Shown: positions 1-64,000 of the stretch, piece by piece
Numbering within the stretch: the first letter of the stretch is position 1
Layout of the letters: the number at the start of each line of letters is the position of its first letter
Source: Microlunatus sp. Gsoil 973
GTDB lineage: Bacteria; Actinomycetota; Actinomycetes; Propionibacteriales; Propionibacteriaceae
Direction: 5' to 3'
DNA length: 64,000 nt
NCBI RefSeq assembly: GCF_009707365.1
Contig: NZ_CP046122.1
Span: forward strand, 3,596,001 to 3,660,000
Made by a program: the position numbers and the translations under genes
Notes under the pieces: model-generated
The model's database searches: none
Told to the model about the DNA's origin: nothing
The model's input: only the letters and a program-made list of their open reading frames with translations

Positions 1-714
1 CCGGATGCCGGCACGGCGCGGGTGGCCGGCTACGACGTCGTCACCCAGGCAGCACAGGTCCGGAGCTCGATCAGCCTGACCGGCCAGTACGCCGCCGTCG
101 ACGAGGTGTTGACCGGTCGGGAGAACCTGATCATGATGTGCCGGCTGACCGGGCTCAACCGCCATCGGGCGCGCCGCCGGGCGAAAGAACTGCTGGACCG
201 CTTCGACCTCGGCGAAGTGGCCGATCGCCCGGCCGGGCGCTATTCCGGAGGTCTGCGGCGCCGTCTGGATCTGGCGATCGGGCTGATCACGATTCCGCCG
301 GTGATCTTCCTCGACGAACCGACGACCGGTCTGGACACCCGCAGCCGGCAGGCGCTGTGGGAACTGATCGCCTCGCTTCCGAACGTCGGTGCAACGGTCT
401 TCCTCACCACCCAGGATCTGGCCGAGGCGGATCATCTCGCCGACCGGATCGTCGTCATCGACAACGGTGCCGTCGTCGCCGAGGGCACTCCCACGCAGCT
501 CAAGTCACGGGTCGGCACCGACGTCGTCGAACTCCGGGACAAGGACGGCCGGCTGGTCACCGAGATCGGTACCGACGGCACCGCGGCCGGGCTGCGCCGG
601 GTGTTGGAGTCGCTGCGGCGCGAGCAACGCGACCTTCGGGTCGTCGTTCGCAGCCCAAGCCTCGACGACGTCTTCCTCAGCCTGACCGAGCAGCAGAAGG
701 AGACAGCAGCATGA
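1..714 (+). CDS. ABC transporter ATP-binding protein, DrrA-like (5' end outside window)
   Basis: ATPase subunit of an ABC-2 type exporter, the class that includes daunorubicin-resistance DrrA. The frame is open from base 1, so the start and the Walker A loop lie upstream of the window. Visible are the ABC signature (YSGGLRRRLDLA), Walker B with the D-loop (VIFLDEPTTGLD), and a switch segment reading TTQDLAEAD. The Gln in place of the usual His is common in DrrA proteins. The last 80 or so residues match the C-terminal extension of this subfamily. The stop overlaps the start of the permease by four bases (ATGA), so the two are translationally coupled. The exported substrate cannot be read from the sequence. 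Confidence 0.93.
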   Translation, partial: PDAGTARVAGYDVVTQAAQVRSSISLTGQYAAVDEVLTGRENLIMMCRLTGLNRHRARRRAKELLDRFDLGEVADRPAGRYSGGLRRRLDLAIGLITIPPVIFLDEPTTGLDTRSRQALWELIASLPNVGATVFLTTQDLAEADHLADRIVVIDNGAVVAEGTPTQLKSRVGTDVVELRDKDGRLVTEIGTDGTAAGLRRVLESLRREQRDLRVVVRSPSLDDVFLSLTEQQKETAA

Positions 715-1514
715 CCGCGATCATCTTCGGCCGGCCCACCCCGTCGGTCATCAGCTCCGCATCCGGCCCGGCCACGCAGCTGATCTTTATCGGCCGGAGC
801 CTGCGGCACAGCCTGCGCGATCCCGAGGCGTTGATCATGGCGATCGCCATGCCGGTGATCCTGATGCTGATGTTCACCTACGTCTTCGGCGGTGCGATCC
901 AGCGCGACGGCAACTACGTCAACTACGTGGTCCCCGGAGTCATCCTGCTGTGTGCCGGGTTCGGCGCGGCCAGCACGTCCACCGCAGTCGCCCGGGACAT
1001 GACCAACGGCGTGATCGACCGGTTCCGCAGCATGCCGGTGCACAGTCCGATGGTGGTCGGCGGGCACGTGGTCGCCAGCCTGGCCAGGAACCTGTTCGCC
1101 ACGGGTATCGTCGTCGGGGTCGGCTGGTTGATCGGCTGGCGCCCGTCGGCGAACCCGCTCGGCTGGCTGGCGACCGCCGCAGTCATCGCCGTCTACATTC
1201 TGGCGATCACCACGTTGTTCGCCGCGCTGGGACTGCTCGCCTCGAGCCCGGAATCGGCCAGCAACTTCGGTTTCGCAATCTTGTTCCTGCCCTATCTGTC
1301 GAGTGCGTTCGTACCGGTCGGCACCATGCCGACCTGGCTGCAGTGGTTCGCCGCGCACCAGCCGGTGACACCGATCATCGAGACCCTGCGGTCGTTGCTG
1401 ATGGGCACGCCGTTGGGTCACAACGGGTGGTACGCCATCGGCTGGTGCCTGCTGATCCTGGTCGGCAGCGCCGTGTGGTCGGCTTGGCTCTTCTCCAGGC
1501 GCCGCGCCCGCTGA
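711..1514 (+). CDS. ABC-2 type transporter permease, DrrB-like
   Basis: Membrane subunit (267 aa) paired with the preceding ATPase. The start is the ATG inside the ATGA overlap at 711; the same frame is open further upstream only as an antisense-like shadow. About six hydrophobic segments are visible, beginning near residue 40 (LIMAIAMPVILMLMFTYVFG), with the typical ABC-2 motif region RDMTNGVIDRFRSMP in the first cytoplasmic loop and a short basic C-terminus. It forms a homodimeric or heterodimeric pore for efflux. It ends 40 bases before a nested pair of insertion sequences, which sit in the convergent spacer to the LysR gene and do not cut this gene. Confidence 0.92.
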   Translation: MTAIIFGRPTPSVISSASGPATQLIFIGRSLRHSLRDPEALIMAIAMPVILMLMFTYVFGGAIQRDGNYVNYVVPGVILLCAGFGAASTSTAVARDMTNGVIDRFRSMPVHSPMVVGGHVVASLARNLFATGIVVGVGWLIGWRPSANPLGWLATAAVIAVYILAITTLFAALGLLASSPESASNFGFAILFLPYLSSAFVPVGTMPTWLQWFAAHQPVTPIIETLRSLLMGTPLGHNGWYAIGWCLLILVGSAVWSAWLFSRRRAR

Positions 1515-1553
1515 CCTTCGGGCACGTGACCGTGGGCCGGCAAATGGGCTTGA

Positions 1554-1561
1554 GGCTAGAG
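1554..1561. repeat. Target-site duplication GGCTAGAG, left copy
   Basis: Eight bases immediately left of the first insertion sequence. The right-hand copy can be rebuilt from 2692-2698 plus base 3796, because the second element later inserted inside it. This marks the original insertion point, between the permease stop and the LysR stop codon. Confidence 0.75.
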
Positions 1562-2691
1562 CTTCCGGTTTACGGGATGAGGTGACACCGCTCCGGTGAG
1601 GGCGGGGTCACGGGTGGGAACCTTTGGTTGCTTCCTGTGACCGAAGGAGACCATCCCGTGACCCCTGATTCCATCATCCATGATCGTCGTGCTGCTCTGA
1701 TTGCCCATGCGGCCAAGGTCGGTGTCACCGAGGCCTGCCGCACGTTCGGTGTGTCTCGACAGTCCTACTACCGATGGGTCCGCCGCGCCCAGCAGTACGG
1801 GTCGGCATCGTTGATGCCGAAGAGCCGCCGGCCACCGGTGATGCCGAACGCGATGAGCCCGGAGGAAGTGTCGAAGATCCTGGCGATCGCGGTCTGCCAG
1901 CCGACCCTGGGTGCCCGCCAGCTGCTGCGTCACCTGGCCCGGATCGGAGTGCGTCGATCGGCGTCCGGAGTTCAAAAGATCCTCCGCAACCACCACCTCG
2001 GACACCGTCAAGACCGGATCGCCGCGTTGAGCCTCGATCACTGCCGCAACCACCGGCGTGGTGACCGATGCCGCTGCCGAGGGCCCATTCGGGTTCTGCC
2101 ACTACAGCCCGCTTCCAGGACGCGAGGTCGCCCTGGATTCCTTCTACGTCGGCAAACTGAAGGGTGTCGGCGCGATCTGGCAGCTCACCGCGATTGACGT
2201 CTGCACCCGGTGGGCGGTGGTCAGCCTGATCGTGGGAGACAAGACCGCCGAGCAGGCTGCCAGCTTCGTTGACCACGTCGCCGCCGAACTCGCCCGGCTC
2301 GATATCACCCTGACCGGCGTGACCACCGACAACGGCCCGGAGTTCACCGGCCGGGCGTTCACCACCCATCTGACCGAGATCGACATCGCTCATCACCGGA
2401 TCCCGCCCCGATCGCCGAACCACAATGCAGTCTGCGAACGCTTCCAAGGCACCGCACTGCACGAGTTCTACCGGCCGATGTTCCACCGGGCCCGGATCGA
2501 CCGCGTCGACGACCTGGACCACGCACTCCAGCACTGGATCGACGACTACAACCAACACCGCCCCAACCACAGCGACTACATGCACGGCCGAACACCCCGC
2601 CAAGTCCTTGATCAACACCCACTCCGCTAACCTCAAACCCGAAAGCGCAACCAGAGGCGACCACCTGTCACCTCATCCTGTGATCCGGAAG
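1562..2691 (+). mobile_element. Insertion sequence A, DDE (rve-type) transposase, about 1.13 kb
   Basis: The element is bounded by 25-bp imperfect inverted repeats at 1562-1586 and 2667-2691. They begin CTTCCGG and end GATGAGGTGAC, with 22 of 25 positions matching. It is flanked by the 8-bp duplication GGCTAGAG (the right copy is split by the second element). It carries one transposase reading frame, broken by a frameshift. The architecture (N-terminal helix-turn-helix, C-terminal rve/DDE core, one gene filling the element) is that of the IS481/IS3-like superfamily. I cannot fix the exact IS family without a database search. Confidence 0.85.
1658..2630 (+). pseudogene. Transposase of insertion sequence A, frameshifted
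   Basis: The start is GTG 1658, preceded by the ribosome site GAAGGAG. The first frame encodes a helix-turn-helix domain (VTEACRTFGVSRQSYYRW) and runs into the linker HHLGHRQDRIAALS near 2030. The second half, in the +1 frame, resumes as ITAATTGVVTDAAAEGPFGF and carries the rve core with DDE residues in ALDSFY, TTDNGPEF and NAVCERF. Skipping one base around 2032-2036 (sequence gagcctcgatcac) joins the halves without loss. There is no A/T-rich slippery run, so a disabling one-base insertion or a sequencing error is more likely than programmed frameshifting. The downstream half could start at GTG 2058. Confidence 0.8.
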
Positions 2692-2698
2692 GGCTAGA
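2692..2698. repeat. Target repeat GGCTAGA between the two insertion sequences
   Basis: This is the remaining part of the right-hand duplication of element A. Bases 2693-2698 (GCTAGA) are also the left-hand duplication of element B. The two elements are separated only by these seven bases. Confidence 0.75.
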
Positions 2699-3789
2699 TG
2701 TACCCGGCCACGAGATTGGTTACAGCCGGCTGATCGGTGGGAGCCCGCCGAGTGCGGTGTGTCGGCGTCGAGTGTTGTAGAGGTTGAGCCAGGGCGCAAG
2801 GGCCGCTGCGCGTTCGGCGTTGCTGGTGAAGACTTGGTGGTAGGCCCACTCGATGGCCAGGGTGCGGTTGAAGCGTTCGACTTTGCCGTTCTGCCACGGG
2901 CAGTGCGGCTTGATGAACTTGTGTTTGGCGCCGATCGTCGTGATCACAGCAGCGAGGTCGGCTGATCGGCGATAGGACCAGTGATTGTCGGTGATCACGC
3001 GTTCGATCCGGTCGATGCCGTGATCGGCGAAGTATTGCGCGGCGCGCGCCAGGAAGCTGGCGCAGGTAGGTCCTTTCTCGTCGTCCAGGATCTCGGAGTA
3101 GGCCAGCCGGGAGTGGTCATCGACAAGCGGGTGGACGTAGTCGTAGCCGATCCGGGCCTTCTTCGCTGCGGCGGTTGAGCCCATCTGCCGGCCGTGGGCC
3201 TTCCAGCCGCCACCATCGGGGATTTTGCCTATTTTCTTGACATCCATGTGCACCAGCTCGCCCGGACGATCGCGCTCATAGCGGGTTGTGGTGGTCTTGG
3301 AGGCTCTGATCACCTCACCGGTCAACGGATCACAGTCGGCCAGGTAAGGAATCTGGCGACGGCGCAGGACCCGGCACACGGTGCGGGCCGGGACACCGAG
3401 CTCGGGACCAATCCAGTCCTGGCCCCGCCGTTGGCTCCGGCGCAGCTCGATGATCTTGTTCTCCACCGCTACCGGAGTCCGGTTCGGGCAGTGATGCGGA
3501 CGTGAGGACCGGTCTTCCAGACCGGCCTCGCCCTCAGCTCGATACCGTCCAACCCAGCGACTGGCACATTGACGGGACACCCCTTGAGCCTTCGCGGCAT
3601 GGGCGACCTTCCAGCCCTGGTCACAGACACGTTCGACCAACAGCTTGCGGCCACGAACATTCAAACGCGCGTTACGGTGGGACACGAGGACCTCCTGGAA
3701 CGGTGAAGACGGCTATCTCCACCGCACCCGGAGGTCCTCCTCAGGTCAACAACCGACGCGGAGTGTCATCAACGTCCCGGCCGAGTACA
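2699..3789 (-). mobile_element. Insertion sequence B, IS481 family, about 1.09 kb
   Basis: The element runs TGTAC...GTACA. The ends match as imperfect inverted repeats (TGTACcCGGCC against TGTACtCGGCC, then GA, TTG and ACA in register), with the 5'-TGT...ACA-3' termini usual for IS481. It is flanked by the 6-bp direct repeat GCTAGA at 2693-2698 and 3790-3795. It carries one intact transposase on the minus strand. The left duplication is part of the right-hand duplication of element A, so B inserted after A. Confidence 0.88.
2720..3685 (-). CDS. IS481 family transposase
   Basis: Intact 321-aa transposase catalysing cut and strand transfer of insertion sequence B. N-terminus: two helix-turn-helix segments (ERVCDQGWKVAHAAKAQG, then VSRQCASRWVGRYRAEGEAG, the latter highly typical of IS481). 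The rve core follows, with catalytic acids in LVHMDVKKIG, RVITDNHWSYR and NGKVERFNRTL. Its length equals the usual 310-330 aa of the family, and no stop or frameshift interrupts it. The start is ATG 3685 (MSHRNARLNV), about 100 bp inside the right end. The element is therefore probably still competent, unlike its neighbour. Confidence 0.93.
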   Translation of the reverse strand: MSHRNARLNVRGRKLLVERVCDQGWKVAHAAKAQGVSRQCASRWVGRYRAEGEAGLEDRSSRPHHCPNRTPVAVENKIIELRRSQRRGQDWIGPELGVPARTVCRVLRRRQIPYLADCDPLTGEVIRASKTTTTRYERDRPGELVHMDVKKIGKIPDGGGWKAHGRQMGSTAAAKKARIGYDYVHPLVDDHSRLAYSEILDDEKGPTCASFLARAAQYFADHGIDRIERVITDNHWSYRRSADLAAVITTIGAKHKFIKPHCPWQNGKVERFNRTLAIEWAYHQVFTSNAERAAALAPWLNLYNTRRRHTALGGLPPISRL

Positions 3790-3795
3790 GCTAGA
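3790..3795. repeat. Target-site duplication GCTAGA, right copy of element B
   Basis: Six bases identical to 2693-2698. The repeat includes CTA at 3791-3793, the complement of the TAG stop of the LysR gene, so insertion recreated the stop codon and left that protein unchanged. Confidence 0.8.
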
Positions 3796-4690
3796 GGGTC
3801 GCCGACTCGGCCACCAGGGCATCCAGCACCAGGCGTACGGCTCGGCGCGCTGCACGATCGGGGCGGGACAGCGCCTCAAGGTGCCTGCCGGCGCGGATGC
3901 CGGCCAACGGCAGTAAGGCGAACCGACCGGTGGCCCGGGCGCGCGAACTGTGCCGGGGCAGCAGCGCGATGCCGTGCCGGTCCTCCACGAGCCTCTCCGC
4001 CAGTGGAAGGTGAGTGGTCCGGAAGATGATCTTGGCGTCCCGGCCGGCCTGGAGGGACACCGCGGTCAGCACCCGGTCCAGCGGATAGCCCGCCGGTACG
4101 CCGATCCACGGCTCGTCGATCACCTCCTCGGTGGTGACCCGATCGCGCCCGGCCAGTCGATGATCAAGGGCGACGGCGACGTCCACCGGCTCCCGCAACA
4201 GATGGTCCACCTGCAGTCGGCTGCGATCGGCGACCATCCCGCCGTCGGACCGGTGGGCGATGACGATGTCGAAATCCGACGTCAGCTTGTCGAACTCGCC
4301 CTCACCGACGTCCCGCTCGTCGGTGATCAGTTCGATCTCGGGGTACGCGGCCATCCGGTCCAGCAGCCCGGGGATGAGGATCTCGCCGGCTGAGAAGAAG
4401 AAGGCCAGACGTACCGTGCCGCTCGCCGTCTGCCGGTAGCGGTCCCAGTCCGCCTGGGCCTCGGCGACGGCCGTACTGATCTTGATCGCGCTCCGGGCGA
4501 GCGCCGCGCCGGCATCGGTCAGCCGGACGCCCCGGCCGGACCGTTCGAGCAACTGGACACCCACTTGGCGCTGCAGGAGTCGCAACTGCTGGGAGACCGC
4601 CGAGGTGGTCTTGCCGGTCGCCCGGGCAACCTCGGTCACGCTGCCCCGGTCCGCCAATTCCCGCAGCAGCTCGAGATGGGCGACGTCCAT
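3791..4690 (-). CDS. LysR family transcriptional regulator
   Basis: 299-aa LTTR. The N-terminal winged helix-turn-helix covers residues 1-60 (HLELLRELADRGSVTEVARATGKTTSAVSQQL is spread over residues 5-36), then a linker helix and a periplasmic-binding-like effector domain from about residue 90. Length and layout are normal. It is divergent from the EamA exporter gene, with 64 bp between the starts, and a TACAC-N5-GTGTA palindrome lies in that gap. LTTRs usually control the adjacent divergent gene, so this one probably regulates the exporter in response to the exported compound. The C-terminus ends exactly at the target duplication of insertion sequence B and appears intact. Confidence 0.92.
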   Translation of the reverse strand: MDVAHLELLRELADRGSVTEVARATGKTTSAVSQQLRLLQRQVGVQLLERSGRGVRLTDAGAALARSAIKISTAVAEAQADWDRYRQTASGTVRLAFFFSAGEILIPGLLDRMAAYPEIELITDERDVGEGEFDKLTSDFDIVIAHRSDGGMVADRSRLQVDHLLREPVDVAVALDHRLAGRDRVTTEEVIDEPWIGVPAGYPLDRVLTAVSLQAGRDAKIIFRTTHLPLAERLVEDRHGIALLPRHSSRARATGRFALLPLAGIRAGRHLEALSRPDRAARRAVRLVLDALVAESATL

Positions 4691-4700
4691 GTAGTCATCC

Positions 4701-4715
4701 TACACAGTCCGTGTA
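4701..4715. promoter_or_regulatory. Candidate LysR operator TACAC-N5-GTGTA
   Basis: A 15-bp perfect-arm inverted repeat (TACACAGTCCGTGTA) in the 64-bp gap between the divergent LysR and EamA starts, 11 bases upstream of the LysR ATG. Its position and dyad shape suit an LTTR recognition site. The assignment is inference. Confidence 0.5.
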
Positions 4716-4754
4716 TGAGAATGTTCTTGTGCTTGACTGTCGAATCATCGTTGA

Positions 4755-5717
4755 ATGGTCGTCGTGTCCCTTCGAGATCGCCTGCTCGCGGTGTTGGTCG
4801 CGGTGCTGTGGGGGCTGAACTTCCCCGCGACCGAGATCGCCCTGCGACATTTCCCACCGATGCTGCTCGGCGCCCTGCGCTGGGCCTTGCTGGCGATCCC
4901 GGCGGTGCTGTTCGTCCCCCGTCCCAAGGTGAAGCTGCGCTGGCTGATCGGGATCGGGGTCGGCATCGGGCTGGTCCAGTTCGCCTTCCTCTACCTGGGC
5001 ATGGCCGCCGGTATGCCGAGCGGCCTTGCCTCCCTGGTCCTGCAGTGTTCGGCGCCGTTCACGGTCCTGCTGGCGGCAGCGGTGTTCAAGGAACGGTTGC
5101 ACAGACGGCAGGTGATCGGCATCGGCATCGCGGTGCTCGGACTGGCGGCCATCGCCGTCTATCGGTCGCAGGTCGCCGCGCTTCTGCCGGTCGTCCTCAC
5201 GCTGGCCGGCGGCCTGGGTTGGGCCATCGGCAACGTCTGCAGCCGCGGGGCCAAGGCACCCAATCCGCTGCATCTGACCTTGTGGATGGCCGTTGTGCCG
5301 CCGGTGCCGATGTTCGCACTGTCGTTGATCATGGACGGGCCCGACCGGATCGCGGGCGCCTTCAGCACGTTGACCAGTGGGGCGGCCTGGGAATCGGTGC
5401 TCGGCCTGCTCTACATCGTGATCGTCGCGGCCCTGGTCGGCTACGGCATCTGGAACACCCTGCTGTCCCGCAATCCGTCCTCCAGCGTTGCGCCGTTCTC
5501 GATGTTGGTGCCGATCGTCGGCGTGCTGTCCTCCTGGGCGGCCTTCGGCGAACACATCCCGGTCGCCGAACTGGTCGCCGGCGCCGCGGTGATCGGTGGC
5601 GTCCTCTATGCCAGTCGTCCGGTACGCGTCCTCCTGTCGGTGCCGACCCTGCAGGAGCCTGTCGCCGGCGCTGCACCGGTCGATCCCGGTCTGGTGCCGA
5701 CCTCACGAGAACCGTGA
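4755..5717 (+). CDS. EamA/DMT family transporter
   Basis: 320-aa member of the drug/metabolite transporter superfamily, with ten predicted membrane segments in two EamA repeats (residues 5-135 and 150-290). The first begins RLLAVLVAVLWGLNFPATEIAL and contains the conserved W-G-x-N-F pattern. The family exports amino acids or other small metabolites; the substrate here is unknown. The start ATG 4755 has no clear Shine-Dalgarno site, and GTG 4764 is an alternative. It is divergent from a LysR gene that probably regulates it. The residues after the last helix (TLQEPVAGAAPVDPG) form a short, probably disordered tail. Confidence 0.9.
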   Translation: MVVVSLRDRLLAVLVAVLWGLNFPATEIALRHFPPMLLGALRWALLAIPAVLFVPRPKVKLRWLIGIGVGIGLVQFAFLYLGMAAGMPSGLASLVLQCSAPFTVLLAAAVFKERLHRRQVIGIGIAVLGLAAIAVYRSQVAALLPVVLTLAGGLGWAIGNVCSRGAKAPNPLHLTLWMAVVPPVPMFALSLIMDGPDRIAGAFSTLTSGAAWESVLGLLYIVIVAALVGYGIWNTLLSRNPSSSVAPFSMLVPIVGVLSSWAAFGEHIPVAELVAGAAVIGGVLYASRPVRVLLSVPTLQEPVAGAAPVDPGLVPTSREP

Positions 5718-5725
5718 CGGCTGAG

Positions 5726-5751
5726 TGTCGAATTCCGGACCGCGCGCTCGT
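5726..5751 (+). promoter_or_regulatory. Candidate ECF42-type promoter (TGTCGA-N17-CGT)
   Basis: TGTCGA at 5726-5731 is followed after 17 bases by CGT at 5749-5751, and the DGPF gene starts 54 bases further on. From memory, ECF42 target promoters carry TGTCGA at -35 and CGA/TC at -10. Their usual target is the DGPF gene next to the sigma factor, which is the arrangement here. Autoregulation is inferred, not shown. Confidence 0.5.
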
Positions 5752-5805
5752 GTAGCAGGTGACAGGCCGGATGCGCCGGCCGTAGGTTCGGTTCAGGAGG
5801 ACAAC

Positions 5806-6159
5806 ATGCCGCACTATCTGATCAGCGTGTATCAGCCGCAGAGCGAGACGACGCCACCGCCGGAGGTGCTCGGTCCGATCATGGAGCAGGTCAACGCGAT
5901 CAACCGGGAGATGCAGCAGGCGGGAGTTTGGGTCTACTCCGGGGGCCTGGACTATCCCAGCACGGCGACCGTGATAACCACCGAGGGCGGCCAGCCGGTG
6001 CTGACCGACGGCCCGTTCGTCGAGCTCAAGGAGTACCTCGGCGGGTTCACCATCATCGATGTCACCGATCTTGATGTCGCGCTCGACTGGGCCAGGCGGC
6101 TTCAGGCAGCGATCGGTCTGCCACTCGAGGTCCGACCCTTCTTCGATGTGCACAGCTGA
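5806..6159 (+). CDS. YCII-related / DGPF domain protein
   Basis: 117-aa small protein of the YCII/DGPF family. ATG 5806 follows a strong ribosome site (TCAGGAGGACAAC); an upstream in-frame extension is unsupported. The family signature [16 protein letters not shown] is present at residues 66-81, with the N-terminal [10 protein letters not shown] strand. Biochemical function is unknown. In actinobacteria these proteins are encoded beside ECF42 sigma factors and are their characteristic targets. Here the stop overlaps the sigma-factor start by 14 bases, so the two form one transcription unit. Confidence 0.9.
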
Positions 6160-7462
6160 TCCGCGCACCGATGATGCCCGGATCGGGCAGATCTTCCGGG
6201 AGGAGTACGGCCGCGCCGTCGCCGTACTCACCCGGACGTTCGGTGATCTTGATCTTGCCGAGGACGCCGTCCAGGACGCGTTCGCCGTCGCCGTACGACG
6301 CTGGCCTGTCGACGGCGTTCCGCCCAGCCCGGCCGGCTGGATCATCACCACAGCACGCAACCGCGGTATCGACCGGCTGCGCCGGGAGTCCCGGCGGGAC
6401 AGCAAACACGCCGAGGCCACTGCGCTGGCCGAGCAGCTCTCCGGCGACGACCGGACCGGTGACGAGGAGTGGCCGGTGCGCGACGATCGTCTGCGGTTGA
6501 TCTTCACCTGTTGCCATCCCGCGCTGGCGCCGACCGCCCAGGTGGCCCTCACCCTCCGACTGCTGGGCGGGTTGAGTACACCGGAGATCGCCCGCGCCTT
6601 CCTCGTACCGGAAGCCACCATGGCGCAGCGCATCGTCCGGGCCAAGTCCAAGATCAGGGGCGCACGCATCCCCTACCGGATCCCTACCGATGCCAATCTT
6701 CCCGACCGGCTCCGAGCCGTCCTCGCCGTGGTCTATCTGATCTTCAACGAGGGCTACACCGCCAGTTCCGGCGACAGCCTGGTCCGCGACGATCTTGCCG
6801 CGGAGGCGATCAGGTTTGGCAGGCTGTTGCTGGACCTGATGCCGGACGAACCGGAGGTCCGCGGGTTGCTGGCGCTGATGCTGCTCACCCAGGCGCGCCG
6901 TCGTGCCCGGGTCGGGTCGAACGGCGAATTGGTGCCATTGGCCGAACAGGATCGCACGCTGTGGGACGCTGATCTGATCAGCGAGGGTCAGGAGTTGGTC
7001 CTGCAGTGCATCCGCCGCAACCGGCCGGGACCGTACCAGCTCCAGGCGGCGATCAATGCGGTGCACAGCGACGCCACACGGCTGGAGGACACCGACTGGC
7101 AGCAGATCGTCGCGCTGTACGACCAGCTGCTGGTGATCGCGCCCACTCCGATGGTCGAGCTCAACCGGGCCATCGCCCTGGCCGAGGTCGACGGGCCGGA
7201 GGTGGCGTTGGCCGCCGTCGAGGCGTTGCGGACGGCGTCCGGCCCCGCGACCGGGCCGGGCCGGCGGATGGAGCAAGGGCTGCTGGAGCGCAGCCACCTG
7301 TTCCACACCGTACGGGCGGATCTGCTGCGCCGGCTCGGCCGGGACGCGGAGGCGCTGCACGCCTACGACGAGGCGATCGACCTGGCGGCCAACACCGCCG
7401 AACGCTCCTTCCTGGAGCAGCGTCGCGCCGAGCTTTCGAAGGGACCGCTACCCGGCAGGTAG
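6146..7462 (+). CDS. ECF42-type RNA polymerase sigma factor with long C-terminal extension
   Basis: 438-aa sigma-70 family protein. ATG 6146 ([14 protein letters not shown]) lies inside the end of the DGPF gene; the frame is open upstream but has no signal there. Sigma region 2 covers about residues 15-85 ([20 protein letters not shown]) and region 4 about residues 120-175 ([23 protein letters not shown]). The remaining 250 residues form the helical, TPR-like extension that defines ECF42 and is needed for activity in studied members. There is no anti-sigma gene nearby, as is usual for this group. Confidence 0.92.
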
Positions 7463-7472
7463 ATTGCGGGCC

Positions 7473-8606
7473 GTGGGTTATCGGTCCAACAGTTTTCGGG
7501 TACGCGCCATCACACCGGCGGAGCACGTCGCGTTCAACGCCACGCGGCCGAGTGTGAGTTTCTTGCAGACCCCGGCCTGGGCCGAGGTGAAGAGCGAATG
7601 GCGCAGCGAGTCACTCGGCTGGTACGACGACCAGGACCGGTTGGTGGGTGCCGGGCTGGTGCTCCATCGCCGGCTGCCGAGGCTCAATCGCAGCCTCGCC
7701 TACCTGCCGGAGGGCCCGGTGATCGACTGGGCCTCCGACGATCTCGGCGCCTGGTTGGGTCCGCTGGCCGACTATCTGAAGAAGGTCGGAGCGTTCGCTG
7801 TTCGGATCGGTGCCCCGGTGGTCGCCCGGCGCTGGCAGGCGGCGACGATCAAGGCAGCCATCGCCGACCCGATGATCAAGAGACTCAGCGACGTGCCACC
7901 GGACGAGATCAACGCCGCCGCGACGAGGGCGTACGGTCAGCTGCGACACCTGGGCTGGCGCCCGCCGACCGAGGACGACGGCGGATTCACCGCCGGCCAG
8001 CCCCGCTGGGTGTTCCAGCTACCGCTGGCCGGCAAGGATGAAGATCAACTTCTGGCAGGCATGAACCAGCTGTGGCGCCGCAACATCAAGAAGGCCACGA
8101 AATCCGGCGTTGTGGTCACCCAGGGCAAGGCCGACGATCTGCCGGACTTCCACCGGATCTACACGGAAACCGCGGACCGTGATCATTTCACCCCACGACC
8201 GCTGTCGTACTTCCAGACCATGTTCGGCGCGCTGCGAGCCGAGGATCCGGATCGGATCCGGCTCTACCTCGCCCATCACGACGGCGATCTTGTCGCGGCG
8301 ACCACCTGGGTGCGGGTCGGGGAACACGCCTGGTACAGCTACGGCGCCTCGACAACGGCCAAACGGGAGGTCCGTGGATCCAACGCCGTGCAATGGCGGA
8401 TGATCACCGATGCCAAGGCTGCGGGCGCGACAGTGTACGACCTGCGCGGGATCACCGACACCGTTGACGGCGAGGACCCGCACGCCGGGTTGATCCAGTT
8501 CAAGGTGGGCACCGGTGGCGAGGCCGTGGAGTATCTCGGCGAGTGGGACCTGCCGCTGAACAAGCTGCTCTACAAGGCGTTCACCGTCTACCTGGCGCGG
8601 CGATGA
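7473..8606 (+). CDS. FemA/FemB/FemX-like aminoacyltransferase (peptidoglycan bridge formation)
   Basis: 377-aa protein with two GNAT-like folds, the FemABX family that adds amino acids from aminoacyl-tRNA to the peptidoglycan stem peptide or lipid II. GTG 7473 is chosen; a TTG at 7464 is the only upstream alternative and sits almost on the sigma-factor stop. Recognisable segments include VSFLQTPAWAEVKSEW near the N-terminus, LWRRNIKKATKSGV, and the C-terminal VYDLRGITDTVDGEDPHAGL followed by FKVGTGGEAVEYLGEWD. It is followed after 72 bp by an alanine-racemase-like gene, a pairing seen in other actinobacteria. The amino acid donor is unknown. Confidence 0.9.
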   Translation: MGYRSNSFRVRAITPAEHVAFNATRPSVSFLQTPAWAEVKSEWRSESLGWYDDQDRLVGAGLVLHRRLPRLNRSLAYLPEGPVIDWASDDLGAWLGPLADYLKKVGAFAVRIGAPVVARRWQAATIKAAIADPMIKRLSDVPPDEINAAATRAYGQLRHLGWRPPTEDDGGFTAGQPRWVFQLPLAGKDEDQLLAGMNQLWRRNIKKATKSGVVVTQGKADDLPDFHRIYTETADRDHFTPRPLSYFQTMFGALRAEDPDRIRLYLAHHDGDLVAATTWVRVGEHAWYSYGASTTAKREVRGSNAVQWRMITDAKAAGATVYDLRGITDTVDGEDPHAGLIQFKVGTGGEAVEYLGEWDLPLNKLLYKAFTVYLARR

Positions 8607-8678
8607 CCGCGCACCCGGCACGACCGCGGACCGGCACGGGCATGCGGATCGGTTTGCTCTCACCGTAGGCTCGGGTCC

Positions 8679-9728
8679 GTGGGAGTGACGCTGCGACTCG
8701 ACCTCAACCGCTGGCGCGAGCATCTGCGGGTGGTGGCTGACGCGACGCCCGGCCTGGTGCCGGTGATCAAAGGCAACGGCTACGGCTATGGCGATGGGCG
8801 GCTGGCCCGGGAATCCCAGCGGCTGCAGACCGACACGATCGCCGTCGGCCTGCCGTCGGAGGCGGCCCTGGTCAGGGACGACTTCACCGGCTCGATCGTT
8901 GTCCTGCAGGCCTGGCGGCCGGGCGATCCGGTCGCCGATCGGTTGCTGGACGACGAGCGGGTGATCACCACGGTCTCCCGGATCACCGATCTGCAGACGT
9001 TGGCGGCCAGGGGCAAACCGTCCCGGGTGCTGGTGGAAGTCCTCACCTCGATGAGGCGTTACGGCATACCGCCGAAGGATCTGGCAGCCGCTGCCGGTGA
9101 GCTGGGAGCGCTGCGCTGCGAGGGATGGACGATCCACCTGCCGATGGGTGACGAGAGCCGCTACGCCGAGGCCGTACGGCTGGCGCGCAGCGCGCTGGAC
9201 GCCCGAGCGGGCACGCTGTGGTTGTCCCATCTGCCCACCGAGGATGCCATCGGGCTCAGCCGTCAGCTCGGCGGCACGGATGCGCCGGTGCCCATCCGGC
9301 TCCGGGTCGGGACCCGGCTGTGGCTCGGCGACGAGGGCAGCCGGAAGACCGTCGCGACGGTGCTGGATGTCCACTCGGTACGGCGCGGCGAACGGATCGG
9401 CTACCGGCAACGGCCCGCACCGATCGACGGCTGGGTGGTGGTGATGTCCGGCGGCACGTCGCACGGCATCGGCATGGAGGCGCCGACAGCGGGCACGTCG
9501 TTTCGGCAACGGGCGATCTCGATGGCCGCCGGGTCTCTCGAGGCAGCCGGGCTGGCGTTGAGCCCGTACACGATCGGTGGCCGGAAGCGCTGGTTCTGCG
9601 AGCCGCCGCACATGCAGGCGTCGATGGTCTTCCTGCCGAGGTCGCAGCGCCCGCCGGAGGTCGGCGAGGAGATGCCGGTCGAGCTGCGGCTGACGACAGC
9701 TCTGGTGGACACTGTCGACGAGGTGTGA
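8679..9728 (+). CDS. Alanine racemase-like PLP protein
   Basis: 349-aa protein with an N-terminal alanine-racemase TIM barrel. The PLP-binding lysine lies in VPVIKGNGYGYG at about residue 30. GTG 8679 is the start. The C-terminal part is a beta domain with WVVVMSGGTSHGIGMEAP. I do not recognise the usual second catalytic tyrosine region, and the protein is somewhat shorter than biosynthetic Alr, so alanine racemase activity is doubtful. It follows the FemX-like gene, suggesting a joint role in providing or attaching an amino acid in cell-wall cross-bridges. The pairing is an observation; the joint role is inference. Confidence 0.82.
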   Translation: MGVTLRLDLNRWREHLRVVADATPGLVPVIKGNGYGYGDGRLARESQRLQTDTIAVGLPSEAALVRDDFTGSIVVLQAWRPGDPVADRLLDDERVITTVSRITDLQTLAARGKPSRVLVEVLTSMRRYGIPPKDLAAAAGELGALRCEGWTIHLPMGDESRYAEAVRLARSALDARAGTLWLSHLPTEDAIGLSRQLGGTDAPVPIRLRVGTRLWLGDEGSRKTVATVLDVHSVRRGERIGYRQRPAPIDGWVVVMSGGTSHGIGMEAPTAGTSFRQRAISMAAGSLEAAGLALSPYTIGGRKRWFCEPPHMQASMVFLPRSQRPPEVGEEMPVELRLTTALVDTVDEV

Positions 9729-9733
9729 CCGGC

Positions 9734-11227
9734 TCAGCACTTCCGCCAGATCGGACCGGAGTGCGGGTTCGCCCGGTCGATCGCCGGTGAACCGCCCTCG
9801 ATGACGAACTGGTAGTCGATGTCCCATCGGGCACAGGTGCCCGAGCCCTTCGGGCCCTTGCCCTTCTCGAAGATCGAGTCGAAGGTGACGTGCGCGCTCG
9901 TCGCCGTCGCCCGGTGCACCACGATGTTGAAGTCATAGGAGGTGGCCCAGCCGTCACGATAGCCCTGGAAGCCGCCTGCCTGCAGCCGTCGACTCAGCTG
10001 ACTGAACGCGGAGGGGTAGTCGCCGGAGTTGATGCCCGAGAAGTACCGCTGCAGCATGGCATGGACGCGCTGACCTGCCGATCCGTTGATCATCGTGGCG
10101 CTCGGGCCGAGCGGTCGGGAGCAACCGTTTGCCGGCAGCGAGCCACCGTGCTTCCTGACCGCGGCGGCGATCGCCCGCCCCGGGATGATCATCACCGTGT
10201 TCGACGGATCGAGCAGCACCATGCCGTTGGCGTGACCATCGGCCGACAACGTCGGTGCACCGGACAGGCCGGCGTCGACGGATTCCCGGGTGGCTGCCAG
10301 GCCGGTGACTGTGAGACCGGCGATCCGGGTTTCGGCATCGGTTTCGGTGATCTTGGTCTCGGTGAGCGTGGGCCGGTGACCCTTGACCGTCACTCCGTAC
10401 GTGCCGACCGGATCGCCGGTCTCCAGCGTCGGCGTGTCCACCGTGAAGACGTGACCGCTGAGCGGGCTGTGCAGTCTGAGCACGATGATGCCGTGCGCAC
10501 GGTCGACGGCAGACACCGTTGCCCGGACGGTGCGGTCGCCGTCGGTGAGAGCGATCACTGTTGCGCCGGCCAATGAGCTCAATGAGGCGACCGCGGTGTT
10601 GGTGTTGATCAAGAACGCCGAGCCGACGCGACTGCCGGCGTCCGGACAGCCGGACGCGACGATCTTGAGGATGCCGCTGGACACCTGCGGGCCGAGCTTC
10701 CGATAGTCCGGCGGGGCGGACGGCTTGACGGACGGTGGGCTGGATGCCGGCGCGGATGAGGGCTGCTCGGAACCGTGTGCGGTCGGTTGTGCGGTCGGTT
10801 GTGCGGTGGGGGCGGGTGCGAGGTTGGTTGCCGGTGCAGCCGGGCCGGCATTGATGCGGCGCAGCGCGGTTGGGATGACGACGACCGCCAGGACGACCAC
10901 CAAGACCAGTCCCAGGGCGACGGCGCCCAGGATGAGCAGCAGCTTGCGGTTGGGCCGGTTCGGCTCGCCCGCCTCGGCCGCACCGTAGGGTCCCGCCGGT
11001 CCGTAGCGCGGCCGGCCGGGTGCGTACGGCTGCTGACCGTATTGCGGCTGACCGTATTGCGGCTGACCGTACGGCTGCTGCTGGCCGTAGGTCGGGGGTT
11101 GCTGGGCCGGTGGTTGCTGAGCCGGTGGTTGCCCGAGTGGATCAGGTGCCCAGCCGCAATTGGCGCAGGAAGCCGATCCGAGCGGATTGCTGGCGCCGCA
11201 GCGCGGACAGATCAGGTGCTCGGGCAC
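9734..11227 (-). CDS. Zinc-ribbon, single-pass membrane protein with degenerate trypsin-like domain
   Basis: 497 aa. Residues 5-26 form a zinc ribbon (ICPRCGASNPLGSASCANCG). Then follow a Gln/Pro/Tyr-rich linker with QYGQP repeats, a membrane helix near residues 95-120 (LLLILGAVALGLVLVVVLAV) and a Pro/Ser/Thr-rich stalk. An extracytoplasmic trypsin-like beta-barrel domain comes next (about residues 180-370), then a C-terminal domain ending in two cysteine-bearing segments. The GDSGG-type nucleophile motif is replaced by DAGLSGAPTL, so the protease fold may have lost activity or use another serine. It ends six bases from the convergent Alr-like gene. Function unknown. Confidence 0.8.
   Translation of the reverse strand: MPEHLICPRCGASNPLGSASCANCGWAPDPLGQPPAQQPPAQQPPTYGQQQPYGQPQYGQPQYGQQPYAPGRPRYGPAGPYGAAEAGEPNRPNRKLLLILGAVALGLVLVVVLAVVVIPTALRRINAGPAAPATNLAPAPTAQPTAQPTAHGSEQPSSAPASSPPSVKPSAPPDYRKLGPQVSSGILKIVASGCPDAGSRVGSAFLINTNTAVASLSSLAGATVIALTDGDRTVRATVSAVDRAHGIIVLRLHSPLSGHVFTVDTPTLETGDPVGTYGVTVKGHRPTLTETKITETDAETRIAGLTVTGLAATRESVDAGLSGAPTLSADGHANGMVLLDPSNTVMIIPGRAIAAAVRKHGGSLPANGCSRPLGPSATMINGSAGQRVHAMLQRYFSGINSGDYPSAFSQLSRRLQAGGFQGYRDGWATSYDFNIVVHRATATSAHVTFDSIFEKGKGPKGSGTCARWDIDYQFVIEGGSPAIDRANPHSGPIWRKC
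11033..11077. repeat. 15-bp tandem repeat coding for QYGQP units
   Basis: Three consecutive 15-bp units (ctgaccgtattgcgg twice, then a diverged third), read on the minus strand as repeating Pro-Gln-Tyr-Gly-Gln. They build the linker between zinc ribbon and membrane helix, and copy number may vary between strains. Confidence 0.85.
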
Positions 11228-11252
11228 GGTCCCATACTGATCGGTGTCCGGC

Positions 11253-12086
11253 TCAGCTGTCAGCCGATGTCAACAACTTCTGCCGCAATCTGGCCGTGTC
11301 GTCCTCGGTCCAGTCCAGACGGGCCATCAGTTCGGCCGCAGATCCGTACTCGCGGTCGACGTAGTCCAGGAAGAGTTCCATCGTCTCGGGCCGGGTCTCG
11401 TGCGACGCCAGGGGCCGGGAGAGCACGTTGTCGCGGTAGGTGTCGGTGCTGGACAGCTTCTCGACGATCCGGGCGACCCGTTCGCTGCTGGCGGCGAAGT
11501 CGTCGATCACCGCCTGCGGGTCGGCGCCGACCAGCAACAGGGCCAACGCGACGATGGTGCCGGTACGGTCCTTGCCGGCGGCGCAGTGGACCAGTGCGGC
11601 TCCGTCGGCGTAGGCGATCGCGCGGAGGGCGGCAAGCACCGAATCGGGCCGATCGACCAGATAGGACAGATAGAAGGAGGCCGAATCGTCCTCGACCTCG
11701 ACGGTCGGCCGGACGATCTCGGTCCAGGGCAGCGCCTGGGCAGCGACCTCCTCCGGACTGAGCGCGTTGATCTGCTCGGTCAGCCCGGCTTCGACCTGCT
11801 GCTCGGTCAGGTTCTCCTTGAAGAGCGAATGGTGGTGGATGGTGACGGACGGCTCCTTGGTCAGCGGGCCGGGCCCCTCCTGAACGACCTCGAGCGCTGT
11901 CCGCAGGTCGACAACGTCGGTCAGCCCGAGATCGAGGAGCGCCGAGACCGTCTGCGGCGGGATGCGCTGCAGGTTGTCCGACCGCAACAGTCGTCTCCGA
12001 GCGATCCGCGCACCGTCCGTGGTCGGGATGTCTCCGACGTCGCGCAGATTGACCAGGCCGTCGAGATCGATCCAGTTCACGGGCAC
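11253..12086 (-). CDS. Tyrosine-protein phosphatase (Y_phosphatase3 / MptpB-like)
   Basis: 277-aa phosphatase of the bacterial family that includes mycobacterial PtpB. N-terminal segment NLRDVGDIPTTDGARIARRRLLRSD is typical (residues 13-37). The catalytic P-loop is HCAAGKDRTG at about residues 168-177, with the nucleophilic Cys and Arg of C-x5-R; the following helix is IVALALLLVGA. These enzymes hydrolyse phosphotyrosine, phosphoserine or phosphoinositides. It lies 25 bp upstream of the zinc-ribbon protein gene and may be cotranscribed with it. The IS110 transposase lies just upstream, reading in the same direction. Confidence 0.92.
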   Translation of the reverse strand: MPVNWIDLDGLVNLRDVGDIPTTDGARIARRRLLRSDNLQRIPPQTVSALLDLGLTDVVDLRTALEVVQEGPGPLTKEPSVTIHHHSLFKENLTEQQVEAGLTEQINALSPEEVAAQALPWTEIVRPTVEVEDDSASFYLSYLVDRPDSVLAALRAIAYADGAALVHCAAGKDRTGTIVALALLLVGADPQAVIDDFAASSERVARIVEKLSSTDTYRDNVLSRPLASHETRPETMELFLDYVDREYGSAAELMARLDWTEDDTARLRQKLLTSADS

Positions 12087-12139
12087 GCCGCCAGTCTAGG
12101 GATCCGGCTCTGCGGCCTCGTGGGCGCCCACCTTTGCGA

Positions 12140-13580
12140 CGACACGCCGACTCTTCTATGTTTGTCAAGCGGTTGATGGCTCGATCTCGGGCGTGGTGTG
12201 GAGTGTCTGGAAGGCGCGGTAGAGCTGGCGGGCGAGGTAGCGCTTGAGGCAGCGTCGGATCTCTTTGGTCGTCCGTCCCTCGGCTCGTCGGCGGGCGACG
12301 TAGGCCCGGGTGTCGGGGTCGTGGGTCATGCGGGTGATCACGGCCATGTGTAGCGCCCGGTTGAGTCTGCGGTCGCCGCCGCGGTTGAGTCGATGACGGA
12401 CGGTGTTGCCCGAGGATGCCGGGATCGGGCTGACTCCGGCCAGGGCAGCGAACGCGGCCTCGGATCGGACCCGGCCGGAGTGTGACCAGGCTGCGAGGGC
12501 AACTGCGACGGTGACCGGTCCGATGCCGGTCTTGTCCAGCAGGGACGAGACCTGACTGTGGTGGATCAGGTCGGTGATTTGGGCCTGGTTGGCTGCAATC
12601 TCTTGGTCCAGTTCGACGACTCGCTTGGCCAGCCGGACGGCCTCGGCCCGGGCGGTAGCCGTGGCGAGGTCTTCGACGCGGGCACGCCATCGGGCGATAT
12701 CTGCGACCTGTTTGGCGGTGAGCGGCTTCCGCGCGTCGATGCCTAGGCCGACCACACGCACCAGCGCGATCAGTGCGTTGATGGTCGCGGTGCGTTCGGT
12801 AGTCATGTGGTCGCGGGCGGTGACCAGGATCTGCAATGCCGCCCGCAGACCATCGCTGCGCGGACGGCGCAGCTGATGCGGGTGCAGAGACAAGACCGCG
12901 GCCGCGATCCGGTGAGCGTCCAGCAGATCAGACTTACCGGTGCCATGGTGGGCCCGGGTGTCCATCCGAGCAGCCTCGACCACTTCGTAACCGAACCGGG
13001 TCACCGCTGCTGCCAGCCGGGCACCATAGGTGGCCACACCTTCGATCACCCACAAGGTGGCCAGATCACCACCGGTGCGGCGCGCGGCCCACGCGACGGC
13101 CCGGTCCATGCCGGCGTCGGTGGCGGGAAACTGATCGGTCGCGATCAGCTCACCGGTCACGGCGACCACGACGGCAAGGGTGTGAGAGCGGGCGTGAGTG
13201 TCGACACCCACGACAAACGGATGAGAATACGCGACGATGGTCACGGCGGTGGGACTTCCTTCCAGACAAGACCGACAGGGATCCGGCCGCAAACGGTCGG
13301 CGCAGGCCCGGGTGGAAGTCACTTCGGGGCAACACTGTGATGAGTCAGGCCCACCCGACAGGTGGAACCGACAATCTTCTGATCAAGTCACCGAGGTGGA
13401 GCCGGGTCAGCGTCGGCCTTCCGCCCTGAACCGGACAAGTCGGCTTGAAGGCACCCCACAAAGGAGCCACACATATCAAGAGTCACGACCAGGACGAAGC
13501 GACCGACGCTAACCCTGCCAGCCAGTCCCAGACCAGCCACCACAAGACTCACAGCAAATATCAGGGAATATCTGACCCCT
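12140..13580 (-). mobile_element. IS110-family insertion sequence (ends approximate)
   Basis: The element contains an intact IS110 transposase on the minus strand, with a long noncoding stretch upstream of it (13245-13586) and a short one downstream, as in IS110 group members. IS110 elements lack long terminal inverted repeats, so I cannot place the borders exactly. The right limit must be before the glycosyltransferase stop at 13587 and the left limit between 12087 and 12164. It separates the phosphatase from the membrane glycosyltransferase genes. Confidence 0.8.
12165..13244 (-). CDS. IS110 family transposase (DEDD recombinase)
   Basis: 359-aa RNA-guided-type recombinase. GTG 13244 is chosen because GGAAGGAAG lies just upstream; the frame is open for 26 more codons. 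The N-terminal RuvC-like DEDD domain starts FVVGVDTHARSHTLAVV, with further acidic positions in LWVIEGVATYGA and GKSDLLDAHRIA. The C-terminal Transposase_20 domain has LLDKTGIGPVTVAVALA, the catalytic serine region AGVSPIPASSGNT and a basic tail. The reading frame is complete. IS110 enzymes work with a bridge RNA encoded in a noncoding end of the element. Confidence 0.93.
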   Translation of the reverse strand: MTIVAYSHPFVVGVDTHARSHTLAVVVAVTGELIATDQFPATDAGMDRAVAWAARRTGGDLATLWVIEGVATYGARLAAAVTRFGYEVVEAARMDTRAHHGTGKSDLLDAHRIAAAVLSLHPHQLRRPRSDGLRAALQILVTARDHMTTERTATINALIALVRVVGLGIDARKPLTAKQVADIARWRARVEDLATATARAEAVRLAKRVVELDQEIAANQAQITDLIHHSQVSSLLDKTGIGPVTVAVALAAWSHSGRVRSEAAFAALAGVSPIPASSGNTVRHRLNRGGDRRLNRALHMAVITRMTHDPDTRAYVARRRAEGRTTKEIRRCLKRYLARQLYRAFQTLHTTPEIEPSTA

Positions 13581-13586
13581 CGCCGG
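13245..13586 (-). ncRNA. IS110 noncoding end, candidate bridge-RNA region
   Basis: 342 bases without a credible protein gene, directly upstream of the IS110 transposase start. In the characterised IS110 group member IS621, a structured bridge RNA is transcribed from the noncoding end upstream of the recombinase and specifies target and donor DNA. Several short self-complementary segments occur here (around 13280-13310 and 13545-13575), but I cannot fold it by eye with confidence. The RNA is inferred from family and position only. Confidence 0.45.
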
Positions 13587-14846
13587 TCAGGAGGCCCAGT
13601 TGCCGGTGAAGTAGAGCCAGGACCAGGCCAACATCAGGGCGGTGCCGAGCACGAATGCGGCGATCACGGCGGCGCGATGGATGACGGCGGTCCTGCGTCG
13701 CTGCGGTCTCCAGGTCCCCCAGCGGGCGATCATGATCATCAGCGGGAACCAGAGCAGCACTGCCCGGTTGACCGACATGTACCAGTAGGACAGGGAGAAG
13801 GCGAGCACCTGCACGGCGACCCAGCTCGCTTCGGCCCAGAGCTTCCGGGTCAGGCACCAGATCGTCACGGCGACGCCGACCACCATCGAGACCATCTCGG
13901 CGCGGAACACCCAGACCCAGAACGGATGATCGGCGTACGCACCCGGCTGGATCGCCGCCCAGGTGTTCCGGAAGGACTGCCAGGGCCAGGTGAAACCGCG
14001 GTACCAGCCGTCGACCTGCGCGCTGTACCAGGCATCCCACCGGCCGCTGAGCGCGTACTCGTAGGCCACGAAGACAGCGAGTACGCCGATCGGGATCAGC
14101 ATCCACAGCGCCCGCCGTCCGCGCTGGACCCAACCAGTGCCGGGACAGGTGATGATCATCACCAGCAGGGCGCCGACCAGGAAGAGGCCGGACACCCGCA
14201 CGGTGCAAGCCGATGCGGCCAGGACGGCTGCCGCAGCCCAGCGATCCGACCGCGCGCGTTCCCAGGCCCAGAAGGCGAAAGCGCAGAACAGCGACTCGGT
14301 GTAGCCGACCGCAGTGAATACTGCCGTCGGTGCGAACAGCCAGACCACGGCGGCCCAGGGTCCGCCGAGCCGCAGCAACGCGATTGCCGCGGCCGCCGAG
14401 CCGAGACCGGCGATGATCACGCCGGAGACCTGGGTCGGCAGGCCGATGACCAGACCGGCCCGCAAGACCAGCGGCAGGCCGGGAAAGAAGGCGAACAGCC
14501 GTCCGTCGGGGTCGAAACCGTAACCGTGCCGGGCCAGGTCACCGAAATGCACGGCGTCCCAGTTGTTGGTCATGTCCATCAGCTGCCGGTGGGTGATCAC
14601 CGCCAACAGCAGCGCGACCAGGGCGATCAGGCCACGGCTGGCGATCCACGCCTGCAGAACTGTCCGACCGCCGCGACTGTCCAGCGGATGCAACGCGTAC
14701 CCGCCGGGCCGAGCCCACCAGGCACGCAGCCGGCCACGTACACCGTGCGGAGACTGGGTCGCGACCGGCGGTCGTGCGTCGGTCGGGGCGAGGTCGGTTG
14801 CGGGCGTCATCGCAGTCGAAACTACCGTGCCGCCGGCTCCGGACAT
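13587..14846 (-). CDS. Integral membrane mannosyltransferase, PIG-V-like
   Basis: About 419 aa, with roughly ten membrane segments after a 60-residue cytoplasmic tail. The first-loop motif NNWDAVHFGDLARHGY (Trp-Asp pair between helices 1 and 2) is typical of GT-C enzymes of the PIG-V/mannosyltransferase class using polyprenyl-phosphate sugars. Start: ATG 14846 lies 12 bases from the upstream stop; ATG 14810 (MTPATDLAPTD) is an alternative and neither has an ideal ribosome site. It is the last gene of a run with GT87, PBP and DUF5318 genes. Likely role: sugar transfer to envelope polymers or lipids. Confidence 0.75.
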   Translation of the reverse strand: MSGAGGTVVSTAMTPATDLAPTDARPPVATQSPHGVRGRLRAWWARPGGYALHPLDSRGGRTVLQAWIASRGLIALVALLLAVITHRQLMDMTNNWDAVHFGDLARHGYGFDPDGRLFAFFPGLPLVLRAGLVIGLPTQVSGVIIAGLGSAAAAIALLRLGGPWAAVVWLFAPTAVFTAVGYTESLFCAFAFWAWERARSDRWAAAAVLAASACTVRVSGLFLVGALLVMIITCPGTGWVQRGRRALWMLIPIGVLAVFVAYEYALSGRWDAWYSAQVDGWYRGFTWPWQSFRNTWAAIQPGAYADHPFWVWVFRAEMVSMVVGVAVTIWCLTRKLWAEASWVAVQVLAFSLSYWYMSVNRAVLLWFPLMIMIARWGTWRPQRRRTAVIHRAAVIAAFVLGTALMLAWSWLYFTGNWAS

Positions 14847-14857
14847 TCCTGCCGGAT

Positions 14858-16324
14858 TCAGCCGGCGGCGTCCAGCCGGGTGCGGAGCCGGACCACCCAC
14901 CCGGCGTCCGGGGCATCCCGCAGCACACCGCCGGCGGGATCATCGACGATCCTGCCGTAGACGACCTTCCCGTCCCCATCGGCCATCCGCAGCGGGTCGT
15001 ACCGGTCCGGGATCAGGATGTCGCGAACGATCACCGCGCCGACCCAGACCTCGCACGCGATACGGAAGATCACGGCCAGCCAGTAGATCCGATCCGCGCC
15101 GCCGTCGCCCGGCAGCAGGGTCTGGTCCAGGTGACCCCAGATCGCCAGGAAGTAGACGAGTTCCCCGGCAGTGAAGATCCACCACTCACGCCACCGTGGC
15201 CTGGCCAGCACCACCAGCGGAAGCAGCCACAGCACGTACTGCGGGGAGTACACCTTGTTGGTGATCAGGAACGCGGCAATCACCAGATAACCGAGCTGCC
15301 CGAAGCGCGGCGGGCGCCGGGCAGTGATGATCAACCAGCCGATGCCGGCGCAGAACAGCAGCAGGATCGCGGTGTTGATCACATTCAGGTGTGGGACCGG
15401 ATGCCCGGCCAGCGAGAACACATACCAGATTGATCCGAGGTCGCCGCCGCGATCGGAGTTGAACGTCCAGAAGACCAGCCACTGATCGGGAGCGAGAATC
15501 ATCACCGGCAGATTGGGAACCAGCCAGGCGATCACGAAGGCGATCATCAACCGGCCGAAGTGGCGCATCCGCCGCCGACGCAGGCAGAGCAGGACAAGCG
15601 GGCCGAGGAACAGGGCCGGATACAGCTTGGCGGCCATGCCCAGGCCGAACATCACTCCGGCGGCTGCCGGCTTGCTCCGTGCCCAGAACATGAACCCGAG
15701 TGCCGTCAGGGCAACGGGCAGCATGTCCCAGTTGATGAAACCCGCCAAGATCACCGACGGCGACACGGCGAGCATCATCGCGTCCCACGCCCGGCCTCCG
15801 CGGTCAAGATCGGCGGGGACCGTCCGACTGTGCGCCCAGACCGTGATCAGGAAGAGCAGACCGAGGACGACCAGGTTGACGGTCGCGAACAGGTTTGACG
15901 CGTCGAGGGCCTCTTGACTGTTCAAACCGGGTCCGACCGGTGCGCCGAGCAGCGCGGTGATCCTGCGTTGGAACTCCAGCAACCAGCCGGTCAGGACCGG
16001 ATACTCCAGCGTTTGGTAGCTGCCGTGATCAAGGTAGGGGATGTTCCCGTCGGCCAGCCCACGACCCGTGTACAGCAACGGGATGTCGGAATAGCAGAGG
16101 TACTTGTACGTGTCCGGGTAGTGGCCGGCGACCGTGGCCCGACACGGAAGCTTCTGCAGGGCGCCGACGATCCACGCGACTGTCGCCGTGACCAGGGCAA
16201 CCCGGGTCGGGGTCCACCAGGACAGGCCGCGGCCGGCATGCCGGCCGACCGGGCCACCGATCCGTCGGCTGATCACGACGAGGAACCGATCCTTGGCGGT
16301 CGGCCAGCCCGTGCCTGCCGCCAT
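14858..16324 (-). CDS. GT87 family membrane glycosyltransferase (DUF2029)
   Basis: 488-aa polytopic protein, about eleven membrane helices, GT-C fold. Family landmarks: LPCRATVAGHYPDTYKYLCYSD in the first loop, the LEYPVLTGWL segment, GLGMAAKLYPALFLGPLVLL, and NKVYSPQYVLWLLPLVVL. GT87 enzymes transfer mannose or arabinofuranose from polyprenyl-phosphate donors. The start ATG 16324 overlaps the PBP stop (TGATG), so the genes are coupled. The order DUF5318, class A PBP, GT87 is also found in mycobacteria (Rv0049, ponA1, Rv0051), which supports an ancestral envelope cluster. Confidence 0.88.
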   Translation of the reverse strand: MAAGTGWPTAKDRFLVVISRRIGGPVGRHAGRGLSWWTPTRVALVTATVAWIVGALQKLPCRATVAGHYPDTYKYLCYSDIPLLYTGRGLADGNIPYLDHGSYQTLEYPVLTGWLLEFQRRITALLGAPVGPGLNSQEALDASNLFATVNLVVLGLLFLITVWAHSRTVPADLDRGGRAWDAMMLAVSPSVILAGFINWDMLPVALTALGFMFWARSKPAAAGVMFGLGMAAKLYPALFLGPLVLLCLRRRRMRHFGRLMIAFVIAWLVPNLPVMILAPDQWLVFWTFNSDRGGDLGSIWYVFSLAGHPVPHLNVINTAILLLFCAGIGWLIITARRPPRFGQLGYLVIAAFLITNKVYSPQYVLWLLPLVVLARPRWREWWIFTAGELVYFLAIWGHLDQTLLPGDGGADRIYWLAVIFRIACEVWVGAVIVRDILIPDRYDPLRMADGDGKVVYGRIVDDPAGGVLRDAPDAGWVVRLRTRLDAAG

Positions 16325-18594
16325 CAGCCGTCCCCGGTGGTATCGCCCTCCGAGTTTCCGGCCTTGTCCTTGGTCGTCGCCGTGGATTTGGGCGGTTTCG
16401 GTGTCTTGCTGGGCGGCGGTGCCTTGCTGGGGGGTGGTGCCTTGCTGGATGGCGGCGCCTTGCTGGGCGGCGGAGCCGACTTCGGCGGAGCCGACTTCGG
16501 CGGCGCAGAGGTCGGCGGAGCACTGGTCGGCGGAGCACTGGTCGGCGCGGTCGGCGACTTCGGTGCCTTCGGGGTTTCGGATTTGTCGGGTTCCGGCGTG
16601 TGCTGGACCGGTGGCGGGTACTTGTCCCGGTTCACGTAGGCAGGCTCGGGGAAGTCGAGCCTCTTCTGGCCCTGCGTCGCGGTCTGCATGTAGTCGGTCC
16701 AGGTCATCAGCGGGTAGCCGCTGCCGAAGAATGTCGGATCGTAGGGCCGCTTGTAGAGATCGAGATTCTTCGTGCCGCCGTCGCCGGCGACGTACATCAC
16801 CGAGGTCGCGACCTGGCGGGTGTAGCCGGTGAACCAGGCCGACGTGATCTTGTCCCCGACGCCCTGGGTACCGGTCTTGCCGGCCACCGGACGGCCGAGC
16901 GCCTGCGCGGCGACGCCGGTGCCGTCCTTGACCACACCCTGCAGGGCGTAGCTGACGTCGCTGTCGACGTCCTTGGAGATCGCCCGGTGCGACTTGGGAT
17001 CGGCCTTGTAGACGACCTTGCCCTTGCTGTCCAGGATCTCGGAGATCACGTGGTGCTTGACGTACTTGCCGTTGTTGGCGAAGGTGGCGTACGCGTTGGC
17101 CATGTTGACCGGGCTGACCTGGGCGCTGCCGATGGCCACCCGATCGTTGGCCACCCAGTCCTGGGCACCCTTCTCCTTCACCGCGCCGAGCCGCTGCGCG
17201 GTGTCGATCACCTTCTGCGGCCCGTCGCCGGGGATCTTGGTGTCGAGGTCGACGAATGCCGTGTTGATCGATTGCGCGGTCGCCTTGAGCAGGGTGACCG
17301 GACCGTACTGGGTGGAGAACTCATTGCGGATCGGCACACCGTCACCCTCTGGGATGAAGGTGTTGCCGTTCATGATCGAGAACAGGCTGAAGCCGTTCTC
17401 CAGACCGGTGGCCAGAGCGAAGGGCTTGAAGGTCGACGCGGTGGCCCGCGGCGTCGTCGCCCAGTTGCGGGAGTTCTTGATGAAGTCACGGCCACCGTAC
17501 ATGGCCAGGACCCCGCCGGTGTTCACGTCGATCGACGCGATCGCGGCGTGCAGGTTCTTGGCCTTGTGCCCGGAGTCGCGGGCTGACATCTTGGTGAACT
17601 TGTGCGCGGCCTTGACCGCCGCGTCCTGGTCCTTCTTGTCGAAGGTGGTGATGATCTTGTAGCCGCCGCCGCGGACCTCGGATTCGTCGAGCGGCAGAGT
17701 GGACAGTTCGTACTCCACCGACTTGAGCAGGAAGCCTTGCGGGCCGCGGTATTTCTCGCTGATCGGGATCTTGGGCAGTTTGGGTAGCTTGGTTGAGTAC
17801 TTCGCCGCGTCGTCGGCGCTGAGGTAGCCGGACTTGACCATGGACTGCAGGACGTACCGATAGCGGCCGAGCAGCGGACCAGGGTCACCGCCGTTCGCGT
17901 CGGGATCGAGGTAGGAGGGGTTGTTCAGTACGGCAGCCAGCACCGCCGACTGGCGCACGGTCAGATCCTCGGCGTCCTCGTCGAAGTAGGCCCGGCTGGC
18001 CGCCTGGACCCCGTACGCCCCGCGACCGAAGTAGATCGTGTTGAGGTAGCCGGTGAGGATCTGCTGCTTGCTCATCCGGTGGGTGAGCTTGCGGGCCAGC
18101 AGGACCTCTTTGATCTTGCGGGAGATGGTCTGCTCCTGCGTCAGGTACATGACCTTGATGTACTGCTGGGTGATCGTCGACCCGCCTTGGAGGTTGCGGC
18201 CGCGAGCGATGTTCACTGCTGCCCTGACCATGCCCGGGATCGAGTATCCGGGGTCGGTCCAGAAGGTGTTGTTCTCGGCGGCGACGACGGCGTTCTTGAT
18301 CGAATCCGGCATCTGGTCGTAGCGGATCGACTGCCGGTTCTGTACCTCGATGTCACCCAGCTTGGTCTTCGCGCCGTGGTAGTAGATGAAGCTGGTGTTG
18401 GTGGTGAACTCGGTGTTCGGGTCGGGGATCTTGATGTCGCGGTAGGCGACGGCCACCAGGGCGGCTCCGGCGATGCCGCCGACAATGATCAGCCCGAGCA
18501 GGATGACGAAGATCCGCCCGATGACACGTCCCGGGGTCAGCTTCTTCTTGCGCTTCGTCGGCCTTGACTGCTTCTTGGTGGGCCGATCAGCCAT
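16324..18594 (-). CDS. Class A penicillin-binding protein (transglycosylase/transpeptidase), PonA1-like
   Basis: 756-aa bifunctional peptidoglycan synthase. It has a basic cytoplasmic tail, one membrane anchor (residues 27-50), a GT51 domain (catalytic Glu107 in VVAAENNTFW, GGSTITQQYIK at 137-147) and a transpeptidase domain with STFK (387-390), SIN (442-444) and KTG (573-575). GT51 motif 1 reads ENNTFW rather than the common EDxxFxxH, a variation seen in actinobacteria. The last 75 residues are a Pro/Lys/Ser-rich low-complexity tail. The start overlaps the DUF5318 gene by eight bases. Confidence 0.95.
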   Translation of the reverse strand: MADRPTKKQSRPTKRKKKLTPGRVIGRIFVILLGLIIVGGIAGAALVAVAYRDIKIPDPNTEFTTNTSFIYYHGAKTKLGDIEVQNRQSIRYDQMPDSIKNAVVAAENNTFWTDPGYSIPGMVRAAVNIARGRNLQGGSTITQQYIKVMYLTQEQTISRKIKEVLLARKLTHRMSKQQILTGYLNTIYFGRGAYGVQAASRAYFDEDAEDLTVRQSAVLAAVLNNPSYLDPDANGGDPGPLLGRYRYVLQSMVKSGYLSADDAAKYSTKLPKLPKIPISEKYRGPQGFLLKSVEYELSTLPLDESEVRGGGYKIITTFDKKDQDAAVKAAHKFTKMSARDSGHKAKNLHAAIASIDVNTGGVLAMYGGRDFIKNSRNWATTPRATASTFKPFALATGLENGFSLFSIMNGNTFIPEGDGVPIRNEFSTQYGPVTLLKATAQSINTAFVDLDTKIPGDGPQKVIDTAQRLGAVKEKGAQDWVANDRVAIGSAQVSPVNMANAYATFANNGKYVKHHVISEILDSKGKVVYKADPKSHRAISKDVDSDVSYALQGVVKDGTGVAAQALGRPVAGKTGTQGVGDKITSAWFTGYTRQVATSVMYVAGDGGTKNLDLYKRPYDPTFFGSGYPLMTWTDYMQTATQGQKRLDFPEPAYVNRDKYPPPVQHTPEPDKSETPKAPKSPTAPTSAPPTSAPPTSAPPKSAPPKSAPPPSKAPPSSKAPPPSKAPPPSKTPKPPKSTATTKDKAGNSEGDTTGDG
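16399..16560. repeat. Low-complexity tandem repeats coding for the PBP proline-rich tail
   Basis: Imperfect repeats of 15-24 bp (units reading cttgctgggcggcg and cggcggagccgacttc), giving SAPP, PPKSAPP and PPPSKAP units in the protein. They are likely to vary in copy number by slippage. Confidence 0.8.
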
Positions 18595-19006
18595 AGATGT
18601 CCTCGACGGTCTGCTGGCGACGCGGCGGCTTGCGCTTGACCCCGTCGCCCAGCAGGTAGGAAGTGATCATGTGGTTCCACCCGCAGTCGGGGCAGACTTC
18701 GACGACCACGACCTTGAACTCGCCGAAGAGGGACTGCATCTCCTCCAGTTCGGCAAGCCGCTTGATCCGGCCGGAGTACTGGCCGAGCTGGTCGCCGAAG
18801 GTGTAGTGCAGGTTGACCATCGCAGAGCTGTCGCAGACCGGGCAGCTGACTTCGGTCGGCTCGCCGTGGTACTTGGCCGCCCGGACGAGCATCGGGTCGG
18901 CGTCGCAGGCATCAAGGGACGACAGATTACGGACCGGCTGCCGCATCGCCTGAAGTGTTGCGCGACGCTGCAGCGCGTAATCGATGACCTCCCGCTGCGA
19001 CCACAT
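18587..19006 (-). CDS. DUF5318 family protein
   Basis: About 139 aa. ATG 19006 (MWSQREVIDYALQRR) is preferred; a GTG two codons earlier is possible. Two CxxC pairs (SCPVCDSS near residue 57 and EVCPDCGWNH near residue 107) suggest a small zinc-binding fold. The core HYTFGDQLGQYSGRIKRLAELE is typical of the actinobacterial family. It overlaps the PBP start by eight bases. Mycobacterial homologues sit in the same place beside ponA1. The molecular function is unknown; coupling to peptidoglycan synthesis is suggested by conserved synteny only. Confidence 0.88.
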   Translation of the reverse strand: MWSQREVIDYALQRRATLQAMRQPVRNLSSLDACDADPMLVRAAKYHGEPTEVSCPVCDSSAMVNLHYTFGDQLGQYSGRIKRLAELEEMQSLFGEFKVVVVEVCPDCGWNHMITSYLLGDGVKRKPPRRQQTVEDIYG

Positions 19007-19119
19007 GGGCACAAGGGTACGACTTGCACAAGCCCGGAATGAACCTTGTTGACCGGCTTGTTAGCCAGTCCACAGTTCGCCGCACGGCCATAAGTCAGGG
19101 TCGAACGGCGGAGTGGCCG

Positions 19120-19151
19120 GACTGAGTGGGTGACTGAGTGGGTGACTGAGT
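19120..19151. repeat. 12-bp tandem repeat, 2.7 copies
   Basis: The unit gactgagtgggt is repeated at 19120-19131 and 19132-19143, with a partial third copy to 19151. It lies in the divergent gap between the DUF5318 gene and the following membrane protein gene. No function is evident. Confidence 0.8.
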
Positions 19152-19202
19152 CAGGGTGCTGCCGGAAGCGGTCGACCGTCAGGATTCCTAGGGTCGTTGA
19201 TT

Positions 19203-19799
19203 GTGAACACCACTGCTGCCCTCCCGGCGCCGTCTGAGCCAGAACGTGTTGTCGACCGCCCGAGCCGTTTCGTGACCGCGGCTGCCTGGCTGGCGGCCGC
19301 TTGGTGCGTCGGCTTCGCCATCGGGAACATGGTCCTGGAGCTGACCGGGCATTTCTCCGACGGGCCGCTGGGTCGCTACGCGTCCGGGCTGGCGGTGATG
19401 GACTGGCTGATGGTCGGGCTGAAGCTCATCGGCGCGGCCCTCGCCCTGTTGTCGGTCAGTCGCCGGCAGGTGTTGCCGGTCGGGCTGCTCGGCATGTTGC
19501 TGTGGGGCGGCTTCGCGACCCTGGCGATCTACGCGACCGGAAATGTCGTCGAGTCGGTCGGGATGCTGGCCGGAGTCGTCGACCCGGTGCATCCGGTCGG
19601 GATCCGCGACGTCGGTTACGTGCTCTTCTTCGCAGTCGCTGCGGCCGGGTTCGGTGTGCTGGCGATCTCGTATGCCCGCCGGTCCCGGTTGAGCCGGTTG
19701 CCCATCGCACTCGGCGTGTTGGGTGCGCCGGCGCTGATCGCGGGTGTGCTCCTCGTGGCGCCGATGGTGCTCACCGCGACCGGACTGTTCCCGCGTTGA
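19203..19799 (+). CDS. Small polytopic membrane protein, unknown function
   Basis: 198 aa starting at GTG 19203; TTG 19197 is an alternative and no clear ribosome site is seen. Five hydrophobic helices are visible: AAWLAAAWCVGFAIGNMVL, LMVGLKLIGAALALL, LPVGLLGMLLWGGFATLAIY, VLFFAVAAAGFGVLAIS and LGVLGAPALIAGVLLVAP. Charged residues are sparse and confined to loops. I do not recognise the family. It stands alone between the divergent DUF5318 gene and the convergent Gfo/Idh gene, so context gives no role. Coding potential (GC-rich third positions, consistent helices) supports a real gene. Confidence 0.68.
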   Translation: MNTTAALPAPSEPERVVDRPSRFVTAAAWLAAAWCVGFAIGNMVLELTGHFSDGPLGRYASGLAVMDWLMVGLKLIGAALALLSVSRRQVLPVGLLGMLLWGGFATLAIYATGNVVESVGMLAGVVDPVHPVGIRDVGYVLFFAVAAAGFGVLAISYARRSRLSRLPIALGVLGAPALIAGVLLVAPMVLTATGLFPR

Positions 19800-19867
19800 T
19801 GGTTTTCACGTCGCCGATGCCGCAACCTGAGCGCTCCTGACCCGTGTCGCGATCGGCGTCGTCATTG

Positions 19868-20977
19868 CTATCCGTGCCACGGCTCCTGACCGGTCCGCAC
19901 GACGTCCCCCGAGTCGAGCGACTCCCGGATCGCGAGCGCTAGCAGTTGGTCCTGGGCGGCCTGGGCCAGCGGGTAGGGCGCTTCGGTGTTGTCGCGGACC
20001 CAGTGGCCGGTGCGCTCGAGCAGGGTCGCAACCGCGATGTCCTCGTCCGGCAGGGTATGGCCGAAGTACGGGTTGGTGTAGAGAACGCGTTCCCCGTCGC
20101 CGATCTGGTAGAGATCGGGCACCTCGAAGTTGAGGTACTGCCCGGTCTGCCAGCGGCGGAGGTCGGATTCCAGCGGTGTCCTGGGTGCGGGGAGCCGCAC
20201 CAGGTGGTCGTCGGCGAGTTCGCCGTGGGTGCCGCGGACGATCATTCGGTTGCCGCGCACGGGGTTGCGGACCTGGTTGTCGGTGTAGTCGTAGACGCCG
20301 ACCCGACTGCCGAAGTCCAGGCTGGCGAGCACGGTTGTCCGGTCGACCGGGTCGACGTGGTCGGCCCAGCCGGCGCGGGTCTGCGGATCGACCACCGGCA
20401 GGGTGAAGGAGCGGGCCGAGACGGCCGCCTCCTCGAAGCCGACGGCGAGCATCTGCCGGATCAGCGCGGCCGCGTGGTGTCACTGCGTCGACGAGACGTA
20501 GGCCCAGGTGACCTCTCCGACCGCGCCGGCGTCGAGCAGGGCGCGACGGGCCACGTTGCCTGGGTGGAAGGGATACTGCTCGGCGACCTGGACCAGGCCG
20601 CTCGCCCCGACCGCGGACCAGAGATCGCGCAGCGACTCGACGTCGGGTGCCGGCGGCGTCTCGGCAAGCACCGGGATGCCGCGGGACACCAGGTCCTTGA
20701 TCACCACCGGGGTCACCGCGAACGGTGTCGAGGTGATCATGAAGTCGATCGGGTGCCGATCCAGGAACCGGTCGAGGTCGGTGTAGCCGGGCACCTGCCA
20801 GTTCTCGACGATCTCGTCGACGCGCGCCTCGGAGCGCGTCACGACGCCCTCAAGGGTGAGCCGTTCCGGCAGCTGTTCGGCGATGCGGACGAAGGCCTGG
20901 GTACGCCACCCGCTGCCGATCACGCCGTACCGGATCGGGCCGTGCGGATGCGGATGGTGGGCTGCTGGCGTTGCCAT
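19868..20977 (-). pseudogene. Gfo/Idh/MocA family oxidoreductase interrupted by an in-frame TGA
   Basis: An NAD(P)-dependent sugar-type dehydrogenase reading frame of 369 codons. It begins at ATG 20977 with a Rossmann motif (RYGVIGSGWRTQAF) and the EtPPA-type motif VLAETPPAPDVESLRDL. At 20480-20482 a TGA stop falls inside SSTQ-stop-HHAAALIRQM, after which the same frame continues with good homology-like sequence to 19868. No frameshift is needed, so one substitution (for example TGG to TGA) explains it. Translation could in principle restart at ATG 20452. Selenocysteine is unlikely: the family does not use it and the residue is not catalytic. Confidence 0.82.
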
Positions 20978-21043
20978 GGCGACTCCTCGACGAGCTTCGC
21001 TTTGTCCAGCATCATCCCAGTGCCGTATCCTTCATGGGTCCCA

Positions 21044-21116
21044 GGGGCTATGGCGCAATTGGTAGCGCACCTGCTTTGCAAGCAGGGGGTTACGGGTTCG
21101 AGTCCCGTTAGCTCCA
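21044..21116 (+). tRNA. tRNA-Ala (anticodon TGC)
   Basis: 73-nt cloverleaf. The acceptor arm GGGGCTA pairs with TAGCTCC (one G-T). The D arm is gcgc...gcgc around AATTGGTA, the anticodon stem is CCTGC/GCAGG with loop TTTGCAA (anticodon TGC at 21077-21079), and the T arm is ACGGG-TTCGAGT-CCCGT. The discriminator base is A21116. The 3' CCA does not appear to be encoded in exact register. Confidence 0.96.
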
Positions 21117-21233
21117 CCCACTCTGACCCAACGCCGGCGGCTGCGGTCCGTGCCGCGCACTCTCGATGATGCGTTGCCAGACCCGACCGTTGTGCCCTTG
21201 CCGAAACCTCAGCTCTGCGAGCAGGATTTCCGC

Positions 21234-22094
21234 GTGCGGTACGGCATGAACGTCCCGATCTTCGGCGAGTACGCCGACGTCCGGCTGCTGGCCGAGCTGG
21301 CCGTCGAGGCGGAGGCGGCGGGCTGGGACGGGTTCTGGATCTGGGACCACATCCAGTGGAGCGGCGAGGAGGACGGCGAGCCGCGCGCGCCGGCGGTGGA
21401 CACCACTGTGGCGCTGACCATGATCGCCGCAGCCACCTCGCGAGTCCGGTTGGGGCCGATGGTGCTGCCACTGGCCAGACGCCGGCCCTGGAAGGTGGCT
21501 CGCGAGCTCACCACCCTCGACCATCTCTGCGGTGGACGCCTGACGCTCGGCGTCGGCCTGGGTTTCCCGCCGGGTCTGGAGTACGGCGACTTCGGCGAGG
21601 AGACCGACGCGGCGGTGCGGGCCGAGAAGCTGGACGAAGGTCTGGAAGTGCTGACCGGCCTGTGGACCGGCCGGCCGTACTCTCATAAGGGGCCGCACTA
21701 CCGGCTGACTCAGGCCGAGCTGCTGCCTGGTCCGGTGCAGCCAAGCGTGCCGATCTGGGTGGCTGGCATGTGGCCGGAGAGCCGGGCGCCCTTCCGCCGG
21801 GCTGCTCGGTTCGACGGAGTGCATCCACTGTTGTTCTCGGTGCCATTGGCCAAGCAGCCGGCTGCGCTGCGGGAGCTGCTCAACTACATCCAGGCCCATC
21901 GGGTGGAGCCCGAGCGCCCGTTCGACGTCGCGTTCGGCGCCGAGACGGCTGGAGACGGCGGCACCGCGGACCGTGAGTTGGTGGCCGAGTTCGCCGCTGC
22001 CGGAGTGACCTGGTGGATGGAACCGATCTCGCACTGGCGCGGGTCCCTGGCCGAACAGCGCGAGCGCATCAGGCGGGGACCACCGAGGGCCTGA
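21234..22094 (+). CDS. LLM class (luciferase-like) F420/FMN-dependent oxidoreductase
   Basis: 286-aa TIM-barrel oxidoreductase. GTG 21234 (MRYGMNVPIFGEYADV) is chosen because AGGAT precedes it and the family starts just before GMNVP; the frame is open to GTG 21150. Landmarks: GWDGFWIWDHIQW, the TSRVRLGPMVLPLARRRPW strand, LDHLCGGRLTLGVGLG and PVPIWVAG-like PSVPIWVAG. Actinobacterial members mostly use coenzyme F420, but the cofactor cannot be proved here. It lies 117 bp after tRNA-Ala and is convergent with the GH116 operon. The substrate is unknown. Confidence 0.88.
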   Translation: MRYGMNVPIFGEYADVRLLAELAVEAEAAGWDGFWIWDHIQWSGEEDGEPRAPAVDTTVALTMIAAATSRVRLGPMVLPLARRRPWKVARELTTLDHLCGGRLTLGVGLGFPPGLEYGDFGEETDAAVRAEKLDEGLEVLTGLWTGRPYSHKGPHYRLTQAELLPGPVQPSVPIWVAGMWPESRAPFRRAARFDGVHPLLFSVPLAKQPAALRELLNYIQAHRVEPERPFDVAFGAETAGDGGTADRELVAEFAAAGVTWWMEPISHWRGSLAEQRERIRRGPPRA

Positions 22095-22201
22095 CCGGAG
22101 TCTCGCCCATCCCGCATGACAACCTGCCTGGCAACAGGTGATCATGATCATGGTCGAGCGCGGACACGGGCGGACTCAATCAGCGCGGACTTCCCCGATG
22201 A

Positions 22202-24691
22202 TCACTGGTCTGCAGCCGCCAGCTCCAGCACCGCCCCTGCGGCCGCCCGGGCGGGAGCGACGAGCCGGAACGATCCCAAGGTCCCGCCGTCGACCTCCAC
22301 CGTGTCGACGGCGAGGCTGCCGCCGAGGAGGTGGAGGGCGGCGCCGGAGCCGTCGACATGCAACGTGCCCCAGCCCGTCGCGGTGGTGAAGGGGACGGTC
22401 ACGACGCGGTCCGCGGATGCCGCGACTACCGGGGCGAAGTGGAGGCTGCGGTCACGGGCATCCCACTGGGCCCCGGTGAGCGCCAGCAGCACGCCCCAGC
22501 TCGCCATCGAGCGGGCGTAGTGGTTGCCGCACTCGACCTCGTTCCACGGGCTGCGTCGCCTTCCGTCGTAACGGTTCCGGACGGCGCGCACGATCGCGAG
22601 GCCCTCGTCGACCAGGCCCTCGTAGATCAGGTGGGTGGCGACCTGGTACTCGATGCCCGTCCACACCTCGTCGCTGTAGACGAACGGGATCCTCGGCCGG
22701 CCGCCGTTGGGCCAGCTGCACAGGATCAGTCCGCTCTCGTCATTGAGGGCGTACGTCCGCTGCACCGAGGAGTAGTCGGAGAATTCGGTCCGGAAGTTGT
22801 ACTTGAAGATCGCTTGCGCGGCGCTCTTGACGTGCTCGGCCGGCAGTAGGTGTCCGAGACCGGTGAGATGTGCGACGGTCTGGCCCAGCAGCTGGTCGGA
22901 CAGGCACCCGATGCCGTACTGGTAGCGATGCGCGTCGACATCGTCAGTGCGCTGGATGTAGAACTCGCCGTTGAAGAGCATTTCGTCCATCCGGGCCGCG
23001 CCCGTCTCGGCCGCTTCGGCGTACCGCTTGGCAGTCTCCACGTCGCCCACCGCCTCCGCCATCTGCGCGGCCGCCCGCAGCGCGGCGTAGAAGAACGAAC
23101 CGCCGAGGGAGTTCTCGCCGTAGAACTCGATGTCGTAGGTGTTGTGTTGCTGGGAGTCCAGCACCAGGTCGCCGTTGCTGTCCCAGTAGTTGAACGCGTA
23201 ATCCACTGCACGCTTGCAGGCCGGCCAGAGTTCGGACAGGAACGCGTCGTCGCCGCTGAACCGCCACTCTCGGAACAGCCGGACGACTGTGCCGAGCTGT
23301 CCGTCGACGGCCGGGTGGAATTCGTGCGGATCATTGCCGAAGACATGGTTGTTGCGGAACCGCATCCTTCCGTCCGGCAGCGTCTCGAAGCCGAACTCGG
23401 TCCGCCGGGCGCTGCGCTCCAGCGCCGGGAACAGGTGGGCGACGGTCTGGGCATAGTTCCACACGTGGGTGCAGGTGCCCTCGCAACTGCCGAAGGTGTC
23501 CATGCTGCCCTCCCAGGCGGCGAACAGCCCGTCGGGTGTGCCGTCGTCGAGCAGGAAGCAGGTGGTACTCCGCAGTGTGGCGATCATCGACGCCGCGGCG
23601 TCGACGGCCTCGGCCGGCAGCGTCGACTTCCACAGCGACGCGTGGAAGTCCCGGGTGGCCGTCTCCAGCGACGGCAGGTTGTCTCTGAGATGGGCTGCCA
23701 CCGCCCAGGCGTCGGTCCACAGCGTCGCGTAATGGTTGCGCACGACTTCGTCGCCGTGGGTGTTCGGCAGCCCGCAGTTGCCGAACCACGCCCGCGGCCG
23801 GTTCGGGCTGTGCCAGGAGAGAATGAACTCGAAGTCATGGCTCTCCCCGGGCGCGAGGTCAGCGACCGCGCCTACGCTGCCGGTACGCACCTTCGGCAGC
23901 TCCTGCTCCGGCGCGGTTTCCAGAGTGTGAGGCTGCTCCCCGAGCAGACCGTCGTCGGACAGGTCGTCCCAGAACAGTTGGACACCGTCCTGCCAGAAGT
24001 CCGCGGCCCACTGCGGAGTGATCGTGGTGTTCTGATCGGTGGTCACCAGCGTCGCGCTGCCGTAGCGCACGTGGTCAATCGGCAGATCGGTGCCGAAGCA
24101 GAGCCCGGTCAGGCCGTCGGCCGCCCGCGCCTCGATCGTCGGCCGGCCCTCGTACCTGGCGCCGCCGAACACGTGCACTCCGGTCAGCCCGACCGGGGTC
24201 GACATCGAGCCGGCGATGGTCACCGCGACCGGCTCCGTACCCGGGTTGGTCACCCGGTAGCGCAGAACCGCACCGGGAATCCCGGAGGCGTCGACGTCCA
24301 GCGGAACCAGCGGCGTGAACGCCTCCAGCCGCACGTCCACGGGCAGCACCGGGTCGGCGAAGTCGACGAAGGCCAGCGGATATTCCCCATGCATCGTCGT
24401 GTCGGCCAGCCGCGGCAGGCCGCCCACCCTGCCGAACGGCAGCCCGGACTCACCTGTGTAGGGGGTCGGGATCCGGCCCTCGAGGACCCTCGTCACCGGC
24501 GCACCACCCTGCGGTCGGGCACGGATCGCAAAGAAGGTGTACGGCAGCCAGCCGCCCTTGTTCGGCCGGTTGGCTATCTCCCAGTCGACCAGGTCGCCGC
24601 GGGAGCCCAGCGACACGGTTCCGGTTCCGATCCCGCCGAGCGGAAACAGCGCCGCCGCGTCAGCCGGCTTCAGTGCACGTGATGCAGTCAT
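22202..24691 (-). CDS. GH116 family glycosidase (copy 1)
   Basis: 829-aa enzyme of the glucosylceramidase GBA2/bacterial GH116 type. The N-terminal beta domain (about 1-330) opens FPLGGIGTGTVSLGSRGDLVDWEI. The (alpha/alpha)6 catalytic barrel (about 350-770) contains EGTCTHVWNYAQTVAHLFP and HNTYDIEFYGENSLGGSF at about residue 515; the Asp of that motif is the likely acid/base. No signal peptide, so it probably acts in the cytoplasm on imported glycosides. It is the last gene of the operon, 79 bp after the LacI gene, and is a diverged paralogue of the GH116 gene at 25787-28396. Substrate: a beta-glucoside or similar, inferred from family. Confidence 0.9.
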   Translation of the reverse strand: MTASRALKPADAAALFPLGGIGTGTVSLGSRGDLVDWEIANRPNKGGWLPYTFFAIRARPQGGAPVTRVLEGRIPTPYTGESGLPFGRVGGLPRLADTTMHGEYPLAFVDFADPVLPVDVRLEAFTPLVPLDVDASGIPGAVLRYRVTNPGTEPVAVTIAGSMSTPVGLTGVHVFGGARYEGRPTIEARAADGLTGLCFGTDLPIDHVRYGSATLVTTDQNTTITPQWAADFWQDGVQLFWDDLSDDGLLGEQPHTLETAPEQELPKVRTGSVGAVADLAPGESHDFEFILSWHSPNRPRAWFGNCGLPNTHGDEVVRNHYATLWTDAWAVAAHLRDNLPSLETATRDFHASLWKSTLPAEAVDAAASMIATLRSTTCFLLDDGTPDGLFAAWEGSMDTFGSCEGTCTHVWNYAQTVAHLFPALERSARRTEFGFETLPDGRMRFRNNHVFGNDPHEFHPAVDGQLGTVVRLFREWRFSGDDAFLSELWPACKRAVDYAFNYWDSNGDLVLDSQQHNTYDIEFYGENSLGGSFFYAALRAAAQMAEAVGDVETAKRYAEAAETGAARMDEMLFNGEFYIQRTDDVDAHRYQYGIGCLSDQLLGQTVAHLTGLGHLLPAEHVKSAAQAIFKYNFRTEFSDYSSVQRTYALNDESGLILCSWPNGGRPRIPFVYSDEVWTGIEYQVATHLIYEGLVDEGLAIVRAVRNRYDGRRRSPWNEVECGNHYARSMASWGVLLALTGAQWDARDRSLHFAPVVAASADRVVTVPFTTATGWGTLHVDGSGAALHLLGGSLAVDTVEVDGGTLGSFRLVAPARAAAGAVLELAAADQ

Positions 24692-24770
24692 GTTCAGATG
24701 CCTTCCAAGTCAGCGTCGAAACGGGGGGTCAGTCGCGTCGAATCGCAACGGTGCTTCGCGATGGGAACCC

Positions 24771-25790
24771 TCAACGGGCGCCCCGGGAGCAGCTGCCGCG
24801 CACGATCAACGTGGTCGTCATGATCCGGGTCTGTGGTTCGGCCGGACCCTCGCCGCGGATTCGCTGGTCCAGCAGCCGGGCGGCCTGCACGCCGATCTCG
24901 TAGGCGGGCTGGGCGACGACGGACAACGGCGGGTCGACGACCGTCGTCCACGGAGCGTCGTCGAAACTGACCAGTCCGACATCCCGGCCGGTCCGCAGGC
25001 CCCGCCGTTGCAGGGCCGTGAGCACCCCCAGCGCAAGCATCGAGTCCGCTGCGAGGATCGAGTCGGGCGCCTCGTCGTCGTCGAACAGCGACTCGATCAT
25101 GCCGACGCCGCTGTCGGCGTGGAACGGCACGTAACCGACGATCTTGGCCAGCCCGTGCCGGGCGACCACGGTCTCGTAGCCGCGGCGGCGCTGCTCGGTG
25201 GTGTCGGTGTCAGCGGGCCTGGTGATGCACGCGGGCCGGCGCCAGCCCTGGCGCAGCAGGTGCTCGGTCGCGATCACCGCTCCCTCGAAGGATGCGCCGG
25301 TCACGAAGTCGGCCGGCCGGGAGTCCGGCTGGGATTTCAGCGACAGTGGCCGATCGACCACCACAAGAGGGATGTTTCCCGAGCGCAGGCTGCTGACGTC
25401 GGAGGCGTCCGCCCGCGGTGTGAGGATGACACCCGCGACCCGCTCCCGGGCGGCGATCTCCAGGTAGCGGTCCTGCTTCTCCTGGTCCTCGTCGGAGTTG
25501 CACAGCAGCACCGAATAGCCCAGCTCGGAAGCGGCATCCTCGACCCCGCGGGCGACCGCGGTGTAGAACGGGTTGTTGATGTCGGTGATGATCAGCGCCC
25601 ACACCCTGGTGGCCTGCCGACGCAGATTCCGGGCCACCGCGTTGGGCTGGTAGCCGAGCTGCTGTGCGGCCGCACGCACCCGTTCGGCCAGTACCGGATC
25701 GACGCCACGCCGGTTGTTCAGCGCCCGGGAGACCGTCGCGACCGAGACCTGCGCGGCTTCAGCGACGTCGACGATCCTGACGACGGTCAC
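24771..25790 (-). CDS. LacI family transcriptional regulator
   Basis: 339 aa. GTG 25790 overlaps the preceding GH116 stop (GTGA). The N-terminal helix-turn-helix is VRIVDVAEAAQVSVATVSRALNN, spread over residues 4-26, with hinge helix PNAVARNLRR. A sugar-binding periplasmic-type core with a Peripla_BP_3 pattern follows to the end (ALIITDINNPFYTAVARGVE, IPLVVVDRPL, LVSFDDAPWTTVVDPPLSVV). It is encoded inside the operon whose promoter carries two GTAATCGATTAC palindromes, a LacI-type operator sequence, so it most likely represses the operon until an imported sugar binds. Confidence 0.95.
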   Translation of the reverse strand: MTVVRIVDVAEAAQVSVATVSRALNNRRGVDPVLAERVRAAAQQLGYQPNAVARNLRRQATRVWALIITDINNPFYTAVARGVEDAASELGYSVLLCNSDEDQEKQDRYLEIAARERVAGVILTPRADASDVSSLRSGNIPLVVVDRPLSLKSQPDSRPADFVTGASFEGAVIATEHLLRQGWRRPACITRPADTDTTEQRRRGYETVVARHGLAKIVGYVPFHADSGVGMIESLFDDDEAPDSILAADSMLALGVLTALQRRGLRTGRDVGLVSFDDAPWTTVVDPPLSVVAQPAYEIGVQAARLLDQRIRGEGPAEPQTRIMTTTLIVRGSCSRGAR

Positions 25791-28396
25791 GGGACCACCC
25801 AGACGCTGCCCGGGCCCAGTGTGTTGGGCTCGGGTGACGGCCGGGCGTCTCCGGAGATCACGAGGCGTTCGAGTTCTACGGTTCCGCTGACGACGCGAAG
25901 GGTGCCGGCTCCGCCGCCCTCGTGAGGTGTGAACGTCCCGAAGGCCGTTCCCGTGCTCCAGAAGCGCGGCCCGTCTCCCGGCCGGTCCTCGACGACCAGC
26001 GTCCCGGTCCGGCCGTCATAGCAGGTGCCGTTGAGGAAGGCGAAGGCCGACCAGCTCGCCATCGCCCGGGCATAGTGTCGCCCGCACTCGGCCTCATCGA
26101 AGGGGTTGCGGCGGGCGCCGTCGTAGCGCTCTCGGATCGCGGCGATCATCTCCAGCGCTGCGGCGGTGTCGCCGGCCTGCAGCAACCCGGTCGCGGCGGT
26201 GTACTCGAAGCCGGTCATCACCTCGGAGAAGTACGGGAACGGCCGCTCCGGCCGGTCGGCGCGAGAGTAGGTCGCCATCAGCGTCCCGGATTCGTCCCCG
26301 AGGACGAAGCTGCGCATCGGGTTGAAGTGGTGGCCGAACCCGCGCCTGAAGTTGCGGTCGTGGACCGTCCGGAGGGCCGAGGCAACGTGGCCGGGGTCGA
26401 GCAGTGGCCCCAGACCGACGACGTCGGCGGCGTACTGGCCGACGAGTTGGTCCACCAGGCAGCCGTCGGCGAGCTGCAGATCGGGGTCGGCCGTGTCGCC
26501 GGCCCCCATGCTGTCGTGCCGCAGACCCGGGGCGATGGTGGCTGGGTCGGCGACCGGGCGCACCTGATGCACGTAGTAGCTGCCGTTGAACAAGAACTCA
26601 TCCAGCCAGGCGGATCCGCTGCGGAAGAGCTCGCCACAGTAGGAGGCGAAGTCGTGCTCCCCGACCTCCGTGGCCAGCTCTTCGGCGGCTCGCAGCGCGG
26701 CCAGGTACCAGGAGCCCATCTGTGGATTCGGCCCGTAGTACTCCACGTCCATCGTGTTGTGCTGGACGCCCTCCATCACACCGTCCCGGTCGGCGTCCCA
26801 GCCACCCGGGACCCAACAGAACTCCAGGCTGCGGCGGGCGGCCGGCCACAACGCCGTCAGGAACTCGACGTCGCCGGAGAGCCGCCAATCCAGGTAGAGG
26901 TGCACGATGCAGGCCATCTGCCCGTCGGCGGCGGCCAGCCGCCACTCCCTGGCCTGCTCGACGGGCAGCCCGGTCCGGAAACTCATCAGACCGGACTCGT
27001 CGGTGCTGCGGGCGTACTGCGTTGTGCGGAAGGAGCGGGCGATCGGCGCGAACAGCAGCGAGGTGGCGAATTCGTAGCCCCAGACGTGGGTGCAGGTTCC
27101 GTGGCAGCTGCCGCTGCGGTTGCCGACCCCCTCCCATCCGTAGTAGTCCCCTGCCGCGCTCGCAAAGACGGTCTGGGAGCGCAGCGTTGACAGGTTGGAC
27201 AGGGCCGCCTCCCGGATCACCGCCGGCACGTCGGTGTCAACGACGGCGCGTACGGCGGCGACGGTCGCCTCCTCGAGGTCGGGCAGCCGACCGGCGACCG
27301 CGATCGCGGTCTGCCACGGGTCGGGGTGGGCGAGAGAGTAGGCGTTGCCGATCACGGTCCGGCCGTAGTGCCCGGTGTTCTCGCCCCACTCGTCGGCAAC
27401 TGCCCCGGCGTCGTCTTGGTCGGCCTGCATGCTCCAGGCGCGCCGGTTGGGGAAGTTCCAGGTGAGCAGGAAGGTCACGTCTGCGCTGCCGCCCGCAGGC
27501 ACGTTCACCGTGGCGGCGAGTGAGGCGACCGGACGCGGAACTGCGGACTTGCGTTCGGACAAGATGCCGTCATCGAGCAAATCGTCCCAGAAGTCCAGCA
27601 GCGAGTTGCCCCAGATCAGGTCCGCCCAGCCTGTGCGATGGCTGATCCTCGTACCGGGCGGGGCCAGCACCGACAGGGCGACGGTCCCGTTCTCCTCGGC
27701 GCTGTCGGGCAGTTCTGGAGCAGAGAGGACGACGCCTGCCAGCCCGGAGGCTTCGCGGTAGTCGTTACGGTTGCCGCCCGTGCGGTTCCGGGTGCCGTCG
27801 GCGCCGATGAAGTTGGACAGCGAGAATGCAACGGTTGTCTCGACGGGGACGGCTCCGGGGTTGTCGAGCCGATAGCGCAGCACCGCGACGGGCATGCTGC
27901 TGGTTTCGACGTCGCCGAAGACGAAGGGGTTGAAACCCTGGATCGTCAGCCGGACGGGGAAGTCGGGGTCGGAGAGCAGGACCTGGCCGAGCGGGTAGGC
28001 GGTCTCGAACGCGCAGTCGGCGAACCGCGGCAGGCCGTGATGGGGTGCGGGCGAGCCGAATGCGCCTTCGTAGGCCTCCAGCGGCAGTGGCCCCTCGGCG
28101 AGTCGTGCCTGGGCGGCGCCGCCCTCGGGTTTGGCCCGGACTGCGACGAACGCAGTCTGCGGCCGGAACCCCTTGGCCGGCCGGTTGCCGAGTTCGAAGT
28201 CGCGCAGGTCTCCGCGGCCGCCCAAGCCGACGACGCCGGTGCCGATGCCGCCCAGTGGCAGCGAGATCCGCTGCAGGTGGGCAGCGTCGAACCGTCGCAG
28301 GGTGGGCCAGGTCCCGGTACGGTCCGGTGCTGCTCCGGGCGGGCACCCGGCATCGGTCGTCCCTGTGCCGGGATCGGTGCGTACGGATGAGCTCAT
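25787..28396 (-). CDS. GH116 family glycosidase (copy 2)
   Basis: 869-aa GH116 enzyme; ATG 28396 lies in an ATGA overlap with the DUF624-like gene, and the long upstream open frame is a shadow. The domain order is as in the downstream paralogue: beta domain starting ISLPLGGIGTGVVGLGGRGDL (residues 40-60), then the barrel with CHGTCTHVWGYEFATSLLF and VQHNTMDVEYYGPNPQMGSW at about residue 550. It has an extra low-complexity leader of about 35 residues and larger loops. No signal peptide. Two different GH116 enzymes behind one importer suggest different linkages of the same imported oligosaccharide or glycoside. Confidence 0.9.
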   Translation of the reverse strand: MSSSVRTDPGTGTTDAGCPPGAAPDRTGTWPTLRRFDAAHLQRISLPLGGIGTGVVGLGGRGDLRDFELGNRPAKGFRPQTAFVAVRAKPEGGAAQARLAEGPLPLEAYEGAFGSPAPHHGLPRFADCAFETAYPLGQVLLSDPDFPVRLTIQGFNPFVFGDVETSSMPVAVLRYRLDNPGAVPVETTVAFSLSNFIGADGTRNRTGGNRNDYREASGLAGVVLSAPELPDSAEENGTVALSVLAPPGTRISHRTGWADLIWGNSLLDFWDDLLDDGILSERKSAVPRPVASLAATVNVPAGGSADVTFLLTWNFPNRRAWSMQADQDDAGAVADEWGENTGHYGRTVIGNAYSLAHPDPWQTAIAVAGRLPDLEEATVAAVRAVVDTDVPAVIREAALSNLSTLRSQTVFASAAGDYYGWEGVGNRSGSCHGTCTHVWGYEFATSLLFAPIARSFRTTQYARSTDESGLMSFRTGLPVEQAREWRLAAADGQMACIVHLYLDWRLSGDVEFLTALWPAARRSLEFCWVPGGWDADRDGVMEGVQHNTMDVEYYGPNPQMGSWYLAALRAAEELATEVGEHDFASYCGELFRSGSAWLDEFLFNGSYYVHQVRPVADPATIAPGLRHDSMGAGDTADPDLQLADGCLVDQLVGQYAADVVGLGPLLDPGHVASALRTVHDRNFRRGFGHHFNPMRSFVLGDESGTLMATYSRADRPERPFPYFSEVMTGFEYTAATGLLQAGDTAAALEMIAAIRERYDGARRNPFDEAECGRHYARAMASWSAFAFLNGTCYDGRTGTLVVEDRPGDGPRFWSTGTAFGTFTPHEGGGAGTLRVVSGTVELERLVISGDARPSPEPNTLGPGSVWVVP

Positions 28397-29076
28397 CGGG
28401 GCGGCGCTCCCTTCTGCGACGCCTTGGCCGCCAACAGCTGCCGGCTGCGGTTGGTCGCGGTCCGCAGCGCCGACGCCCACACCAGCGCCACCGGCGTGGG
28501 CAGCACGAGCACCAGCGCGACGCTGAGGTGTTCGGCGGCCAGCACTGCCAGGACCCCTGCGGCCATGGTCGCGAGTACCGGCACCGGGTTGCGGGTCGCG
28601 ACGAACAGGCCGACCTGCCAACTCCGCAGCCACGACCCGTTGCCGTCGACGTGGTACGGCAGCGCGACGATCCCGACATACATCGCGCTCAGGGTGAGGA
28701 TGCTGCCGAGGGCCGCGGACGGCAGCAGCCAAGCGCTTCCGCTGACTTGCCAGGCGTACGTTCCGGCGGACCCGAGCAGCGCTACCGCGGTTATCGGGGC
28801 GCAGATCCGCAGTCCTCGGGCGAAGCTGGACGGCAGGGTGCGCACCAAGGTGCCGATGCCGAAATGATCGCCCGTCAGCAGCACGGTGCAGCAACGCAGC
28901 AGGGCGCCGAGCAGCGGCAGCACGACCAGCCCGATCAGCACAGCGCCCGCCCAGGGAACGGCGACCGCGGCGACTCGGGCCAGCCCCCAGGCGAAGGCCA
29001 CCAGGGCCGACCCGAGCGCGAGCACCGGCAGGTTGGGCCAGACCTGACGCAACGCTCCCGGAAGCGGCCGAGTCAT
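28393..29076 (-). CDS. DUF624/YesL-like membrane protein
   Basis: 227 aa with five to six hydrophobic helices (for example LPVLALGSALVAFAWGLARV, WAGAVLIGLVVLPLLGALL and LATMAAGVLAVLAAEHLS). Its place between a MalG-type permease and a glycosidase, and its size and profile, fit the YesL/DUF624 family that accompanies carbohydrate ABC transporters. The primary motif match is weak, so the family name is tentative. It overlaps both neighbours by four bases. Role unknown; perhaps an auxiliary transport subunit. Confidence 0.65.
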   Translation of the reverse strand: MTRPLPGALRQVWPNLPVLALGSALVAFAWGLARVAAVAVPWAGAVLIGLVVLPLLGALLRCCTVLLTGDHFGIGTLVRTLPSSFARGLRICAPITAVALLGSAGTYAWQVSGSAWLLPSAALGSILTLSAMYVGIVALPYHVDGNGSWLRSWQVGLFVATRNPVPVLATMAAGVLAVLAAEHLSVALVLVLPTPVALVWASALRTATNRSRQLLAAKASQKGAPPR

Positions 29077-29987
29077 CCGCGGATCCCCACGGAGGCGACG
29101 CTCTCGACGAAGTTGCGCTGGAAGACGAGGAACACGACGAGGATGGGGATGACCACGAGGGTGATGCCGGCGAAGACGACGACGGCGGGGCCGCCGCCCT
29201 GTCCGGCCGCCAGGCTGACCAGGCCGATCGGAAGGGTCATTCGTTCGGGGGTGGAGAGAAAGATCAGCGCGCCGAAGTAGTTGTTCCAGGACGCCTCGAA
29301 GCCCAGGATCGCCAGCGCCGACAACGCCGGTCCAGCCAGTGGCAGCAGGATCTGGAACAGGATCCGCAGGTGGCCGGCGCCGTCGATCCGGGCGGCCTCG
29401 TCAAGGTCGCGAGGGATCGAGTTGAAGTACTGCCGCAGGAAGAAGATCGCGAACACGTTGATCAGCGCCGGGAGGAACAACGAGCCCAGGTGGTCGATCA
29501 GACCGAGCTTGCGCATCATGATGAAGATCGGGATGATCGTCAGCTGCCCGGGCACCATCAGCGCGGTCAGCATCAGGATAAACAGCCGTTCCCGTCCGGA
29601 GAACGAGATCCGGGAGAACGCGTACGCCGCCAGCGAGGCGATGGTCAGGGACCCGACAACAGAGATCACGGTCACCAGCAGGCTGTTGAGGAACATCCGG
29701 CCGATCGGGATCAGGTTGACGACGTCGCGGAAGTTCTCCAGAGTGAAGGGAATCGGGATCCACTTCGGCGGCAGCAGGAATGCGCTGGTCGGTTCGACCA
29801 GGCTCTGGCTGATCAGCCAGATCAGCGGGGCGATCATCAACAGTCCGATCACCAGCATCACCAGGCTGAGCACGAACCGGAACACCGAGAACCGGCGCAG
29901 CCATCGGCGGAACCCGGTTACCGGCACTGGTCGGGACGCGGCCGGACCACCGGCGGCCTCGGCAACGGGGGCTGTGCCGTCAGGCAT
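29073..29987 (-). CDS. Carbohydrate ABC transporter permease (MalG-like)
   Basis: 304-aa inner subunit of a CUT1 sugar importer. Six membrane helices follow a 30-residue cytoplasmic leader. The EAA loop that docks to the ATPase is DEAARIDGAGHLRILFQILLPL (about residues 200-221). The start overlaps the upstream permease by eight bases. No ATPase gene is present in the operon. As in many actinobacteria, a shared MsiK-type ATPase encoded elsewhere probably powers it. Confidence 0.94.
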   Translation of the reverse strand: MPDGTAPVAEAAGGPAASRPVPVTGFRRWLRRFSVFRFVLSLVMLVIGLLMIAPLIWLISQSLVEPTSAFLLPPKWIPIPFTLENFRDVVNLIPIGRMFLNSLLVTVISVVGSLTIASLAAYAFSRISFSGRERLFILMLTALMVPGQLTIIPIFIMMRKLGLIDHLGSLFLPALINVFAIFFLRQYFNSIPRDLDEAARIDGAGHLRILFQILLPLAGPALSALAILGFEASWNNYFGALIFLSTPERMTLPIGLVSLAAGQGGGPAVVVFAGITLVVIPILVVFLVFQRNFVESVASVGIRG

Positions 29988-30927
29988 TGTGCACCCACTT
30001 CCTTGACCCCCAGAATTGCAGCAGCGTGACCAGCATGATCACGGCGAAGATGACCAGGGCGATGGTCGAGGCGTAGCCGATCTGGAATGCCTGGAAACCG
30101 GTCTGGTAGAGGTACATCACGGCAGTGATGGTGGAGTCGTTGGGTCCGCCGCCGGTGATGATCTGGATCGGATCGAAGATCTGAAAGGCGCCGATGAAGG
30201 TGATCACCGACGCGAAGAACAGGGTCGGGGTCATCAGTGGCACGGTCACATTGAAGAACGTCTGCACCCGGTTGGCGCCGTCGACCCGGGCCGCCTCGAT
30301 CATCTCCGAGGGGACCGTCTGCAACCCCGCCAGCATGATCAGGAAGGTGTAGCCGATGGTGTGCCACCAGTCGATCCCGATGATCGCCGGTAGGGCCCAC
30401 CTCGGCTCTGTGAACCACAGCGGCGGCGTGATGCCCAGCTTGCCGACATAGAACGCGAAGATCCCGAAAGTCGGGTCCAGAACGTACTTCCACAACAGCG
30501 ACACCGCTGCCCAGGAGATCAGGAACGGGAAGAACAACGCCGTTCGGACGAAGTACGACAGCAGTTTGTTGATGCCCCGGTTCACCGCCAGCGCCAGCAG
30601 CATGCCGCCGACCAGGTGGGTGACGACTGACGCGAACGCGAACAGGAACGTGTTGCCCAAGGCCCGCAGCAGAAGCGAGTCCTTCGGCAACTGGGCGAAG
30701 TTCTTGAACCCGACGAACTTCGGAGGGGTCAGCAAATCGTAGGAGAACAGGCTGAGCGCCATCGCCGCGATGAACGGACCGAGAATGAAGATCAGGAACA
30801 GTAGGACAGCAGGGCTGACGAACAGCCAACCCGACAGCCGGCTCTCCCGCCTCAACTGCCCGGGGCGGGAGGCCGGCGTGGTGTTCCCGGCCGTTGCGTG
30901 CAGGCGACCCGGGGTCGCGGTAGTCAC
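29980..30927 (-). CDS. Carbohydrate ABC transporter permease (MalF-like)
   Basis: 315-aa partner permease. GTG 30927 (MTTATPGRLHAT) sits in a GTGA overlap with the solute-binding protein stop; the open frame further upstream is a shadow. Six helices, with LSGWLFVSPAVLLFLIFILG first. The EAA loop is EMIEAARVDGANRVQTFFNVTVPL and the typical IITGGGPNDSTITAVMYLY segment precedes the last helix. With the MalG-like subunit it forms the channel for the sugar delivered by the binding lipoprotein. Confidence 0.94.
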   Translation of the reverse strand: MTTATPGRLHATAGNTTPASRPGQLRRESRLSGWLFVSPAVLLFLIFILGPFIAAMALSLFSYDLLTPPKFVGFKNFAQLPKDSLLLRALGNTFLFAFASVVTHLVGGMLLALAVNRGINKLLSYFVRTALFFPFLISWAAVSLLWKYVLDPTFGIFAFYVGKLGITPPLWFTEPRWALPAIIGIDWWHTIGYTFLIMLAGLQTVPSEMIEAARVDGANRVQTFFNVTVPLMTPTLFFASVITFIGAFQIFDPIQIITGGGPNDSTITAVMYLYQTGFQAFQIGYASTIALVIFAVIMLVTLLQFWGSRKWVHNA

Positions 30928-32264
30928 GAGCCCATGAGTCCTTGCAGCTTGGTCTGGGCGGTACCCAGCGCCTTGGCCGGATCGGTCGTACCGCTGATGC
31001 CCTGCAACCAGGCCTGTTCGACCGCGGTCTGGGCCTCGGCGCCACGGGCGATGCCGGGGACCGGGGTCGCGATGTCGGCAAGCTTGACCAGTAGCGGCAT
31101 GTTCGCCGGCGCGTCGTTGGTGAATGCGGTGCTGTTGGCGACCGAGATGCGGCCCGGGACCGCACCACCGTTGACGGCGAACAACTTGCCGTAGTCGGGG
31201 GTCATGAAGTACTTGATCAACTCCCAGGCGGCGTCCTTGTTCTTGGATTCCTTGAGGATGGGCCAGGCATCCCAGCCGATCGGAGAACCCGCGGTCGCCT
31301 TCTTCGGCCACGGAACCATCTGCACGCCCTCGATGGCCTTCAGCTTCCGCAGCGGCGGGGTCGGCCACCGGCCGCCGCCGAAGGTGGCGAGCTTGCCTTG
31401 GGCCATGAGGGTCGGCGCGTCGTAGGTGCCGCCCGGCTTGGGCGACAGCCCAAGATCGACCAGTGACTTGGCGAAGGTCAGGGCCTCGATCGCCTGCGGG
31501 GTGTTCAGTGTCGGCTGTGTCCAGTCCTCGTTGAGGATGCTGGCACCGTTATTCGTCAGCCACGTCATCACGTCGGTGAACTGACCGGCGCCGGCCGCGT
31601 GGAAGTAGGCGCCGGTCTTCTCCTTGATCGTCTTGCCGATCTGGAGGAACTCGTCCCAGGTCCACTCGGTGGGTACCTCGACGCCTGCCTTCTCGAAGAT
31701 CTTGCCGCTGACGTAGAGCGCCATGGTGTTGTAGCTGCCTGGGATGAAGTACGTCTTGCCGTCGGGCGAGGCGTGTTGCTGCATCCAGTCCTTGAACTTC
31801 GGAGGGTTGTCCTTGTAGTACTCGTCGACGTAGGCCTGATCCTTCTGGATGTAGGGATCCAGCGGCTCCAGCAGGTTCTTGGACGCGAAGATCGCCTGAC
31901 CTTCGGTGGCGATCTGAATCACGTCGATCGTCTGACCGCCCGCCAACCGGGTGGACACCTGGTTCGCGAAGTCGGCCCATGTCTTCGCCGCAATGCCCGT
32001 GACCTTCACAGTGATGCCCGGTGCGAAGGCGGCGAACTTCGTGAAGAGGTTCTGGTAGTCCTTCACGCCCGCCGCGTCACCGTAGAACAGGAAGTTCACC
32101 GTCCCCGTGACCTTGGACCCCGACGCGTTGGCACCGGGCTTACCGTCGCCACCCGCTGTGAAGCCCGAACTGCCGGAGTCGTCAGAACACCCGGCCAGCG
32201 CCAAGGCCGACGGCGGAATAAGCACCGCGCTCCCGAGTCCCGCGAGAAGAGTACGCCGTCTCAT
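30924..32264 (-). CDS. Extracellular sugar-binding lipoprotein (ABC importer)
   Basis: 446 aa. ATG 32264 (MRRRTLLAGLGSA) is preceded by AAGGGAG; a longer frame upstream has no ribosome site and crosses the operators. The signal peptide ends in a lipobox (LALAGC, Cys at about 26) and is followed by a Ser/Gly-rich linker. The mature part is a CUT1-type cluster B solute-binding fold (VNFLFYGDAAGVKDY, TYFIPGSYNTMALYVSGKIFEKAGVEVPTEW across residues 160-190). As the first gene of the glycoside operon it determines which sugar is imported. Regulated by the adjacent LacI sites. Confidence 0.94.
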   Translation of the reverse strand: MRRRTLLAGLGSAVLIPPSALALAGCSDDSGSSGFTAGGDGKPGANASGSKVTGTVNFLFYGDAAGVKDYQNLFTKFAAFAPGITVKVTGIAAKTWADFANQVSTRLAGGQTIDVIQIATEGQAIFASKNLLEPLDPYIQKDQAYVDEYYKDNPPKFKDWMQQHASPDGKTYFIPGSYNTMALYVSGKIFEKAGVEVPTEWTWDEFLQIGKTIKEKTGAYFHAAGAGQFTDVMTWLTNNGASILNEDWTQPTLNTPQAIEALTFAKSLVDLGLSPKPGGTYDAPTLMAQGKLATFGGGRWPTPPLRKLKAIEGVQMVPWPKKATAGSPIGWDAWPILKESKNKDAAWELIKYFMTPDYGKLFAVNGGAVPGRISVANSTAFTNDAPANMPLLVKLADIATPVPGIARGAEAQTAVEQAWLQGISGTTDPAKALGTAQTKLQGLMGS

Positions 32265-32282
32265 AGTTGTCTCCCTTGACAA

Positions 32283-32294
32283 GTAATCGATTAC
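32283..32294. promoter_or_regulatory. LacI-type operator 1 (GTAATCGATTAC)
   Basis: A perfect 12-bp palindrome with central CG, 19 bases upstream of the binding-protein ATG and just downstream of the candidate -10. Binding here would block transcription of the glycoside operon. Confidence 0.8.
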
Positions 32295-32299
32295 CCGAC

Positions 32300-32329
32300 A
32301 TTCAAGTCTGAGCAGACCGCAGGCGTCAA
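32300..32329 (-). promoter_or_regulatory. Candidate promoter of the glycoside operon (TTGACG-N18-TTGAAT)
   Basis: Read on the minus strand, TTGACG (32324-32329) and TTGAAT (32300-32305) are 18 bases apart, close to vegetative consensus. The promoter lies exactly between the two GTAATCGATTAC operators. Confidence 0.45.
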
Positions 32330-32348
32330 GGGTTGACCGCCCTTTTTG

Positions 32349-32360
32349 GTAATCGATTAC
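32349..32360. promoter_or_regulatory. LacI-type operator 2 (GTAATCGATTAC)
   Basis: Identical to operator 1 and 66 bp upstream of it, centre to centre, above the -35 box. Two identical sites on the two sides of a promoter suggest looping or cooperative repression. The flanking TCCAA...TTGGA (32361-32374) is a further short inverted repeat. Confidence 0.8.
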
Positions 32361-32374
32361 TCCAAAACGTTGGA

Positions 32375-32704
32375 GCACTTCTGTCCGGCAAGCGAGGTCG
32401 TGCATCCCGCGCCGACACACTCTCAGCCACCAAATCCTTGATCCGCGTCATCATGGGCAGCCTGCTGATCAAGTCTCAGCAGGGTCCGGCAAGGGTTGAC
32501 CGAACGGACGAGTGATCAGGCGCATACTGAAGCCAGCGGAACCGCGGCAGATGCCCGGTGTCCGCCCACGCGATGATGATCTCGGTGACTACGACCCGCC
32601 GGTCTCGGTTACCGACCGGAATGTCCGGGATCGGTTTCGCCGGCCCGGTCGGCGAAACTCGTGGATGGGTTCGCGCGATTGTTCCGGGTTTGGAGGGAGC
32701 AGCG
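32375..32704. other. Intergenic stretch before the P450 pseudogene
   Basis: 330 bases between the operator region and the P450 start. Short reading frames on both strands lack ribosome sites and family resemblance. I see no RNA gene. It probably carries the P450 promoter, which I could not identify. Confidence 0.6.
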
Positions 32705-34053
32705 ATGACTCGGGCATCAGTCTCACCCGGCTTACCGCCCGCCGCACCGATGCCACTCCGGGAACGACTCCGCGTTGTGCGGGACTTCCACACTGGTCCC
32801 GCAATCGTCCGTGACCTCGCAGGTCCCGTTGTCAGAGTTCCGCTCGGCCCGCGGTTCGTGGTCCCAACTTTCGTGATGGTCACCTCGCCGCAAGGCGCTC
32901 ACGACGGACTGGCAAACTCCAGCAACGAGACCATGGACAAGCTGTCGCGGATCCATCGTGAAACCCGGCTCCTCGGCGACAACGTCTTCAACTTGCCGTA
33001 CGACGCCTGGAAGCCGCAACGACGGACCTTGCAGCCGCTCTTCACCAAGCAACATGTCGCGACCTTCGGCGGCCGTATGGCCGCGGCCTCCGAGGAACGA
33101 GCGCTCGGCTGGGTCGATGGTGCACGGATCGACTTGGATCAGGAAATGCGTGGCCTCACACTTCGGGTGCTTGGCCGATCGTTGTTCGGCCTTGACCTCG
33201 ACGAGGATCGTCCGAACCTCGGTCCCAGCATTCATCGACTTCTGAGCTACATCACCAGCCGGGGGTTCCGACCCGTCCGTGCCCCCGGTGGTTGCCGACT
33301 CCCGCCCGACACCGGTTCCGTGAGGCCGCGTCCGATATCAAATCGGTGATCGAGAAGGCAATCTCCGGCTACGAGGCCGATCCCGAACGGGACTGCGAAC
33401 TGGTGCGCCTGCTACTCGCGGCGCGAGACCCCGACACCGGGCAGCGGCTGACCAGGGAGGAGGTCGTCAGCGATCTCGCGGTCTTCCTCATCGCCGGCCA
33501 CGACACCACATCCACGACGCTGACCTACGCATTGTGGGCGCTTGGCCACCATCAAGAGCTGCAGGATCGGGTAGTCACCGAGGTGAGCACACTCGGCGAC
33601 CGGTCATTGACCGTCGACGACGTACCCGCGCTCCCGTTCACCGTCCAGGTCGTTCACGAAGCGCTCCGGTTGTGTCCACCAGCGCCGGCGGTCGCCCGGG
33701 TCGCCACGCGCGACACTGTGGTCGACGGGTTCGAGGTTGCGGCCGGGACCAACATCATCGTCGGGATCTACGCCCTCCACCGCGACCCGGCTCTGTGGAG
33801 CGCTCCCGAGACGTTCGATCCGGACCGATTCGGCGTCGGGCAGACTCGCCCTGACCGCTGGCAATTCCTGCCGTTCGGGGCCGGTGCCCGGTCCTGCATC
33901 GGGGACCACTTCGCAATGCTGGAGGCCACCCTCGGTCTCGCGAGTCTCATCCGGAACCGTCGGATCAGCTCGCTGGAACCGGACTTCCCGACGGCACTTC
34001 CCTTCACGATGACTCCCGATGGGCCAATTCCGGCGCGTGTTGAGACGCGCTGA
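32705..34053 (+). pseudogene. Cytochrome P450, frameshifted
   Basis: ATG 32705 follows GGAGGGAG. The first frame gives a normal P450 N-terminal half (HRETRLLGDNVFNLPYDAWK, W-x-x-x-R helix C as WKPQRRTLQP) up to SRGFRPVRAP. The rest, RWLPTPARHRF onward, is in another frame and has all key motifs: AGHDTTST in helix I, EALR in helix K and the haem loop FGAGARSCIG. Adding one C to the run of five at 33282-33286 restores a continuous protein of about 449 aa. Either a recent one-base deletion or an assembly error. No electron-transfer partner is adjacent. Confidence 0.85.
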
Positions 34054-34055
34054 CT

Positions 34056-34071
34056 TCCGACACCTGTCGGA
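34056..34071. terminator. Hairpin TCCGACACCTGTCGGA after the P450 gene
   Basis: A 6-7 bp perfect stem starting two bases after the P450 stop, in the convergent gap before the ArsR gene. There is no T-run. It could equally be an operator. Confidence 0.4.
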
Positions 34072-34118
34072 GATGACGGGATCGGTACGGATTCCGCGCT
34101 GCGCCGTTGCCCCGGTCG

Positions 34119-34517
34119 TCAGGCCGAGCGGTGCGGCTGCTCGCCGCCCGGGTCGCCAGACTCCGTGCGGGTGGATCGGCGCTCGCGGCGGCCACGGACA
34201 AGCTCGGTCTCCAGGGCATCCAGTGGCTGGGAGAAGGTGTCGGTGAAGTGCTGCAGCCAGGCCATCGCGGCTTCGATGCCGGTCGGGTCGACGGCGTAGA
34301 TCCGCTGCCGACCGGCCGGGCGGACGGTGACCAGGCCGACATCGAGCAGGACCTTCAGGTGCTGCGAGGTGGCCGGCTGGGAGATCCCGTACCGGACGCC
34401 CAACGCCTCGGCAACCTCCCCGACCGGGCGGTCACCGTCACCGAGCAGCTCCAGGATGTTCCGCCGGACCGGGTCGCCCAGCGCCTCGAAGATCCCGCGG
34501 GCAGGTTCAGTGCTCAC
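34119..34517 (-). CDS. ArsR family transcriptional regulator
   Basis: 132-aa winged-helix regulator. GTG 34517 (MSTEPARGIFEALGDPVRR) is chosen; it overlaps the SRPBCC gene by 11 bases. The recognition region is VGEVAEALGVRYGISQPATSQHLKVLLDVGLV across residues 32-63, with the wing RPAGRQRIYAV. No metal-binding cysteines (no CxC), so it belongs to the metal-independent class that is encoded with SRPBCC/AHSA1 proteins. Its C-terminal tail is charged and low complexity. It probably autoregulates through the palindrome upstream of the SRPBCC gene. Confidence 0.92.
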   Translation of the reverse strand: MSTEPARGIFEALGDPVRRNILELLGDGDRPVGEVAEALGVRYGISQPATSQHLKVLLDVGLVTVRPAGRQRIYAVDPTGIEAAMAWLQHFTDTFSQPLDALETELVRGRRERRSTRTESGDPGGEQPHRSA

Positions 34518-35184
34518 CCTGGGTCGGATCCTCGCTGCCGGCCGTCGGATCGAGCTCACCGGTGAAGAACCGCCGCACCATCTCCGCAGCGGTCAACGCC
34601 TGATCCGGGTCGTCGCCCGCGGCGATGGCGGCCTCACCCCAGCCGTCGCTGGACAACCGGACGAATTCCTTTCCGTCGCCGGAGAGCGACCAGGACTGGA
34701 ACTCCTCGGGATCGTTGCTCTCACCGGTCTCCAGGTGCAGCCCAAGACCGAGCAGGCTGAGATCCCAACCGACCCCGACCGCGCCCGGGCCGAACTGCTT
34801 CCAGTGCTCCTCGACCACCGCCTCGTGTCTGAGCTCGAGCGTGGTGCCCCCGTCGGCCTCGAACAACCGCACCTCAAGCCAGGACATGCCACCGCCGAAC
34901 TCCCAGGTCACCTCGACCAGATCCGGCTTCTCACACCGCTGGATGGTGCCGCCGGCATTACCCTCCAACTGGTAGCGCCCGCCGACCCTCAGCTCGCCGC
35001 TGATCGGCAGGAACCAGCGCGGCAAACGTTCGGCACTGGAGATCGCATCCCAGACGTCGTCGCGATCGGCACGGTACGTCCGCTCGGCGACGACGGTCCT
35101 GGTCGGCTTCCCGTCCCGCTCACCGCTGCACACCTCGCGCCGAACCAGTCCGGCATGGGTGCCGGGATCAATCTGCGTGGTCAT
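34507..35184 (-). CDS. SRPBCC (AHSA1/START-like) domain protein
   Basis: 225 aa starting at ATG 35184, preceded by ACGGAG; ATG 35199 lies inside the palindrome and is less likely. The fold signature includes ERTYRADRDDVWDAISSAERLPRWFLPISGELRVGG, distributed over residues 38-72, and VEVTWEFGGG. These proteins bind hydrophobic ligands; the role is undefined. Its partner ArsR gene follows and overlaps. In most genomes the ArsR gene comes first, so the order is reversed here. Confidence 0.88.
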   Translation of the reverse strand: MTTQIDPGTHAGLVRREVCSGERDGKPTRTVVAERTYRADRDDVWDAISSAERLPRWFLPISGELRVGGRYQLEGNAGGTIQRCEKPDLVEVTWEFGGGMSWLEVRLFEADGGTTLELRHEAVVEEHWKQFGPGAVGVGWDLSLLGLGLHLETGESNDPEEFQSWSLSGDGKEFVRLSSDGWGEAAIAAGDDPDQALTAAEMVRRFFTGELDPTAGSEDPTQGEH

Positions 35185-35198
35185 CAGGGCTCCGTTCA

Positions 35199-35216
35199 TA
35201 TAAGTACAGACTTATA
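35199..35216. promoter_or_regulatory. Operator palindrome TATAAGT-ACAG-ACTTATA with promoter
   Basis: Perfect 7-bp arms with a 4-bp spacer, strikingly A/T-rich for this genome, 14 bases upstream of the SRPBCC start. On the minus strand TTGCGC-N17-TAATAT lies over and just upstream of it, so bound ArsR would occlude RNA polymerase. Confidence 0.7.
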
Positions 35217-35246
35217 TTAGACGGTGGCCCCGACAAGCGCAAGCCA

Positions 35247-35283
35247 GAGCCCAGCGGCGGGCATCGGTCCCGCCGCTGGGCTC
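35247..35283 (-). terminator. Strong hairpin terminator after the amidase operon
   Basis: A perfect 15-bp GC-rich stem (GAGCCCAGCGGCGGG and its complement) with a 7-base loop, 25 bases beyond the acetamidase stop. It ends the importer/amidase operon before the SRPBCC promoter. No T-run, as is frequent in actinobacteria. Confidence 0.75.
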
Positions 35284-35308
35284 AGTCCCGGCCTCGAGCG
35301 AAGACGAT

Positions 35309-36238
35309 TCAGCCTTCGAGGACCGCACCCGCCGGGAGCAGTGCGTGGACGCCCCAGGTCTGGTTGGCGATCTGGGTGACGCGCATGCTGACGGTCGCGC
35401 TGGCCACCGCCAGTGCCTCGGCACGGCTGATTCCGTACGAGGCCGCCATCCAGTCCAGCATCGCGTCCAGCGCGACCGCGGTCGCCTCGTTCAGGTCTGC
35501 GTCGAAGCCGAAGGTGATCCGGCCCTCCGGAGCGGTCGCATACACGCTGGGCAGGGCCGGCTCGTCGATCAGGTCGATGGTCATCGTCGTCGTCATCCCG
35601 CACTCGATCGCGGTGCCGGACACCTCGCCGTCGCCCTGTGCCGCGTGACCGTCGCCGACCGACAACAGGGCGCCGTCGACGGCGACCGGGATGTAGAGGG
35701 TCGCGCCGGCGACGAGATCACGGCAGTCGATGTTGCCGGCGCCGATCGGACGGGGTGGCACGGTCGAGTGGTGGCCGGGCTCAGGCGGCGCGACGGCAAC
35801 GACCCCGAGGAACGGCGCGATGGCGGTGGCCAGCCCGAGTTGATTGCTCGCGATCCGCTTGTCGAGGTCGATCTCCCAGATCAGCCGGGCACCGTCGTCC
35901 GGCTTCATCCCGAGCCGGTTGTTGAGCGGGGTCTCGCGCAGGCCGGCGGCCGTGAACCCCCAGTCGTCGGGGACAAGGTCGTCGAAGTGCACGGCCAGAC
36001 TCTGGCCGGGCTTCGCACCGTCGACCGCGATGGGGCCGACGAGGCAGTGACCGCGTTGTTCGGCGAAGAACCGCGGCGGCAATTGGCCGTCGGCGCCGGG
36101 GCGGCCGACGTGACCGCCGGAGTCAAGGGTGTGCACGACGACCGTGTCACCCGGGGCGATGGTCAGCACCGGATCAAGGTCACGGGAGAAGTAGTTGACC
36201 GCCGTGTTCTTCGCGGTGTCCAGGTGGTGGGTTGCCAT
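35309..36238 (-). CDS. Acetamidase/formamidase family protein
   Basis: 309-aa FmdA/AmdA family hydrolase releasing ammonia from short amides. The N-terminal half has VNYFSRDLDPVLTIAPGDTVVVHTLD; the central part has VGPIAVDGAKPGQSLAVHF and VPPRPIGAGNIDCRDLVAGATLYIPV; the metal-site region GDGHAAQGDGEVSGTAIE is well conserved (about 195-212). Length is normal. It is the last gene of the operon with the peptide-type importer, 40 bp after the DppB-like gene. The importer probably supplies an amide or a compound from which an amide is released; this is inference. Confidence 0.9.
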   Translation of the reverse strand: MATHHLDTAKNTAVNYFSRDLDPVLTIAPGDTVVVHTLDSGGHVGRPGADGQLPPRFFAEQRGHCLVGPIAVDGAKPGQSLAVHFDDLVPDDWGFTAAGLRETPLNNRLGMKPDDGARLIWEIDLDKRIASNQLGLATAIAPFLGVVAVAPPEPGHHSTVPPRPIGAGNIDCRDLVAGATLYIPVAVDGALLSVGDGHAAQGDGEVSGTAIECGMTTTMTIDLIDEPALPSVYATAPEGRITFGFDADLNEATAVALDAMLDWMAASYGISRAEALAVASATVSMRVTQIANQTWGVHALLPAGAVLEG

Positions 36239-36278
36239 CGGGTGATGTTCTCCGTTCGATGTGGTGCAGGGGATTGTG

Positions 36279-37238
36279 TCAGGCGAGGCGGATGCGAGGG
36301 TCCAGAAGGCCGTAGAGGATGTCGACCACGACGTTGGCGACGACGACGAACGTACCGCCGAGCAGGACGACGCCGATGATCACCGGCCGGTCCTGTGCGG
36401 TGACCGCGGTCACGGCGAGGGCGCCGACACCCTGCAGGTTGAACACCTGTTCGGTGATGATCGCGCCGCCCAACAGCATGGCGACGTCGGAGCCCAGCTG
36501 GGTGATGATCGCGGTCAGTGTGGAGCGGAGCCCGTGCTTGTAGACGACTCGGCGCTCGGAGATGCCCTTGGCCCGCGCGGTGCGGATGTAGTCCTCGCCC
36601 AGCACCTCGATCAGCTGGCCGCGGGTGAGCCGTGCGTAGATGGCGGCGTTGACCAGGGCGAGAGTCACCCACGGCAGAACCAGATGCCACGCCCAAGGCC
36701 CGAATCCCTCCGACAGCGGCACGTAACCGCCCGGCGGGAACAGCGTGAGTCCGGCCTGCCGCGGGAGGAAGTACAGCGCGAACAGCATCAGCATGCCGAG
36801 AACGAAACTGGGAAAGCTGAGCCCAACAAGGGTGAATCCCTGTCCGACCCGGTCCCGAACGGTTCCTGGGAACTTGGCCGACGAGACACCGATCGGGATG
36901 CCGATCACCAACCAGACGACGACCCCGCCGACGACCAGTGATGCGGTGGCCGGGAGCCGTTCCACGATCAGAGTGAGAACCGACTCCTGGCTGTGGTAGG
37001 AGAATCCCAGATCACCCTGCACAGCGTGGCCGACGAACGTGGCGTACTGCACAGAGATCGGCTGATCCAAACCGAGCTGAATCCTGATCTGCGCCAGGAG
37101 TTCGCCGGTCGCCTGATCACCGCCCAGCGCTCGCGCCGGATCGCCCGGCGCGATGAAGAACAAGCCGAAGACGAACATGCTGAGGGCGATCAGCACGATG
37201 GCGCCGAAGATCACTCGGCTGCCGACCAGCCTGATCAT
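36279..37238 (-). CDS. Peptide/nickel-type ABC transporter permease (DppB-like)
   Basis: 319 aa, ATG 37238 in an ATGA overlap with the DppC-like stop and preceded by GGCAGGAA. Six helices. Typical segments: FFIAPGDPARALGGDQAT near the N-terminus, GDLGFSYHSQESV, and the EAA-like loop VLGEDYIRTARAKGISERRVVYKHGLR (about 225-251). It pairs with the next permease to import small peptides or similar compounds. Confidence 0.94.
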   Translation of the reverse strand: MIRLVGSRVIFGAIVLIALSMFVFGLFFIAPGDPARALGGDQATGELLAQIRIQLGLDQPISVQYATFVGHAVQGDLGFSYHSQESVLTLIVERLPATASLVVGGVVVWLVIGIPIGVSSAKFPGTVRDRVGQGFTLVGLSFPSFVLGMLMLFALYFLPRQAGLTLFPPGGYVPLSEGFGPWAWHLVLPWVTLALVNAAIYARLTRGQLIEVLGEDYIRTARAKGISERRVVYKHGLRSTLTAIITQLGSDVAMLLGGAIITEQVFNLQGVGALAVTAVTAQDRPVIIGVVLLGGTFVVVANVVVDILYGLLDPRIRLA

Positions 37239-38230
37239 TTCCTGCCTCCCCTGCTCTGTCGGCTCTTTCGCTGCTTGGTCAGCCAGACGAACCCGACTCG
37301 CCGCGCCTTGGGATCCAGTGCGTCGCGCAGGCCGTCGCCGAGGATGTTGAACGCCAGCGTGGTGAGGAGCAGGATTCCGCCGGGGAAGAGCACCATCCAC
37401 CACGCCACCAGGTAGAGGGAGCCGTTCAACGCATCGGACAACATGCCGCCCCAGCTCGCCGCAGGCGGGACGATGCCCAGACCGAGGAACGACAACGTCG
37501 CCTCGAAGACGATCGAGGACGGGATCATCATCGTCGTGTAGACGACGATCGGCACGGTGAGGTTGGGCAACACATCCCGGACGATGATCGAGATCGGACC
37601 CGATCCGAGCGACCTCGCGGCCTCGACGAACTCACGCTGTCTCAACGACAACACCTGGCTGCGAACGATCCGACCGATGTGGGTCCAGCTGAAGAAGATG
37701 ATCACGCAGATGCTCAACGGCAGGCTCGGCCCGCGGACCGAGACCAGCGCCAGCGCACAGAGCAGGAACGGCACGCTCATCACCAGATCGATCACCCGGC
37801 TGAGGAGCAGATCGGCCCAGCCGCCGAAGTAGCCGGCGATCGTGCCGATCATGACCCCGATCGTCGCCGCCGCGAGTGAGGCGACCACACCGACCAGCAG
37901 TGATACCCGTGCACCGTAGGAAAGCCGAACCAGCACGTCCCGTCCCAGGGAGTCCGTACCGAGCAGGAACGTTCCGCCCGGGCCTTTCGGGATCCCGGCT
38001 TCGGTCAACCCGGTGTCGCGGAACTGTTGGGCCATGCCATGACCAGTGATCGTTGCGATCAAGGGCGCCGCGATCGCGAGGAGGACAAGAACGATGATGA
38101 AGCCGAACGCGGCCAGTGCCGCCTTGTCCCGGAGCAAGCGCCGCGCCGTGAGTTCCACGGATCCGCGTTGGGTGACCGTTCGGGTGGACCGCCCGGCCCC
38201 GGCTGTCTGTGTCGCGGTGACTTCGGCCAT
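37235..38230 (-). CDS. Peptide/nickel-type ABC transporter permease (DppC-like)
   Basis: 331 aa. N-terminal OppC_N segment with the first helix (AAFGFIIVLVLLAIAAPLIA), then GTDSLGRDVLVRLSYGARVSL, typical of DppC. The transmembrane domain has EAA motif EFVEAARSLGSGPISIIVRDVLPNL (about 213-237) and ends in LRDALDPKARR. The start touches the ATPase stop (ATGA-like overlap at 38230). Normal length for the family. Confidence 0.94.
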   Translation of the reverse strand: MAEVTATQTAGAGRSTRTVTQRGSVELTARRLLRDKAALAAFGFIIVLVLLAIAAPLIATITGHGMAQQFRDTGLTEAGIPKGPGGTFLLGTDSLGRDVLVRLSYGARVSLLVGVVASLAAATIGVMIGTIAGYFGGWADLLLSRVIDLVMSVPFLLCALALVSVRGPSLPLSICVIIFFSWTHIGRIVRSQVLSLRQREFVEAARSLGSGPISIIVRDVLPNLTVPIVVYTTMMIPSSIVFEATLSFLGLGIVPPAASWGGMLSDALNGSLYLVAWWMVLFPGGILLLTTLAFNILGDGLRDALDPKARRVGFVWLTKQRKSRQSRGGRK

Positions 38231-40110
38231 CAGGCCACCTCCCGTTCACGATCGACCGACATCACCGAGTCGACCAGGATGCGGCGGCGATCCGATATCG
38301 GGTGCGGCCGAGACATCGACGCGTTCAGCAACGCGCGCGTGAACTCGTGTTGCGGCGCCCGGTACAGCGTTTCGGAATGGGCGAGCTCGATGATCTTGCC
38401 GTCGTCCATCACCGCGATCCGGTCGCAGATGTGCCGGACGACCGACAGATCATGGGAGATGAACAGATAGGTCAGCCCGAACTCGCGTTGCAAGGACTTG
38501 AGCAGATTGAGGATCTGTGCCTGGATCGAGACATCGAGCGCCGAGACCGGCTCGTCGCAGATGATCAATGCCGGCCGCAGCGCCAGCGCTCGGGCGATAC
38601 CGATCCGTTGACGCTGGCCACCGGAGAACTCCGACGGAAACCGGTTGTAGTGCTCGGGATTCAGTCCGACCAGCTCCATCAGATCCTTCACCCGGGCCTT
38701 GCGCTGCCGACCCGGTAGTCTCTCGTGGATCCGAAGCGGGTCGTCGATGATCGAACCGACCCTCCGACGCGGGTTGAGCGATCCGAACGGATCCTGGAAG
38801 ACCAACTGGACCTCCCGACGCATCCGCCGCCAACCAGCCCGGTTGATCGCTCCCAGATCCGCACCGGCCAACGTCACCACACCGGCACTCGCCGGCACCA
38901 GACCCGCTATCACTCGAGCCAGCGTGGTCTTGCCGCAGCCACTCTCACCGACGAGGCCGAGCGTCTCACCGCGCCGCACCTCCAGGTCGACCCCCTTGAG
39001 TACGTCGACCTGCTGGCGACGACCCAGCGGGCCGCTCCGATAGCTCAGATGGACTCCGGCGACCGTGGCCGCCGCACCACCCTTCGACCCGACGTCGCCG
39101 GCGATCTGCCGAGCGGCGATCTTGGCCGGCGCGTGCGTTTCCCGTGACGACGCGCTCTCCTCCAGCCAACAGGCCGACTTCCCGCCGTCGTCGAAGACAC
39201 GCGTCGGCGGACGCTGCTCCCGGCAGATGTCGACAGCCACCGCGCAGCGATCGAGGAACGGGCACAGCGTCGCGGGTTGCAGCAGGCTCGGCGGCCGGCC
39301 CGGGATCGGGACCAGATCCTCGCCGGGTGTGTAGTTGGCGGGCGAGGAACGCAGCAGGCCCGAGGTGTACGGATGAACCGGTCGGCCGAAGATCTCGGCC
39401 CGCGATCCGATCTCCATCCGGCTGCCTGCGTACATCACCATCACGTCGTCCGCGATCGTCGACAGCAGGCCGAGATCGTGGGTGACCATCACGATGGTCG
39501 AGCCGAACTCCTGCCGGATCTCCTGCAACAGTTCGATGATCTGGGCCTGGACGGTCACATCCAGCGCCGTCGTCGGTTCGTCGGCGATGATCAACGGCGG
39601 ATTCAGGGCCAGCGCCATCGCGATCATGACGCGTTGCCTCATGCCGCCCGAGAACTGGTGTGGATAGCTCGAGAACCGTTGTGCCGCCTGGGAGATTCCG
39701 ACCTTGCTCAACAGTTCGACCGCTCGTGCCTTGGCCGCTGCCCCGCTGACCCGTTCGTGGGCGTGGATCAACTCGGTGATCTGCGATCCGATCGTGTAGT
39801 ACGGGTGCAGCGAGCTGAGCGGGTCCTGGAAGATCATCCCGATCCGGCGACCACGTATCGACTGCATACCTCGCGCAGGCAGGTCGAGCAGGTCGACGCC
39901 GTCGAATCGTGCCCGACCCGTGATCTCTGCAAAAGGCATCAGTCCGGTGATCGCCTGGGTGAGCACGCTCTTCCCGGAGCCGGACTCGCCGACGATGCCG
40001 AAGATGCTGCCACCCCGGACCGTGAACGAGACGTCCTGCACTGCGTGCACGATCCCGTCCTCGGTCGGTATCCGGACCGTGAGGCCCTCGACCTCGAGCA
40101 GTGCACTCAT
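38230..40110 (-). CDS. Fused peptide-type ABC transporter ATPase (DppD-DppF in one chain)
   Basis: 626 aa containing two complete ATPase domains. Domain 1: Walker A GESGSGKS near residue 40, signature FSGGMRQR, Walker B LIIADEPTTALD, then the oligopeptide extension with cysteines (CPFLDRCAVAVDIC). Domain 2 from about residue 350: Walker A GESGCGKT, signature FSGGQRQR, Walker B LIICDEPVSALD. Separate DppD and DppF genes are the usual form; fusions occur in actinobacteria. ATG 40110 overlaps the binding-protein stop. It powers the two permeases downstream. Confidence 0.95.
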   Translation of the reverse strand: MSALLEVEGLTVRIPTEDGIVHAVQDVSFTVRGGSIFGIVGESGSGKSVLTQAITGLMPFAEITGRARFDGVDLLDLPARGMQSIRGRRIGMIFQDPLSSLHPYYTIGSQITELIHAHERVSGAAAKARAVELLSKVGISQAAQRFSSYPHQFSGGMRQRVMIAMALALNPPLIIADEPTTALDVTVQAQIIELLQEIRQEFGSTIVMVTHDLGLLSTIADDVMVMYAGSRMEIGSRAEIFGRPVHPYTSGLLRSSPANYTPGEDLVPIPGRPPSLLQPATLCPFLDRCAVAVDICREQRPPTRVFDDGGKSACWLEESASSRETHAPAKIAARQIAGDVGSKGGAAATVAGVHLSYRSGPLGRRQQVDVLKGVDLEVRRGETLGLVGESGCGKTTLARVIAGLVPASAGVVTLAGADLGAINRAGWRRMRREVQLVFQDPFGSLNPRRRVGSIIDDPLRIHERLPGRQRKARVKDLMELVGLNPEHYNRFPSEFSGGQRQRIGIARALALRPALIICDEPVSALDVSIQAQILNLLKSLQREFGLTYLFISHDLSVVRHICDRIAVMDDGKIIELAHSETLYRAPQHEFTRALLNASMSRPHPISDRRRILVDSVMSVDREREVA

Positions 40111-41876
40111 GACTTCAGCCAGACGTTGGTCCAGTCGGCCTGTGAGCCGATCGGATAGATCTGGTAGTTCTGCACCCGCTCGGAGTAGTAGAGCACCGAC
40201 TTTCGCGCGTACGTCGGAATGATCGGCGGGTCGGCCATCACCTTCTCGTCGACCTGTTCCCACAGCTTGCCGCTCTCTGCGGCATCGGTGGTCGCCAGCG
40301 CCTTTTCGGCCAGCCTGTCGGCCGCCGGGTTGTCGTAGTTGGCGAGATTGTAGGTCTGGGGTGTGCCCTGGTAGGTGTACAGCGTGCCGAAGACGGCACG
40401 GGCCGCGCCGCCAACCCAGTCTGCCTGCCACCCAAGCATGCCGAGGTCCCAGTCGCCGGCAGCGGCTCGCTTCTTGTCGGTGATGATGTTGATCAGATCG
40501 ACGGGGTTCTCCGGGATGAGCTTCACGGTGACGCCCGCTTTGGCGAAGGAAGCCTGCAGGATCTGCACCAGCGACGGGTTCGGCTCGGCGGTGCTGTACG
40601 GCAGCTTCAGGGTCAGGCCGTTCGGGTAGCCGGCCTCCGCCAACAGCTGCTTGGCCTTGGCAGGATCACCGGCATCGTTCGGTGACGGGTAGGGCGAGAA
40701 GTCGTGATAGCCGTTGATGCCCGGGCCGAGAATCCCGTGCTGTGGGGACGCGGCGACCGTTCCGCCGAGTTGCTGCACCAGGGATTTCTTGTCGACCGCG
40801 TACTCGAGGGCCTGGCGGACCTTCACCTTCTTCAGGGCACCACCGTTGTTGTCGGACAGTTGGTTGAACCAGATGAATGACGTCGCCCCGGTGTCGAAGG
40901 TGACCAGATGATCATCTTTGGCGGCGCTGAGCTGCTGCAGGGTCGCCGCCGGCATGCTGATGTCGTAGGTCAGATCGGCGTCGCCGGACTGCAGTTGTTG
41001 CATGGCGGCCTGCGGTGTGACGCCTTGGGTGATGTGGATCTTGTCGACGTACGCCGCCCGGAGTGGGTCGGTACTGGCCTTCCAGGCCTTGTTCCGGACC
41101 AGGGTCAGCTCCTGGTTGGGCGAATAGGAGCCGACCGTGTACGGGCCGCTGGCGACGAAGTTCCGCTTGTAGTCGACGGAGTCGGGCAGGTACGCCAACG
41201 CCTCGACCGGCTGAGGGGCGGTCGCCGGAAGGGTCATCATGTAGTTGAAGTCTCCGGCCGGTTTCACCAGGTGCACGACGACGGTCTTCGGATCGGAGGT
41301 GTCGATGCCGGAGATGGCGTTGCTGCCAAAGAATTTCTTGATCGCCGGGGCTGTCGGATCGATCTTGGCGAACTTGGCACAGAAGCCGGCCATACCCTTG
41401 ATCAGATCCAGCACGTAGCCCAGCCGGGGTGAGGCCATGTACGGGTTGCACATCAGGCCAACGCCGCGCGCGAAGTCGGCCGAGGTGATCTGGCGCGGGC
41501 CACCCGGCGCGTCCCAGGCCACCCCCTCCCTGATCTTGTAGATATACGTGCGACCGCTGTCGGTCGGTGTCGGCACCTGGGTGGCAAGATCAGGTTGCAG
41601 CTTGTTCCTGCTGGCTATGTCCATCGCGGACTTATAGCCGAGCAGTGAGCGGGTGATCGCGTGTTGCACATTGTTTCCTGCGATCGAGCCGCCCTGGGTT
41701 GGATCGATGTGATCGACATCGGCGGTGGCGAGGATCTGCAGGCTTCCGCCTCGGGTCGGTGTGCCCGAATTGGTCGACGCGGACGCCGAACCCTTTTCGG
41801 AGCACCCGGTCAAGGCAAGTGTGGCCGCCAAGAGCCCGGCGGAGGCAGCCACCCAGATCGGACGAGCAGAGGTCAT
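40107..41876 (-). CDS. ABC transporter substrate-binding lipoprotein, family 5 (DppA/OppA-like)
   Basis: 589 aa. ATG 41876 follows AGGGGAG; the open frame upstream is not needed. The signal peptide ends in lipobox LALTGC (Cys at about 26). The family 5 signature is TRGGSLQILATADVDHIDP near residue 45, with CNPYMASPRLGYVLDLIKG and the typical LVRNKAWKASTDPLRAAYVD. Family members bind peptides, nickel chelates, glycosides or opines. The linked acetamidase hints at an amide-bearing ligand. First gene of a five-gene operon with a palindrome upstream. Confidence 0.93.
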   Translation of the reverse strand: MTSARPIWVAASAGLLAATLALTGCSEKGSASASTNSGTPTRGGSLQILATADVDHIDPTQGGSIAGNNVQHAITRSLLGYKSAMDIASRNKLQPDLATQVPTPTDSGRTYIYKIREGVAWDAPGGPRQITSADFARGVGLMCNPYMASPRLGYVLDLIKGMAGFCAKFAKIDPTAPAIKKFFGSNAISGIDTSDPKTVVVHLVKPAGDFNYMMTLPATAPQPVEALAYLPDSVDYKRNFVASGPYTVGSYSPNQELTLVRNKAWKASTDPLRAAYVDKIHITQGVTPQAAMQQLQSGDADLTYDISMPAATLQQLSAAKDDHLVTFDTGATSFIWFNQLSDNNGGALKKVKVRQALEYAVDKKSLVQQLGGTVAASPQHGILGPGINGYHDFSPYPSPNDAGDPAKAKQLLAEAGYPNGLTLKLPYSTAEPNPSLVQILQASFAKAGVTVKLIPENPVDLINIITDKKRAAAGDWDLGMLGWQADWVGGAARAVFGTLYTYQGTPQTYNLANYDNPAADRLAEKALATTDAAESGKLWEQVDEKVMADPPIIPTYARKSVLYYSERVQNYQIYPIGSQADWTNVWLKS

Positions 41877-41968
41877 GATGATCTCCCCTGGCTGAAGCTG
41901 GCGCGGCAGCGTCGACGCGACGTTCGTGGACATGAATGGCGCTTCGAGGGCGCGCCCATGAAAGTCTT

Positions 41969-41990
41969 GTTCGTTACACGTGCAACGAAC
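41969..41990. promoter_or_regulatory. 22-bp near-perfect palindrome upstream of the importer operon
   Basis: The arms GTTCGTT and AACGAAC flank CACGTG; 20 of 22 positions are symmetric. It lies 93 bases upstream of the binding-protein start. It looks like the operator of a LacI- or GntR-class dimer. Which regulator uses it is not evident. Confidence 0.6.
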
Positions 41991-42044
41991 TGATAGCCAG
42001 AGGTTATAGGCGTTTCAGTGGCGCCGGCACTCCTGTGATGAGGG

Positions 42045-42060
42045 TTTAACACGCGTTAAA
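42045..42060. promoter_or_regulatory. Palindrome TTTAACACGCGTTAAA between two operons
   Basis: A 16-bp inverted repeat (14 of 16 symmetric), 30 bases downstream of the enoyl-CoA hydratase stop and enclosed by GTTTCAG (42012-42018) and CTGAAAC (42065-42071). It may be a second operator for the importer operon or part of a terminator. Confidence 0.45.
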
Positions 42061-42089
42061 GCGGCTGAAACAACCTCGCTCGGGCGCCG

Positions 42090-42866
42090 TCAGTCGTCGC
42101 CGAAGCGGGCAGGTCGCTTCGCGAGGAAGGCGTCGACGCCTTCGCGGAAGTCAGCACTGCCGTACACGCGTCGGTACACGTCGTCCACATCAAGATCGCC
42201 GACGGCGCTGTCGATCCGCCGTTCGAGTTCCTTGAACGACCACAGGGATTCCGCGGAGCAGCCGCGGATCCCATCCAAGGTGGATTCCAGCGTTGTCCGG
42301 AGGTTCTCCGACGGCACGACGTCGGTGACGAAGCCCGCCTGCCGGGCGGTCTCGGCGTCGATCAGTGTTGCCGTGAGGAGCATGCGGGCCGCGACCCGGC
42401 GACCGAGCAGTGCGTACATCCGGTGCAGTGAGGTCACCGACAGGGTGTTGCCCAGGGTGCGGGCGATCGGCGAGCCGAAGCGGGCATCGGGTGTGCAGTA
42501 GACGATGTCACTGAGGGCGGCGAGCACCAGTCCACCGCCTACGCAAACGCCCTCGACGAGCGCGATCACCGGGATGCGCAGATCCAGCAGCGCCGACTGG
42601 ACCCGGGCCATGTAGTGCTCGTACTCCACGCCGAGTCGGCCGTCGGTGACCCGGATGGAGAGTTCGTTGATGTCGGTGCCGCCGGCGAAGTGGCCGTCGG
42701 CACCCCGTAGGACGAGCGCCCGCAGCCCCGGTTCCTCACCCGCCCGACGGAACGCGTCCTCCAGGGAGGCGTACATGTCGAAGGACAGCGCGTTCCGTCG
42801 GCGGGGGTTGGAGACGGTCAGCGTCCAGGTGTCGCCGGCCAGGTCTTCCAGGATCTGACCGCTCAT
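42090..42866 (-). CDS. Enoyl-CoA hydratase/isomerase family protein
   Basis: 258-aa crotonase fold. N-terminus WTLTVSNPRRRNALSFDMY. The oxyanion-hole loop HFAGGTDINEL (about residue 60) and the second loop EGVCVGGGLVLAALSDIVYC (about 105) are present. A glutamate at the usual hydratase position 144 cannot be assigned safely (segment FGSPIARTLGNTLSV), so it may be a hydratase, hydrolase or isomerase. It is the last gene of the nine-gene run under GntR control and overlaps the preceding RraA-like gene by four bases, which ties CoA-thioester chemistry to that pathway. Confidence 0.9.
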   Translation of the reverse strand: MSGQILEDLAGDTWTLTVSNPRRRNALSFDMYASLEDAFRRAGEEPGLRALVLRGADGHFAGGTDINELSIRVTDGRLGVEYEHYMARVQSALLDLRIPVIALVEGVCVGGGLVLAALSDIVYCTPDARFGSPIARTLGNTLSVTSLHRMYALLGRRVAARMLLTATLIDAETARQAGFVTDVVPSENLRTTLESTLDGIRGCSAESLWSFKELERRIDSAVGDLDVDDVYRRVYGSADFREGVDAFLAKRPARFGDD

Positions 42867-43552
42867 CGGACGGTGTCGTCGAGTTCCCAGCCCAGTTCGG
42901 CGTACATCTTGCGGCGCATCTCCTTGTCGTGTTCCTGCTCCTGGCGGGCGTACTTGGCGACCTCCTCGGCGTGCTCCTGCGGCACCACGATCACCCCGTC
43001 GCCGTCGCCGACGACGATGTCGCCCGGGTTGACCAGGACGTTGACCAGGGTGACCGGGATGTTGTGGCTCTCGTACTCCAGCCGGCCCTGGGTCATGGTC
43101 TGGTTGATGTACTGGGCGAAGACCGGGAAGCCCTGCAGGCGCACCTCGTCGGTGTCCCGGCAGCCGCCGCTGGTCACGACACCGTTGGCCTTCCTGGTCA
43201 GGAACTTCAGGGTGTTGTTGGAGCCGAGCTCACCGACACCAAGGTCGGGACTCTCGAAGACCAGCACGTCACCGGGGTTGATGTCCTCGGTGAACGGCTC
43301 GATGTGCATCGACCCGTACCAGTATTCCCTGGCCCACTTGGTGTAGTCGTCGGGAGTCATCGTCTCCGGCTGGACCCAGGACGCGCGGCCGCGGACCGTG
43401 AGCGCCGGCCCGAACATGCTGGTGCCGGGCACGACGGGACGCACCGACCGGGAGACCGTGCCCTTGCTGAACAGGCCGATCCAGTCCATGCCGTCGCGGA
43501 CGTCGGCGACCCGCAGGCCACCGTACAGCTTCTCGATGTCAGCGAAGTCCAT
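42863..43552 (-). CDS. RraA-like aldolase/decarboxylase family protein 1
   Basis: 229 aa, RraA/HMG-aldolase fold (COG0684). Landmarks: LRVADVRDGMDWIG (metal-site region), GDVLVFESPD, the active-site segment GVVTSGGCRDTDEVRL with Arg-Asp, and GDIVVGDGDGVIVVPQEHAEEVA. It keeps the G-x-R-D pattern of 4-hydroxy-4-methyl-2-oxoglutarate aldolase and oxaloacetate decarboxylases, so enzymatic activity is likely and the RNase-inhibitor role of RraA unlikely. An unusual aromatic insertion, DYTKWAREYWYGSM, precedes the active site. It stands next to a second, diverged family member. Confidence 0.85.
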   Translation of the reverse strand: MDFADIEKLYGGLRVADVRDGMDWIGLFSKGTVSRSVRPVVPGTSMFGPALTVRGRASWVQPETMTPDDYTKWAREYWYGSMHIEPFTEDINPGDVLVFESPDLGVGELGSNNTLKFLTRKANGVVTSGGCRDTDEVRLQGFPVFAQYINQTMTQGRLEYESHNIPVTLVNVLVNPGDIVVGDGDGVIVVPQEHAEEVAKYARQEQEHDKEMRRKMYAELGWELDDTVR

Positions 43553-43570
43553 GATCAGCTCACCTCGACC

Positions 43571-44332
43571 TCAGAGGTCGGCGTAGTAGGCGATGATCGC
43601 ATCGGCGTCGACCGTCGAGTCCGGAGCCTTGCCGAGCGCCTCATACTTGGCGAGCCGGGAGCGCATATCGGCCAGCATGATCGCGATCGCGTGGGTGGCG
43701 ACCTCGCGGGCAACCTGCTGCGGTACGACGACAACACCGTCGTCGTCGCAGCCGACGATGTCGCCCGGATTCACCTGGACACCGCCGCAGGCGATCGTCG
43801 TCTGCGCCTCGATTGCCTGGATCCGGCCCGGGATGATCGGCCGGCCGCGGTAGCGGGACACGACCGGCGTCCGCTGCAGGGCCAGTTCGGCGGTGTCGCG
43901 GGCGTACCCGTCGGTGATGATGCCCACGGCACCGTTGAGGACGGCGCCCATGGCGTTCTCCGAGCCCCAGAAGCCGACCTCGGGGCCACCGCCGGAATCC
44001 ATCACGATCACATGCCCCGGCTTGAGATCATCGGGCAGCCGCGCAGGCGGATTCTCCTTGAACCAGATGCCGTGGGCCCGCACGATGTCTTCGGTCGTGT
44101 CGAGTTTCCACATCGGCTTGTTGGACGGAACGCAGCGGATGGTCGCCGCCTCTCCCCAGAACTTCATCCCCAGCCAGAGTGGGCGGATCTCCTTGTCCAT
44201 CAGGCCGATGTTGAAATACCCGATGCCGTCCATGGCGTCGACCACGTCGACGACGCGGAGCGGCTGATAGAGGCTGGCCAGGTTGTCCGGATCAGCCTTG
44301 GTGAAGGTGGTCCTTGGGGCGGTTGTGGTCAC
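43571..44332 (-). CDS. RraA-like aldolase/decarboxylase family protein 2
   Basis: 253 aa, same fold as the neighbour: LRVVDVVDAMDGIGYF, GHVIVMDSGGGPEVGFWG, active-site segment GIITDGYARDTAELAL with Arg-Asp, and GDIVGCDDDGVVVVPQQVA. The N-terminus is longer and carries LYQPLRVVDV. The two copies are clearly diverged, so this is not a recent duplication. Separate substrates, successive steps or a mixed oligomer are all possible. 18 bp separate the two genes. Likely reaction: retro-aldol cleavage or decarboxylation of a 2-oxo acid; inferred from family. Confidence 0.85.
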   Translation of the reverse strand: MTTTAPRTTFTKADPDNLASLYQPLRVVDVVDAMDGIGYFNIGLMDKEIRPLWLGMKFWGEAATIRCVPSNKPMWKLDTTEDIVRAHGIWFKENPPARLPDDLKPGHVIVMDSGGGPEVGFWGSENAMGAVLNGAVGIITDGYARDTAELALQRTPVVSRYRGRPIIPGRIQAIEAQTTIACGGVQVNPGDIVGCDDDGVVVVPQQVAREVATHAIAIMLADMRSRLAKYEALGKAPDSTVDADAIIAYYADL

Positions 44333-44381
44333 GGTCTCTCCTTTTGTTGTGGCGTGACTCGTTCTGATTCAGGGAGGTGAT

Positions 44382-45275
44382 TCAAGGGTGTGCTGTGGCG
44401 TTCCGATCAGCCGGCCGCTCGCCGACCGAGCCACTCGGGTCGAGCCCGTAGACCCGGACTGCGGTGCCGCCGACGACCGCAGCTCGTTCGTCATCGGTCG
44501 CCAGGTGGTCGTAGAGCAACAACCGGACGTCGTTCCAGGCCGAGGCGTACGAGGCGCGCAGCAGTACGACCGGCCAGTTGCTGCCCAGCAGCAGCCGGTC
44601 GGCTCCGAACTGATCGACGGCGTGGGCGACGTACCGGTCGAGTTCGGCCGGGTCCCAGGCCGTCCAGGCGGTGAGGGCGTCGATGCCGACCGAGACCTTG
44701 AGGGCCACCGCCGGTGATTGGGCGAGCTCTGCCAGGTGGTCGGCCCACGGACTCCACCCGCCGGTGTCCAGTGGTGGCCTTCCGAGGTGATCGACGACGA
44801 TCTTCAATTCGGGTACGAGTCGGGCGAGCTTGATCACCTGAGCGGTCTGTGCTGCGGTGATCGGTACGACGTCCCAGACGAGCCCGCGCCGTGCGATCTC
44901 CTCGAACAGTCGCAACGCGGGCGGTTCGGTCAACCAGGCCAGCGGGTCCTCGGCGATCAGGCAGCGGACTCCGCACAGCCGCTCGATGCGCACCCGGTCG
45001 AGTTCGACGAGCGCCGCTTCGGGCTCCTTGATCGGCATCCACGCGACCACGCCGGCGACGCTCGCGTGGGCGGCGAAGTCCGCGAGGCGGTCGTTCTCGG
45101 CGGGCTCGTCGACCGACTGCATCAGTACCGTTCCGTCGACGCCCACCTGCCGCAGCTCGGGGTCCAGGTCATCGGGGAGGTAGTCACGCTCCAGCAGGCG
45201 GTGGGCGCTGGTGCGCCAGGACTGTTCCTGGGCGGCGGTCCGCCAGAAGTGCTGATGGGCGTCGATGGTGACCAT
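44382..45275 (-). CDS. Amidohydrolase family 2 protein, L-fuconolactonase-like (COG3618)
   Basis: 297-aa TIM-barrel hydrolase. Metal/active-site landmarks: TIDAHQHFWRTAAQ at the N-terminus, VDHLGRPPLDTGGW (about 165-178) and LLGSNWPVVLL (about 235). This combination is typical of sugar-lactonases (L-fuconolactonase, L-rhamnono-lactonase) and 2-pyrone-4,6-dicarboxylate lactonase. In this operon it probably opens a lactone before dehydration or aldol cleavage. 21 bp separate it from the CoA-transferase gene. Confidence 0.88.
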   Translation of the reverse strand: MVTIDAHQHFWRTAAQEQSWRTSAHRLLERDYLPDDLDPELRQVGVDGTVLMQSVDEPAENDRLADFAAHASVAGVVAWMPIKEPEAALVELDRVRIERLCGVRCLIAEDPLAWLTEPPALRLFEEIARRGLVWDVVPITAAQTAQVIKLARLVPELKIVVDHLGRPPLDTGGWSPWADHLAELAQSPAVALKVSVGIDALTAWTAWDPAELDRYVAHAVDQFGADRLLLGSNWPVVLLRASYASAWNDVRLLLYDHLATDDERAAVVGGTAVRVYGLDPSGSVGERPADRNATAHP

Positions 45276-45296
45276 GGGGTGGTGCTTCCGTTCGGT

Positions 45297-46508
45297 CTAG
45301 TCGCCGGCTCGGCCGGTCTGGTGATCGGTCAGGTCGTGCAGAACTTCTTCGGTGTGTTCACCGAGCAGCGGAGGCGGTGACGGATGGCTGCTCACCGGAG
45401 TGCCGCGGAGTTTGAGGGGAGAGCCGAGGGCATAGGTGGTGCCCTCGACCGGATGATCGAAGCTGATCACCATCTCCCGGGCACGGGTGTGTGGATCGCT
45501 GGTCAGCACCTGCTGATAGTCCCGGATCGGTCCGGCCGGCACACCGGCGGCGAGCAGGTCCTCGACCCACTCGTCGGTCGTCCGGGTCCGGAAGCGCGCT
45601 TGCAGCTCCGCGGCCAGGATCTCCCGGTTGGTCAGCCGGGCGTCATTGTCGATGAAGCGCGGATCGGCGATCAGGTCAGGCGCGTCGAGAACATCGCACA
45701 GGATCCGCCAGAACTTCTCGTTGTTGGCGCCGATCGTGAGGTAACCGTCCTTGGTGGCCAGTGCCTGGTACGGGGCAGACATCCGGTTCGCCGAGCCGAT
45801 CGGCTGAGGGCTCTTGCCGGTGGACCAGAACTCGGTGGACTCCCACACCGACATCGCCAGCGCCGCCTCGAACAGCGACGTCTCCACGTACTGTCCGTCA
45901 CCGGTTCGCCCGCGAGCGACGACAGCGCCCAGGATTGCGATGGTCAGAAACATGCCCGCCCCCAGGTCGGCGATCGGGATGGCGGACTTGATCGGCGCGC
46001 GGCCCGGCTCGCCCATCACGCTCATCACACCGGTCATCGCCTGGGCGATCAGGTCGTAGCCGGGGTAGTTGGCGTACGGTCCGGTCTGCCCGAAGCCGGA
46101 GATGCTGGCGTAGATGATCTTGGGGTTGACCGCCCGGACCGCGTCATAGTCGACGCCGAGTCGGGTGGTCGTACCCGGACGGAAGTTCTCGACGACGATG
46201 TCGGCGGAGCGCACGAGCTCGAAGAACCGATCGCGCCCGGCGTCGGCCTTGAGGTCGAGGACGACACTGCGCTTGTTGCGATTGAGCGACAGGAAGGCCC
46301 GGCTGTCCTCGCCGATCACCGAATAGCCCCACGACCTGCGGCTCTGGTCGCCGGCGTCGGGGCTTTCGATCTTGATCACATCCGCGCCGAGGTCGGCAAG
46401 CATCATGGTGCAGTAGGGGCCCGACATCACCTGTGACAGGTCCAGGACGCGCAGGCCCGCCAGGGCGCCCTCGTTCGTTCGGTCGGGGTCGATCTGATCT
46501 TCCGCCAT
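45297..46508 (-). CDS. CaiB/BaiF family CoA-transferase (class III)
   Basis: 403 aa. ATG 46508 (MAEDQIDPDRTNEG) follows GAGGAAC. Family features: GLRVLDLSQVMSGPYCTMMLADLGADVIKIE (spread over residues 15-46), RNKRSVVLDLKADAGR, IVENFRPGTTTRLGVDY, and IPIADLGAGMFLTIAIL with the probable nucleophilic Asp. It transfers CoA from an acyl-CoA donor to a carboxylic acid. With the enoyl-CoA hydratase four genes on, it implies that the pathway passes through a CoA thioester. Confidence 0.93.
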   Translation of the reverse strand: MAEDQIDPDRTNEGALAGLRVLDLSQVMSGPYCTMMLADLGADVIKIESPDAGDQSRRSWGYSVIGEDSRAFLSLNRNKRSVVLDLKADAGRDRFFELVRSADIVVENFRPGTTTRLGVDYDAVRAVNPKIIYASISGFGQTGPYANYPGYDLIAQAMTGVMSVMGEPGRAPIKSAIPIADLGAGMFLTIAILGAVVARGRTGDGQYVETSLFEAALAMSVWESTEFWSTGKSPQPIGSANRMSAPYQALATKDGYLTIGANNEKFWRILCDVLDAPDLIADPRFIDNDARLTNREILAAELQARFRTRTTDEWVEDLLAAGVPAGPIRDYQQVLTSDPHTRAREMVISFDHPVEGTTYALGSPLKLRGTPVSSHPSPPPLLGEHTEEVLHDLTDHQTGRAGD

Positions 46509-46560
46509 GTTCCTCATCACTCGGCTGTCGTCCCAACAAGCTGTCCGGGAGTCGCGGGGG

Positions 46561-47877
46561 CTACTGGCCGCCCATACTGGAGTTGGCCTCCTTGAAGAAG
46601 GCCTCCACTGCTTGATCAACAGACGCCCGGCCGAACTGCACATCCTGGTAGTGCCGATCGAGGCCGGCGCTGAAGTAGGCGAAGTAGCCGGCCGGCATGA
46701 CCGGCGCCTTCACCTTTGCGTCGGTGATCTGCTTGTATTGGGAGAGGACCTGGTCAAGGCCTTTGGCTGCAGGGTTCTCGATCTGTACTTCCAGTTGGCG
46801 GGTGTTGGCCACGGCCCCGTTGTCGGAGGCGAAGATCGCCGCGCTGTCGTCGTCGTTGGTCCAAAAGTCGATGTAGGCGGCCGCCGTCGCGGTGTTCTCG
46901 GAGTTGGTCGGGATCGAGTAGCCGCTGACGAACAACGAGTTGCCCAGGCCCGCACTCCCCGACGGGAAGAGCAGGGTGGTCATCTTGTTGTCCTCGTTGG
47001 CGGCCTGGATGCCCGGCAGCGCGTTACCTGCGGTGTCTTCGGACAACACCTTGTTGAGGGTGACGTAGAACTGTTCCAGTTGATCAGGTTCGTCCGCGCT
47101 CTGCTGCGGCTTGAGCAGGTATCCGGACTTGGCGAAGCCCTGCCACATGTTCCAGTACTCGGCCAGTACCGACTTGTCGAAGGCGAGCTTGCCGTCGGCG
47201 GTGAACACGTCGTGGCCGTTGGAGATCACGTAGGCAAGAAGTCTTGCCTCACTGCCGCCCGCATCGTCGGCCGCCGGAATCCCGTCCGGCAGCTTGTCCT
47301 GCGCATCGGACAACCAGTCGGCGTACTCGTCCCAGGTGTAGCCCGTCTTCGGCAGGTCGATGCCGGCCTTCTCCGCCATCGACTGGTTCACCGTGATCGC
47401 GTTCCAGGCGCAGCCGAACGGAATCATGTACAGCGTGCCGTCCGGTCCGCGACCGTAGTCAAGAACACTCTTGGGGATGTCGTTCACCTTGATCTGGCCG
47501 GCGTCGATCAACGGCTGCAGGTTCTGCAGCACACCGTTGGCGGTGTAGTCATTGAGCTGCCGGGTCTGCATCGTCGTGACATCCGGCATCGACTGGCTCG
47601 CTGCCATGGTGTTGAGCTTGTCGAAGTAGCTCTCGAAGTCGGTCGCCGACGCCTCGACCGTAGTACCGGCGTGCGCCTTCTGGAACAGCGCGTCGATCTT
47701 GTTGTACTTGTCGACCCGGCTCGAGGAACCCCAGTAGAAGAGTTCGATCTTGCCGGTGACCTTGCCGCCGGTCTTGGTGTCGCCGGGGCTCCCGCTGCCG
47801 CTCGACGAGCAGCCCGCCAGGAGTGCTGCTGTGGCGAGTCCGCCTGCGCTGAGCAGGCTCCGCCTCGAGATTGGCAT
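46561..47877 (-). CDS. Sugar-type ABC transporter binding lipoprotein
   Basis: 438 aa. ATG 47877 (MPISRRSLLSAGGLATAAL) is preceded by AAAGGA. Twin-arginine residues occur in the leader, and the lipobox is LLAGC (Cys at about 23). A Ser/Gly linker follows, then a family 1 solute-binding domain (IELFYWGSSSRVDKYNKIDALF, GTLYMIPFGCAWNAITVNQSM). Family 1 proteins bind sugars, polyols and sugar acids. It is encoded after its permeases, an order found in some CUT1 operons. It defines the import substrate of the GntR-controlled pathway. Confidence 0.93.
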   Translation of the reverse strand: MPISRRSLLSAGGLATAALLAGCSSSGSGSPGDTKTGGKVTGKIELFYWGSSSRVDKYNKIDALFQKAHAGTTVEASATDFESYFDKLNTMAASQSMPDVTTMQTRQLNDYTANGVLQNLQPLIDAGQIKVNDIPKSVLDYGRGPDGTLYMIPFGCAWNAITVNQSMAEKAGIDLPKTGYTWDEYADWLSDAQDKLPDGIPAADDAGGSEARLLAYVISNGHDVFTADGKLAFDKSVLAEYWNMWQGFAKSGYLLKPQQSADEPDQLEQFYVTLNKVLSEDTAGNALPGIQAANEDNKMTTLLFPSGSAGLGNSLFVSGYSIPTNSENTATAAAYIDFWTNDDDSAAIFASDNGAVANTRQLEVQIENPAAKGLDQVLSQYKQITDAKVKAPVMPAGYFAYFSAGLDRHYQDVQFGRASVDQAVEAFFKEANSSMGGQ

Positions 47878-47900
47878 GTCTGGTCCTTTCGTGATGATGA

Positions 47901-48800
47901 CTACTTGAGCCCCGAGGTGGCGATCCCCTCGAGGAGCAGCCGCTGGAAAGCGATGAAGACGGCCACCAATGGCGCCAACGAGAGCGTCGCCATGGCGAAG
48001 AGCGCGCCATAGGAGGACTCTCCGCCGGTGGAGTCGAGGAAGGCGTTCAGACCGAGTGGAACGGTCCACAGATTGTTCTTGCTGAGGTAGAGCAGCGGAC
48101 CCAGGAAGTCGTTCCAGGTCCAGATGAACGTGAAGAGCGCCATCGTGCCGATCGCCGGCAGGGACAGCGGCATGATGATCCGGGTGAAGATCCCCCAGTG
48201 CCCGGCGCCGTCGATGCGGGCGGCGTAGTCGAGCTCATGGGGCAGGCTCCGGATGAACTGGACCATGAGGAAGATGAAGAATGCGTCCGTGGCGAGGAAC
48301 TTCGGCACCACCAGGGGGAGGAATGTGTTGATCCAGTGAAGCTTGTTGAACATGATGTACTGCGGCACCAGGGTGACGTGATAGGGCAGCAGCAGTGTTG
48401 CCAGCAACAGCCCGAACGCCACTCGCTTCAAGGGGAACTCCAGGCGAGCGAACGTGTACGCCGCCAGCGTGCAGGAGAACAGGTTGCCGGCAACCGACAG
48501 GGCCGCGATGATCACCGAGTTGAGGAAGTACCGGCTGAAGTTGATCGTGCCGCCGCCCTGCAGTCCGTTGACGTAGTTGGCGATCGTGAAGTTCTTCGAC
48601 CAGACGCCGAGGTGGGTGAAGATCTCGTTGTTCGGCCGGAAGGATGCCGCGAGCATCCACAGCAGCGGGTAGAGCATCAGGATCAGCACGATGATCAACA
48701 GCGAGTGCCGGATCACTCCGATCGCCACCCGGTTCCTGGCTGGTCTGATCACTCGCTGGATGGCCGGCACGGCGACGCGCGCAGAGGTAGCGGTGGTCAT
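47901..48800 (-). CDS. Sugar-type ABC transporter permease (MalG-like)
   Basis: 299 aa, six helices after a 30-residue leader; the first is SLLIIVLILMLYPLLWMLAASF. EAA loop: LDYAARIDGAGHWGIFTRIIMPL (about 190-212). C-terminal family segment: FQRLLLEGIATSGLK. Intact, unlike its partner gene upstream, from which it is separated by three bases. No ATPase gene in the operon; a shared ATPase is probable. Confidence 0.94.
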   Translation of the reverse strand: MTTATSARVAVPAIQRVIRPARNRVAIGVIRHSLLIIVLILMLYPLLWMLAASFRPNNEIFTHLGVWSKNFTIANYVNGLQGGGTINFSRYFLNSVIIAALSVAGNLFSCTLAAYTFARLEFPLKRVAFGLLLATLLLPYHVTLVPQYIMFNKLHWINTFLPLVVPKFLATDAFFIFLMVQFIRSLPHELDYAARIDGAGHWGIFTRIIMPLSLPAIGTMALFTFIWTWNDFLGPLLYLSKNNLWTVPLGLNAFLDSTGGESSYGALFAMATLSLAPLVAVFIAFQRLLLEGIATSGLK

Positions 48801-48803
48801 CGG

Positions 48804-49756
48804 TCACTCTCCGTAGTGGACCCAGTAGCGGGAGCTGAAGAACAGACCACCGGTGATCGCCGCGAGCCCGAGGACCAACAGCCAGGCCATCGCGGCGGCG
48901 TACCCCATGTTCAGTTCGGCGAAGCCCTTCTCGTAGAGATAGAGGGTGTAGAACAGGGTGCTGTCGGCGGCCCACCGCCGGTGGTCACATAGGCGCCGGT
49001 GAACGCCTGGAAGGCGTGCAGCGTGTCCATCACCACGCTGAAGAAGATCAGCGGGCTGATGCTGGGCAGCGTGATGTGCCAGAAGCGCCGCAGTCTCCCC
49101 GCCCCGTCGACGGCGGCGGCCTCGAGGAGTTCCCTCGACACCTGACGCAGACCGGCCAGGAAGATGATCATGGTCGAGCCGAACGCCCAGGCGTTGAGTG
49201 ACACGATCGTGTAGAGCGCGGTCTTCGGGTCGCCGATGAAACTGCCGTGATGGATCCCGATCTTGGCCAAGGCGTTCGGGATCAGGCCCGAGTCGCCCCA
49301 GATCATCCGCCACAGTGTGGCGATGGCGACGCTGGCTCCGAGCAGTGATGGCAGGTAGAACAAGGCACGGTAGCCCGTGATGAACCTGATCGCGGCGTTC
49401 ATCAACAGCGCAACCACCATGGAGACGACCAGGACGGTCGGCACGGAGAGCAGCACGTAGCGGATGGTGACCACGACCGAGGTCCGGAAGCGAGAGTCCG
49501 CGACGAGGTCCCCGAAGTTCTGCACACCGATGAACTGCGGCGGGCGGAGCAGGTTGTACCTGGTGAAGGCGAGGTAGAGCGAGTAGATCATCGGTCCGAG
49601 CGTCAAACCGATCATGCCGAGCAGCCAGGGCGACAAGAAGATCAGCGCAGTGCGAGCGTTGTCGCGGCGCAACGGGCTCCGGCCCCGACCGCGGGCGCCA
49701 CGCCAGTCTCCGGTCGACGTGCCGGTCAGCTGTTCGCCGAACGATGCCAGACCCAT
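48804..49756 (-). pseudogene. Sugar-type ABC transporter permease (MalF-like), frameshifted near the 3' end
   Basis: ATG 49756 overlaps the preceding dehydrogenase stop (TAATG). The first frame encodes a normal MalF-type permease through the EAA loop (ELLEAAAVDGAGRLRRFWHITLPS) to AYVTTGGGPP. The expected ending DSTLFYTLYLYEKGFAELNMGYAAAMAW... and the last helix to VHYGE lie in another frame, stopping at 48804. One missing base around 48964-48972 (gtcggcggccc) explains this. As read, the protein would lose its last helices and the importer would probably fail. A sequencing error is a serious alternative. Confidence 0.85.
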
Positions 49757-50631
49757 TACGCACCCGCCCTCTCCGCGATCGAGAGCGCACGGTCCTCAAC
49801 GGCCGGCGGCAGCACCTCGGACAACAACGTCGCCACCGGCAGCTCGATCCCCAGATCTGCGGCGGTCGTCAGGACCTCGACAAGATCCTTGGCCCAGGGC
49901 CGGTCGGCCTCGGGCACCCCGGCCGCGTTGTAGTCCAGGGCGGTGCGGTCCCAGAAGTCCAGGTTCCGGCCGACCCAGGTATCTCCCGTCGCGCTGGCGA
50001 TCGCGTCGAGTGCGGCCTCCTCGGCCACCTGGAAGGCGGCGGTCAGCTGCAAGGCTTCGTGTACCCCGGCCAGTGCGCTGAAGGCGATCAACTGGTTGGC
50101 GAGTTTCGTTGCGGACCCGGCCCCGACCGGGCCCAGCCGGAACAGCTTCGAGGCTTCGTCCTCGAGTACCGCGAGGGCGGCCTCGATGGACGGGTCATCC
50201 CCGCCGATGAAGGCACTGAGCTCTCCGCGGCGTGCCCGGTCCGAGCCGCCCGACACCGGGACCTCCAGATACGCCGCGCCGGTCGCACGCTTGATCTCCG
50301 CGGCAAGTTCACGAGCCCGGTTGGGCAGGGTCGTGCTGTGGACAATGATCAGATGATCGGGGCCGAGTCGCTGGCTCAATCCATCGGCCAGGACGGAGCG
50401 GATGCCCCGATCATCCGGCACTGCGAAGCAGACCACCGGCGTCTCGGCCAGCGCCGTGACATCTCCGACCGCCGTCGCGCCCGCGGCCACCACCGGCTCG
50501 ACTCGCTCGGGTTTGCTGTCGACCACCTGCAGTGACCAGCCGTGGTCAATGAGATTCAGCGCCATCGGTTGGCCGAGGTTGCCGAGCCCGACGAATCCCA
50601 CAGGGGTAGCACGCGTCACCGGCACCGTCAT
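49756..50631 (-). CDS. NAD(P)-dependent beta-hydroxyacid dehydrogenase (3-hydroxyisobutyrate dehydrogenase family)
   Basis: 291 aa. N-terminal Rossmann motif GFVGLGNLGQPMALNLIDHG (about 12-31). Substrate motif VPVSGGSDRARRGELSAFIGG (about 125-145). Catalytic Lys in SATKLANQLI (about 175). Members oxidise 3-hydroxyisobutyrate, tartronate semialdehyde or related hydroxyacids. It is the first gene of the nine-gene run, 142 bp from the divergent GntR start, so it is the gene most directly under the operator. Confidence 0.92.
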   Translation of the reverse strand: MTVPVTRATPVGFVGLGNLGQPMALNLIDHGWSLQVVDSKPERVEPVVAAGATAVGDVTALAETPVVCFAVPDDRGIRSVLADGLSQRLGPDHLIIVHSTTLPNRARELAAEIKRATGAAYLEVPVSGGSDRARRGELSAFIGGDDPSIEAALAVLEDEASKLFRLGPVGAGSATKLANQLIAFSALAGVHEALQLTAAFQVAEEAALDAIASATGDTWVGRNLDFWDRTALDYNAAGVPEADRPWAKDLVEVLTTAADLGIELPVATLLSEVLPPAVEDRALSIAERAGA

Positions 50632-50671
50632 GGGTCCTCCTTGACGCCCGACGAGGGAACGATCGCAGTCT

Positions 50672-50702
50672 GTTGTCTACAACTCGGTCTAATGTCTACA
50701 AC
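50672..50702. promoter_or_regulatory. Candidate GntR operators: two TGTCTACAAC direct repeats
   Basis: GTTGTCTACAAC (50672-50683) and AATGTCTACAAC (50691-50702) are 19 bp apart in the gap between the divergent dehydrogenase and GntR genes. The first half-palindromic form (TTGT..ACAA) suits FadR-subfamily GntR regulators. A third, weaker match (gatctacag) follows at 50707. Confidence 0.7.
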
Positions 50703-50773
50703 AGACGATCTACAGAAGGCAAGGTCCCCTGCTAAATTTCCTCCATTGCAGTCACGAGAGCTGAGGTGCCCCG

Positions 50774-51487
50774 ATGTCGCTTCCTGCCATGCCCGACGCC
50801 GCCCGCGAGGACGGCCGACTGCGCTCACCGAGCCTCGTCGAGTTGGCCGTCGAAGCGATCCGCAAACGGATACTCGCCGGTGACTTCGCCCCTGGTGAAC
50901 GGCTGATCGAGGAACGCCTCACCCAGGAACTCGCGATCAGCCGACCTCCGCTGCGGGAAGCGCTCAGGCTGCTGGAGAACGAAGGTCTGATCCTCACCAG
51001 GCCGCGGCGGGGATCCTTCGTGGCCACGCTGACCAGCCAGGACGTCTACGAGATCGTCACCCTCCGCTCGGCGCTGGAGAAGACAGCCTTCGAACTGGGC
51101 ATTCCGGTCCGGCATCCCGAGGTGCTGGAGCCGGCCCGGCGGGCCCTGGCGGAGATGGAGCGCTGCGCGGACGCGCAAGACCGCGGCGCTCTGGTGCTGG
51201 CCGGCTACGCCTTCCACTCGAACCTGATCAAGATCGCCGAGCACCGCCGCCTGGAGTGGATCTACGGTTCGGTCCAGCAGCAGCTCCTGCTGTGCATGTC
51301 CCGGAACCTGATCGCCCGGGAGAAGTTCTACGAGGACCTGCACGAGCACGTCGGCCGACACCGGACTCTGCTGGACCTCGTCGCGTCCGGTGACCAGGCC
51401 GCCGCTCTGGCCGAGCTCGCCGTGCACGGCGAGCGTTCGTTCATGGCAACGGCAGGCAAGCGGCCGACCGACCGAACGGCCGATTAG
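50774..51487 (+). CDS. GntR family transcriptional regulator (FadR subfamily, FCD domain)
   Basis: 237 aa. Winged helix at residues 20-90: LAVEAIRKRILAGDFAPGERLIEERLTQELAISRPPLREALRLLENEGL is spread over 26-74. The all-helical FCD effector domain follows (RSALEKTAFELG, then ligand/metal histidines in FHSNLIKIAEHRR and HEHVGRHRTLLDLVASGD). ATG 50774. It is divergent from the nine-gene catabolic run, with paired TGTCTACAAC sites in between, so it is the probable substrate-responsive repressor of that run and of itself. Confidence 0.94.
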   Translation: MSLPAMPDAAREDGRLRSPSLVELAVEAIRKRILAGDFAPGERLIEERLTQELAISRPPLREALRLLENEGLILTRPRRGSFVATLTSQDVYEIVTLRSALEKTAFELGIPVRHPEVLEPARRALAEMERCADAQDRGALVLAGYAFHSNLIKIAEHRRLEWIYGSVQQQLLLCMSRNLIAREKFYEDLHEHVGRHRTLLDLVASGDQAAALAELAVHGERSFMATAGKRPTDRTAD

Positions 51488-51523
51488 CGCTGCTGACCGG
51501 CCGTTCCATCTACGCTCGTTGCC

Positions 51524-52036
51524 GTGAGATCGCCAAGCAGTCCGGGTTTCTGGGGTCGAACGCTACGGGCGGTCGGCAGGGTCATCCGTCGCACACCTGC
51601 CCAGAACACGCCAGATGGCGATCGCACCGAGATGTACGACACCAGGCGGCTCGGGCTGCCGATCCTGCAGTACGCGCCCCAGGCCGACGACCTGCCCGAC
51701 CCGGGCGAAGTGGTCTGGACCTGGGTGCCCTACGAGGAGGACCCACAGCAGGGCAAGGACCGGCCGGTGTTGGTGCTGGCCCGGACCGGCGCCTTCGTGG
51801 TCGTGGCACAGCTGACCTCGAAGGACCATGATCGGGATGCCGAGCAGGAAGCTCGCTATGGCAGGCACTGGATGGACATCGGGTCCGGGGACTGGGACAG
51901 CCGACACCGGGCCTCAGAGGTCCGACTGGACCGCCTGCTTCGGGTTCCGATGAAGGACGTCCGGCGCACCGGCGGCACCTTGGACCGGCGTCGCTATGAC
52001 GCCGTGGTCGCCGCCGTCAGGCGGTTCCATGCCTGA
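51524..52036 (+). CDS. PemK/MazF-like protein, orphan, with N-terminal extension
   Basis: 170 aa from GTG 51524. Residues 60-170 resemble the PemK/MazF growth-inhibitor fold (PGEVVWTWVPYEEDPQQGKDRPVLVL, then VVVAQLTSKDHD). MazF toxins are about 110 aa; here there is a basic leader of about 55 residues (FWGRTLRAVGRVIRRTP). No antitoxin-sized gene precedes or follows; the neighbours are GntR and a large convergent gene. It may be a solitary family member without toxin function. This class is widespread in actinobacteria. RNase activity is unproven. Confidence 0.78.
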   Translation: MRSPSSPGFWGRTLRAVGRVIRRTPAQNTPDGDRTEMYDTRRLGLPILQYAPQADDLPDPGEVVWTWVPYEEDPQQGKDRPVLVLARTGAFVVVAQLTSKDHDRDAEQEARYGRHWMDIGSGDWDSRHRASEVRLDRLLRVPMKDVRRTGGTLDRRRYDAVVAAVRRFHA

Positions 52037-52053
52037 TCTTCCCGGACGCGGCG

Positions 52054-55000
52054 TCAGTGGACCAGCTGAACCGTCGCTGACCGGCTGAGACCGCCGGAGG
52101 CGACCGTGACCTGCACCGATCCGGGTTGTACGGCATGTAGCCTGCCCGAACCACGATCGAGAACAGCAAGCGTTCCCGTCCGAGACATGGCCTTCTGCAG
52201 GTCTGCCACGGATTCGATGATCACCAGACCCGCACTCCCCGACCACACGACACTGGCCGGGAAACGCAGCGGGAAGGTCAGGCCGAACCCGGTCGTACTG
52301 CCGGTCGCCGACACGGCCGCGGAGTCCCCGACCGTGATCGCGGCCGGTGCGGTCAGCGTGATCTTGTCGATCACCGGGTTGACCTTTGCCTGCAGCCAGG
52401 TGCGGGTCTGCGGGCTGGGCTTTCCCGCAGTGATCGTTCCCGGTTCCGGGTCGACCCCGACCAGCATCCAGCCGAAGAATCCGCCGTGGTCCGGTGACGC
52501 GTACGGCGTCTTGCCGACGGCCGGAGTGGTCACCTCCAGCAGACCGTCGTCGCGGCGGACCGACGCCGTGTGAACGTGACCGGTGAACAGCGCGATGGGC
52601 TTACCGGCACGCTCCCGGAAGTCGGTGAGCCAGTTCTTGATCATCATCGCCTCGAGCTGGTCGGACAGCTGGGAGGCGCCGGCTCCGGTCGGATCGGCAA
52701 GCGGATGGTGGAAGGAGACGATCACCGACCTCAACGCAGGATCGACTGCAGCCTTGTCGAGTTCCTCACGCAACCCGATGATCTGGTCCCAGTCGGAGGT
52801 GCGGATGTCACCCGTGTGGGAGTCGAGCATGATCACCCGGGTGCCGCGGTGATCGAAGATCTGGTGGGTCGGCCGGCCGGTGGCCGCAACGAAGGCGTCC
52901 AGTCCGCCGCTCGCCGAAAGGCCCGCCTCGTGGTTGCCCGGACCCCAATAGACCGGGAGATCCGCGGGTACGTGATCTTCCAGCAACCCCAACGCCAGCT
53001 CGAAGTCGGCCGGATCGTCACCGTCGACGAAATCGCCGTTGATCAGGAGGAAGTCCGGTCCGGCGGCGACCGCCTGATCCAGCGCTATCCCGGCCTGTCG
53101 CCCGGAGAACGAATCAAGGCCCTGCGCGGCGCTGACGTGCAGATCGGACAGCACGGCGAAGGTCCAGCGTCGGGTGCCGACCGCCGAGCGTTGCTCGAGA
53201 ACGTAGGGGTCCGGGTGCGGCGGCTGGTCGTTGGGCGGCTGGTTGCCGACGAGAGCGGTCAGGCCGTCGAACAGCAGCGCACCGGAGTTCTTGTTGGTCT
53301 GCGAGGTTTCGGCGATGTAGACGCGGGTCAGGGTGATCGGCGCGGAGAAGCCGTCGGGAATGTCGCCGACCACCTGCTTCCAGCCGGTCCAGTCGACCAC
53401 CGTGGCGAAGGTGAACGGCACATTGGTGGTGCCCTGGGAGGACATCATCGCCCGCAGCCAGTGCAGCTTCCCGTCGCCCTTGACCCACAGCGACAGCTTC
53501 TTGGCGCCGGCCGGCAGGGTGATCGGTGATCCGGCAACGGCATATGCCGCTGAGGTGCTGGGCTGGCCGGTGAAGTCGTAGCTGAGTTGCAGCGCGTGGT
53601 TACCGGCCGGTGCGTCCGGCCGGTCGGTGGCGTCGACATAGGCCACCGTGGCCGAGCCGCGGGCGGCGAGTGCGGTCCAGGTCTCCTCCGGCTCGAAGTC
53701 GGCGAGCGGTTCCTCCACCCAGCCCACGACGACCGTCAACGTCGTCGACGTGCTGCCGACGGTTGCGGTCAGCGCGGTGGTGGTGCCGCCGGGAACGTCC
53801 AGGCCGCTGATCGTCAGGCCGCCGTCGTCGGCCTCAGCCACCGTGATCACGTCGTGGTCGTAGTCGAGGCCCACATCGCGGGCGGCGACTGGGGCGCCGA
53901 AGCCGTCGGCGTCGACACCGGTGAGGCCGACCGATGCGCTGCCTTTGGTGTCGATGGTGATCACGGTGTCGGTGAACATCAGATGATCGAGTTCGCCGAT
54001 CACCCGGATCGGATGCCTGCCGTGTGCCGCACCGGAGGACGCATGCAGCGACCCGGCGCCTGGTTGTCCGGCGTGCAGGAGGCCCTCGTGGACGGTGCCG
54101 AGCTTGGGCGGGACGACGCTCCAGTCGACCTTCTCCACCTCGACCGGCGCCCACGCCTCGTCGTATCCGGCGGCCACGAGCGTCAGCGTCAGCCCCGGAA
54201 CAACGCGATCGGCCTGCGGCCGCAGATCAAGGCCACGAAGCCGCCCGGACCCTCTGGCACCGAACAGGCCGACGCCGTCGGCGATCAGCCGCTCGTTGCC
54301 GTCCGACGGTGTGTTGGTCACGGTCACCTTCCGGTCGCCGGGATGCCGGGCAACCATTTCGGTGGACCCGCCGCCGTCCAACATGAACGCGCTGTCCGCG
54401 CCGAGCCGGACCATCAACTTCGCAGTGTCATCGAAGCTCAGCCCGGTGGAGAAGTTGGCACCCCCGTCGATCGCGACCAGCAGGACTCGGTCGCCCGATG
54501 CCGGCCAGCCGATCGCCGACCGCGGCTTGGGTTCGTCGTTGCCGGTGCTGGGCGGGAAGTCCACGGGTCGGCCGTTCGTGACCAGGACCGCCCCACTGCC
54601 CAGTGCCATCCGAAGGCCGACCGGTGAGTCGGTTCTGGCGGCGTACGAGACGGCAACCGGATCGCCGACCCTGGCCGCGGCGAGCCGATCCGCGCCGGTT
54701 CCGGTGCCGATGACGACCAATCCATCGTCCGGGACCGGTTCCTCGGTGATCTTGCCGCTGATCCCACTGACCGTGCCGTTCTTGACGATCAGTTCGGTGT
54801 ACGGGCCCGTGCCCTGCAGCAATGAACGGGACGCGTCACCCCACAGCGGGGTGAAGATCGCGACTCCGTCCATCGGTAGGGCGACGGTGTTGACCGCGGC
54901 CAGCGGGCACCGCACGCCTGCGACGGTGATCGTTCCGTCGAGCACGAGATCGGCGATCCGGGCGATCCGGTCGACGCCGACCGTCGCCACCGTGGCGTGC

Positions 55001-55509
55001 CTGATGTCGGCCTTGCGCAGCTCCCCGTTCTTGACCTCCGGACCGATCGGCGCGTTGGTCTGGGTGATGTCGAAATAGTCACCGTTCACCGCGGCGACCG
55101 CCCGCTGGGCATCAGCGGTTGCCGCCAGCGTCCAGGGGTCGCTGATCTTGTCCGCCACCAGGTCCACGTCGACCGACGGCAGTGTGAGGTCGGCGTTCAG
55201 CACGCTGACCCGCAGCCAGCCGCTGCGGCCGAACGTGTCGAACGTGGTCAGCGCGATCCCTGGAGCGACCGGCAGGTCGATCCGGTTCACCTCGACTGAT
55301 TCGCCCTCAACCGTGGTCTGGTAGTCGGGTCGCTCGAATCCGGTGCCGCCGGTCAGCACCGGTGCTGCGGCCCGCTCGGAGTCGGAAGGGTCTCCGTAGG
55401 CGTAGCGGTTCGTCGCGACCAGACCAGCAGTGGCGACCGCCCCGGCGATCAGCCCGCGCCGGGAGAACCGAAAACTATTTTCAGATTGGCGCGCTTCGAT
55501 GTTGGACAT
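52054..55509 (-). CDS. Tat-exported fusion: phosphodiester glycosidase (NAGPA) plus metallophosphoesterase
   Basis: 1151 aa. Tat signal FSRRGLIAGAVATAGLVA (residues 14-31). NAGPA domain about 65-415 (AAVNGDYFDI, VAIDGGANFSTG, FMLDGGGSTEMV). Ig/Big-like region about 420-600. A carbohydrate-binding-like beta domain about 600-760. Calcineurin-like phosphoesterase about 785-1020 with metal motifs SDLH, GDF-D, GNHE, FHHP and GHVH. C-terminal Big-like domain. Likely a secreted enzyme that removes phosphodiester-linked sugars and phosphate from envelope or environmental polymers. The start ATG 55509 has a weak ribosome site. It stands alone and is convergent with the PemK-like gene. Confidence 0.9.
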   Translation of the reverse strand: MSNIEARQSENSFRFSRRGLIAGAVATAGLVATNRYAYGDPSDSERAAAPVLTGGTGFERPDYQTTVEGESVEVNRIDLPVAPGIALTTFDTFGRSGWLRVSVLNADLTLPSVDVDLVADKISDPWTLAATADAQRAVAAVNGDYFDITQTNAPIGPEVKNGELRKADIRHATVATVGVDRIARIADLVLDGTITVAGVRCPLAAVNTVALPMDGVAIFTPLWGDASRSLLQGTGPYTELIVKNGTVSGISGKITEEPVPDDGLVVIGTGTGADRLAAARVGDPVAVSYAARTDSPVGLRMALGSGAVLVTNGRPVDFPPSTGNDEPKPRSAIGWPASGDRVLLVAIDGGANFSTGLSFDDTAKLMVRLGADSAFMLDGGGSTEMVARHPGDRKVTVTNTPSDGNERLIADGVGLFGARGSGRLRGLDLRPQADRVVPGLTLTLVAAGYDEAWAPVEVEKVDWSVVPPKLGTVHEGLLHAGQPGAGSLHASSGAAHGRHPIRVIGELDHLMFTDTVITIDTKGSASVGLTGVDADGFGAPVAARDVGLDYDHDVITVAEADDGGLTISGLDVPGGTTTALTATVGSTSTTLTVVVGWVEEPLADFEPEETWTALAARGSATVAYVDATDRPDAPAGNHALQLSYDFTGQPSTSAAYAVAGSPITLPAGAKKLSLWVKGDGKLHWLRAMMSSQGTTNVPFTFATVVDWTGWKQVVGDIPDGFSAPITLTRVYIAETSQTNKNSGALLFDGLTALVGNQPPNDQPPHPDPYVLEQRSAVGTRRWTFAVLSDLHVSAAQGLDSFSGRQAGIALDQAVAAGPDFLLINGDFVDGDDPADFELALGLLEDHVPADLPVYWGPGNHEAGLSASGGLDAFVAATGRPTHQIFDHRGTRVIMLDSHTGDIRTSDWDQIIGLREELDKAAVDPALRSVIVSFHHPLADPTGAGASQLSDQLEAMMIKNWLTDFRERAGKPIALFTGHVHTASVRRDDGLLEVTTPAVGKTPYASPDHGGFFGWMLVGVDPEPGTITAGKPSPQTRTWLQAKVNPVIDKITLTAPAAITVGDSAAVSATGSTTGFGLTFPLRFPASVVWSGSAGLVIIESVADLQKAMSRTGTLAVLDRGSGRLHAVQPGSVQVTVASGGLSRSATVQLVH

Positions 55510-55622
55510 GTACCCAGATCATAGGCAGATCGAGCCGATCTGGGAATGGGATCCGATCATGGATCTGGGAACCGTTCTGGTTGGTTCGGGCCCCTGCAAG
55601 CGACGCGGCTAACCTCAGGGGT

Positions 55623-56066
55623 GTGTTCAAAGTCTTCCTCGCCCTGCACATCCTGGCCGCCGTCGGCGCTGTCGGCCCGTTGATCCACGCCGCGACGACG
55701 GCCGCCCGCGGATTACGCAGATCCAACGCGGCGTCGACCGCCGAAGCCTCCCGGATGCTGCGCGTGTATTCGATCGCGTCGGTCATCGTGGTGATCTTCG
55801 GATTCGGGCTGATGTCGATGATCTCGCCGTACACCAACAAGAAGGTGGCGACCTTCACCGACACCTGGATCTGGCTGTCGGTGGTGCTGTGGCTGATCGG
55901 TGTCGCGCTGTCCCTTGGCGTGCTCTCCCGGACACTCGACCGGGCGACCACCATGATCAACAACAACGAGTCGATCGCTGCCCTGCGCGGGCGGGTCGCC
56001 GCGGTCGGCGGCCTCATCGGCGTGATCTTCGCGGCGATCATCGTGCTGATGGTCTACCGGCCGTAG
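55623..56066 (+). CDS. DUF2269-like small membrane protein
   Basis: 147 aa from GTG 55623 (MFKVFLALHILAAVGAVGP). Four hydrophobic helices: the N-terminal one containing His (LALHILAAVGAVGPLIHAA), SIASVIVVIFGFGLM, WIWLSVVLWLIGVALSLGVL and VGGLIGVIFAAIIVLMVY. The first-helix histidine pattern and size fit DUF2269-type proteins, although the match is by eye. The role is unknown. It is followed by a SnoaL-like gene after 55 bp. Confidence 0.72.
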   Translation: MFKVFLALHILAAVGAVGPLIHAATTAARGLRRSNAASTAEASRMLRVYSIASVIVVIFGFGLMSMISPYTNKKVATFTDTWIWLSVVLWLIGVALSLGVLSRTLDRATTMINNNESIAALRGRVAAVGGLIGVIFAAIIVLMVYRP

Positions 56067-56121
56067 CGGTTCGGCGTATCGTCGCATCCATCGGATGCGC
56101 GTGGCTCGTTCGGGGGTGGAG

Positions 56122-56532
56122 ATGGTTTCTGAGGTGACCGGCGAGGTCGGGACCGAGGCCGGGCGGCGGTTCGCGGCGGCGTTGGCCGGAAAACAGGTCG
56201 CCGTACTCACCGGTCTGCTGGCACCCGACGTCGATTTCCGCGGACTGACCCCTGGCCGGGCCTGGGAGGCGTCCGACGCCGCCGGAGTGATGACCATCCT
56301 GCTGGATCACTGGTTCGAGCCCACGGACGAGATCGACGAGTTGGTCGCGATCACGGTGTCGTCGGTCGCCGATCGGCAACACGTCAGCTATCGGCTGCGC
56401 GGTCACAATGCCGACGGACCCTTCGTCGTGGAGCAGCAGATGTACTACCAGGTCGACACCGATGACCCGGGCGGCGACCGGATCCGCTGGATGCGCGTCC
56501 TGTGCTCCGGCTTCCGCCCGCCCGGCCGGTGA
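56122..56532 (+). CDS. SnoaL/NTF2-like domain protein
   Basis: 136 aa. ATG 56122 follows GGGGGTGGAG. The pattern (RRFAAALAGKQVAVLTGLLAPDVDFRGLTPGRAWEA over residues 12-47, then beta strands HVSYRLRGHNADGPFVVEQQMYY) is that of small NTF2-fold proteins. No catalytic residues can be assigned. It ends 39 bases before the nucleoside hydrolase start. Confidence 0.72.
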   Translation: MVSEVTGEVGTEAGRRFAAALAGKQVAVLTGLLAPDVDFRGLTPGRAWEASDAAGVMTILLDHWFEPTDEIDELVAITVSSVADRQHVSYRLRGHNADGPFVVEQQMYYQVDTDDPGGDRIRWMRVLCSGFRPPGR

Positions 56533-56570
56533 CCCCGGGCGCCGATGTGACGACCCGTAGGGTCTTCGGC

Positions 56571-57605
56571 GTGAGTACCTCGCGCGTTCCGCTGATCCTC
56601 GACTGCGACACCGGTATCGACGACAGCCTCGCCCTGCTGTACCTCCTGCAACATCCCGCAGCAGACCTGGCCGCGGTCCTCTCGACCGCCGGCAATGTCC
56701 CGGTCGACGTCGTCACCGCCAACAATCTTTGCTGGCTGGAGTATTGCGGCCGTTCCGACATCGAGGTCGCCCGGGGCGTCGACGGTCCGCTGGTCGCCGA
56801 ACTGATGACCTGTGAGGACACCCACGGCCCGCGCGGGGTCGGCTACGCCGAACTTCCCGCGCCGACATCCCTGCCGTCCGGACGGTCCGCGGCCGATGCC
56901 TGGATCGAGCTGACCAAGGAACGCCCGGGCGAGTTCGTCGGCCTGGTGATCGGGCCGTGCACAAACCTGGCCCACGCGATCGGCAAGGATCCCGACCTTC
57001 CGCGCCGGTTGCGCCGCTTGGTGATCATGGGTGGTGCCTTCAGTCATCCCGGTAACACGACGCCCACGGCGGAATGGAACGTCGCCGTCGACCCGGAAGC
57101 GGCGCACGTGGTGTTCAACGCGTTCGGGATCGGCGGGGCACCCCAGCCCATCATCTGCTCGTTGGGACTGACCGAACGGGTCGCCTTCACTCCGGACCAT
57201 CTGGTACGCCTCGCCCGGCTCGCCGGGAGCACTCCGGTCGAGCATCTGTCGGCCGCCGATGATCATGGCGTGCGATCCCGGGCCGGCAACCGCACCATCG
57301 GGCTGTTGACGGATGCGCTGCGCTTCTACTTCGAGTTCCACCATGATCATGACGAGGGCTACCTCGCTCACGTCCACGACCCGTTTGCGGCTGCCGTCGC
57401 CCTCGAGCCCTCGATCGCCCGCACCCGGCCGGCAGTTGTCGATGTCGAACTGTCCGGGACCTTGACGCGTGGCACGACGATCGCCGACACCCGCGGATTC
57501 TGGGGCCGGTCACCGAATGCGCAGATCGCGGTGGAGACGGATGTCGGTGCGTTCTTCGACGACCTGTTGATGGTGCTTGCCGATCTTGCTCGCCGGCTGG
57601 GCTGA
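56571..57605 (+). CDS. Inosine-uridine-preferring nucleoside hydrolase family protein
   Basis: 344 aa from GTG 56571 (MSTSRVPLILDCDTGIDD). The calcium-binding motif DCDTGIDDSLALLYLL (residues 9-24) is diagnostic. Further family segments: VIMGGAFSHPGNTTPTAEWNVAVDPEAA (residues 155-182), the C-terminal Ca ligand region HVHDPFAAAVAL, and RGTTIADTRG. It hydrolyses the N-glycosidic bond of ribonucleosides in salvage. The frame is open to 56502, but the motif position and the GTG support this start. Confidence 0.92.
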   Translation: MSTSRVPLILDCDTGIDDSLALLYLLQHPAADLAAVLSTAGNVPVDVVTANNLCWLEYCGRSDIEVARGVDGPLVAELMTCEDTHGPRGVGYAELPAPTSLPSGRSAADAWIELTKERPGEFVGLVIGPCTNLAHAIGKDPDLPRRLRRLVIMGGAFSHPGNTTPTAEWNVAVDPEAAHVVFNAFGIGGAPQPIICSLGLTERVAFTPDHLVRLARLAGSTPVEHLSAADDHGVRSRAGNRTIGLLTDALRFYFEFHHDHDEGYLAHVHDPFAAAVALEPSIARTRPAVVDVELSGTLTRGTTIADTRGFWGRSPNAQIAVETDVGAFFDDLLMVLADLARRLG

Positions 57606-57914
57606 GCCGCCTCGGAATGACAGACGCTTGGACGTCGATCAACGATCGCCAATCGGGTAACGAGCACCCCGCCTGACCGGTGTGGCCCACCGGCGCCGCC
57701 CGGCGTCCCATCCGTCGATCCCGCAGTCGGACTCCGGGAGGTCACGGGGGACATCCCCAGCAATCCCGCGAGGACTGGATTGCACGGATCGCGACGCTAC
57801 CAATTGCGGCATGGAAAGCGTCCGATCCGAGATCACGCGATGAGCGCAGAAGATCGACCAGCCGTCGTTGGTCCGCTCTTGCCTGATCACTCGTGCCTGA
57901 TCACTCGTGCCTGA
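57606..57914. other. Convergent intergenic stretch
   Basis: 309 bases between the nucleoside hydrolase and the ferredoxin gene. No credible gene. A 6-bp hairpin CCGGTG-TGGCC-CACCGG at 57677-57693 may terminate transcription from either side. The right end contains the 14-bp tandem repeat. Confidence 0.6.
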
Positions 57915-57933
57915 TCACTCGTGGCTGATCACT
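57881..57933. repeat. 14-bp tandem repeat, 3.8 copies (gcctgatcactcgt)
   Basis: Exact copies at 57881-57894, 57895-57908 and 57909-57922, then a diverged partial copy. Each contains the palindrome TGATCA. The ferredoxin stop codon lies in the third copy, so each additional copy would fall after the stop. Confidence 0.9.
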
Positions 57934-58175
57934 TCTCGACTCGGCGATTCCTCAACGGTGATCGCCCGGCCTGGGCAGACCACGGCGGCATGGCGTACGT
58001 CGTCGGCGATCTCATCGCTCGGATCGTCACGGATCAGCACGACGACACCGTCCTCCTCACGTTGATCGAACACACCCGGTGCTGACATCACGCACTGGCC
58101 GGAGGAGAGGCAGCGGTCCTGGTCGATGATCACGCGCACCGGTTGCGTCCGTTCCTCTTCGTCGTTTGCGATCAC
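57915..58175 (-). CDS. [3Fe-4S]-type ferredoxin, P450 partner
   Basis: 86 aa. ATG 58175 lies in an ATGA overlap with the P450 stop; GTG 58139 (MRVIIDQDRCLSSGQC), preceded by GAGGAAC, could be the true start. Cysteines: RCLSSGQCVMSAPGVF and VVCPGRAI, i.e. C-x5-C and C-P, the three-cysteine pattern of P450-linked actinobacterial ferredoxins, with Ser/Gly in the position of the fourth cysteine. It transfers electrons to the upstream-encoded P450. Confidence 0.93.
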   Translation of the reverse strand: MIANDEEERTQPVRVIIDQDRCLSSGQCVMSAPGVFDQREEDGVVVLIRDDPSDEIADDVRHAAVVCPGRAITVEESPSREVISHE

Positions 58176-59392
58176 CAGGTGACCGGAAGCTCAGAGACGC
58201 CGTACACCTCATGGTCGTGCTTGAAGTTGATCTCGTCCAGCTCGCTCGCCGGCCGGAGCGTCGGGATCCTCCGGTAGAGCGTGGTGAGGGCGACATCGAG
58301 CTCGAGTCGGGCCAGGGGTTGGCCCAAGCACTGGTGGGCGCCGAAGCCGAACGCCAGGTGGGTACGCGCGTCGCGGGACAGATCGAGACGGTGCGGCTCG
58401 GCGAAGGCCTCCGGATCGCGGTTGGCGATCTCGTTGGGGAAGATGATGCCTTCACCGGCCCTGATCAGCTGGCCGGCGAACTCGATGTCCTCGGCCGCCA
58501 CCCGGCGACGGCCGAGGTGGGTGATCGACAGGTAGCGCAGCAACTCCTCGACGGCGGAGTTGATCAACCGGGGACCCTCTGACGTTCGCAGCAGCCGGAA
58601 CTGTTCGGGATGCTCGAAGAGCGCGAGCGTACCGAGCGCGATCATGTTCGCGGTGGTCTCGTGTCCGGCGACCAGCAGGAGTACTCCGGTCTGCGCGGCC
58701 TCGGCTCGGGTCAACTCCCCCGCCGTGACCCGTTCCGCCAGCCCGGACAGCACGCCTTTGCCCGGCGCTTCCAGCATCCGGCCCACAAGATCATCCAGAT
58801 AACCGAACAATCGGCCCAATGCAGCCCGCGGCACCATCGGGTCCGGGCTGACCCGGACGATCTGGTTGCTGTTCTCCTGGAAGAACCGGTGATCTTCGTA
58901 CGGAACTCCGAGCAGCTCGCAGATCACCAGCGACGGAACCGGGAGCGCGAAAGCCTCGACCAGGTCCGCGGGGTTCGGCCCGGAGAGCAGGAGGTCGATC
59001 TGATCGTCGACGATCTTCTGTACGGCCGGGCGCATCTGTTTCATCCGCCGCACGGTGAACGGTGCGGTGACCATCCGCCGGAGCCGGTTGTGTTCCGGGT
59101 CGTCCATCAGGATGAAGCTGATCATGCTGTCACCCCGCTCGCCGTGTCGCGGCACGGGATACCCCTGCCGGGTGATGTCGGCGCTGACCCGCTTGTCGGC
59201 CAGCAACGATCGTTGATCATCGAAACGGGTGACCAGCCACGGGGTGGTGCCGTCTGCGAGTCGGACCCTGATCAACCGGCTCTGATCGAGCTTGTCCAGC
59301 AGCGCCGGCGCCGGGTCGAAGGGACAGCCGCTCGCTCGTGGGGCCGGGTAGTCGAGCAGGTCGCTGGTCCGGGACTGCGTCGTTGCCGTCAT
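58172..59392 (-). CDS. Cytochrome P450 (actinobacterial CYP105-like class)
   Basis: 406 aa. ATG 59392 (MTATTQSRTSDLLDYP) is preceded by AGAGGAG. Motifs: MDDPEHNRLRRMVTAPFTVRR (helix C), AGHETTAN in helix I, EELLR in helix K, and the haem loop FGFGAHQCLGQPLARLEL with the axial Cys. All residues needed for function are present. Coupled to the ferredoxin gene. Candidate substrates are small hydrophobic compounds; nothing in the context narrows this. Confidence 0.95.
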   Translation of the reverse strand: MTATTQSRTSDLLDYPAPRASGCPFDPAPALLDKLDQSRLIRVRLADGTTPWLVTRFDDQRSLLADKRVSADITRQGYPVPRHGERGDSMISFILMDDPEHNRLRRMVTAPFTVRRMKQMRPAVQKIVDDQIDLLLSGPNPADLVEAFALPVPSLVICELLGVPYEDHRFFQENSNQIVRVSPDPMVPRAALGRLFGYLDDLVGRMLEAPGKGVLSGLAERVTAGELTRAEAAQTGVLLLVAGHETTANMIALGTLALFEHPEQFRLLRTSEGPRLINSAVEELLRYLSITHLGRRRVAAEDIEFAGQLIRAGEGIIFPNEIANRDPEAFAEPHRLDLSRDARTHLAFGFGAHQCLGQPLARLELDVALTTLYRRIPTLRPASELDEINFKHDHEVYGVSELPVTW

Positions 59393-59474
59393 CGGGACTC
59401 CTCTGAGTGGCCGCCGGGGGACCACTCAAGGATGTCAGCAGCCGGGTGCACCACGCCCCGGATTCGGAACAGGC

Positions 59475-59508
59475 CGAAGGCCGCCACCCACCGGGGTGAC
59501 GGCCTTCG
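59475..59508 (-). terminator. Hairpin terminator after the HesB-like gene
   Basis: A 14-bp stem with one mismatch (CGAAGGCCGcCACC against GGTGaCGGCCTTCG) and a 6-base loop, 26 bases downstream of the HesB-like stop. It separates that gene from the P450 operon in the same direction. Confidence 0.75.
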
Positions 59509-59533
59509 AACGACGTGCCGGTGCGGCCTCGGC

Positions 59534-59812
59534 TCAGCCCTGCTGGGCTAGCTGGAACTGCACATCACCGTCTGCGGTGACCTGGGCATCGAGGACCTTG
59601 TCATCGAGCACCGCTGAGGCGCTCCCCTCCAGGTAGACCTTGGCGTCCCCACTCTCGACGACGGTGTCGCCCGGTTCACCCGCTGCCACCGCCGCGATGG
59701 CGAATGCACCATCGTTCGGGCCGCTGATGCGCAGACCTCCGTCGTCGGACTGGACCTGCTTGTCGACGATGGTCGACACGATGTTGCTGGCGTTCTCGGT
59801 GAGCGTGAGCAT
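59534..59812 (-). CDS. HesB/IscA-like protein lacking cysteines
   Basis: 92 aa. The N-terminus MLTLTENASNIVSTIV and GGLRISGP resemble the HesB/IscA A-type carrier fold. All Fe-S-binding cysteines of that family are missing (no cysteine at all), so it cannot carry a cluster in the usual way. Such small acidic variants occur in actinobacteria with unknown role. ATG 59812, preceded by GGAGAGAG, a good ribosome site. It has its own terminator and appears monocistronic. Confidence 0.85.
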   Translation of the reverse strand: MLTLTENASNIVSTIVDKQVQSDDGGLRISGPNDGAFAIAAVAAGEPGDTVVESGDAKVYLEGSASAVLDDKVLDAQVTADGDVQFQLAQQG

Positions 59813-59924
59813 GATGCTCTCCTCTCTCCTGGTTATTGGTTGCCCAGCGAACAGGCCCCTCCACAGTTCCCGCTTCGGGGCGCATACACAAATGCCAGGT
59901 CCGCGTTGTGGGACCGGGTTGACA

Positions 59925-61238
59925 TCAGGTGGGATCCTCGGGGACCCTGCGACGCGTCAGGGAGTTCTCGTCCTTTTCGCCGACGTAGCGGTTCCGCCCA
60001 CCCAGGTAGCCGCTCACCGCCTGTAACAGGGTCAACACGATCAACATCACTATCACCGGTATCCAGGATCCGGTCAGCGACCGCAACGCGCCCGCCGCAA
60101 CGGGACCGCCGGCGGCCAGCAGATAACCCACGCCCTGGGCCATGCCCGACAGCCGGGCCGTGTCGGTCGCCAGCCGGGTACGCAGCCCGATCAGCGCCAA
60201 CGCGACCGTGATGGATCCGCCGGAGGTCAGACCGCAGAGCACCGCCCACAACGCCAGCAGCTCGGGCCGAACCAGCATCCCGACCAGCGCGACCAGGATC
60301 GGGACGGTGATCAGGCCGGCGACCATCCGCTGGCTGGTGCTGCGCGTCATCAGGGCACTGGCGGCCAGCGCAGCCCCGATGCCGATGGCCTGGTAGAGGA
60401 AAAGATGCAGTCCGGCGACCGCCGGGGACACACCGGCGTCGGCCTCGATGGACGGCAGCCAGTTGACCAGCGTGTAGAAGACCGTCGACTGCAGGCCCAT
60501 ATGCAGGGTGACCTGCCAGGCGAGCGGTGACCGCCATATCGAGTGGTGTCGTTCTGCCGGGTCGAGGACTGCGGGAACGACGGTCTGAACCGGCACGGAT
60601 CCGCGCATCCGGACGGCCCAGACCAGCGCGCCCGCCACCGTCAGGACGACCCAGATGCCGACTGCGGTACGCCAACCGTGCAGCGCGGGCACGCCGAAGG
60701 ACAGACCGGCCAGCGGCACCGCGATGCCGGAGGCGATCGCGGCAAAGGTGTTCATGATCGCGGTGTACGCGCCGGTCATGGCCGCGATCCGATTGCCGAA
60801 GTCGCGCTTGACGACAGCCGGCACCAGAACGTTGTTGACGGCGATCGCAACGCCGATCAGCAGCGTGCCCAACCACAACAGGCCGCCGACACCCACCGAC
60901 CGCAGAATGATCCCGACGATCAGCAGCAGCAACGCGGCCAGCACCGTCCGGTCGATGCCGACTCGCCGGCTCAGCCGGTGGGTCGCTGGGGACACCGCGG
61001 CGAAGGCCAGCAGCGGCAGCGCGGCCAACAGGCCCTCGGCGCCATGCCCGAGCCCGACATCCGAGCCGATCAGGTCGAGGACCGGACCGACCGAGGTGAT
61101 CGCCGGCCGCAGGCACGCCGCGACCAGCAACACACCCGCGACGGCCAACAGCACTCCCGGCGCGCGATGATGTCCGACCTGTCCGCCGACCTGTCGGTTG
61201 CCGACCGGCCGGTCACCGGCTCGCTGTTGCCCATCCAT
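59925..61238 (-). CDS. MFS transporter, CynX/NimT-like
   Basis: 437 aa from ATG 61238 (MDGQQRAGDRPVG); the frame runs further upstream without a signal. Twelve helices, beginning GVLLAVAGVLLVAACLRPAITSVGPVL, whose LRPAITSVGP segment is typical of the cyanate/nitroimidazole subfamily. Further landmarks: LAGLSFGVPALHGWRTAVGIW and the second-half repeat QVTLHMGLQSTVFYTLVNWLPSI, ending in a basic cytoplasmic tail. Substrate unknown. It is divergent from the amidohydrolase gene, with 366 bp between them. Confidence 0.9.
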   Translation of the reverse strand: MDGQQRAGDRPVGNRQVGGQVGHHRAPGVLLAVAGVLLVAACLRPAITSVGPVLDLIGSDVGLGHGAEGLLAALPLLAFAAVSPATHRLSRRVGIDRTVLAALLLLIVGIILRSVGVGGLLWLGTLLIGVAIAVNNVLVPAVVKRDFGNRIAAMTGAYTAIMNTFAAIASGIAVPLAGLSFGVPALHGWRTAVGIWVVLTVAGALVWAVRMRGSVPVQTVVPAVLDPAERHHSIWRSPLAWQVTLHMGLQSTVFYTLVNWLPSIEADAGVSPAVAGLHLFLYQAIGIGAALAASALMTRSTSQRMVAGLITVPILVALVGMLVRPELLALWAVLCGLTSGGSITVALALIGLRTRLATDTARLSGMAQGVGYLLAAGGPVAAGALRSLTGSWIPVIVMLIVLTLLQAVSGYLGGRNRYVGEKDENSLTRRRVPEDPT

Positions 61239-61604
61239 CGCCTGCTGCTCCGTACGTCCGCCGTCCACCCTGCCGGGCCCGAAGCAGCCTACGGCGTAGG
61301 ATCCCCGTTCCCCTGCGGAGGGCACGGGCCGCCCGATGGCTCGGCCGCCCGTTCAGGCGGGTCTCGGCCATGAGACTGGTGTGGCGGGTGGGTTTGAGCC
61401 TGTGCTGTGGGGTAGCTATGCGACAGGCGGCGCCCGGTTACTAGTGCTTGGCGCGGCTCAGGCCCTGCGGGTTCAGAAGGTGCCCGCCGGGCCGTTCTCT
61501 TGTCCGCAGCGCATGTCCCAGCGCATGTCCGCGTCCGCTCCTGCCGGTCCCTCTGCCGGGCCGGACGCTGAACTTCCTGCCGGGGCCGCCATGATGGTGC
61601 CACC
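61239..61604. other. Divergent intergenic stretch
   Basis: 366 bases between the MFS and amidohydrolase starts. Overlapping reading frames on both strands look random. A 12-bp direct repeat, cagcgcatgtcc, occurs twice around 61507-61530. No RNA or mobile element is recognised. The divergent promoters should lie here. Confidence 0.55.
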
Positions 61605-62861
61605 ATGAAGGACCGCGAACAGCTGATCACCTTCCGCCGGGACCTGCACCGACATGCCGAGCCGGGATTTCTGGAATACCGGACGGCCGGACGGATCGAG
61701 GCCGCGCTGGCCGGACTGCCGGTCACCCTCCGGACCGGCGAAGAGGTGCAGGATCTGTCGGGTGTCGTCAATCATCCCGACCGGACGACGCGCGATCACT
61801 GGGCAGGACTGGCGATCGCCAACGGGGCTGACCCGGGGCGTACGGCCTATTTCGTCGAGTACGGCACGGCGATCGTCGCCGAGGTCGAGGGCAACCGGCC
61901 CGGCCCGACCTGGGCACTGCGGACCGACATCGATGCGCTGCCCATCCGGGAGGCCGACGACGATCAGCATCTGCCGGCCAAGGAGGGTTACCACTCGACC
62001 ACCGGTGCCATGCACGCCTGCGGCCACGACTGCCACGCCGCAATCGGAGTAGGCCTGGTGCACCGGCTGTCGGATCATGATTTCCCGGGCACCGTCCGGG
62101 TCTTCTTCCAACCGGCCGAGGAGGGCGTACGCGGCGCGCAGACGATGATCGACGCCGGGGTGCTCGCCGGTGTCGACCGGATGCTCGGTGTGCACGTGGC
62201 GGGTGGCAGGCCGACCTCAGCCATCGTCGGCAGCGTCGTCGGCGGGATGGCGACTCGCAAGCTGGCGGTCACCTTCCGCGGCCTCGCAGCGCACGCCTCC
62301 GGGTCGCCGCAGGACGGCCGGAACGCGTTGCTGGCCGCGGCATCGGCGAGCCTGTCGATCATGGGTCTGCCGCGTTTCAGCGGCACCGACACCCGGCTGA
62401 ACGTCGGCACGCTGCACGCCGGCGACAACGTCAACATCGTCCCTGCGCTGGCCGAGCTGACCTGTGAGGCGCGCGCCGACGACGACGGGGTGATCGAGGA
62501 CCTGACGGCACGGGTCAGGCAGGTGATCGCCGGGGCCGCCCTGGCCTATGGCGTCGAGCAGGAGACGGTGATCACCGGGCGGGCGGTGACGATCGCGCCG
62601 GACGACGAGCTGGTCGACCGCCTCGTCTCCGCGGCAAAGGGCATTCCCGGCATTCCGGAGATCGTCCGGCGGGCACCACAAGGCGGCAGCGACGACGTCA
62701 ATCTGATGATCAGAGGAGTCCAGACCAACGGCGGTCAGGGTGCGTACCTCAACGTCGGAGCCAACAGCCCGGCACCGCACCACAACCCGTACTTCAGCCC
62801 GGACGAGGAGTCGATCTTCACCGCCATCGAGTTGCTGGAGTCGGTCTTCCGCGCCGGCTGA
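61605..62861 (+). CDS. M20 family amidohydrolase
   Basis: 418 aa from ATG 61605. Metal-dependent amidohydrolase of the M20D type (hippurate, N-acyl amino acid or IAA-amino acid hydrolases). Metal ligands: LRTDIDALPI, MHACGHDCHAA (about 135-145), the Glu-Glu pair in FFQPAEEGVRGAQ, and the His in VHVAGG. The lid domain has VTFRGLAAHASGSPQDGRNAL. The insert RTTRDHWAGLAIANGADPG between residues 60 and 85 is longer than in most members. The terminal metal histidine lies in APHHNPYFS. Confidence 0.93.
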   Translation: MKDREQLITFRRDLHRHAEPGFLEYRTAGRIEAALAGLPVTLRTGEEVQDLSGVVNHPDRTTRDHWAGLAIANGADPGRTAYFVEYGTAIVAEVEGNRPGPTWALRTDIDALPIREADDDQHLPAKEGYHSTTGAMHACGHDCHAAIGVGLVHRLSDHDFPGTVRVFFQPAEEGVRGAQTMIDAGVLAGVDRMLGVHVAGGRPTSAIVGSVVGGMATRKLAVTFRGLAAHASGSPQDGRNALLAAASASLSIMGLPRFSGTDTRLNVGTLHAGDNVNIVPALAELTCEARADDDGVIEDLTARVRQVIAGAALAYGVEQETVITGRAVTIAPDDELVDRLVSAAKGIPGIPEIVRRAPQGGSDDVNLMIRGVQTNGGQGAYLNVGANSPAPHHNPYFSPDEESIFTAIELLESVFRAG

Positions 62862-62892
62862 ACCAGACGCCCGCCGGGACCGTCAGTCCGGC

Positions 62893-63141
62893 TCAGCCGA
62901 TGTAGCCCTCGACCTCCGAGGGAGGACGCACGGCCGCCTCGGACTGGTCCTTGCCCGCGGCGCGCAGCGCCCGGCGCTGCCTGAGCAGATCCCAGCACTG
63001 GTCGAGTTCGACCTCGAGCGAGGCCAGCCGTGACCGTTCTTCCTCGCCGGCGATCTGATCGGCAGCGCGTTGCTCGCGAAGGGCCTTCTCCTCCTCGACC
63101 AGGGCCCGGATCCGGTCGAGGATCTCCTGTCCGTCCGCCAT
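62893..63141 (-). CDS. DUF2630 family protein
   Basis: 82-aa charged helical protein (MADGQEILDRIRALVEEEK at the start, then a heptad-like coil LASLEVELDQCWDLLRQRR). This is the actinobacterial DUF2630 family, of unknown function. The W-D-L-L-R-Q-R-R core is diagnostic. It is convergent with the amidohydrolase, 31 bp apart. Confidence 0.9.
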   Translation of the reverse strand: MADGQEILDRIRALVEEEKALREQRAADQIAGEEERSRLASLEVELDQCWDLLRQRRALRAAGKDQSEAAVRPPSEVEGYIG

Positions 63142-63231
63142 CGTGTCTCCTCATGGTCTGCGGTCGAGCACAAGCTGCGTCCAAAGCTGTTCCGAAGACT
63201 ATTCCGGCCGGACCGGAGCTCTTCGGCTGGG

Positions 63232-63360
63232 CTAGGAGGCGGGCGAGACCTTGTCGGTCGCCTCGGCCCACAGATCGGCCTCGGCCGCCTTGCGGTTGTA
63301 TTGCCGGACGATCACCGCGATACCGCCGGCGACGGCCAGAGCGAGCAGCAACTTCTTCAT
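63232..63360 (-). CDS. DLW-39 family small protein
   Basis: 42-aa protein: one membrane or hydrophobic helix (MKKLLLALAVAGGIAVIV) followed by RQYNRKAAEADLWAEATDKV. The A-D-L-W-A-E-A-T-D segment and the length match the actinobacterial DLW-39 family. ATG 63360, TAG stop at 63232-63234. It is too short for most gene finders. Role unknown. It is 90 bp upstream of DUF2630 and divergent from the following gene. Confidence 0.85.
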   Translation of the reverse strand: MKKLLLALAVAGGIAVIVRQYNRKAAEADLWAEATDKVSPAS

Positions 63361-63453
63361 CCGACCACCCTAGTCGCCGCGGTGAGGTCAGGGCCCAATG
63401 TCCGACCGCAGTCTGATGGGTGCAAGCGGGCTTCCGCCTACGCTGGCCGCGAC

Positions 63454-64000
63454 ATGACCTCGGCACCCCGCTCCGTTACCTCCGCCGCTTCCGGCGGCCC
63501 GCTGGCCTGGCTGGCCAGCTGGTTCACCGACCCGCGGTACCGGTTCGATCTGCTCAGCGCGGCCGGCCTGGTCGTGCTCTTCATGGTCGCCGCGGCCGGT
63601 TCGGGAACCGACTACTGGATCGCCGCGCTGCTCGGTCTGCCCTGGGTGCTCCGACGCCGCTACCCGTTGGCGGCCCTGGTCCTGGCGGTGCTCGCGGCGT
63701 GCCTGCACGTGCTGATGCTGCCCGTGCCGTCGTTCGCGATCGTCGCCGTCCCGATGTACATCTACAGTTTCGCCCGCTGGTCGGCGCGCACCCTGCGCCG
63801 GACGGCTCTGTTCATCGCGGTCATCGGGTCGTTCCTCGGCCCGGTGCGCTGGCTGCTGGTGCCCGACCCCACCCTCCGGTCGGTACCGGTCGCCATCATC
63901 ACCACGCTGGCCTGTGCCGGCATGGTCGGGGTGGCGTACGTCCTGGGCAGCAGGCGACGGGAACACCTGGAGCGCGCGGAGCAGGCGGTCGCCGCCCGGA
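63454..64000 (+). CDS. Probable sensor histidine kinase, N-terminal part (runs off window)
   Basis: Open from ATG 63454 to the right edge (182 codons, no stop). The protein begins MTSAPRSVTSAASGGPLAWL and has about five membrane helices: DLLSAAGLVVLFMVAAAG, WIAALLGLPWVLRRRYPLAAL, VLAVLAACLHVLMLPVP, LFIAVIGSFLGPVRWLL and VAIITTLACAGMVGVAYVLG. It then enters a helix, RRREHLERAEQAVAAR, that looks like the start of a dimerisation domain. This matches the membrane input region of NarL-type actinobacterial kinases, but the catalytic part is not in the window, so the call is provisional. Confidence 0.65.
   Translation, partial: MTSAPRSVTSAASGGPLAWLASWFTDPRYRFDLLSAAGLVVLFMVAAAGSGTDYWIAALLGLPWVLRRRYPLAALVLAVLAACLHVLMLPVPSFAIVAVPMYIYSFARWSARTLRRTALFIAVIGSFLGPVRWLLVPDPTLRSVPVAIITTLACAGMVGVAYVLGSRRREHLERAEQAVAAR

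What the first reader, a model, noticed from the sequence alone, without database searches (positions are those of the whole stretch)
42090..51487. Nine-gene GntR-controlled catabolic system without a recognised counterpart
The order is beta-hydroxyacid dehydrogenase, sugar-type importer, class III CoA-transferase, COG3618 lactonase, two diverged RraA-like aldolases and enoyl-CoA hydratase. A lactonase and RraA-type aldolases point to a sugar acid or branched 2-oxo acid. The CoA-transferase and hydratase point to a thioester stage. I know no named pathway joining all of these. A route might be import of a polyol or sugar acid, oxidation, lactone opening, aldol cleavage, and CoA activation of one fragment.
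Basis: partly seen in the sequence, partly recalled or inferred. Interest (0 to 1): 0.7.

Follow-up and report, generated by a model that had tools for sequence, protein, structure and literature searches.

The report
Widespread uncharacterised sugar-acid catabolic regulon
An actinobacterium carries a gene set, found in similar form in many unrelated bacteria and marked in its relatives by one shared DNA signal, that probably imports and breaks down an acidic sugar by a route that has no name yet.

Summary
The gene set is real: nine closely packed minus-strand genes plus a divergent GntR/FCD regulator (ten in all). None of the ten proteins reaches the cut-off of any NCBIfam family shown. It is not a one-off. 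Of 80 relatives of the first RraA protein, 24 have matches to all eight other core families nearby and 31 to at least five. They lie in Actinobacteria, Devosia-type Alphaproteobacteria and Burkholderiales; two Microvirga plasmids have compact versions.

In all 24 actinobacterial promoters scanned, TTGTAGACAA or a 9-of-10 match lies beside the regulator gene. The own genome has three exact copies; the two elsewhere lie inside genes. In a congener another copy precedes a separate RraA2-crotonase unit. In another actinobacterium an RraA2-type gene takes the place of RraA1.

Best reading: import of a sugar acid or uronide, lactone opening, a CoA-transferase/crotonase thioester step, aldol cleavage by RraA, and semialdehyde reduction. 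Conservation and the shared site are shown; substrate and reactions are inferred.

The parts
50774..51487 (+). GntR-family regulator with FCD ligand domain, divergent from the operon
   Evidence: Pfam GntR 60.3 bits, FCD 57.1 bits; same divergent position in most complete actinobacterial relatives
50673..50682 (.). Operator-like site TTGTAGACAA in the divergent promoter
   Evidence: expected by chance in the window 0.01
50692..50701 (.). Second copy of the operator-like site, one mismatch (TTGTAGACAT on the minus strand)
   Evidence: placed from the sequence
49756..50631 (-). Beta-hydroxyacid (3-hydroxyisobutyrate/tartronate-semialdehyde type) dehydrogenase
   Evidence: Pfam NAD_binding_2 117.8 bits; best NCBIfam 2-hydroxy-3-oxopropionate reductase 134.8 bits, cut-off 397; SGG and K-x2-NQ motifs kept
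48804..49756 (-). CUT1-type permease 1, interrupted by a frameshift near 48968
47901..48800 (-). CUT1-type permease 2
   Evidence: Pfam BPD_transp_1 66.6 bits
46561..47877 (-). Solute-binding lipoprotein, nearest solved relatives YesO (rhamnogalacturonan oligosaccharide)
45297..46508 (-). Class III CoA-transferase
   Evidence: Pfam CoA_transf_3 442.1 bits; PDB relatives
44382..45275 (-). Amidohydro_2/COG3618-type putative lactonase; GSNWPV where 4dlf has GSDWPV
43571..44332 (-). RraA1, core RraA-type putative class II pyruvate aldolase
   Evidence: Pfam RraA-like 96.7 bits; R145-D146 invariant, E149 in 90% or more of rows
42863..43552 (-). RraA2, second RraA-type protein, 35% identical to RraA1
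   Evidence: Pfam 83.6 bits; tree and identities
42090..42866 (-). Crotonase-fold protein annotated enoyl-CoA hydratase, without the two catalytic glutamates
   Evidence: model pLDDT 93.1

Best explanation
A locally regulated catabolic operon for an acidic sugar (aldonate, aldarate or uronide type). Shown: gene content, recurrence across phyla, a shared operator-like site in Actinobacteria, and an RraA2-type gene in the RraA1 slot of one relative. Inferred: (1) the YesO-like binding protein and CUT1 permeases import the solute, with an ATPase encoded elsewhere in this genome; (2) the COG3618 protein opens a lactone; (3) the class III CoA-transferase and the glutamate-less crotonase form one step in which CoA is swapped onto the sugar acid, the thioester eases a proton abstraction (dehydration, epimerisation or decarboxylation), and CoA is passed on, working like carnitine CaiB/CaiD; this would replace the enolase or IlvD-type sugar-acid dehydratase that the window operon lacks; (4) RraA1, or RraA2, cleaves a 4-hydroxy-2-oxo acid into pyruvate and an aldehyde or semialdehyde; (5) the beta-hydroxyacid dehydrogenase reduces the semialdehyde to a glycerate-like acid, as GarR does. 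The GntR/FCD protein represses the operon at TTGTAGACAA until an intermediate binds it.
For: 24 of 80 RraA1 relatives have matches to all eight companions, 31 of 80 to at least five; where the CoA-transferase occurs the crotonase occurs in 30 of 31 loci. Compact operons with these families lie on two Microvirga plasmids (annotated, with a UgpC ATPase, by tblastn, for the second). The operator-like site is found in 24 of 24 actinobacterial promoters, 21 with all ten bases and 3 with nine; further copies precede detached RraA units in L146 and L049; of three exact copies in the own genome the two elsewhere lie inside genes. RraA catalytic Arg-Asp are invariant in 38 of 38 aligned rows. The dehydrogenase is closest to GarR-type reductases. 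The binding protein's Foldseek matches include YesO entries at ranks 1, 3 and 4, and R54 and R106 are invariant in 24 of 24 aligned rows. Extra partners in some loci, a FAH-family protein related to 2-keto-3-deoxy-D-arabinonate dehydratase (12 of 80) and a D-2-hydroxyacid dehydrogenase (11 of 80), belong to families that act on such acids.
Against: No substrate was identified. The lactonase Asp is replaced by Asn in the window and 19 of 19 actinobacterial rows, so lactone hydrolysis may not be its reaction. The crotonase active site is unexplained, and CaiD-like dehydration is not supported by residues. In Microvirga ossetica a mandelate racemase/muconate-lactonizing-type gene lies about 0.9 kb beyond the crotonase gene, and MR_MLE proteins were 3 of the 92 RraA1 neighbours scanned in other phyla, so an ordinary enolase-type dehydratase may serve the route; the own genome was not searched for one. 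Outside Actinobacteria the match is at family level: in Devosia-type loci the amidohydrolase is 24-26% and the dehydrogenase 27-35% identical. YesO similarity is 21-22% and many sugar-binding proteins follow closely. 34 of 80 RraA1 relatives have none of the companions. The three Burkholderiales loci with at least five companions lack a matching binding protein and regulator. Genome-wide the ten-base site is not enriched: 3 copies against 6 of the reversed control in the own genome and 3 against 5 in G520. 9 of 11 non-actinobacterial promoters lack it. The FAH homologue of this genome lies elsewhere, with no site in the stretch examined. The first permease is frameshifted, so import may be broken in this strain.
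Confidence: 0.5

Rival explanations
1. The operon degrades a branched hydroxy acid of the 3-hydroxy-3-methylglutarate or 4-hydroxy-4-methyl-2-oxoglutarate kind: CoA activation by a SUGCT-like transferase, a crotonase step, and cleavage by an HMG/CHA-type aldolase.
For: CoA-transferase relatives include succinate-hydroxymethylglutarate CoA-transferase (9br6, 275.8 bits); the best PDB match of RraA2 is the HMG/CHA aldolase 3noj; TctC receptor genes occur near Burkholderiales copies L106, L109 and L113.
Against: Sugar-type importer in the complete actinobacterial, Devosia-type and Microvirga loci; the crotonase lacks the glutamates a hydratase needs; none of the ten operon proteins is of an HMG-CoA lyase type.
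Confidence: 0.15
2. Two linked but separate functions: an aldolase-dehydrogenase-lactonase branch for the imported solute and a CoA-transferase-crotonase branch that salvages or detoxifies an acid by-product.
For: In Devosia-type loci the CoA-transferase/crotonase pair is a separate divergent unit; 49 of 80 RraA1 relatives have no CoA-transferase match above 150 bits in the fetched stretch.
Against: In the window, in most complete actinobacterial loci and in Microvirga ossetica they lie in one run on one strand, with a shared site beside the regulator in Actinobacteria.
Confidence: 0.2
3. Degradation of a branched sugar such as apiose or its acid.
For: An apiosidase-like hydrolase (PF13204 in the one member scanned) forms a cluster with members in 8 loci, those listed being of the Devosia type; RraA enzymes are known for tertiary-alcohol substrates (recalled).
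Against: PF13204 is a broad family (recalled); no such protein is among the ten of the window operon; that cluster has no member in the actinobacterial loci listed, though their other flanking genes were mostly not scanned; none is named in the Microvirga table.
Confidence: 0.1

Closest known systems
Carnitine CaiB/CaiD (CoA-transferase plus crotonase); described from memory
   Same: A class III CoA-transferase paired with a crotonase-fold protein (30 of 31 loci).
   Different: The CoA-transferase scores 113.1 bits with the carnitine model (cut-off 413); the crotonase active site differs; sugar-type importer and RraA protein are present.
Glucarate/galactarate pathway (GarL aldolase, GarR reductase); described from memory
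   Same: Pyruvate-type aldolase followed by a GarR-like reductase would give the same kind of products.
   Different: RraA-type instead of HpaI-type aldolase; no enolase-family dehydratase among the ten proteins; the dehydrogenase is below the GarR cut-off (134.8 against 397).
Protocatechuate 4,5-cleavage (LigI lactonase, LigK aldolase); described from memory
   Same: COG3618-type lactonase and RraA-type aldolase families.
   Different: No ring-cleavage or Lig hydratase protein among the ten; RraA1 and RraA2 below the LigK cut-off (65.6 and 84.0 against 304.5).
L-fucose/L-rhamnose oxidative route (fuconolactonase, 4dlf); described from memory
   Same: Lactonase family: NCBIfam fuconolactonase 159.5 bits; 4dlf best PDB match.
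   Different: Below the cut-off of 400; Asn where 4dlf has Asp in GSDWPV; no sugar dehydrogenase or IlvD-type dehydratase among the ten.

Membership tests
HMG/CHA (LigK-type) aldolase | Catalytic Arg followed by metal-binding Asp | tested here: met
   R145-D146 invariant in alignment A3, 38 of 38 rows; roles of Arg-123 and Asp-124 from passages of PMC5065237
HMG/CHA (LigK-type) aldolase | Asp at the D-x20-R-D position, or the alternative G-x20-R-D-x2-E/D motif (motifs recalled; the PMC5065237 passages say only that there are two) | tested here: inconclusive
   The D/G position is Ser in RraA1 and RraA2; both have R-D-x2-E
HMG/CHA (LigK-type) aldolase | NCBIfam equivalog score | tested here: not met
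   65.6 and 84.0 bits against 304.5
Enoyl-CoA hydratase | Two catalytic glutamates (E144, E164 of the rat enzyme; positions and motif recalled, no rat row was aligned) | tested here: not met
   First absent in 24 of 26 rows, second in 26 of 26 rows of A2
Enoyl-CoA hydratase | Crotonase fold | tested here: met
   Pfam ECH_1 120.6 bits; model and Foldseek matches
Class III CoA-transferase | Family profile | tested here: met
   CoA_transf_3 442.1 bits
Class III CoA-transferase | Acidic nucleophile (Asp169 of formyl-CoA transferase, recalled) | tested here: inconclusive
   Glu in the window; Glu or Asp in relatives; the formyl-CoA transferase entry 10uh also has Glu there, 4ed9 and 4hl6 Asp, 9br6 Ser
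COG3618 lactonase (L-fucono-1,5-lactonase) | Asp in the GSDWPV motif (seen in 4dlf; its catalytic role recalled) | tested here: not met
   Asn in the window and 19 of 19 actinobacterial rows
COG3618 lactonase (L-fucono-1,5-lactonase) | Lactonase activity | not testable with these tools
   needs an enzyme assay
GarR/tartronate semialdehyde reductase | NCBIfam equivalog score | tested here: not met
   134.8 bits against 397
CUT1 sugar importer | Binding protein plus two permeases of the sugar type | tested here: met
   permease 1 frameshifted
Carnitine CaiB/CaiD system | CaiB equivalog score | tested here: not met
   113.1 bits against 413

The most novel reading that the evidence does not exclude
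A new route of sugar-acid catabolism in which a CoA-transferase and a glutamate-less crotonase do, through a recycled CoA thioester, what an enolase-type or iron-sulfur dehydratase does in known pathways, feeding an RraA-type aldolase; two distant RraA lineages can fill the aldolase slot.
Probability: 0.25. Interest if true: 0.75.

Novelty: new variant of a known kind. Interest (0 to 1): 0.5.

Why it matters
A recurrent operon with its own regulator and no assigned substrate, present in at least two phyla, is a direct target for pathway discovery. The shared site helps to define its members in Actinobacteria. RraA-like proteins occur in many genomes (139 of 396 in the phylum sample have some match), so fixing the reaction of this lineage would inform many annotations. 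If the thioester idea holds, it would be an unexpected way to process sugar acids.

Tried and rejected
Chance grouping: rejected by the recurrence of the set. A known pathway under another annotation: no protein reaches the cut-off of an NCBIfam family shown (for the crotonase the best 25 of 69 families were shown). FAH and D-2-hydroxyacid dehydrogenase as part of the window operon: not there. The FAH homologue of this genome lies at G000:C1:388707-389861 beside a DHDPS-family gene and a gene that I named aldehyde dehydrogenase by eye, with no site in the 19 kb examined. Neighbours of RraA1 in other phyla: 92 chosen neighbours of the 155 listed gave scattered families (at most 3 of 92 for any one shown), so they did not name a substrate. 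Structure of the crotonase: fold confirmed, no function singled out. Promoter and terminator scans were at chance level (1 found against 0.8 expected, 4 against 3.2). Literature: eight searches, seen as listings only, of which 27, 36, 37, 42 and 43 showed part of the papers found; passages read from PMC5065237 alone.

First-pass gene calls in the loci were polluted by antisense ORFs and were redone; some calls in that second set are still doubtful, so presence counts of the core rest on tblastn. Locus L148 is the same genome as L059, so it was left out of the operator count. The third exact copy in G520 and three of the four in G876 were not examined. No test of horizontal transfer against a species tree was made.
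Full report
WHAT IS THERE. The minus strand carries, in transcription order, a beta-hydroxyacid dehydrogenase, two sugar-type ABC permeases, a solute-binding lipoprotein, a class III CoA-transferase, a COG3618-type amidohydrolase, RraA1, RraA2 and a crotonase-fold protein; a GntR/FCD regulator is divergent. Neighbouring genes overlap or are at most 52 nt apart. Promoter-like and terminator-like signals are no more frequent than in shuffles. None of the ten proteins reaches an NCBIfam cut-off among the families shown. The window is G000:C1:3596001-3660000 of a 4.91 Mb single-contig genome.

Permease 1 changes frame near 48968. Homologues from L146, L047, L037 and L055 align in frame -1 up to that point and in frame -3 from it, losing 0, 0, 4 and 1 residues. 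Two further queries (L039, L151) were wrong-frame ORFs and are not counted. It may be a sequence error or a recent lesion.

HOW WIDESPREAD. One protein query, RraA1, brought 80 kept loci out of 87 relatives. Of these, 24 of 80 have matches to all eight of GntR, dehydrogenase, both permeases, binding protein, CoA-transferase, crotonase and amidohydrolase; 31 of 80 to at least five; 34 of 80 to none (at least 50 bits, 80 for the crotonase). The 24 are 18 actinobacterial loci (Pseudarthrobacter, Microbacterium, Kribbella, Cellulomonas, Microlunatus, Rugosimonospora, Arthrobacter, Auraticoccus and two MAGs) and 6 of the Devosia/Pelagibacterium group; in the latter the amidohydrolase and dehydrogenase are related only at family level (24-26% and 27-35% identity). 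Partial sets lie in further Devosia-like, Oceanicola, Variovorax, Ramlibacter and other Burkholderiales loci. A Microvirga ossetica plasmid has NIPSNAP and GntR divergent from dehydrogenase, amidohydrolase, RraA, importer with ATPase, CoA-transferase and crotonase in a row; a Microvirga lotononidis plasmid, unannotated, gives the same row by tblastn apart from the ATPase and NIPSNAP, which were not queried. Presence is patchy: RraA1 at E <= 1e-40 is in 5 of 147 genomes of the family and 21 of 293 of the order, the own genome included in both. In a thin sample of the phylum (396 genomes) only the own genome has a close match; the best other by E-value is 42% identical. Patchiness plus plasmid copies suggests horizontal spread (inference, not tested with a tree).

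A SHARED SITE. The divergent promoter holds TTGTAGACAA at 50673-50682 and a one-mismatch copy at 50692-50701. All 24 actinobacterial promoters scanned, the window included, have the site: 21 with all ten bases, 3 with nine. One of the 24, L152, has only part of the gene set in its 20 kb. The general form TGTNNACA is expected 0.09 times per 430 nt, counting the sites themselves. Several of the 24 are congeners and not independent. Of 11 non-actinobacterial promoters 2 have a similar palindrome (TTGTATACAA) and 9 have none, so the signal is lineage-specific. When the 23 loci other than the window were scanned over their whole length, every one had the site at this promoter; distant extra copies were seen only in L049, before a detached RraA1, and in L146, before a detached RraA2-crotonase unit. 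The fragments L036 and L149 and the stretches L125, L126 and L116 have none. The own genome has three exact copies; the two elsewhere lie inside genes, one a carbamoyl-phosphate synthase-like frame and one a sulfotransferase-like frame (names given by eye). By number alone the site is not enriched: 3 copies against 6 of the reversed control in the own genome, 3 against 5 in G520, 4 against 2 in G876. It is the position that speaks. The regulator is therefore probably local.

THE TWO RraA GENES. RraA1 and RraA2 are 35% identical and fall in separate lineages of a small tree. The 18 complete actinobacterial loci show RraA1 only within their flanks. The congener G520 has both, with RraA2 (81%) and the crotonase (66%) as a separate unit with its own site. 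In G876 of the same class an RraA2-type gene (52%; grouped with RraA2 at support 0.893) occupies the RraA slot beside the site, and the best RraA1-query matches in that genome are this gene (36%) and one partial match of 37%. Close RraA2 relatives are rare: 4 of 293 order genomes and 2 of 394 class genomes at E <= 1e-40, own included. RraA2-type genes also accompany sugar importers on Rhizobium and Mesobacillus plasmids, with no CoA-transferase annotated in those stretches. So RraA2 is an alternative or additional aldolase rather than a second core step (inference). Both keep the catalytic Arg-Asp and a following acidic residue (roles from PMC5065237 passages; the alternative motif is recalled and its Gly is Ser here).

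ACTIVE SITES. The crotonase has a confident crotonase fold (pLDDT 93.1; matches). It lacks the first hydratase glutamate in 24 of 26 and the second in 26 of 26 aligned rows, while R136, T137 and N140 are nearly invariant (glutamate positions recalled). It is unlikely to be an ordinary hydratase. The CoA-transferase has Glu at the usual Asp nucleophile position (role recalled). The amidohydrolase has GSNWPV where 4dlf has GSDWPV, and 19 of 19 actinobacterial rows have SNWPV; Devosia-type rows have SNFPV and five Burkholderiales rows SDWPV. The dehydrogenase keeps its SGG and K-x2-NQ motifs. The binding protein models well (pLDDT 86.6); YesO entries rank 1, 3 and 4 in Foldseek at 21-22% identity and YesO is first in sequence.

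MECHANISM. Family knowledge suggests uptake of a sugar acid or uronide, lactone opening, a thioester step by the CoA-transferase/crotonase pair, aldol cleavage by RraA to pyruvate and an aldehyde, and reduction by the dehydrogenase. The window operon has no enolase- or IlvD-type dehydratase, while some relatives add a FAH-family protein related to a 2-keto-3-deoxy sugar-acid dehydratase (12 of 80) and a D-2-hydroxyacid dehydrogenase (11 of 80). That leaves room for the CoA pair to act as a thioester-assisted dehydratase or epimerase, working like CaiB/CaiD. This is the most novel reading and is not shown. Against it: the missing glutamates, and in Microvirga ossetica an enolase-superfamily (mandelate racemase/muconate-lactonizing) gene about 0.9 kb past the crotonase gene, which could be the dehydratase there. 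The own genome was not searched for such genes.

VERDICT. A real, recurrent and unassigned catabolic gene set with a shared regulatory site in Actinobacteria; not unique to this genome; chemistry inferred. New variant of a known kind.

Noticed in passing
window 48804-49756, near 48968: Frameshift in the first sugar permease, absent from four homologues compared; sequence error or recent lesion.
   Followed up: partly
window 35309-41933, minus strand: Downstream, a peptide-type ABC importer operon (SBP_bac_5, two permeases, one 733-aa protein with two ABC ATPase stretches) ends in a formamidase/acetamidase-family gene; possibly an amide or peptide uptake and hydrolysis unit.
   Followed up: partly
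window 52054-55509, minus strand: 1151-aa protein joining a phosphodiester glycosidase (NAGPA) domain and a calcineurin-like phosphoesterase domain.
   Followed up: partly
window 51524-52036, plus strand: PemK/MazF-like protein beside the regulator; no partner antitoxin was looked for.
   Followed up: no
L104 (record titled Kaiparowitsia implicata): A cyanobacterial MAG contig with a Devosia-type version of the operon; possibly contamination of the assembly.
   Followed up: no
L074, L077, L083: In three MAGs titled Hebobacteria, Armatimonadota and Bacillota the RraA1 relative sits next to YidC/Jag-type housekeeping genes, so this lineage also has a stand-alone role.
   Followed up: partly
L091, L093, L094, L095, L098, L101: Devosia-group loci carry an RpiB-type isomerase next to an RraA2-type gene and an apiosidase-like hydrolase beside the operon; the RpiB-RraA pair recurs on a Rhizobium plasmid (L160).
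   Followed up: partly
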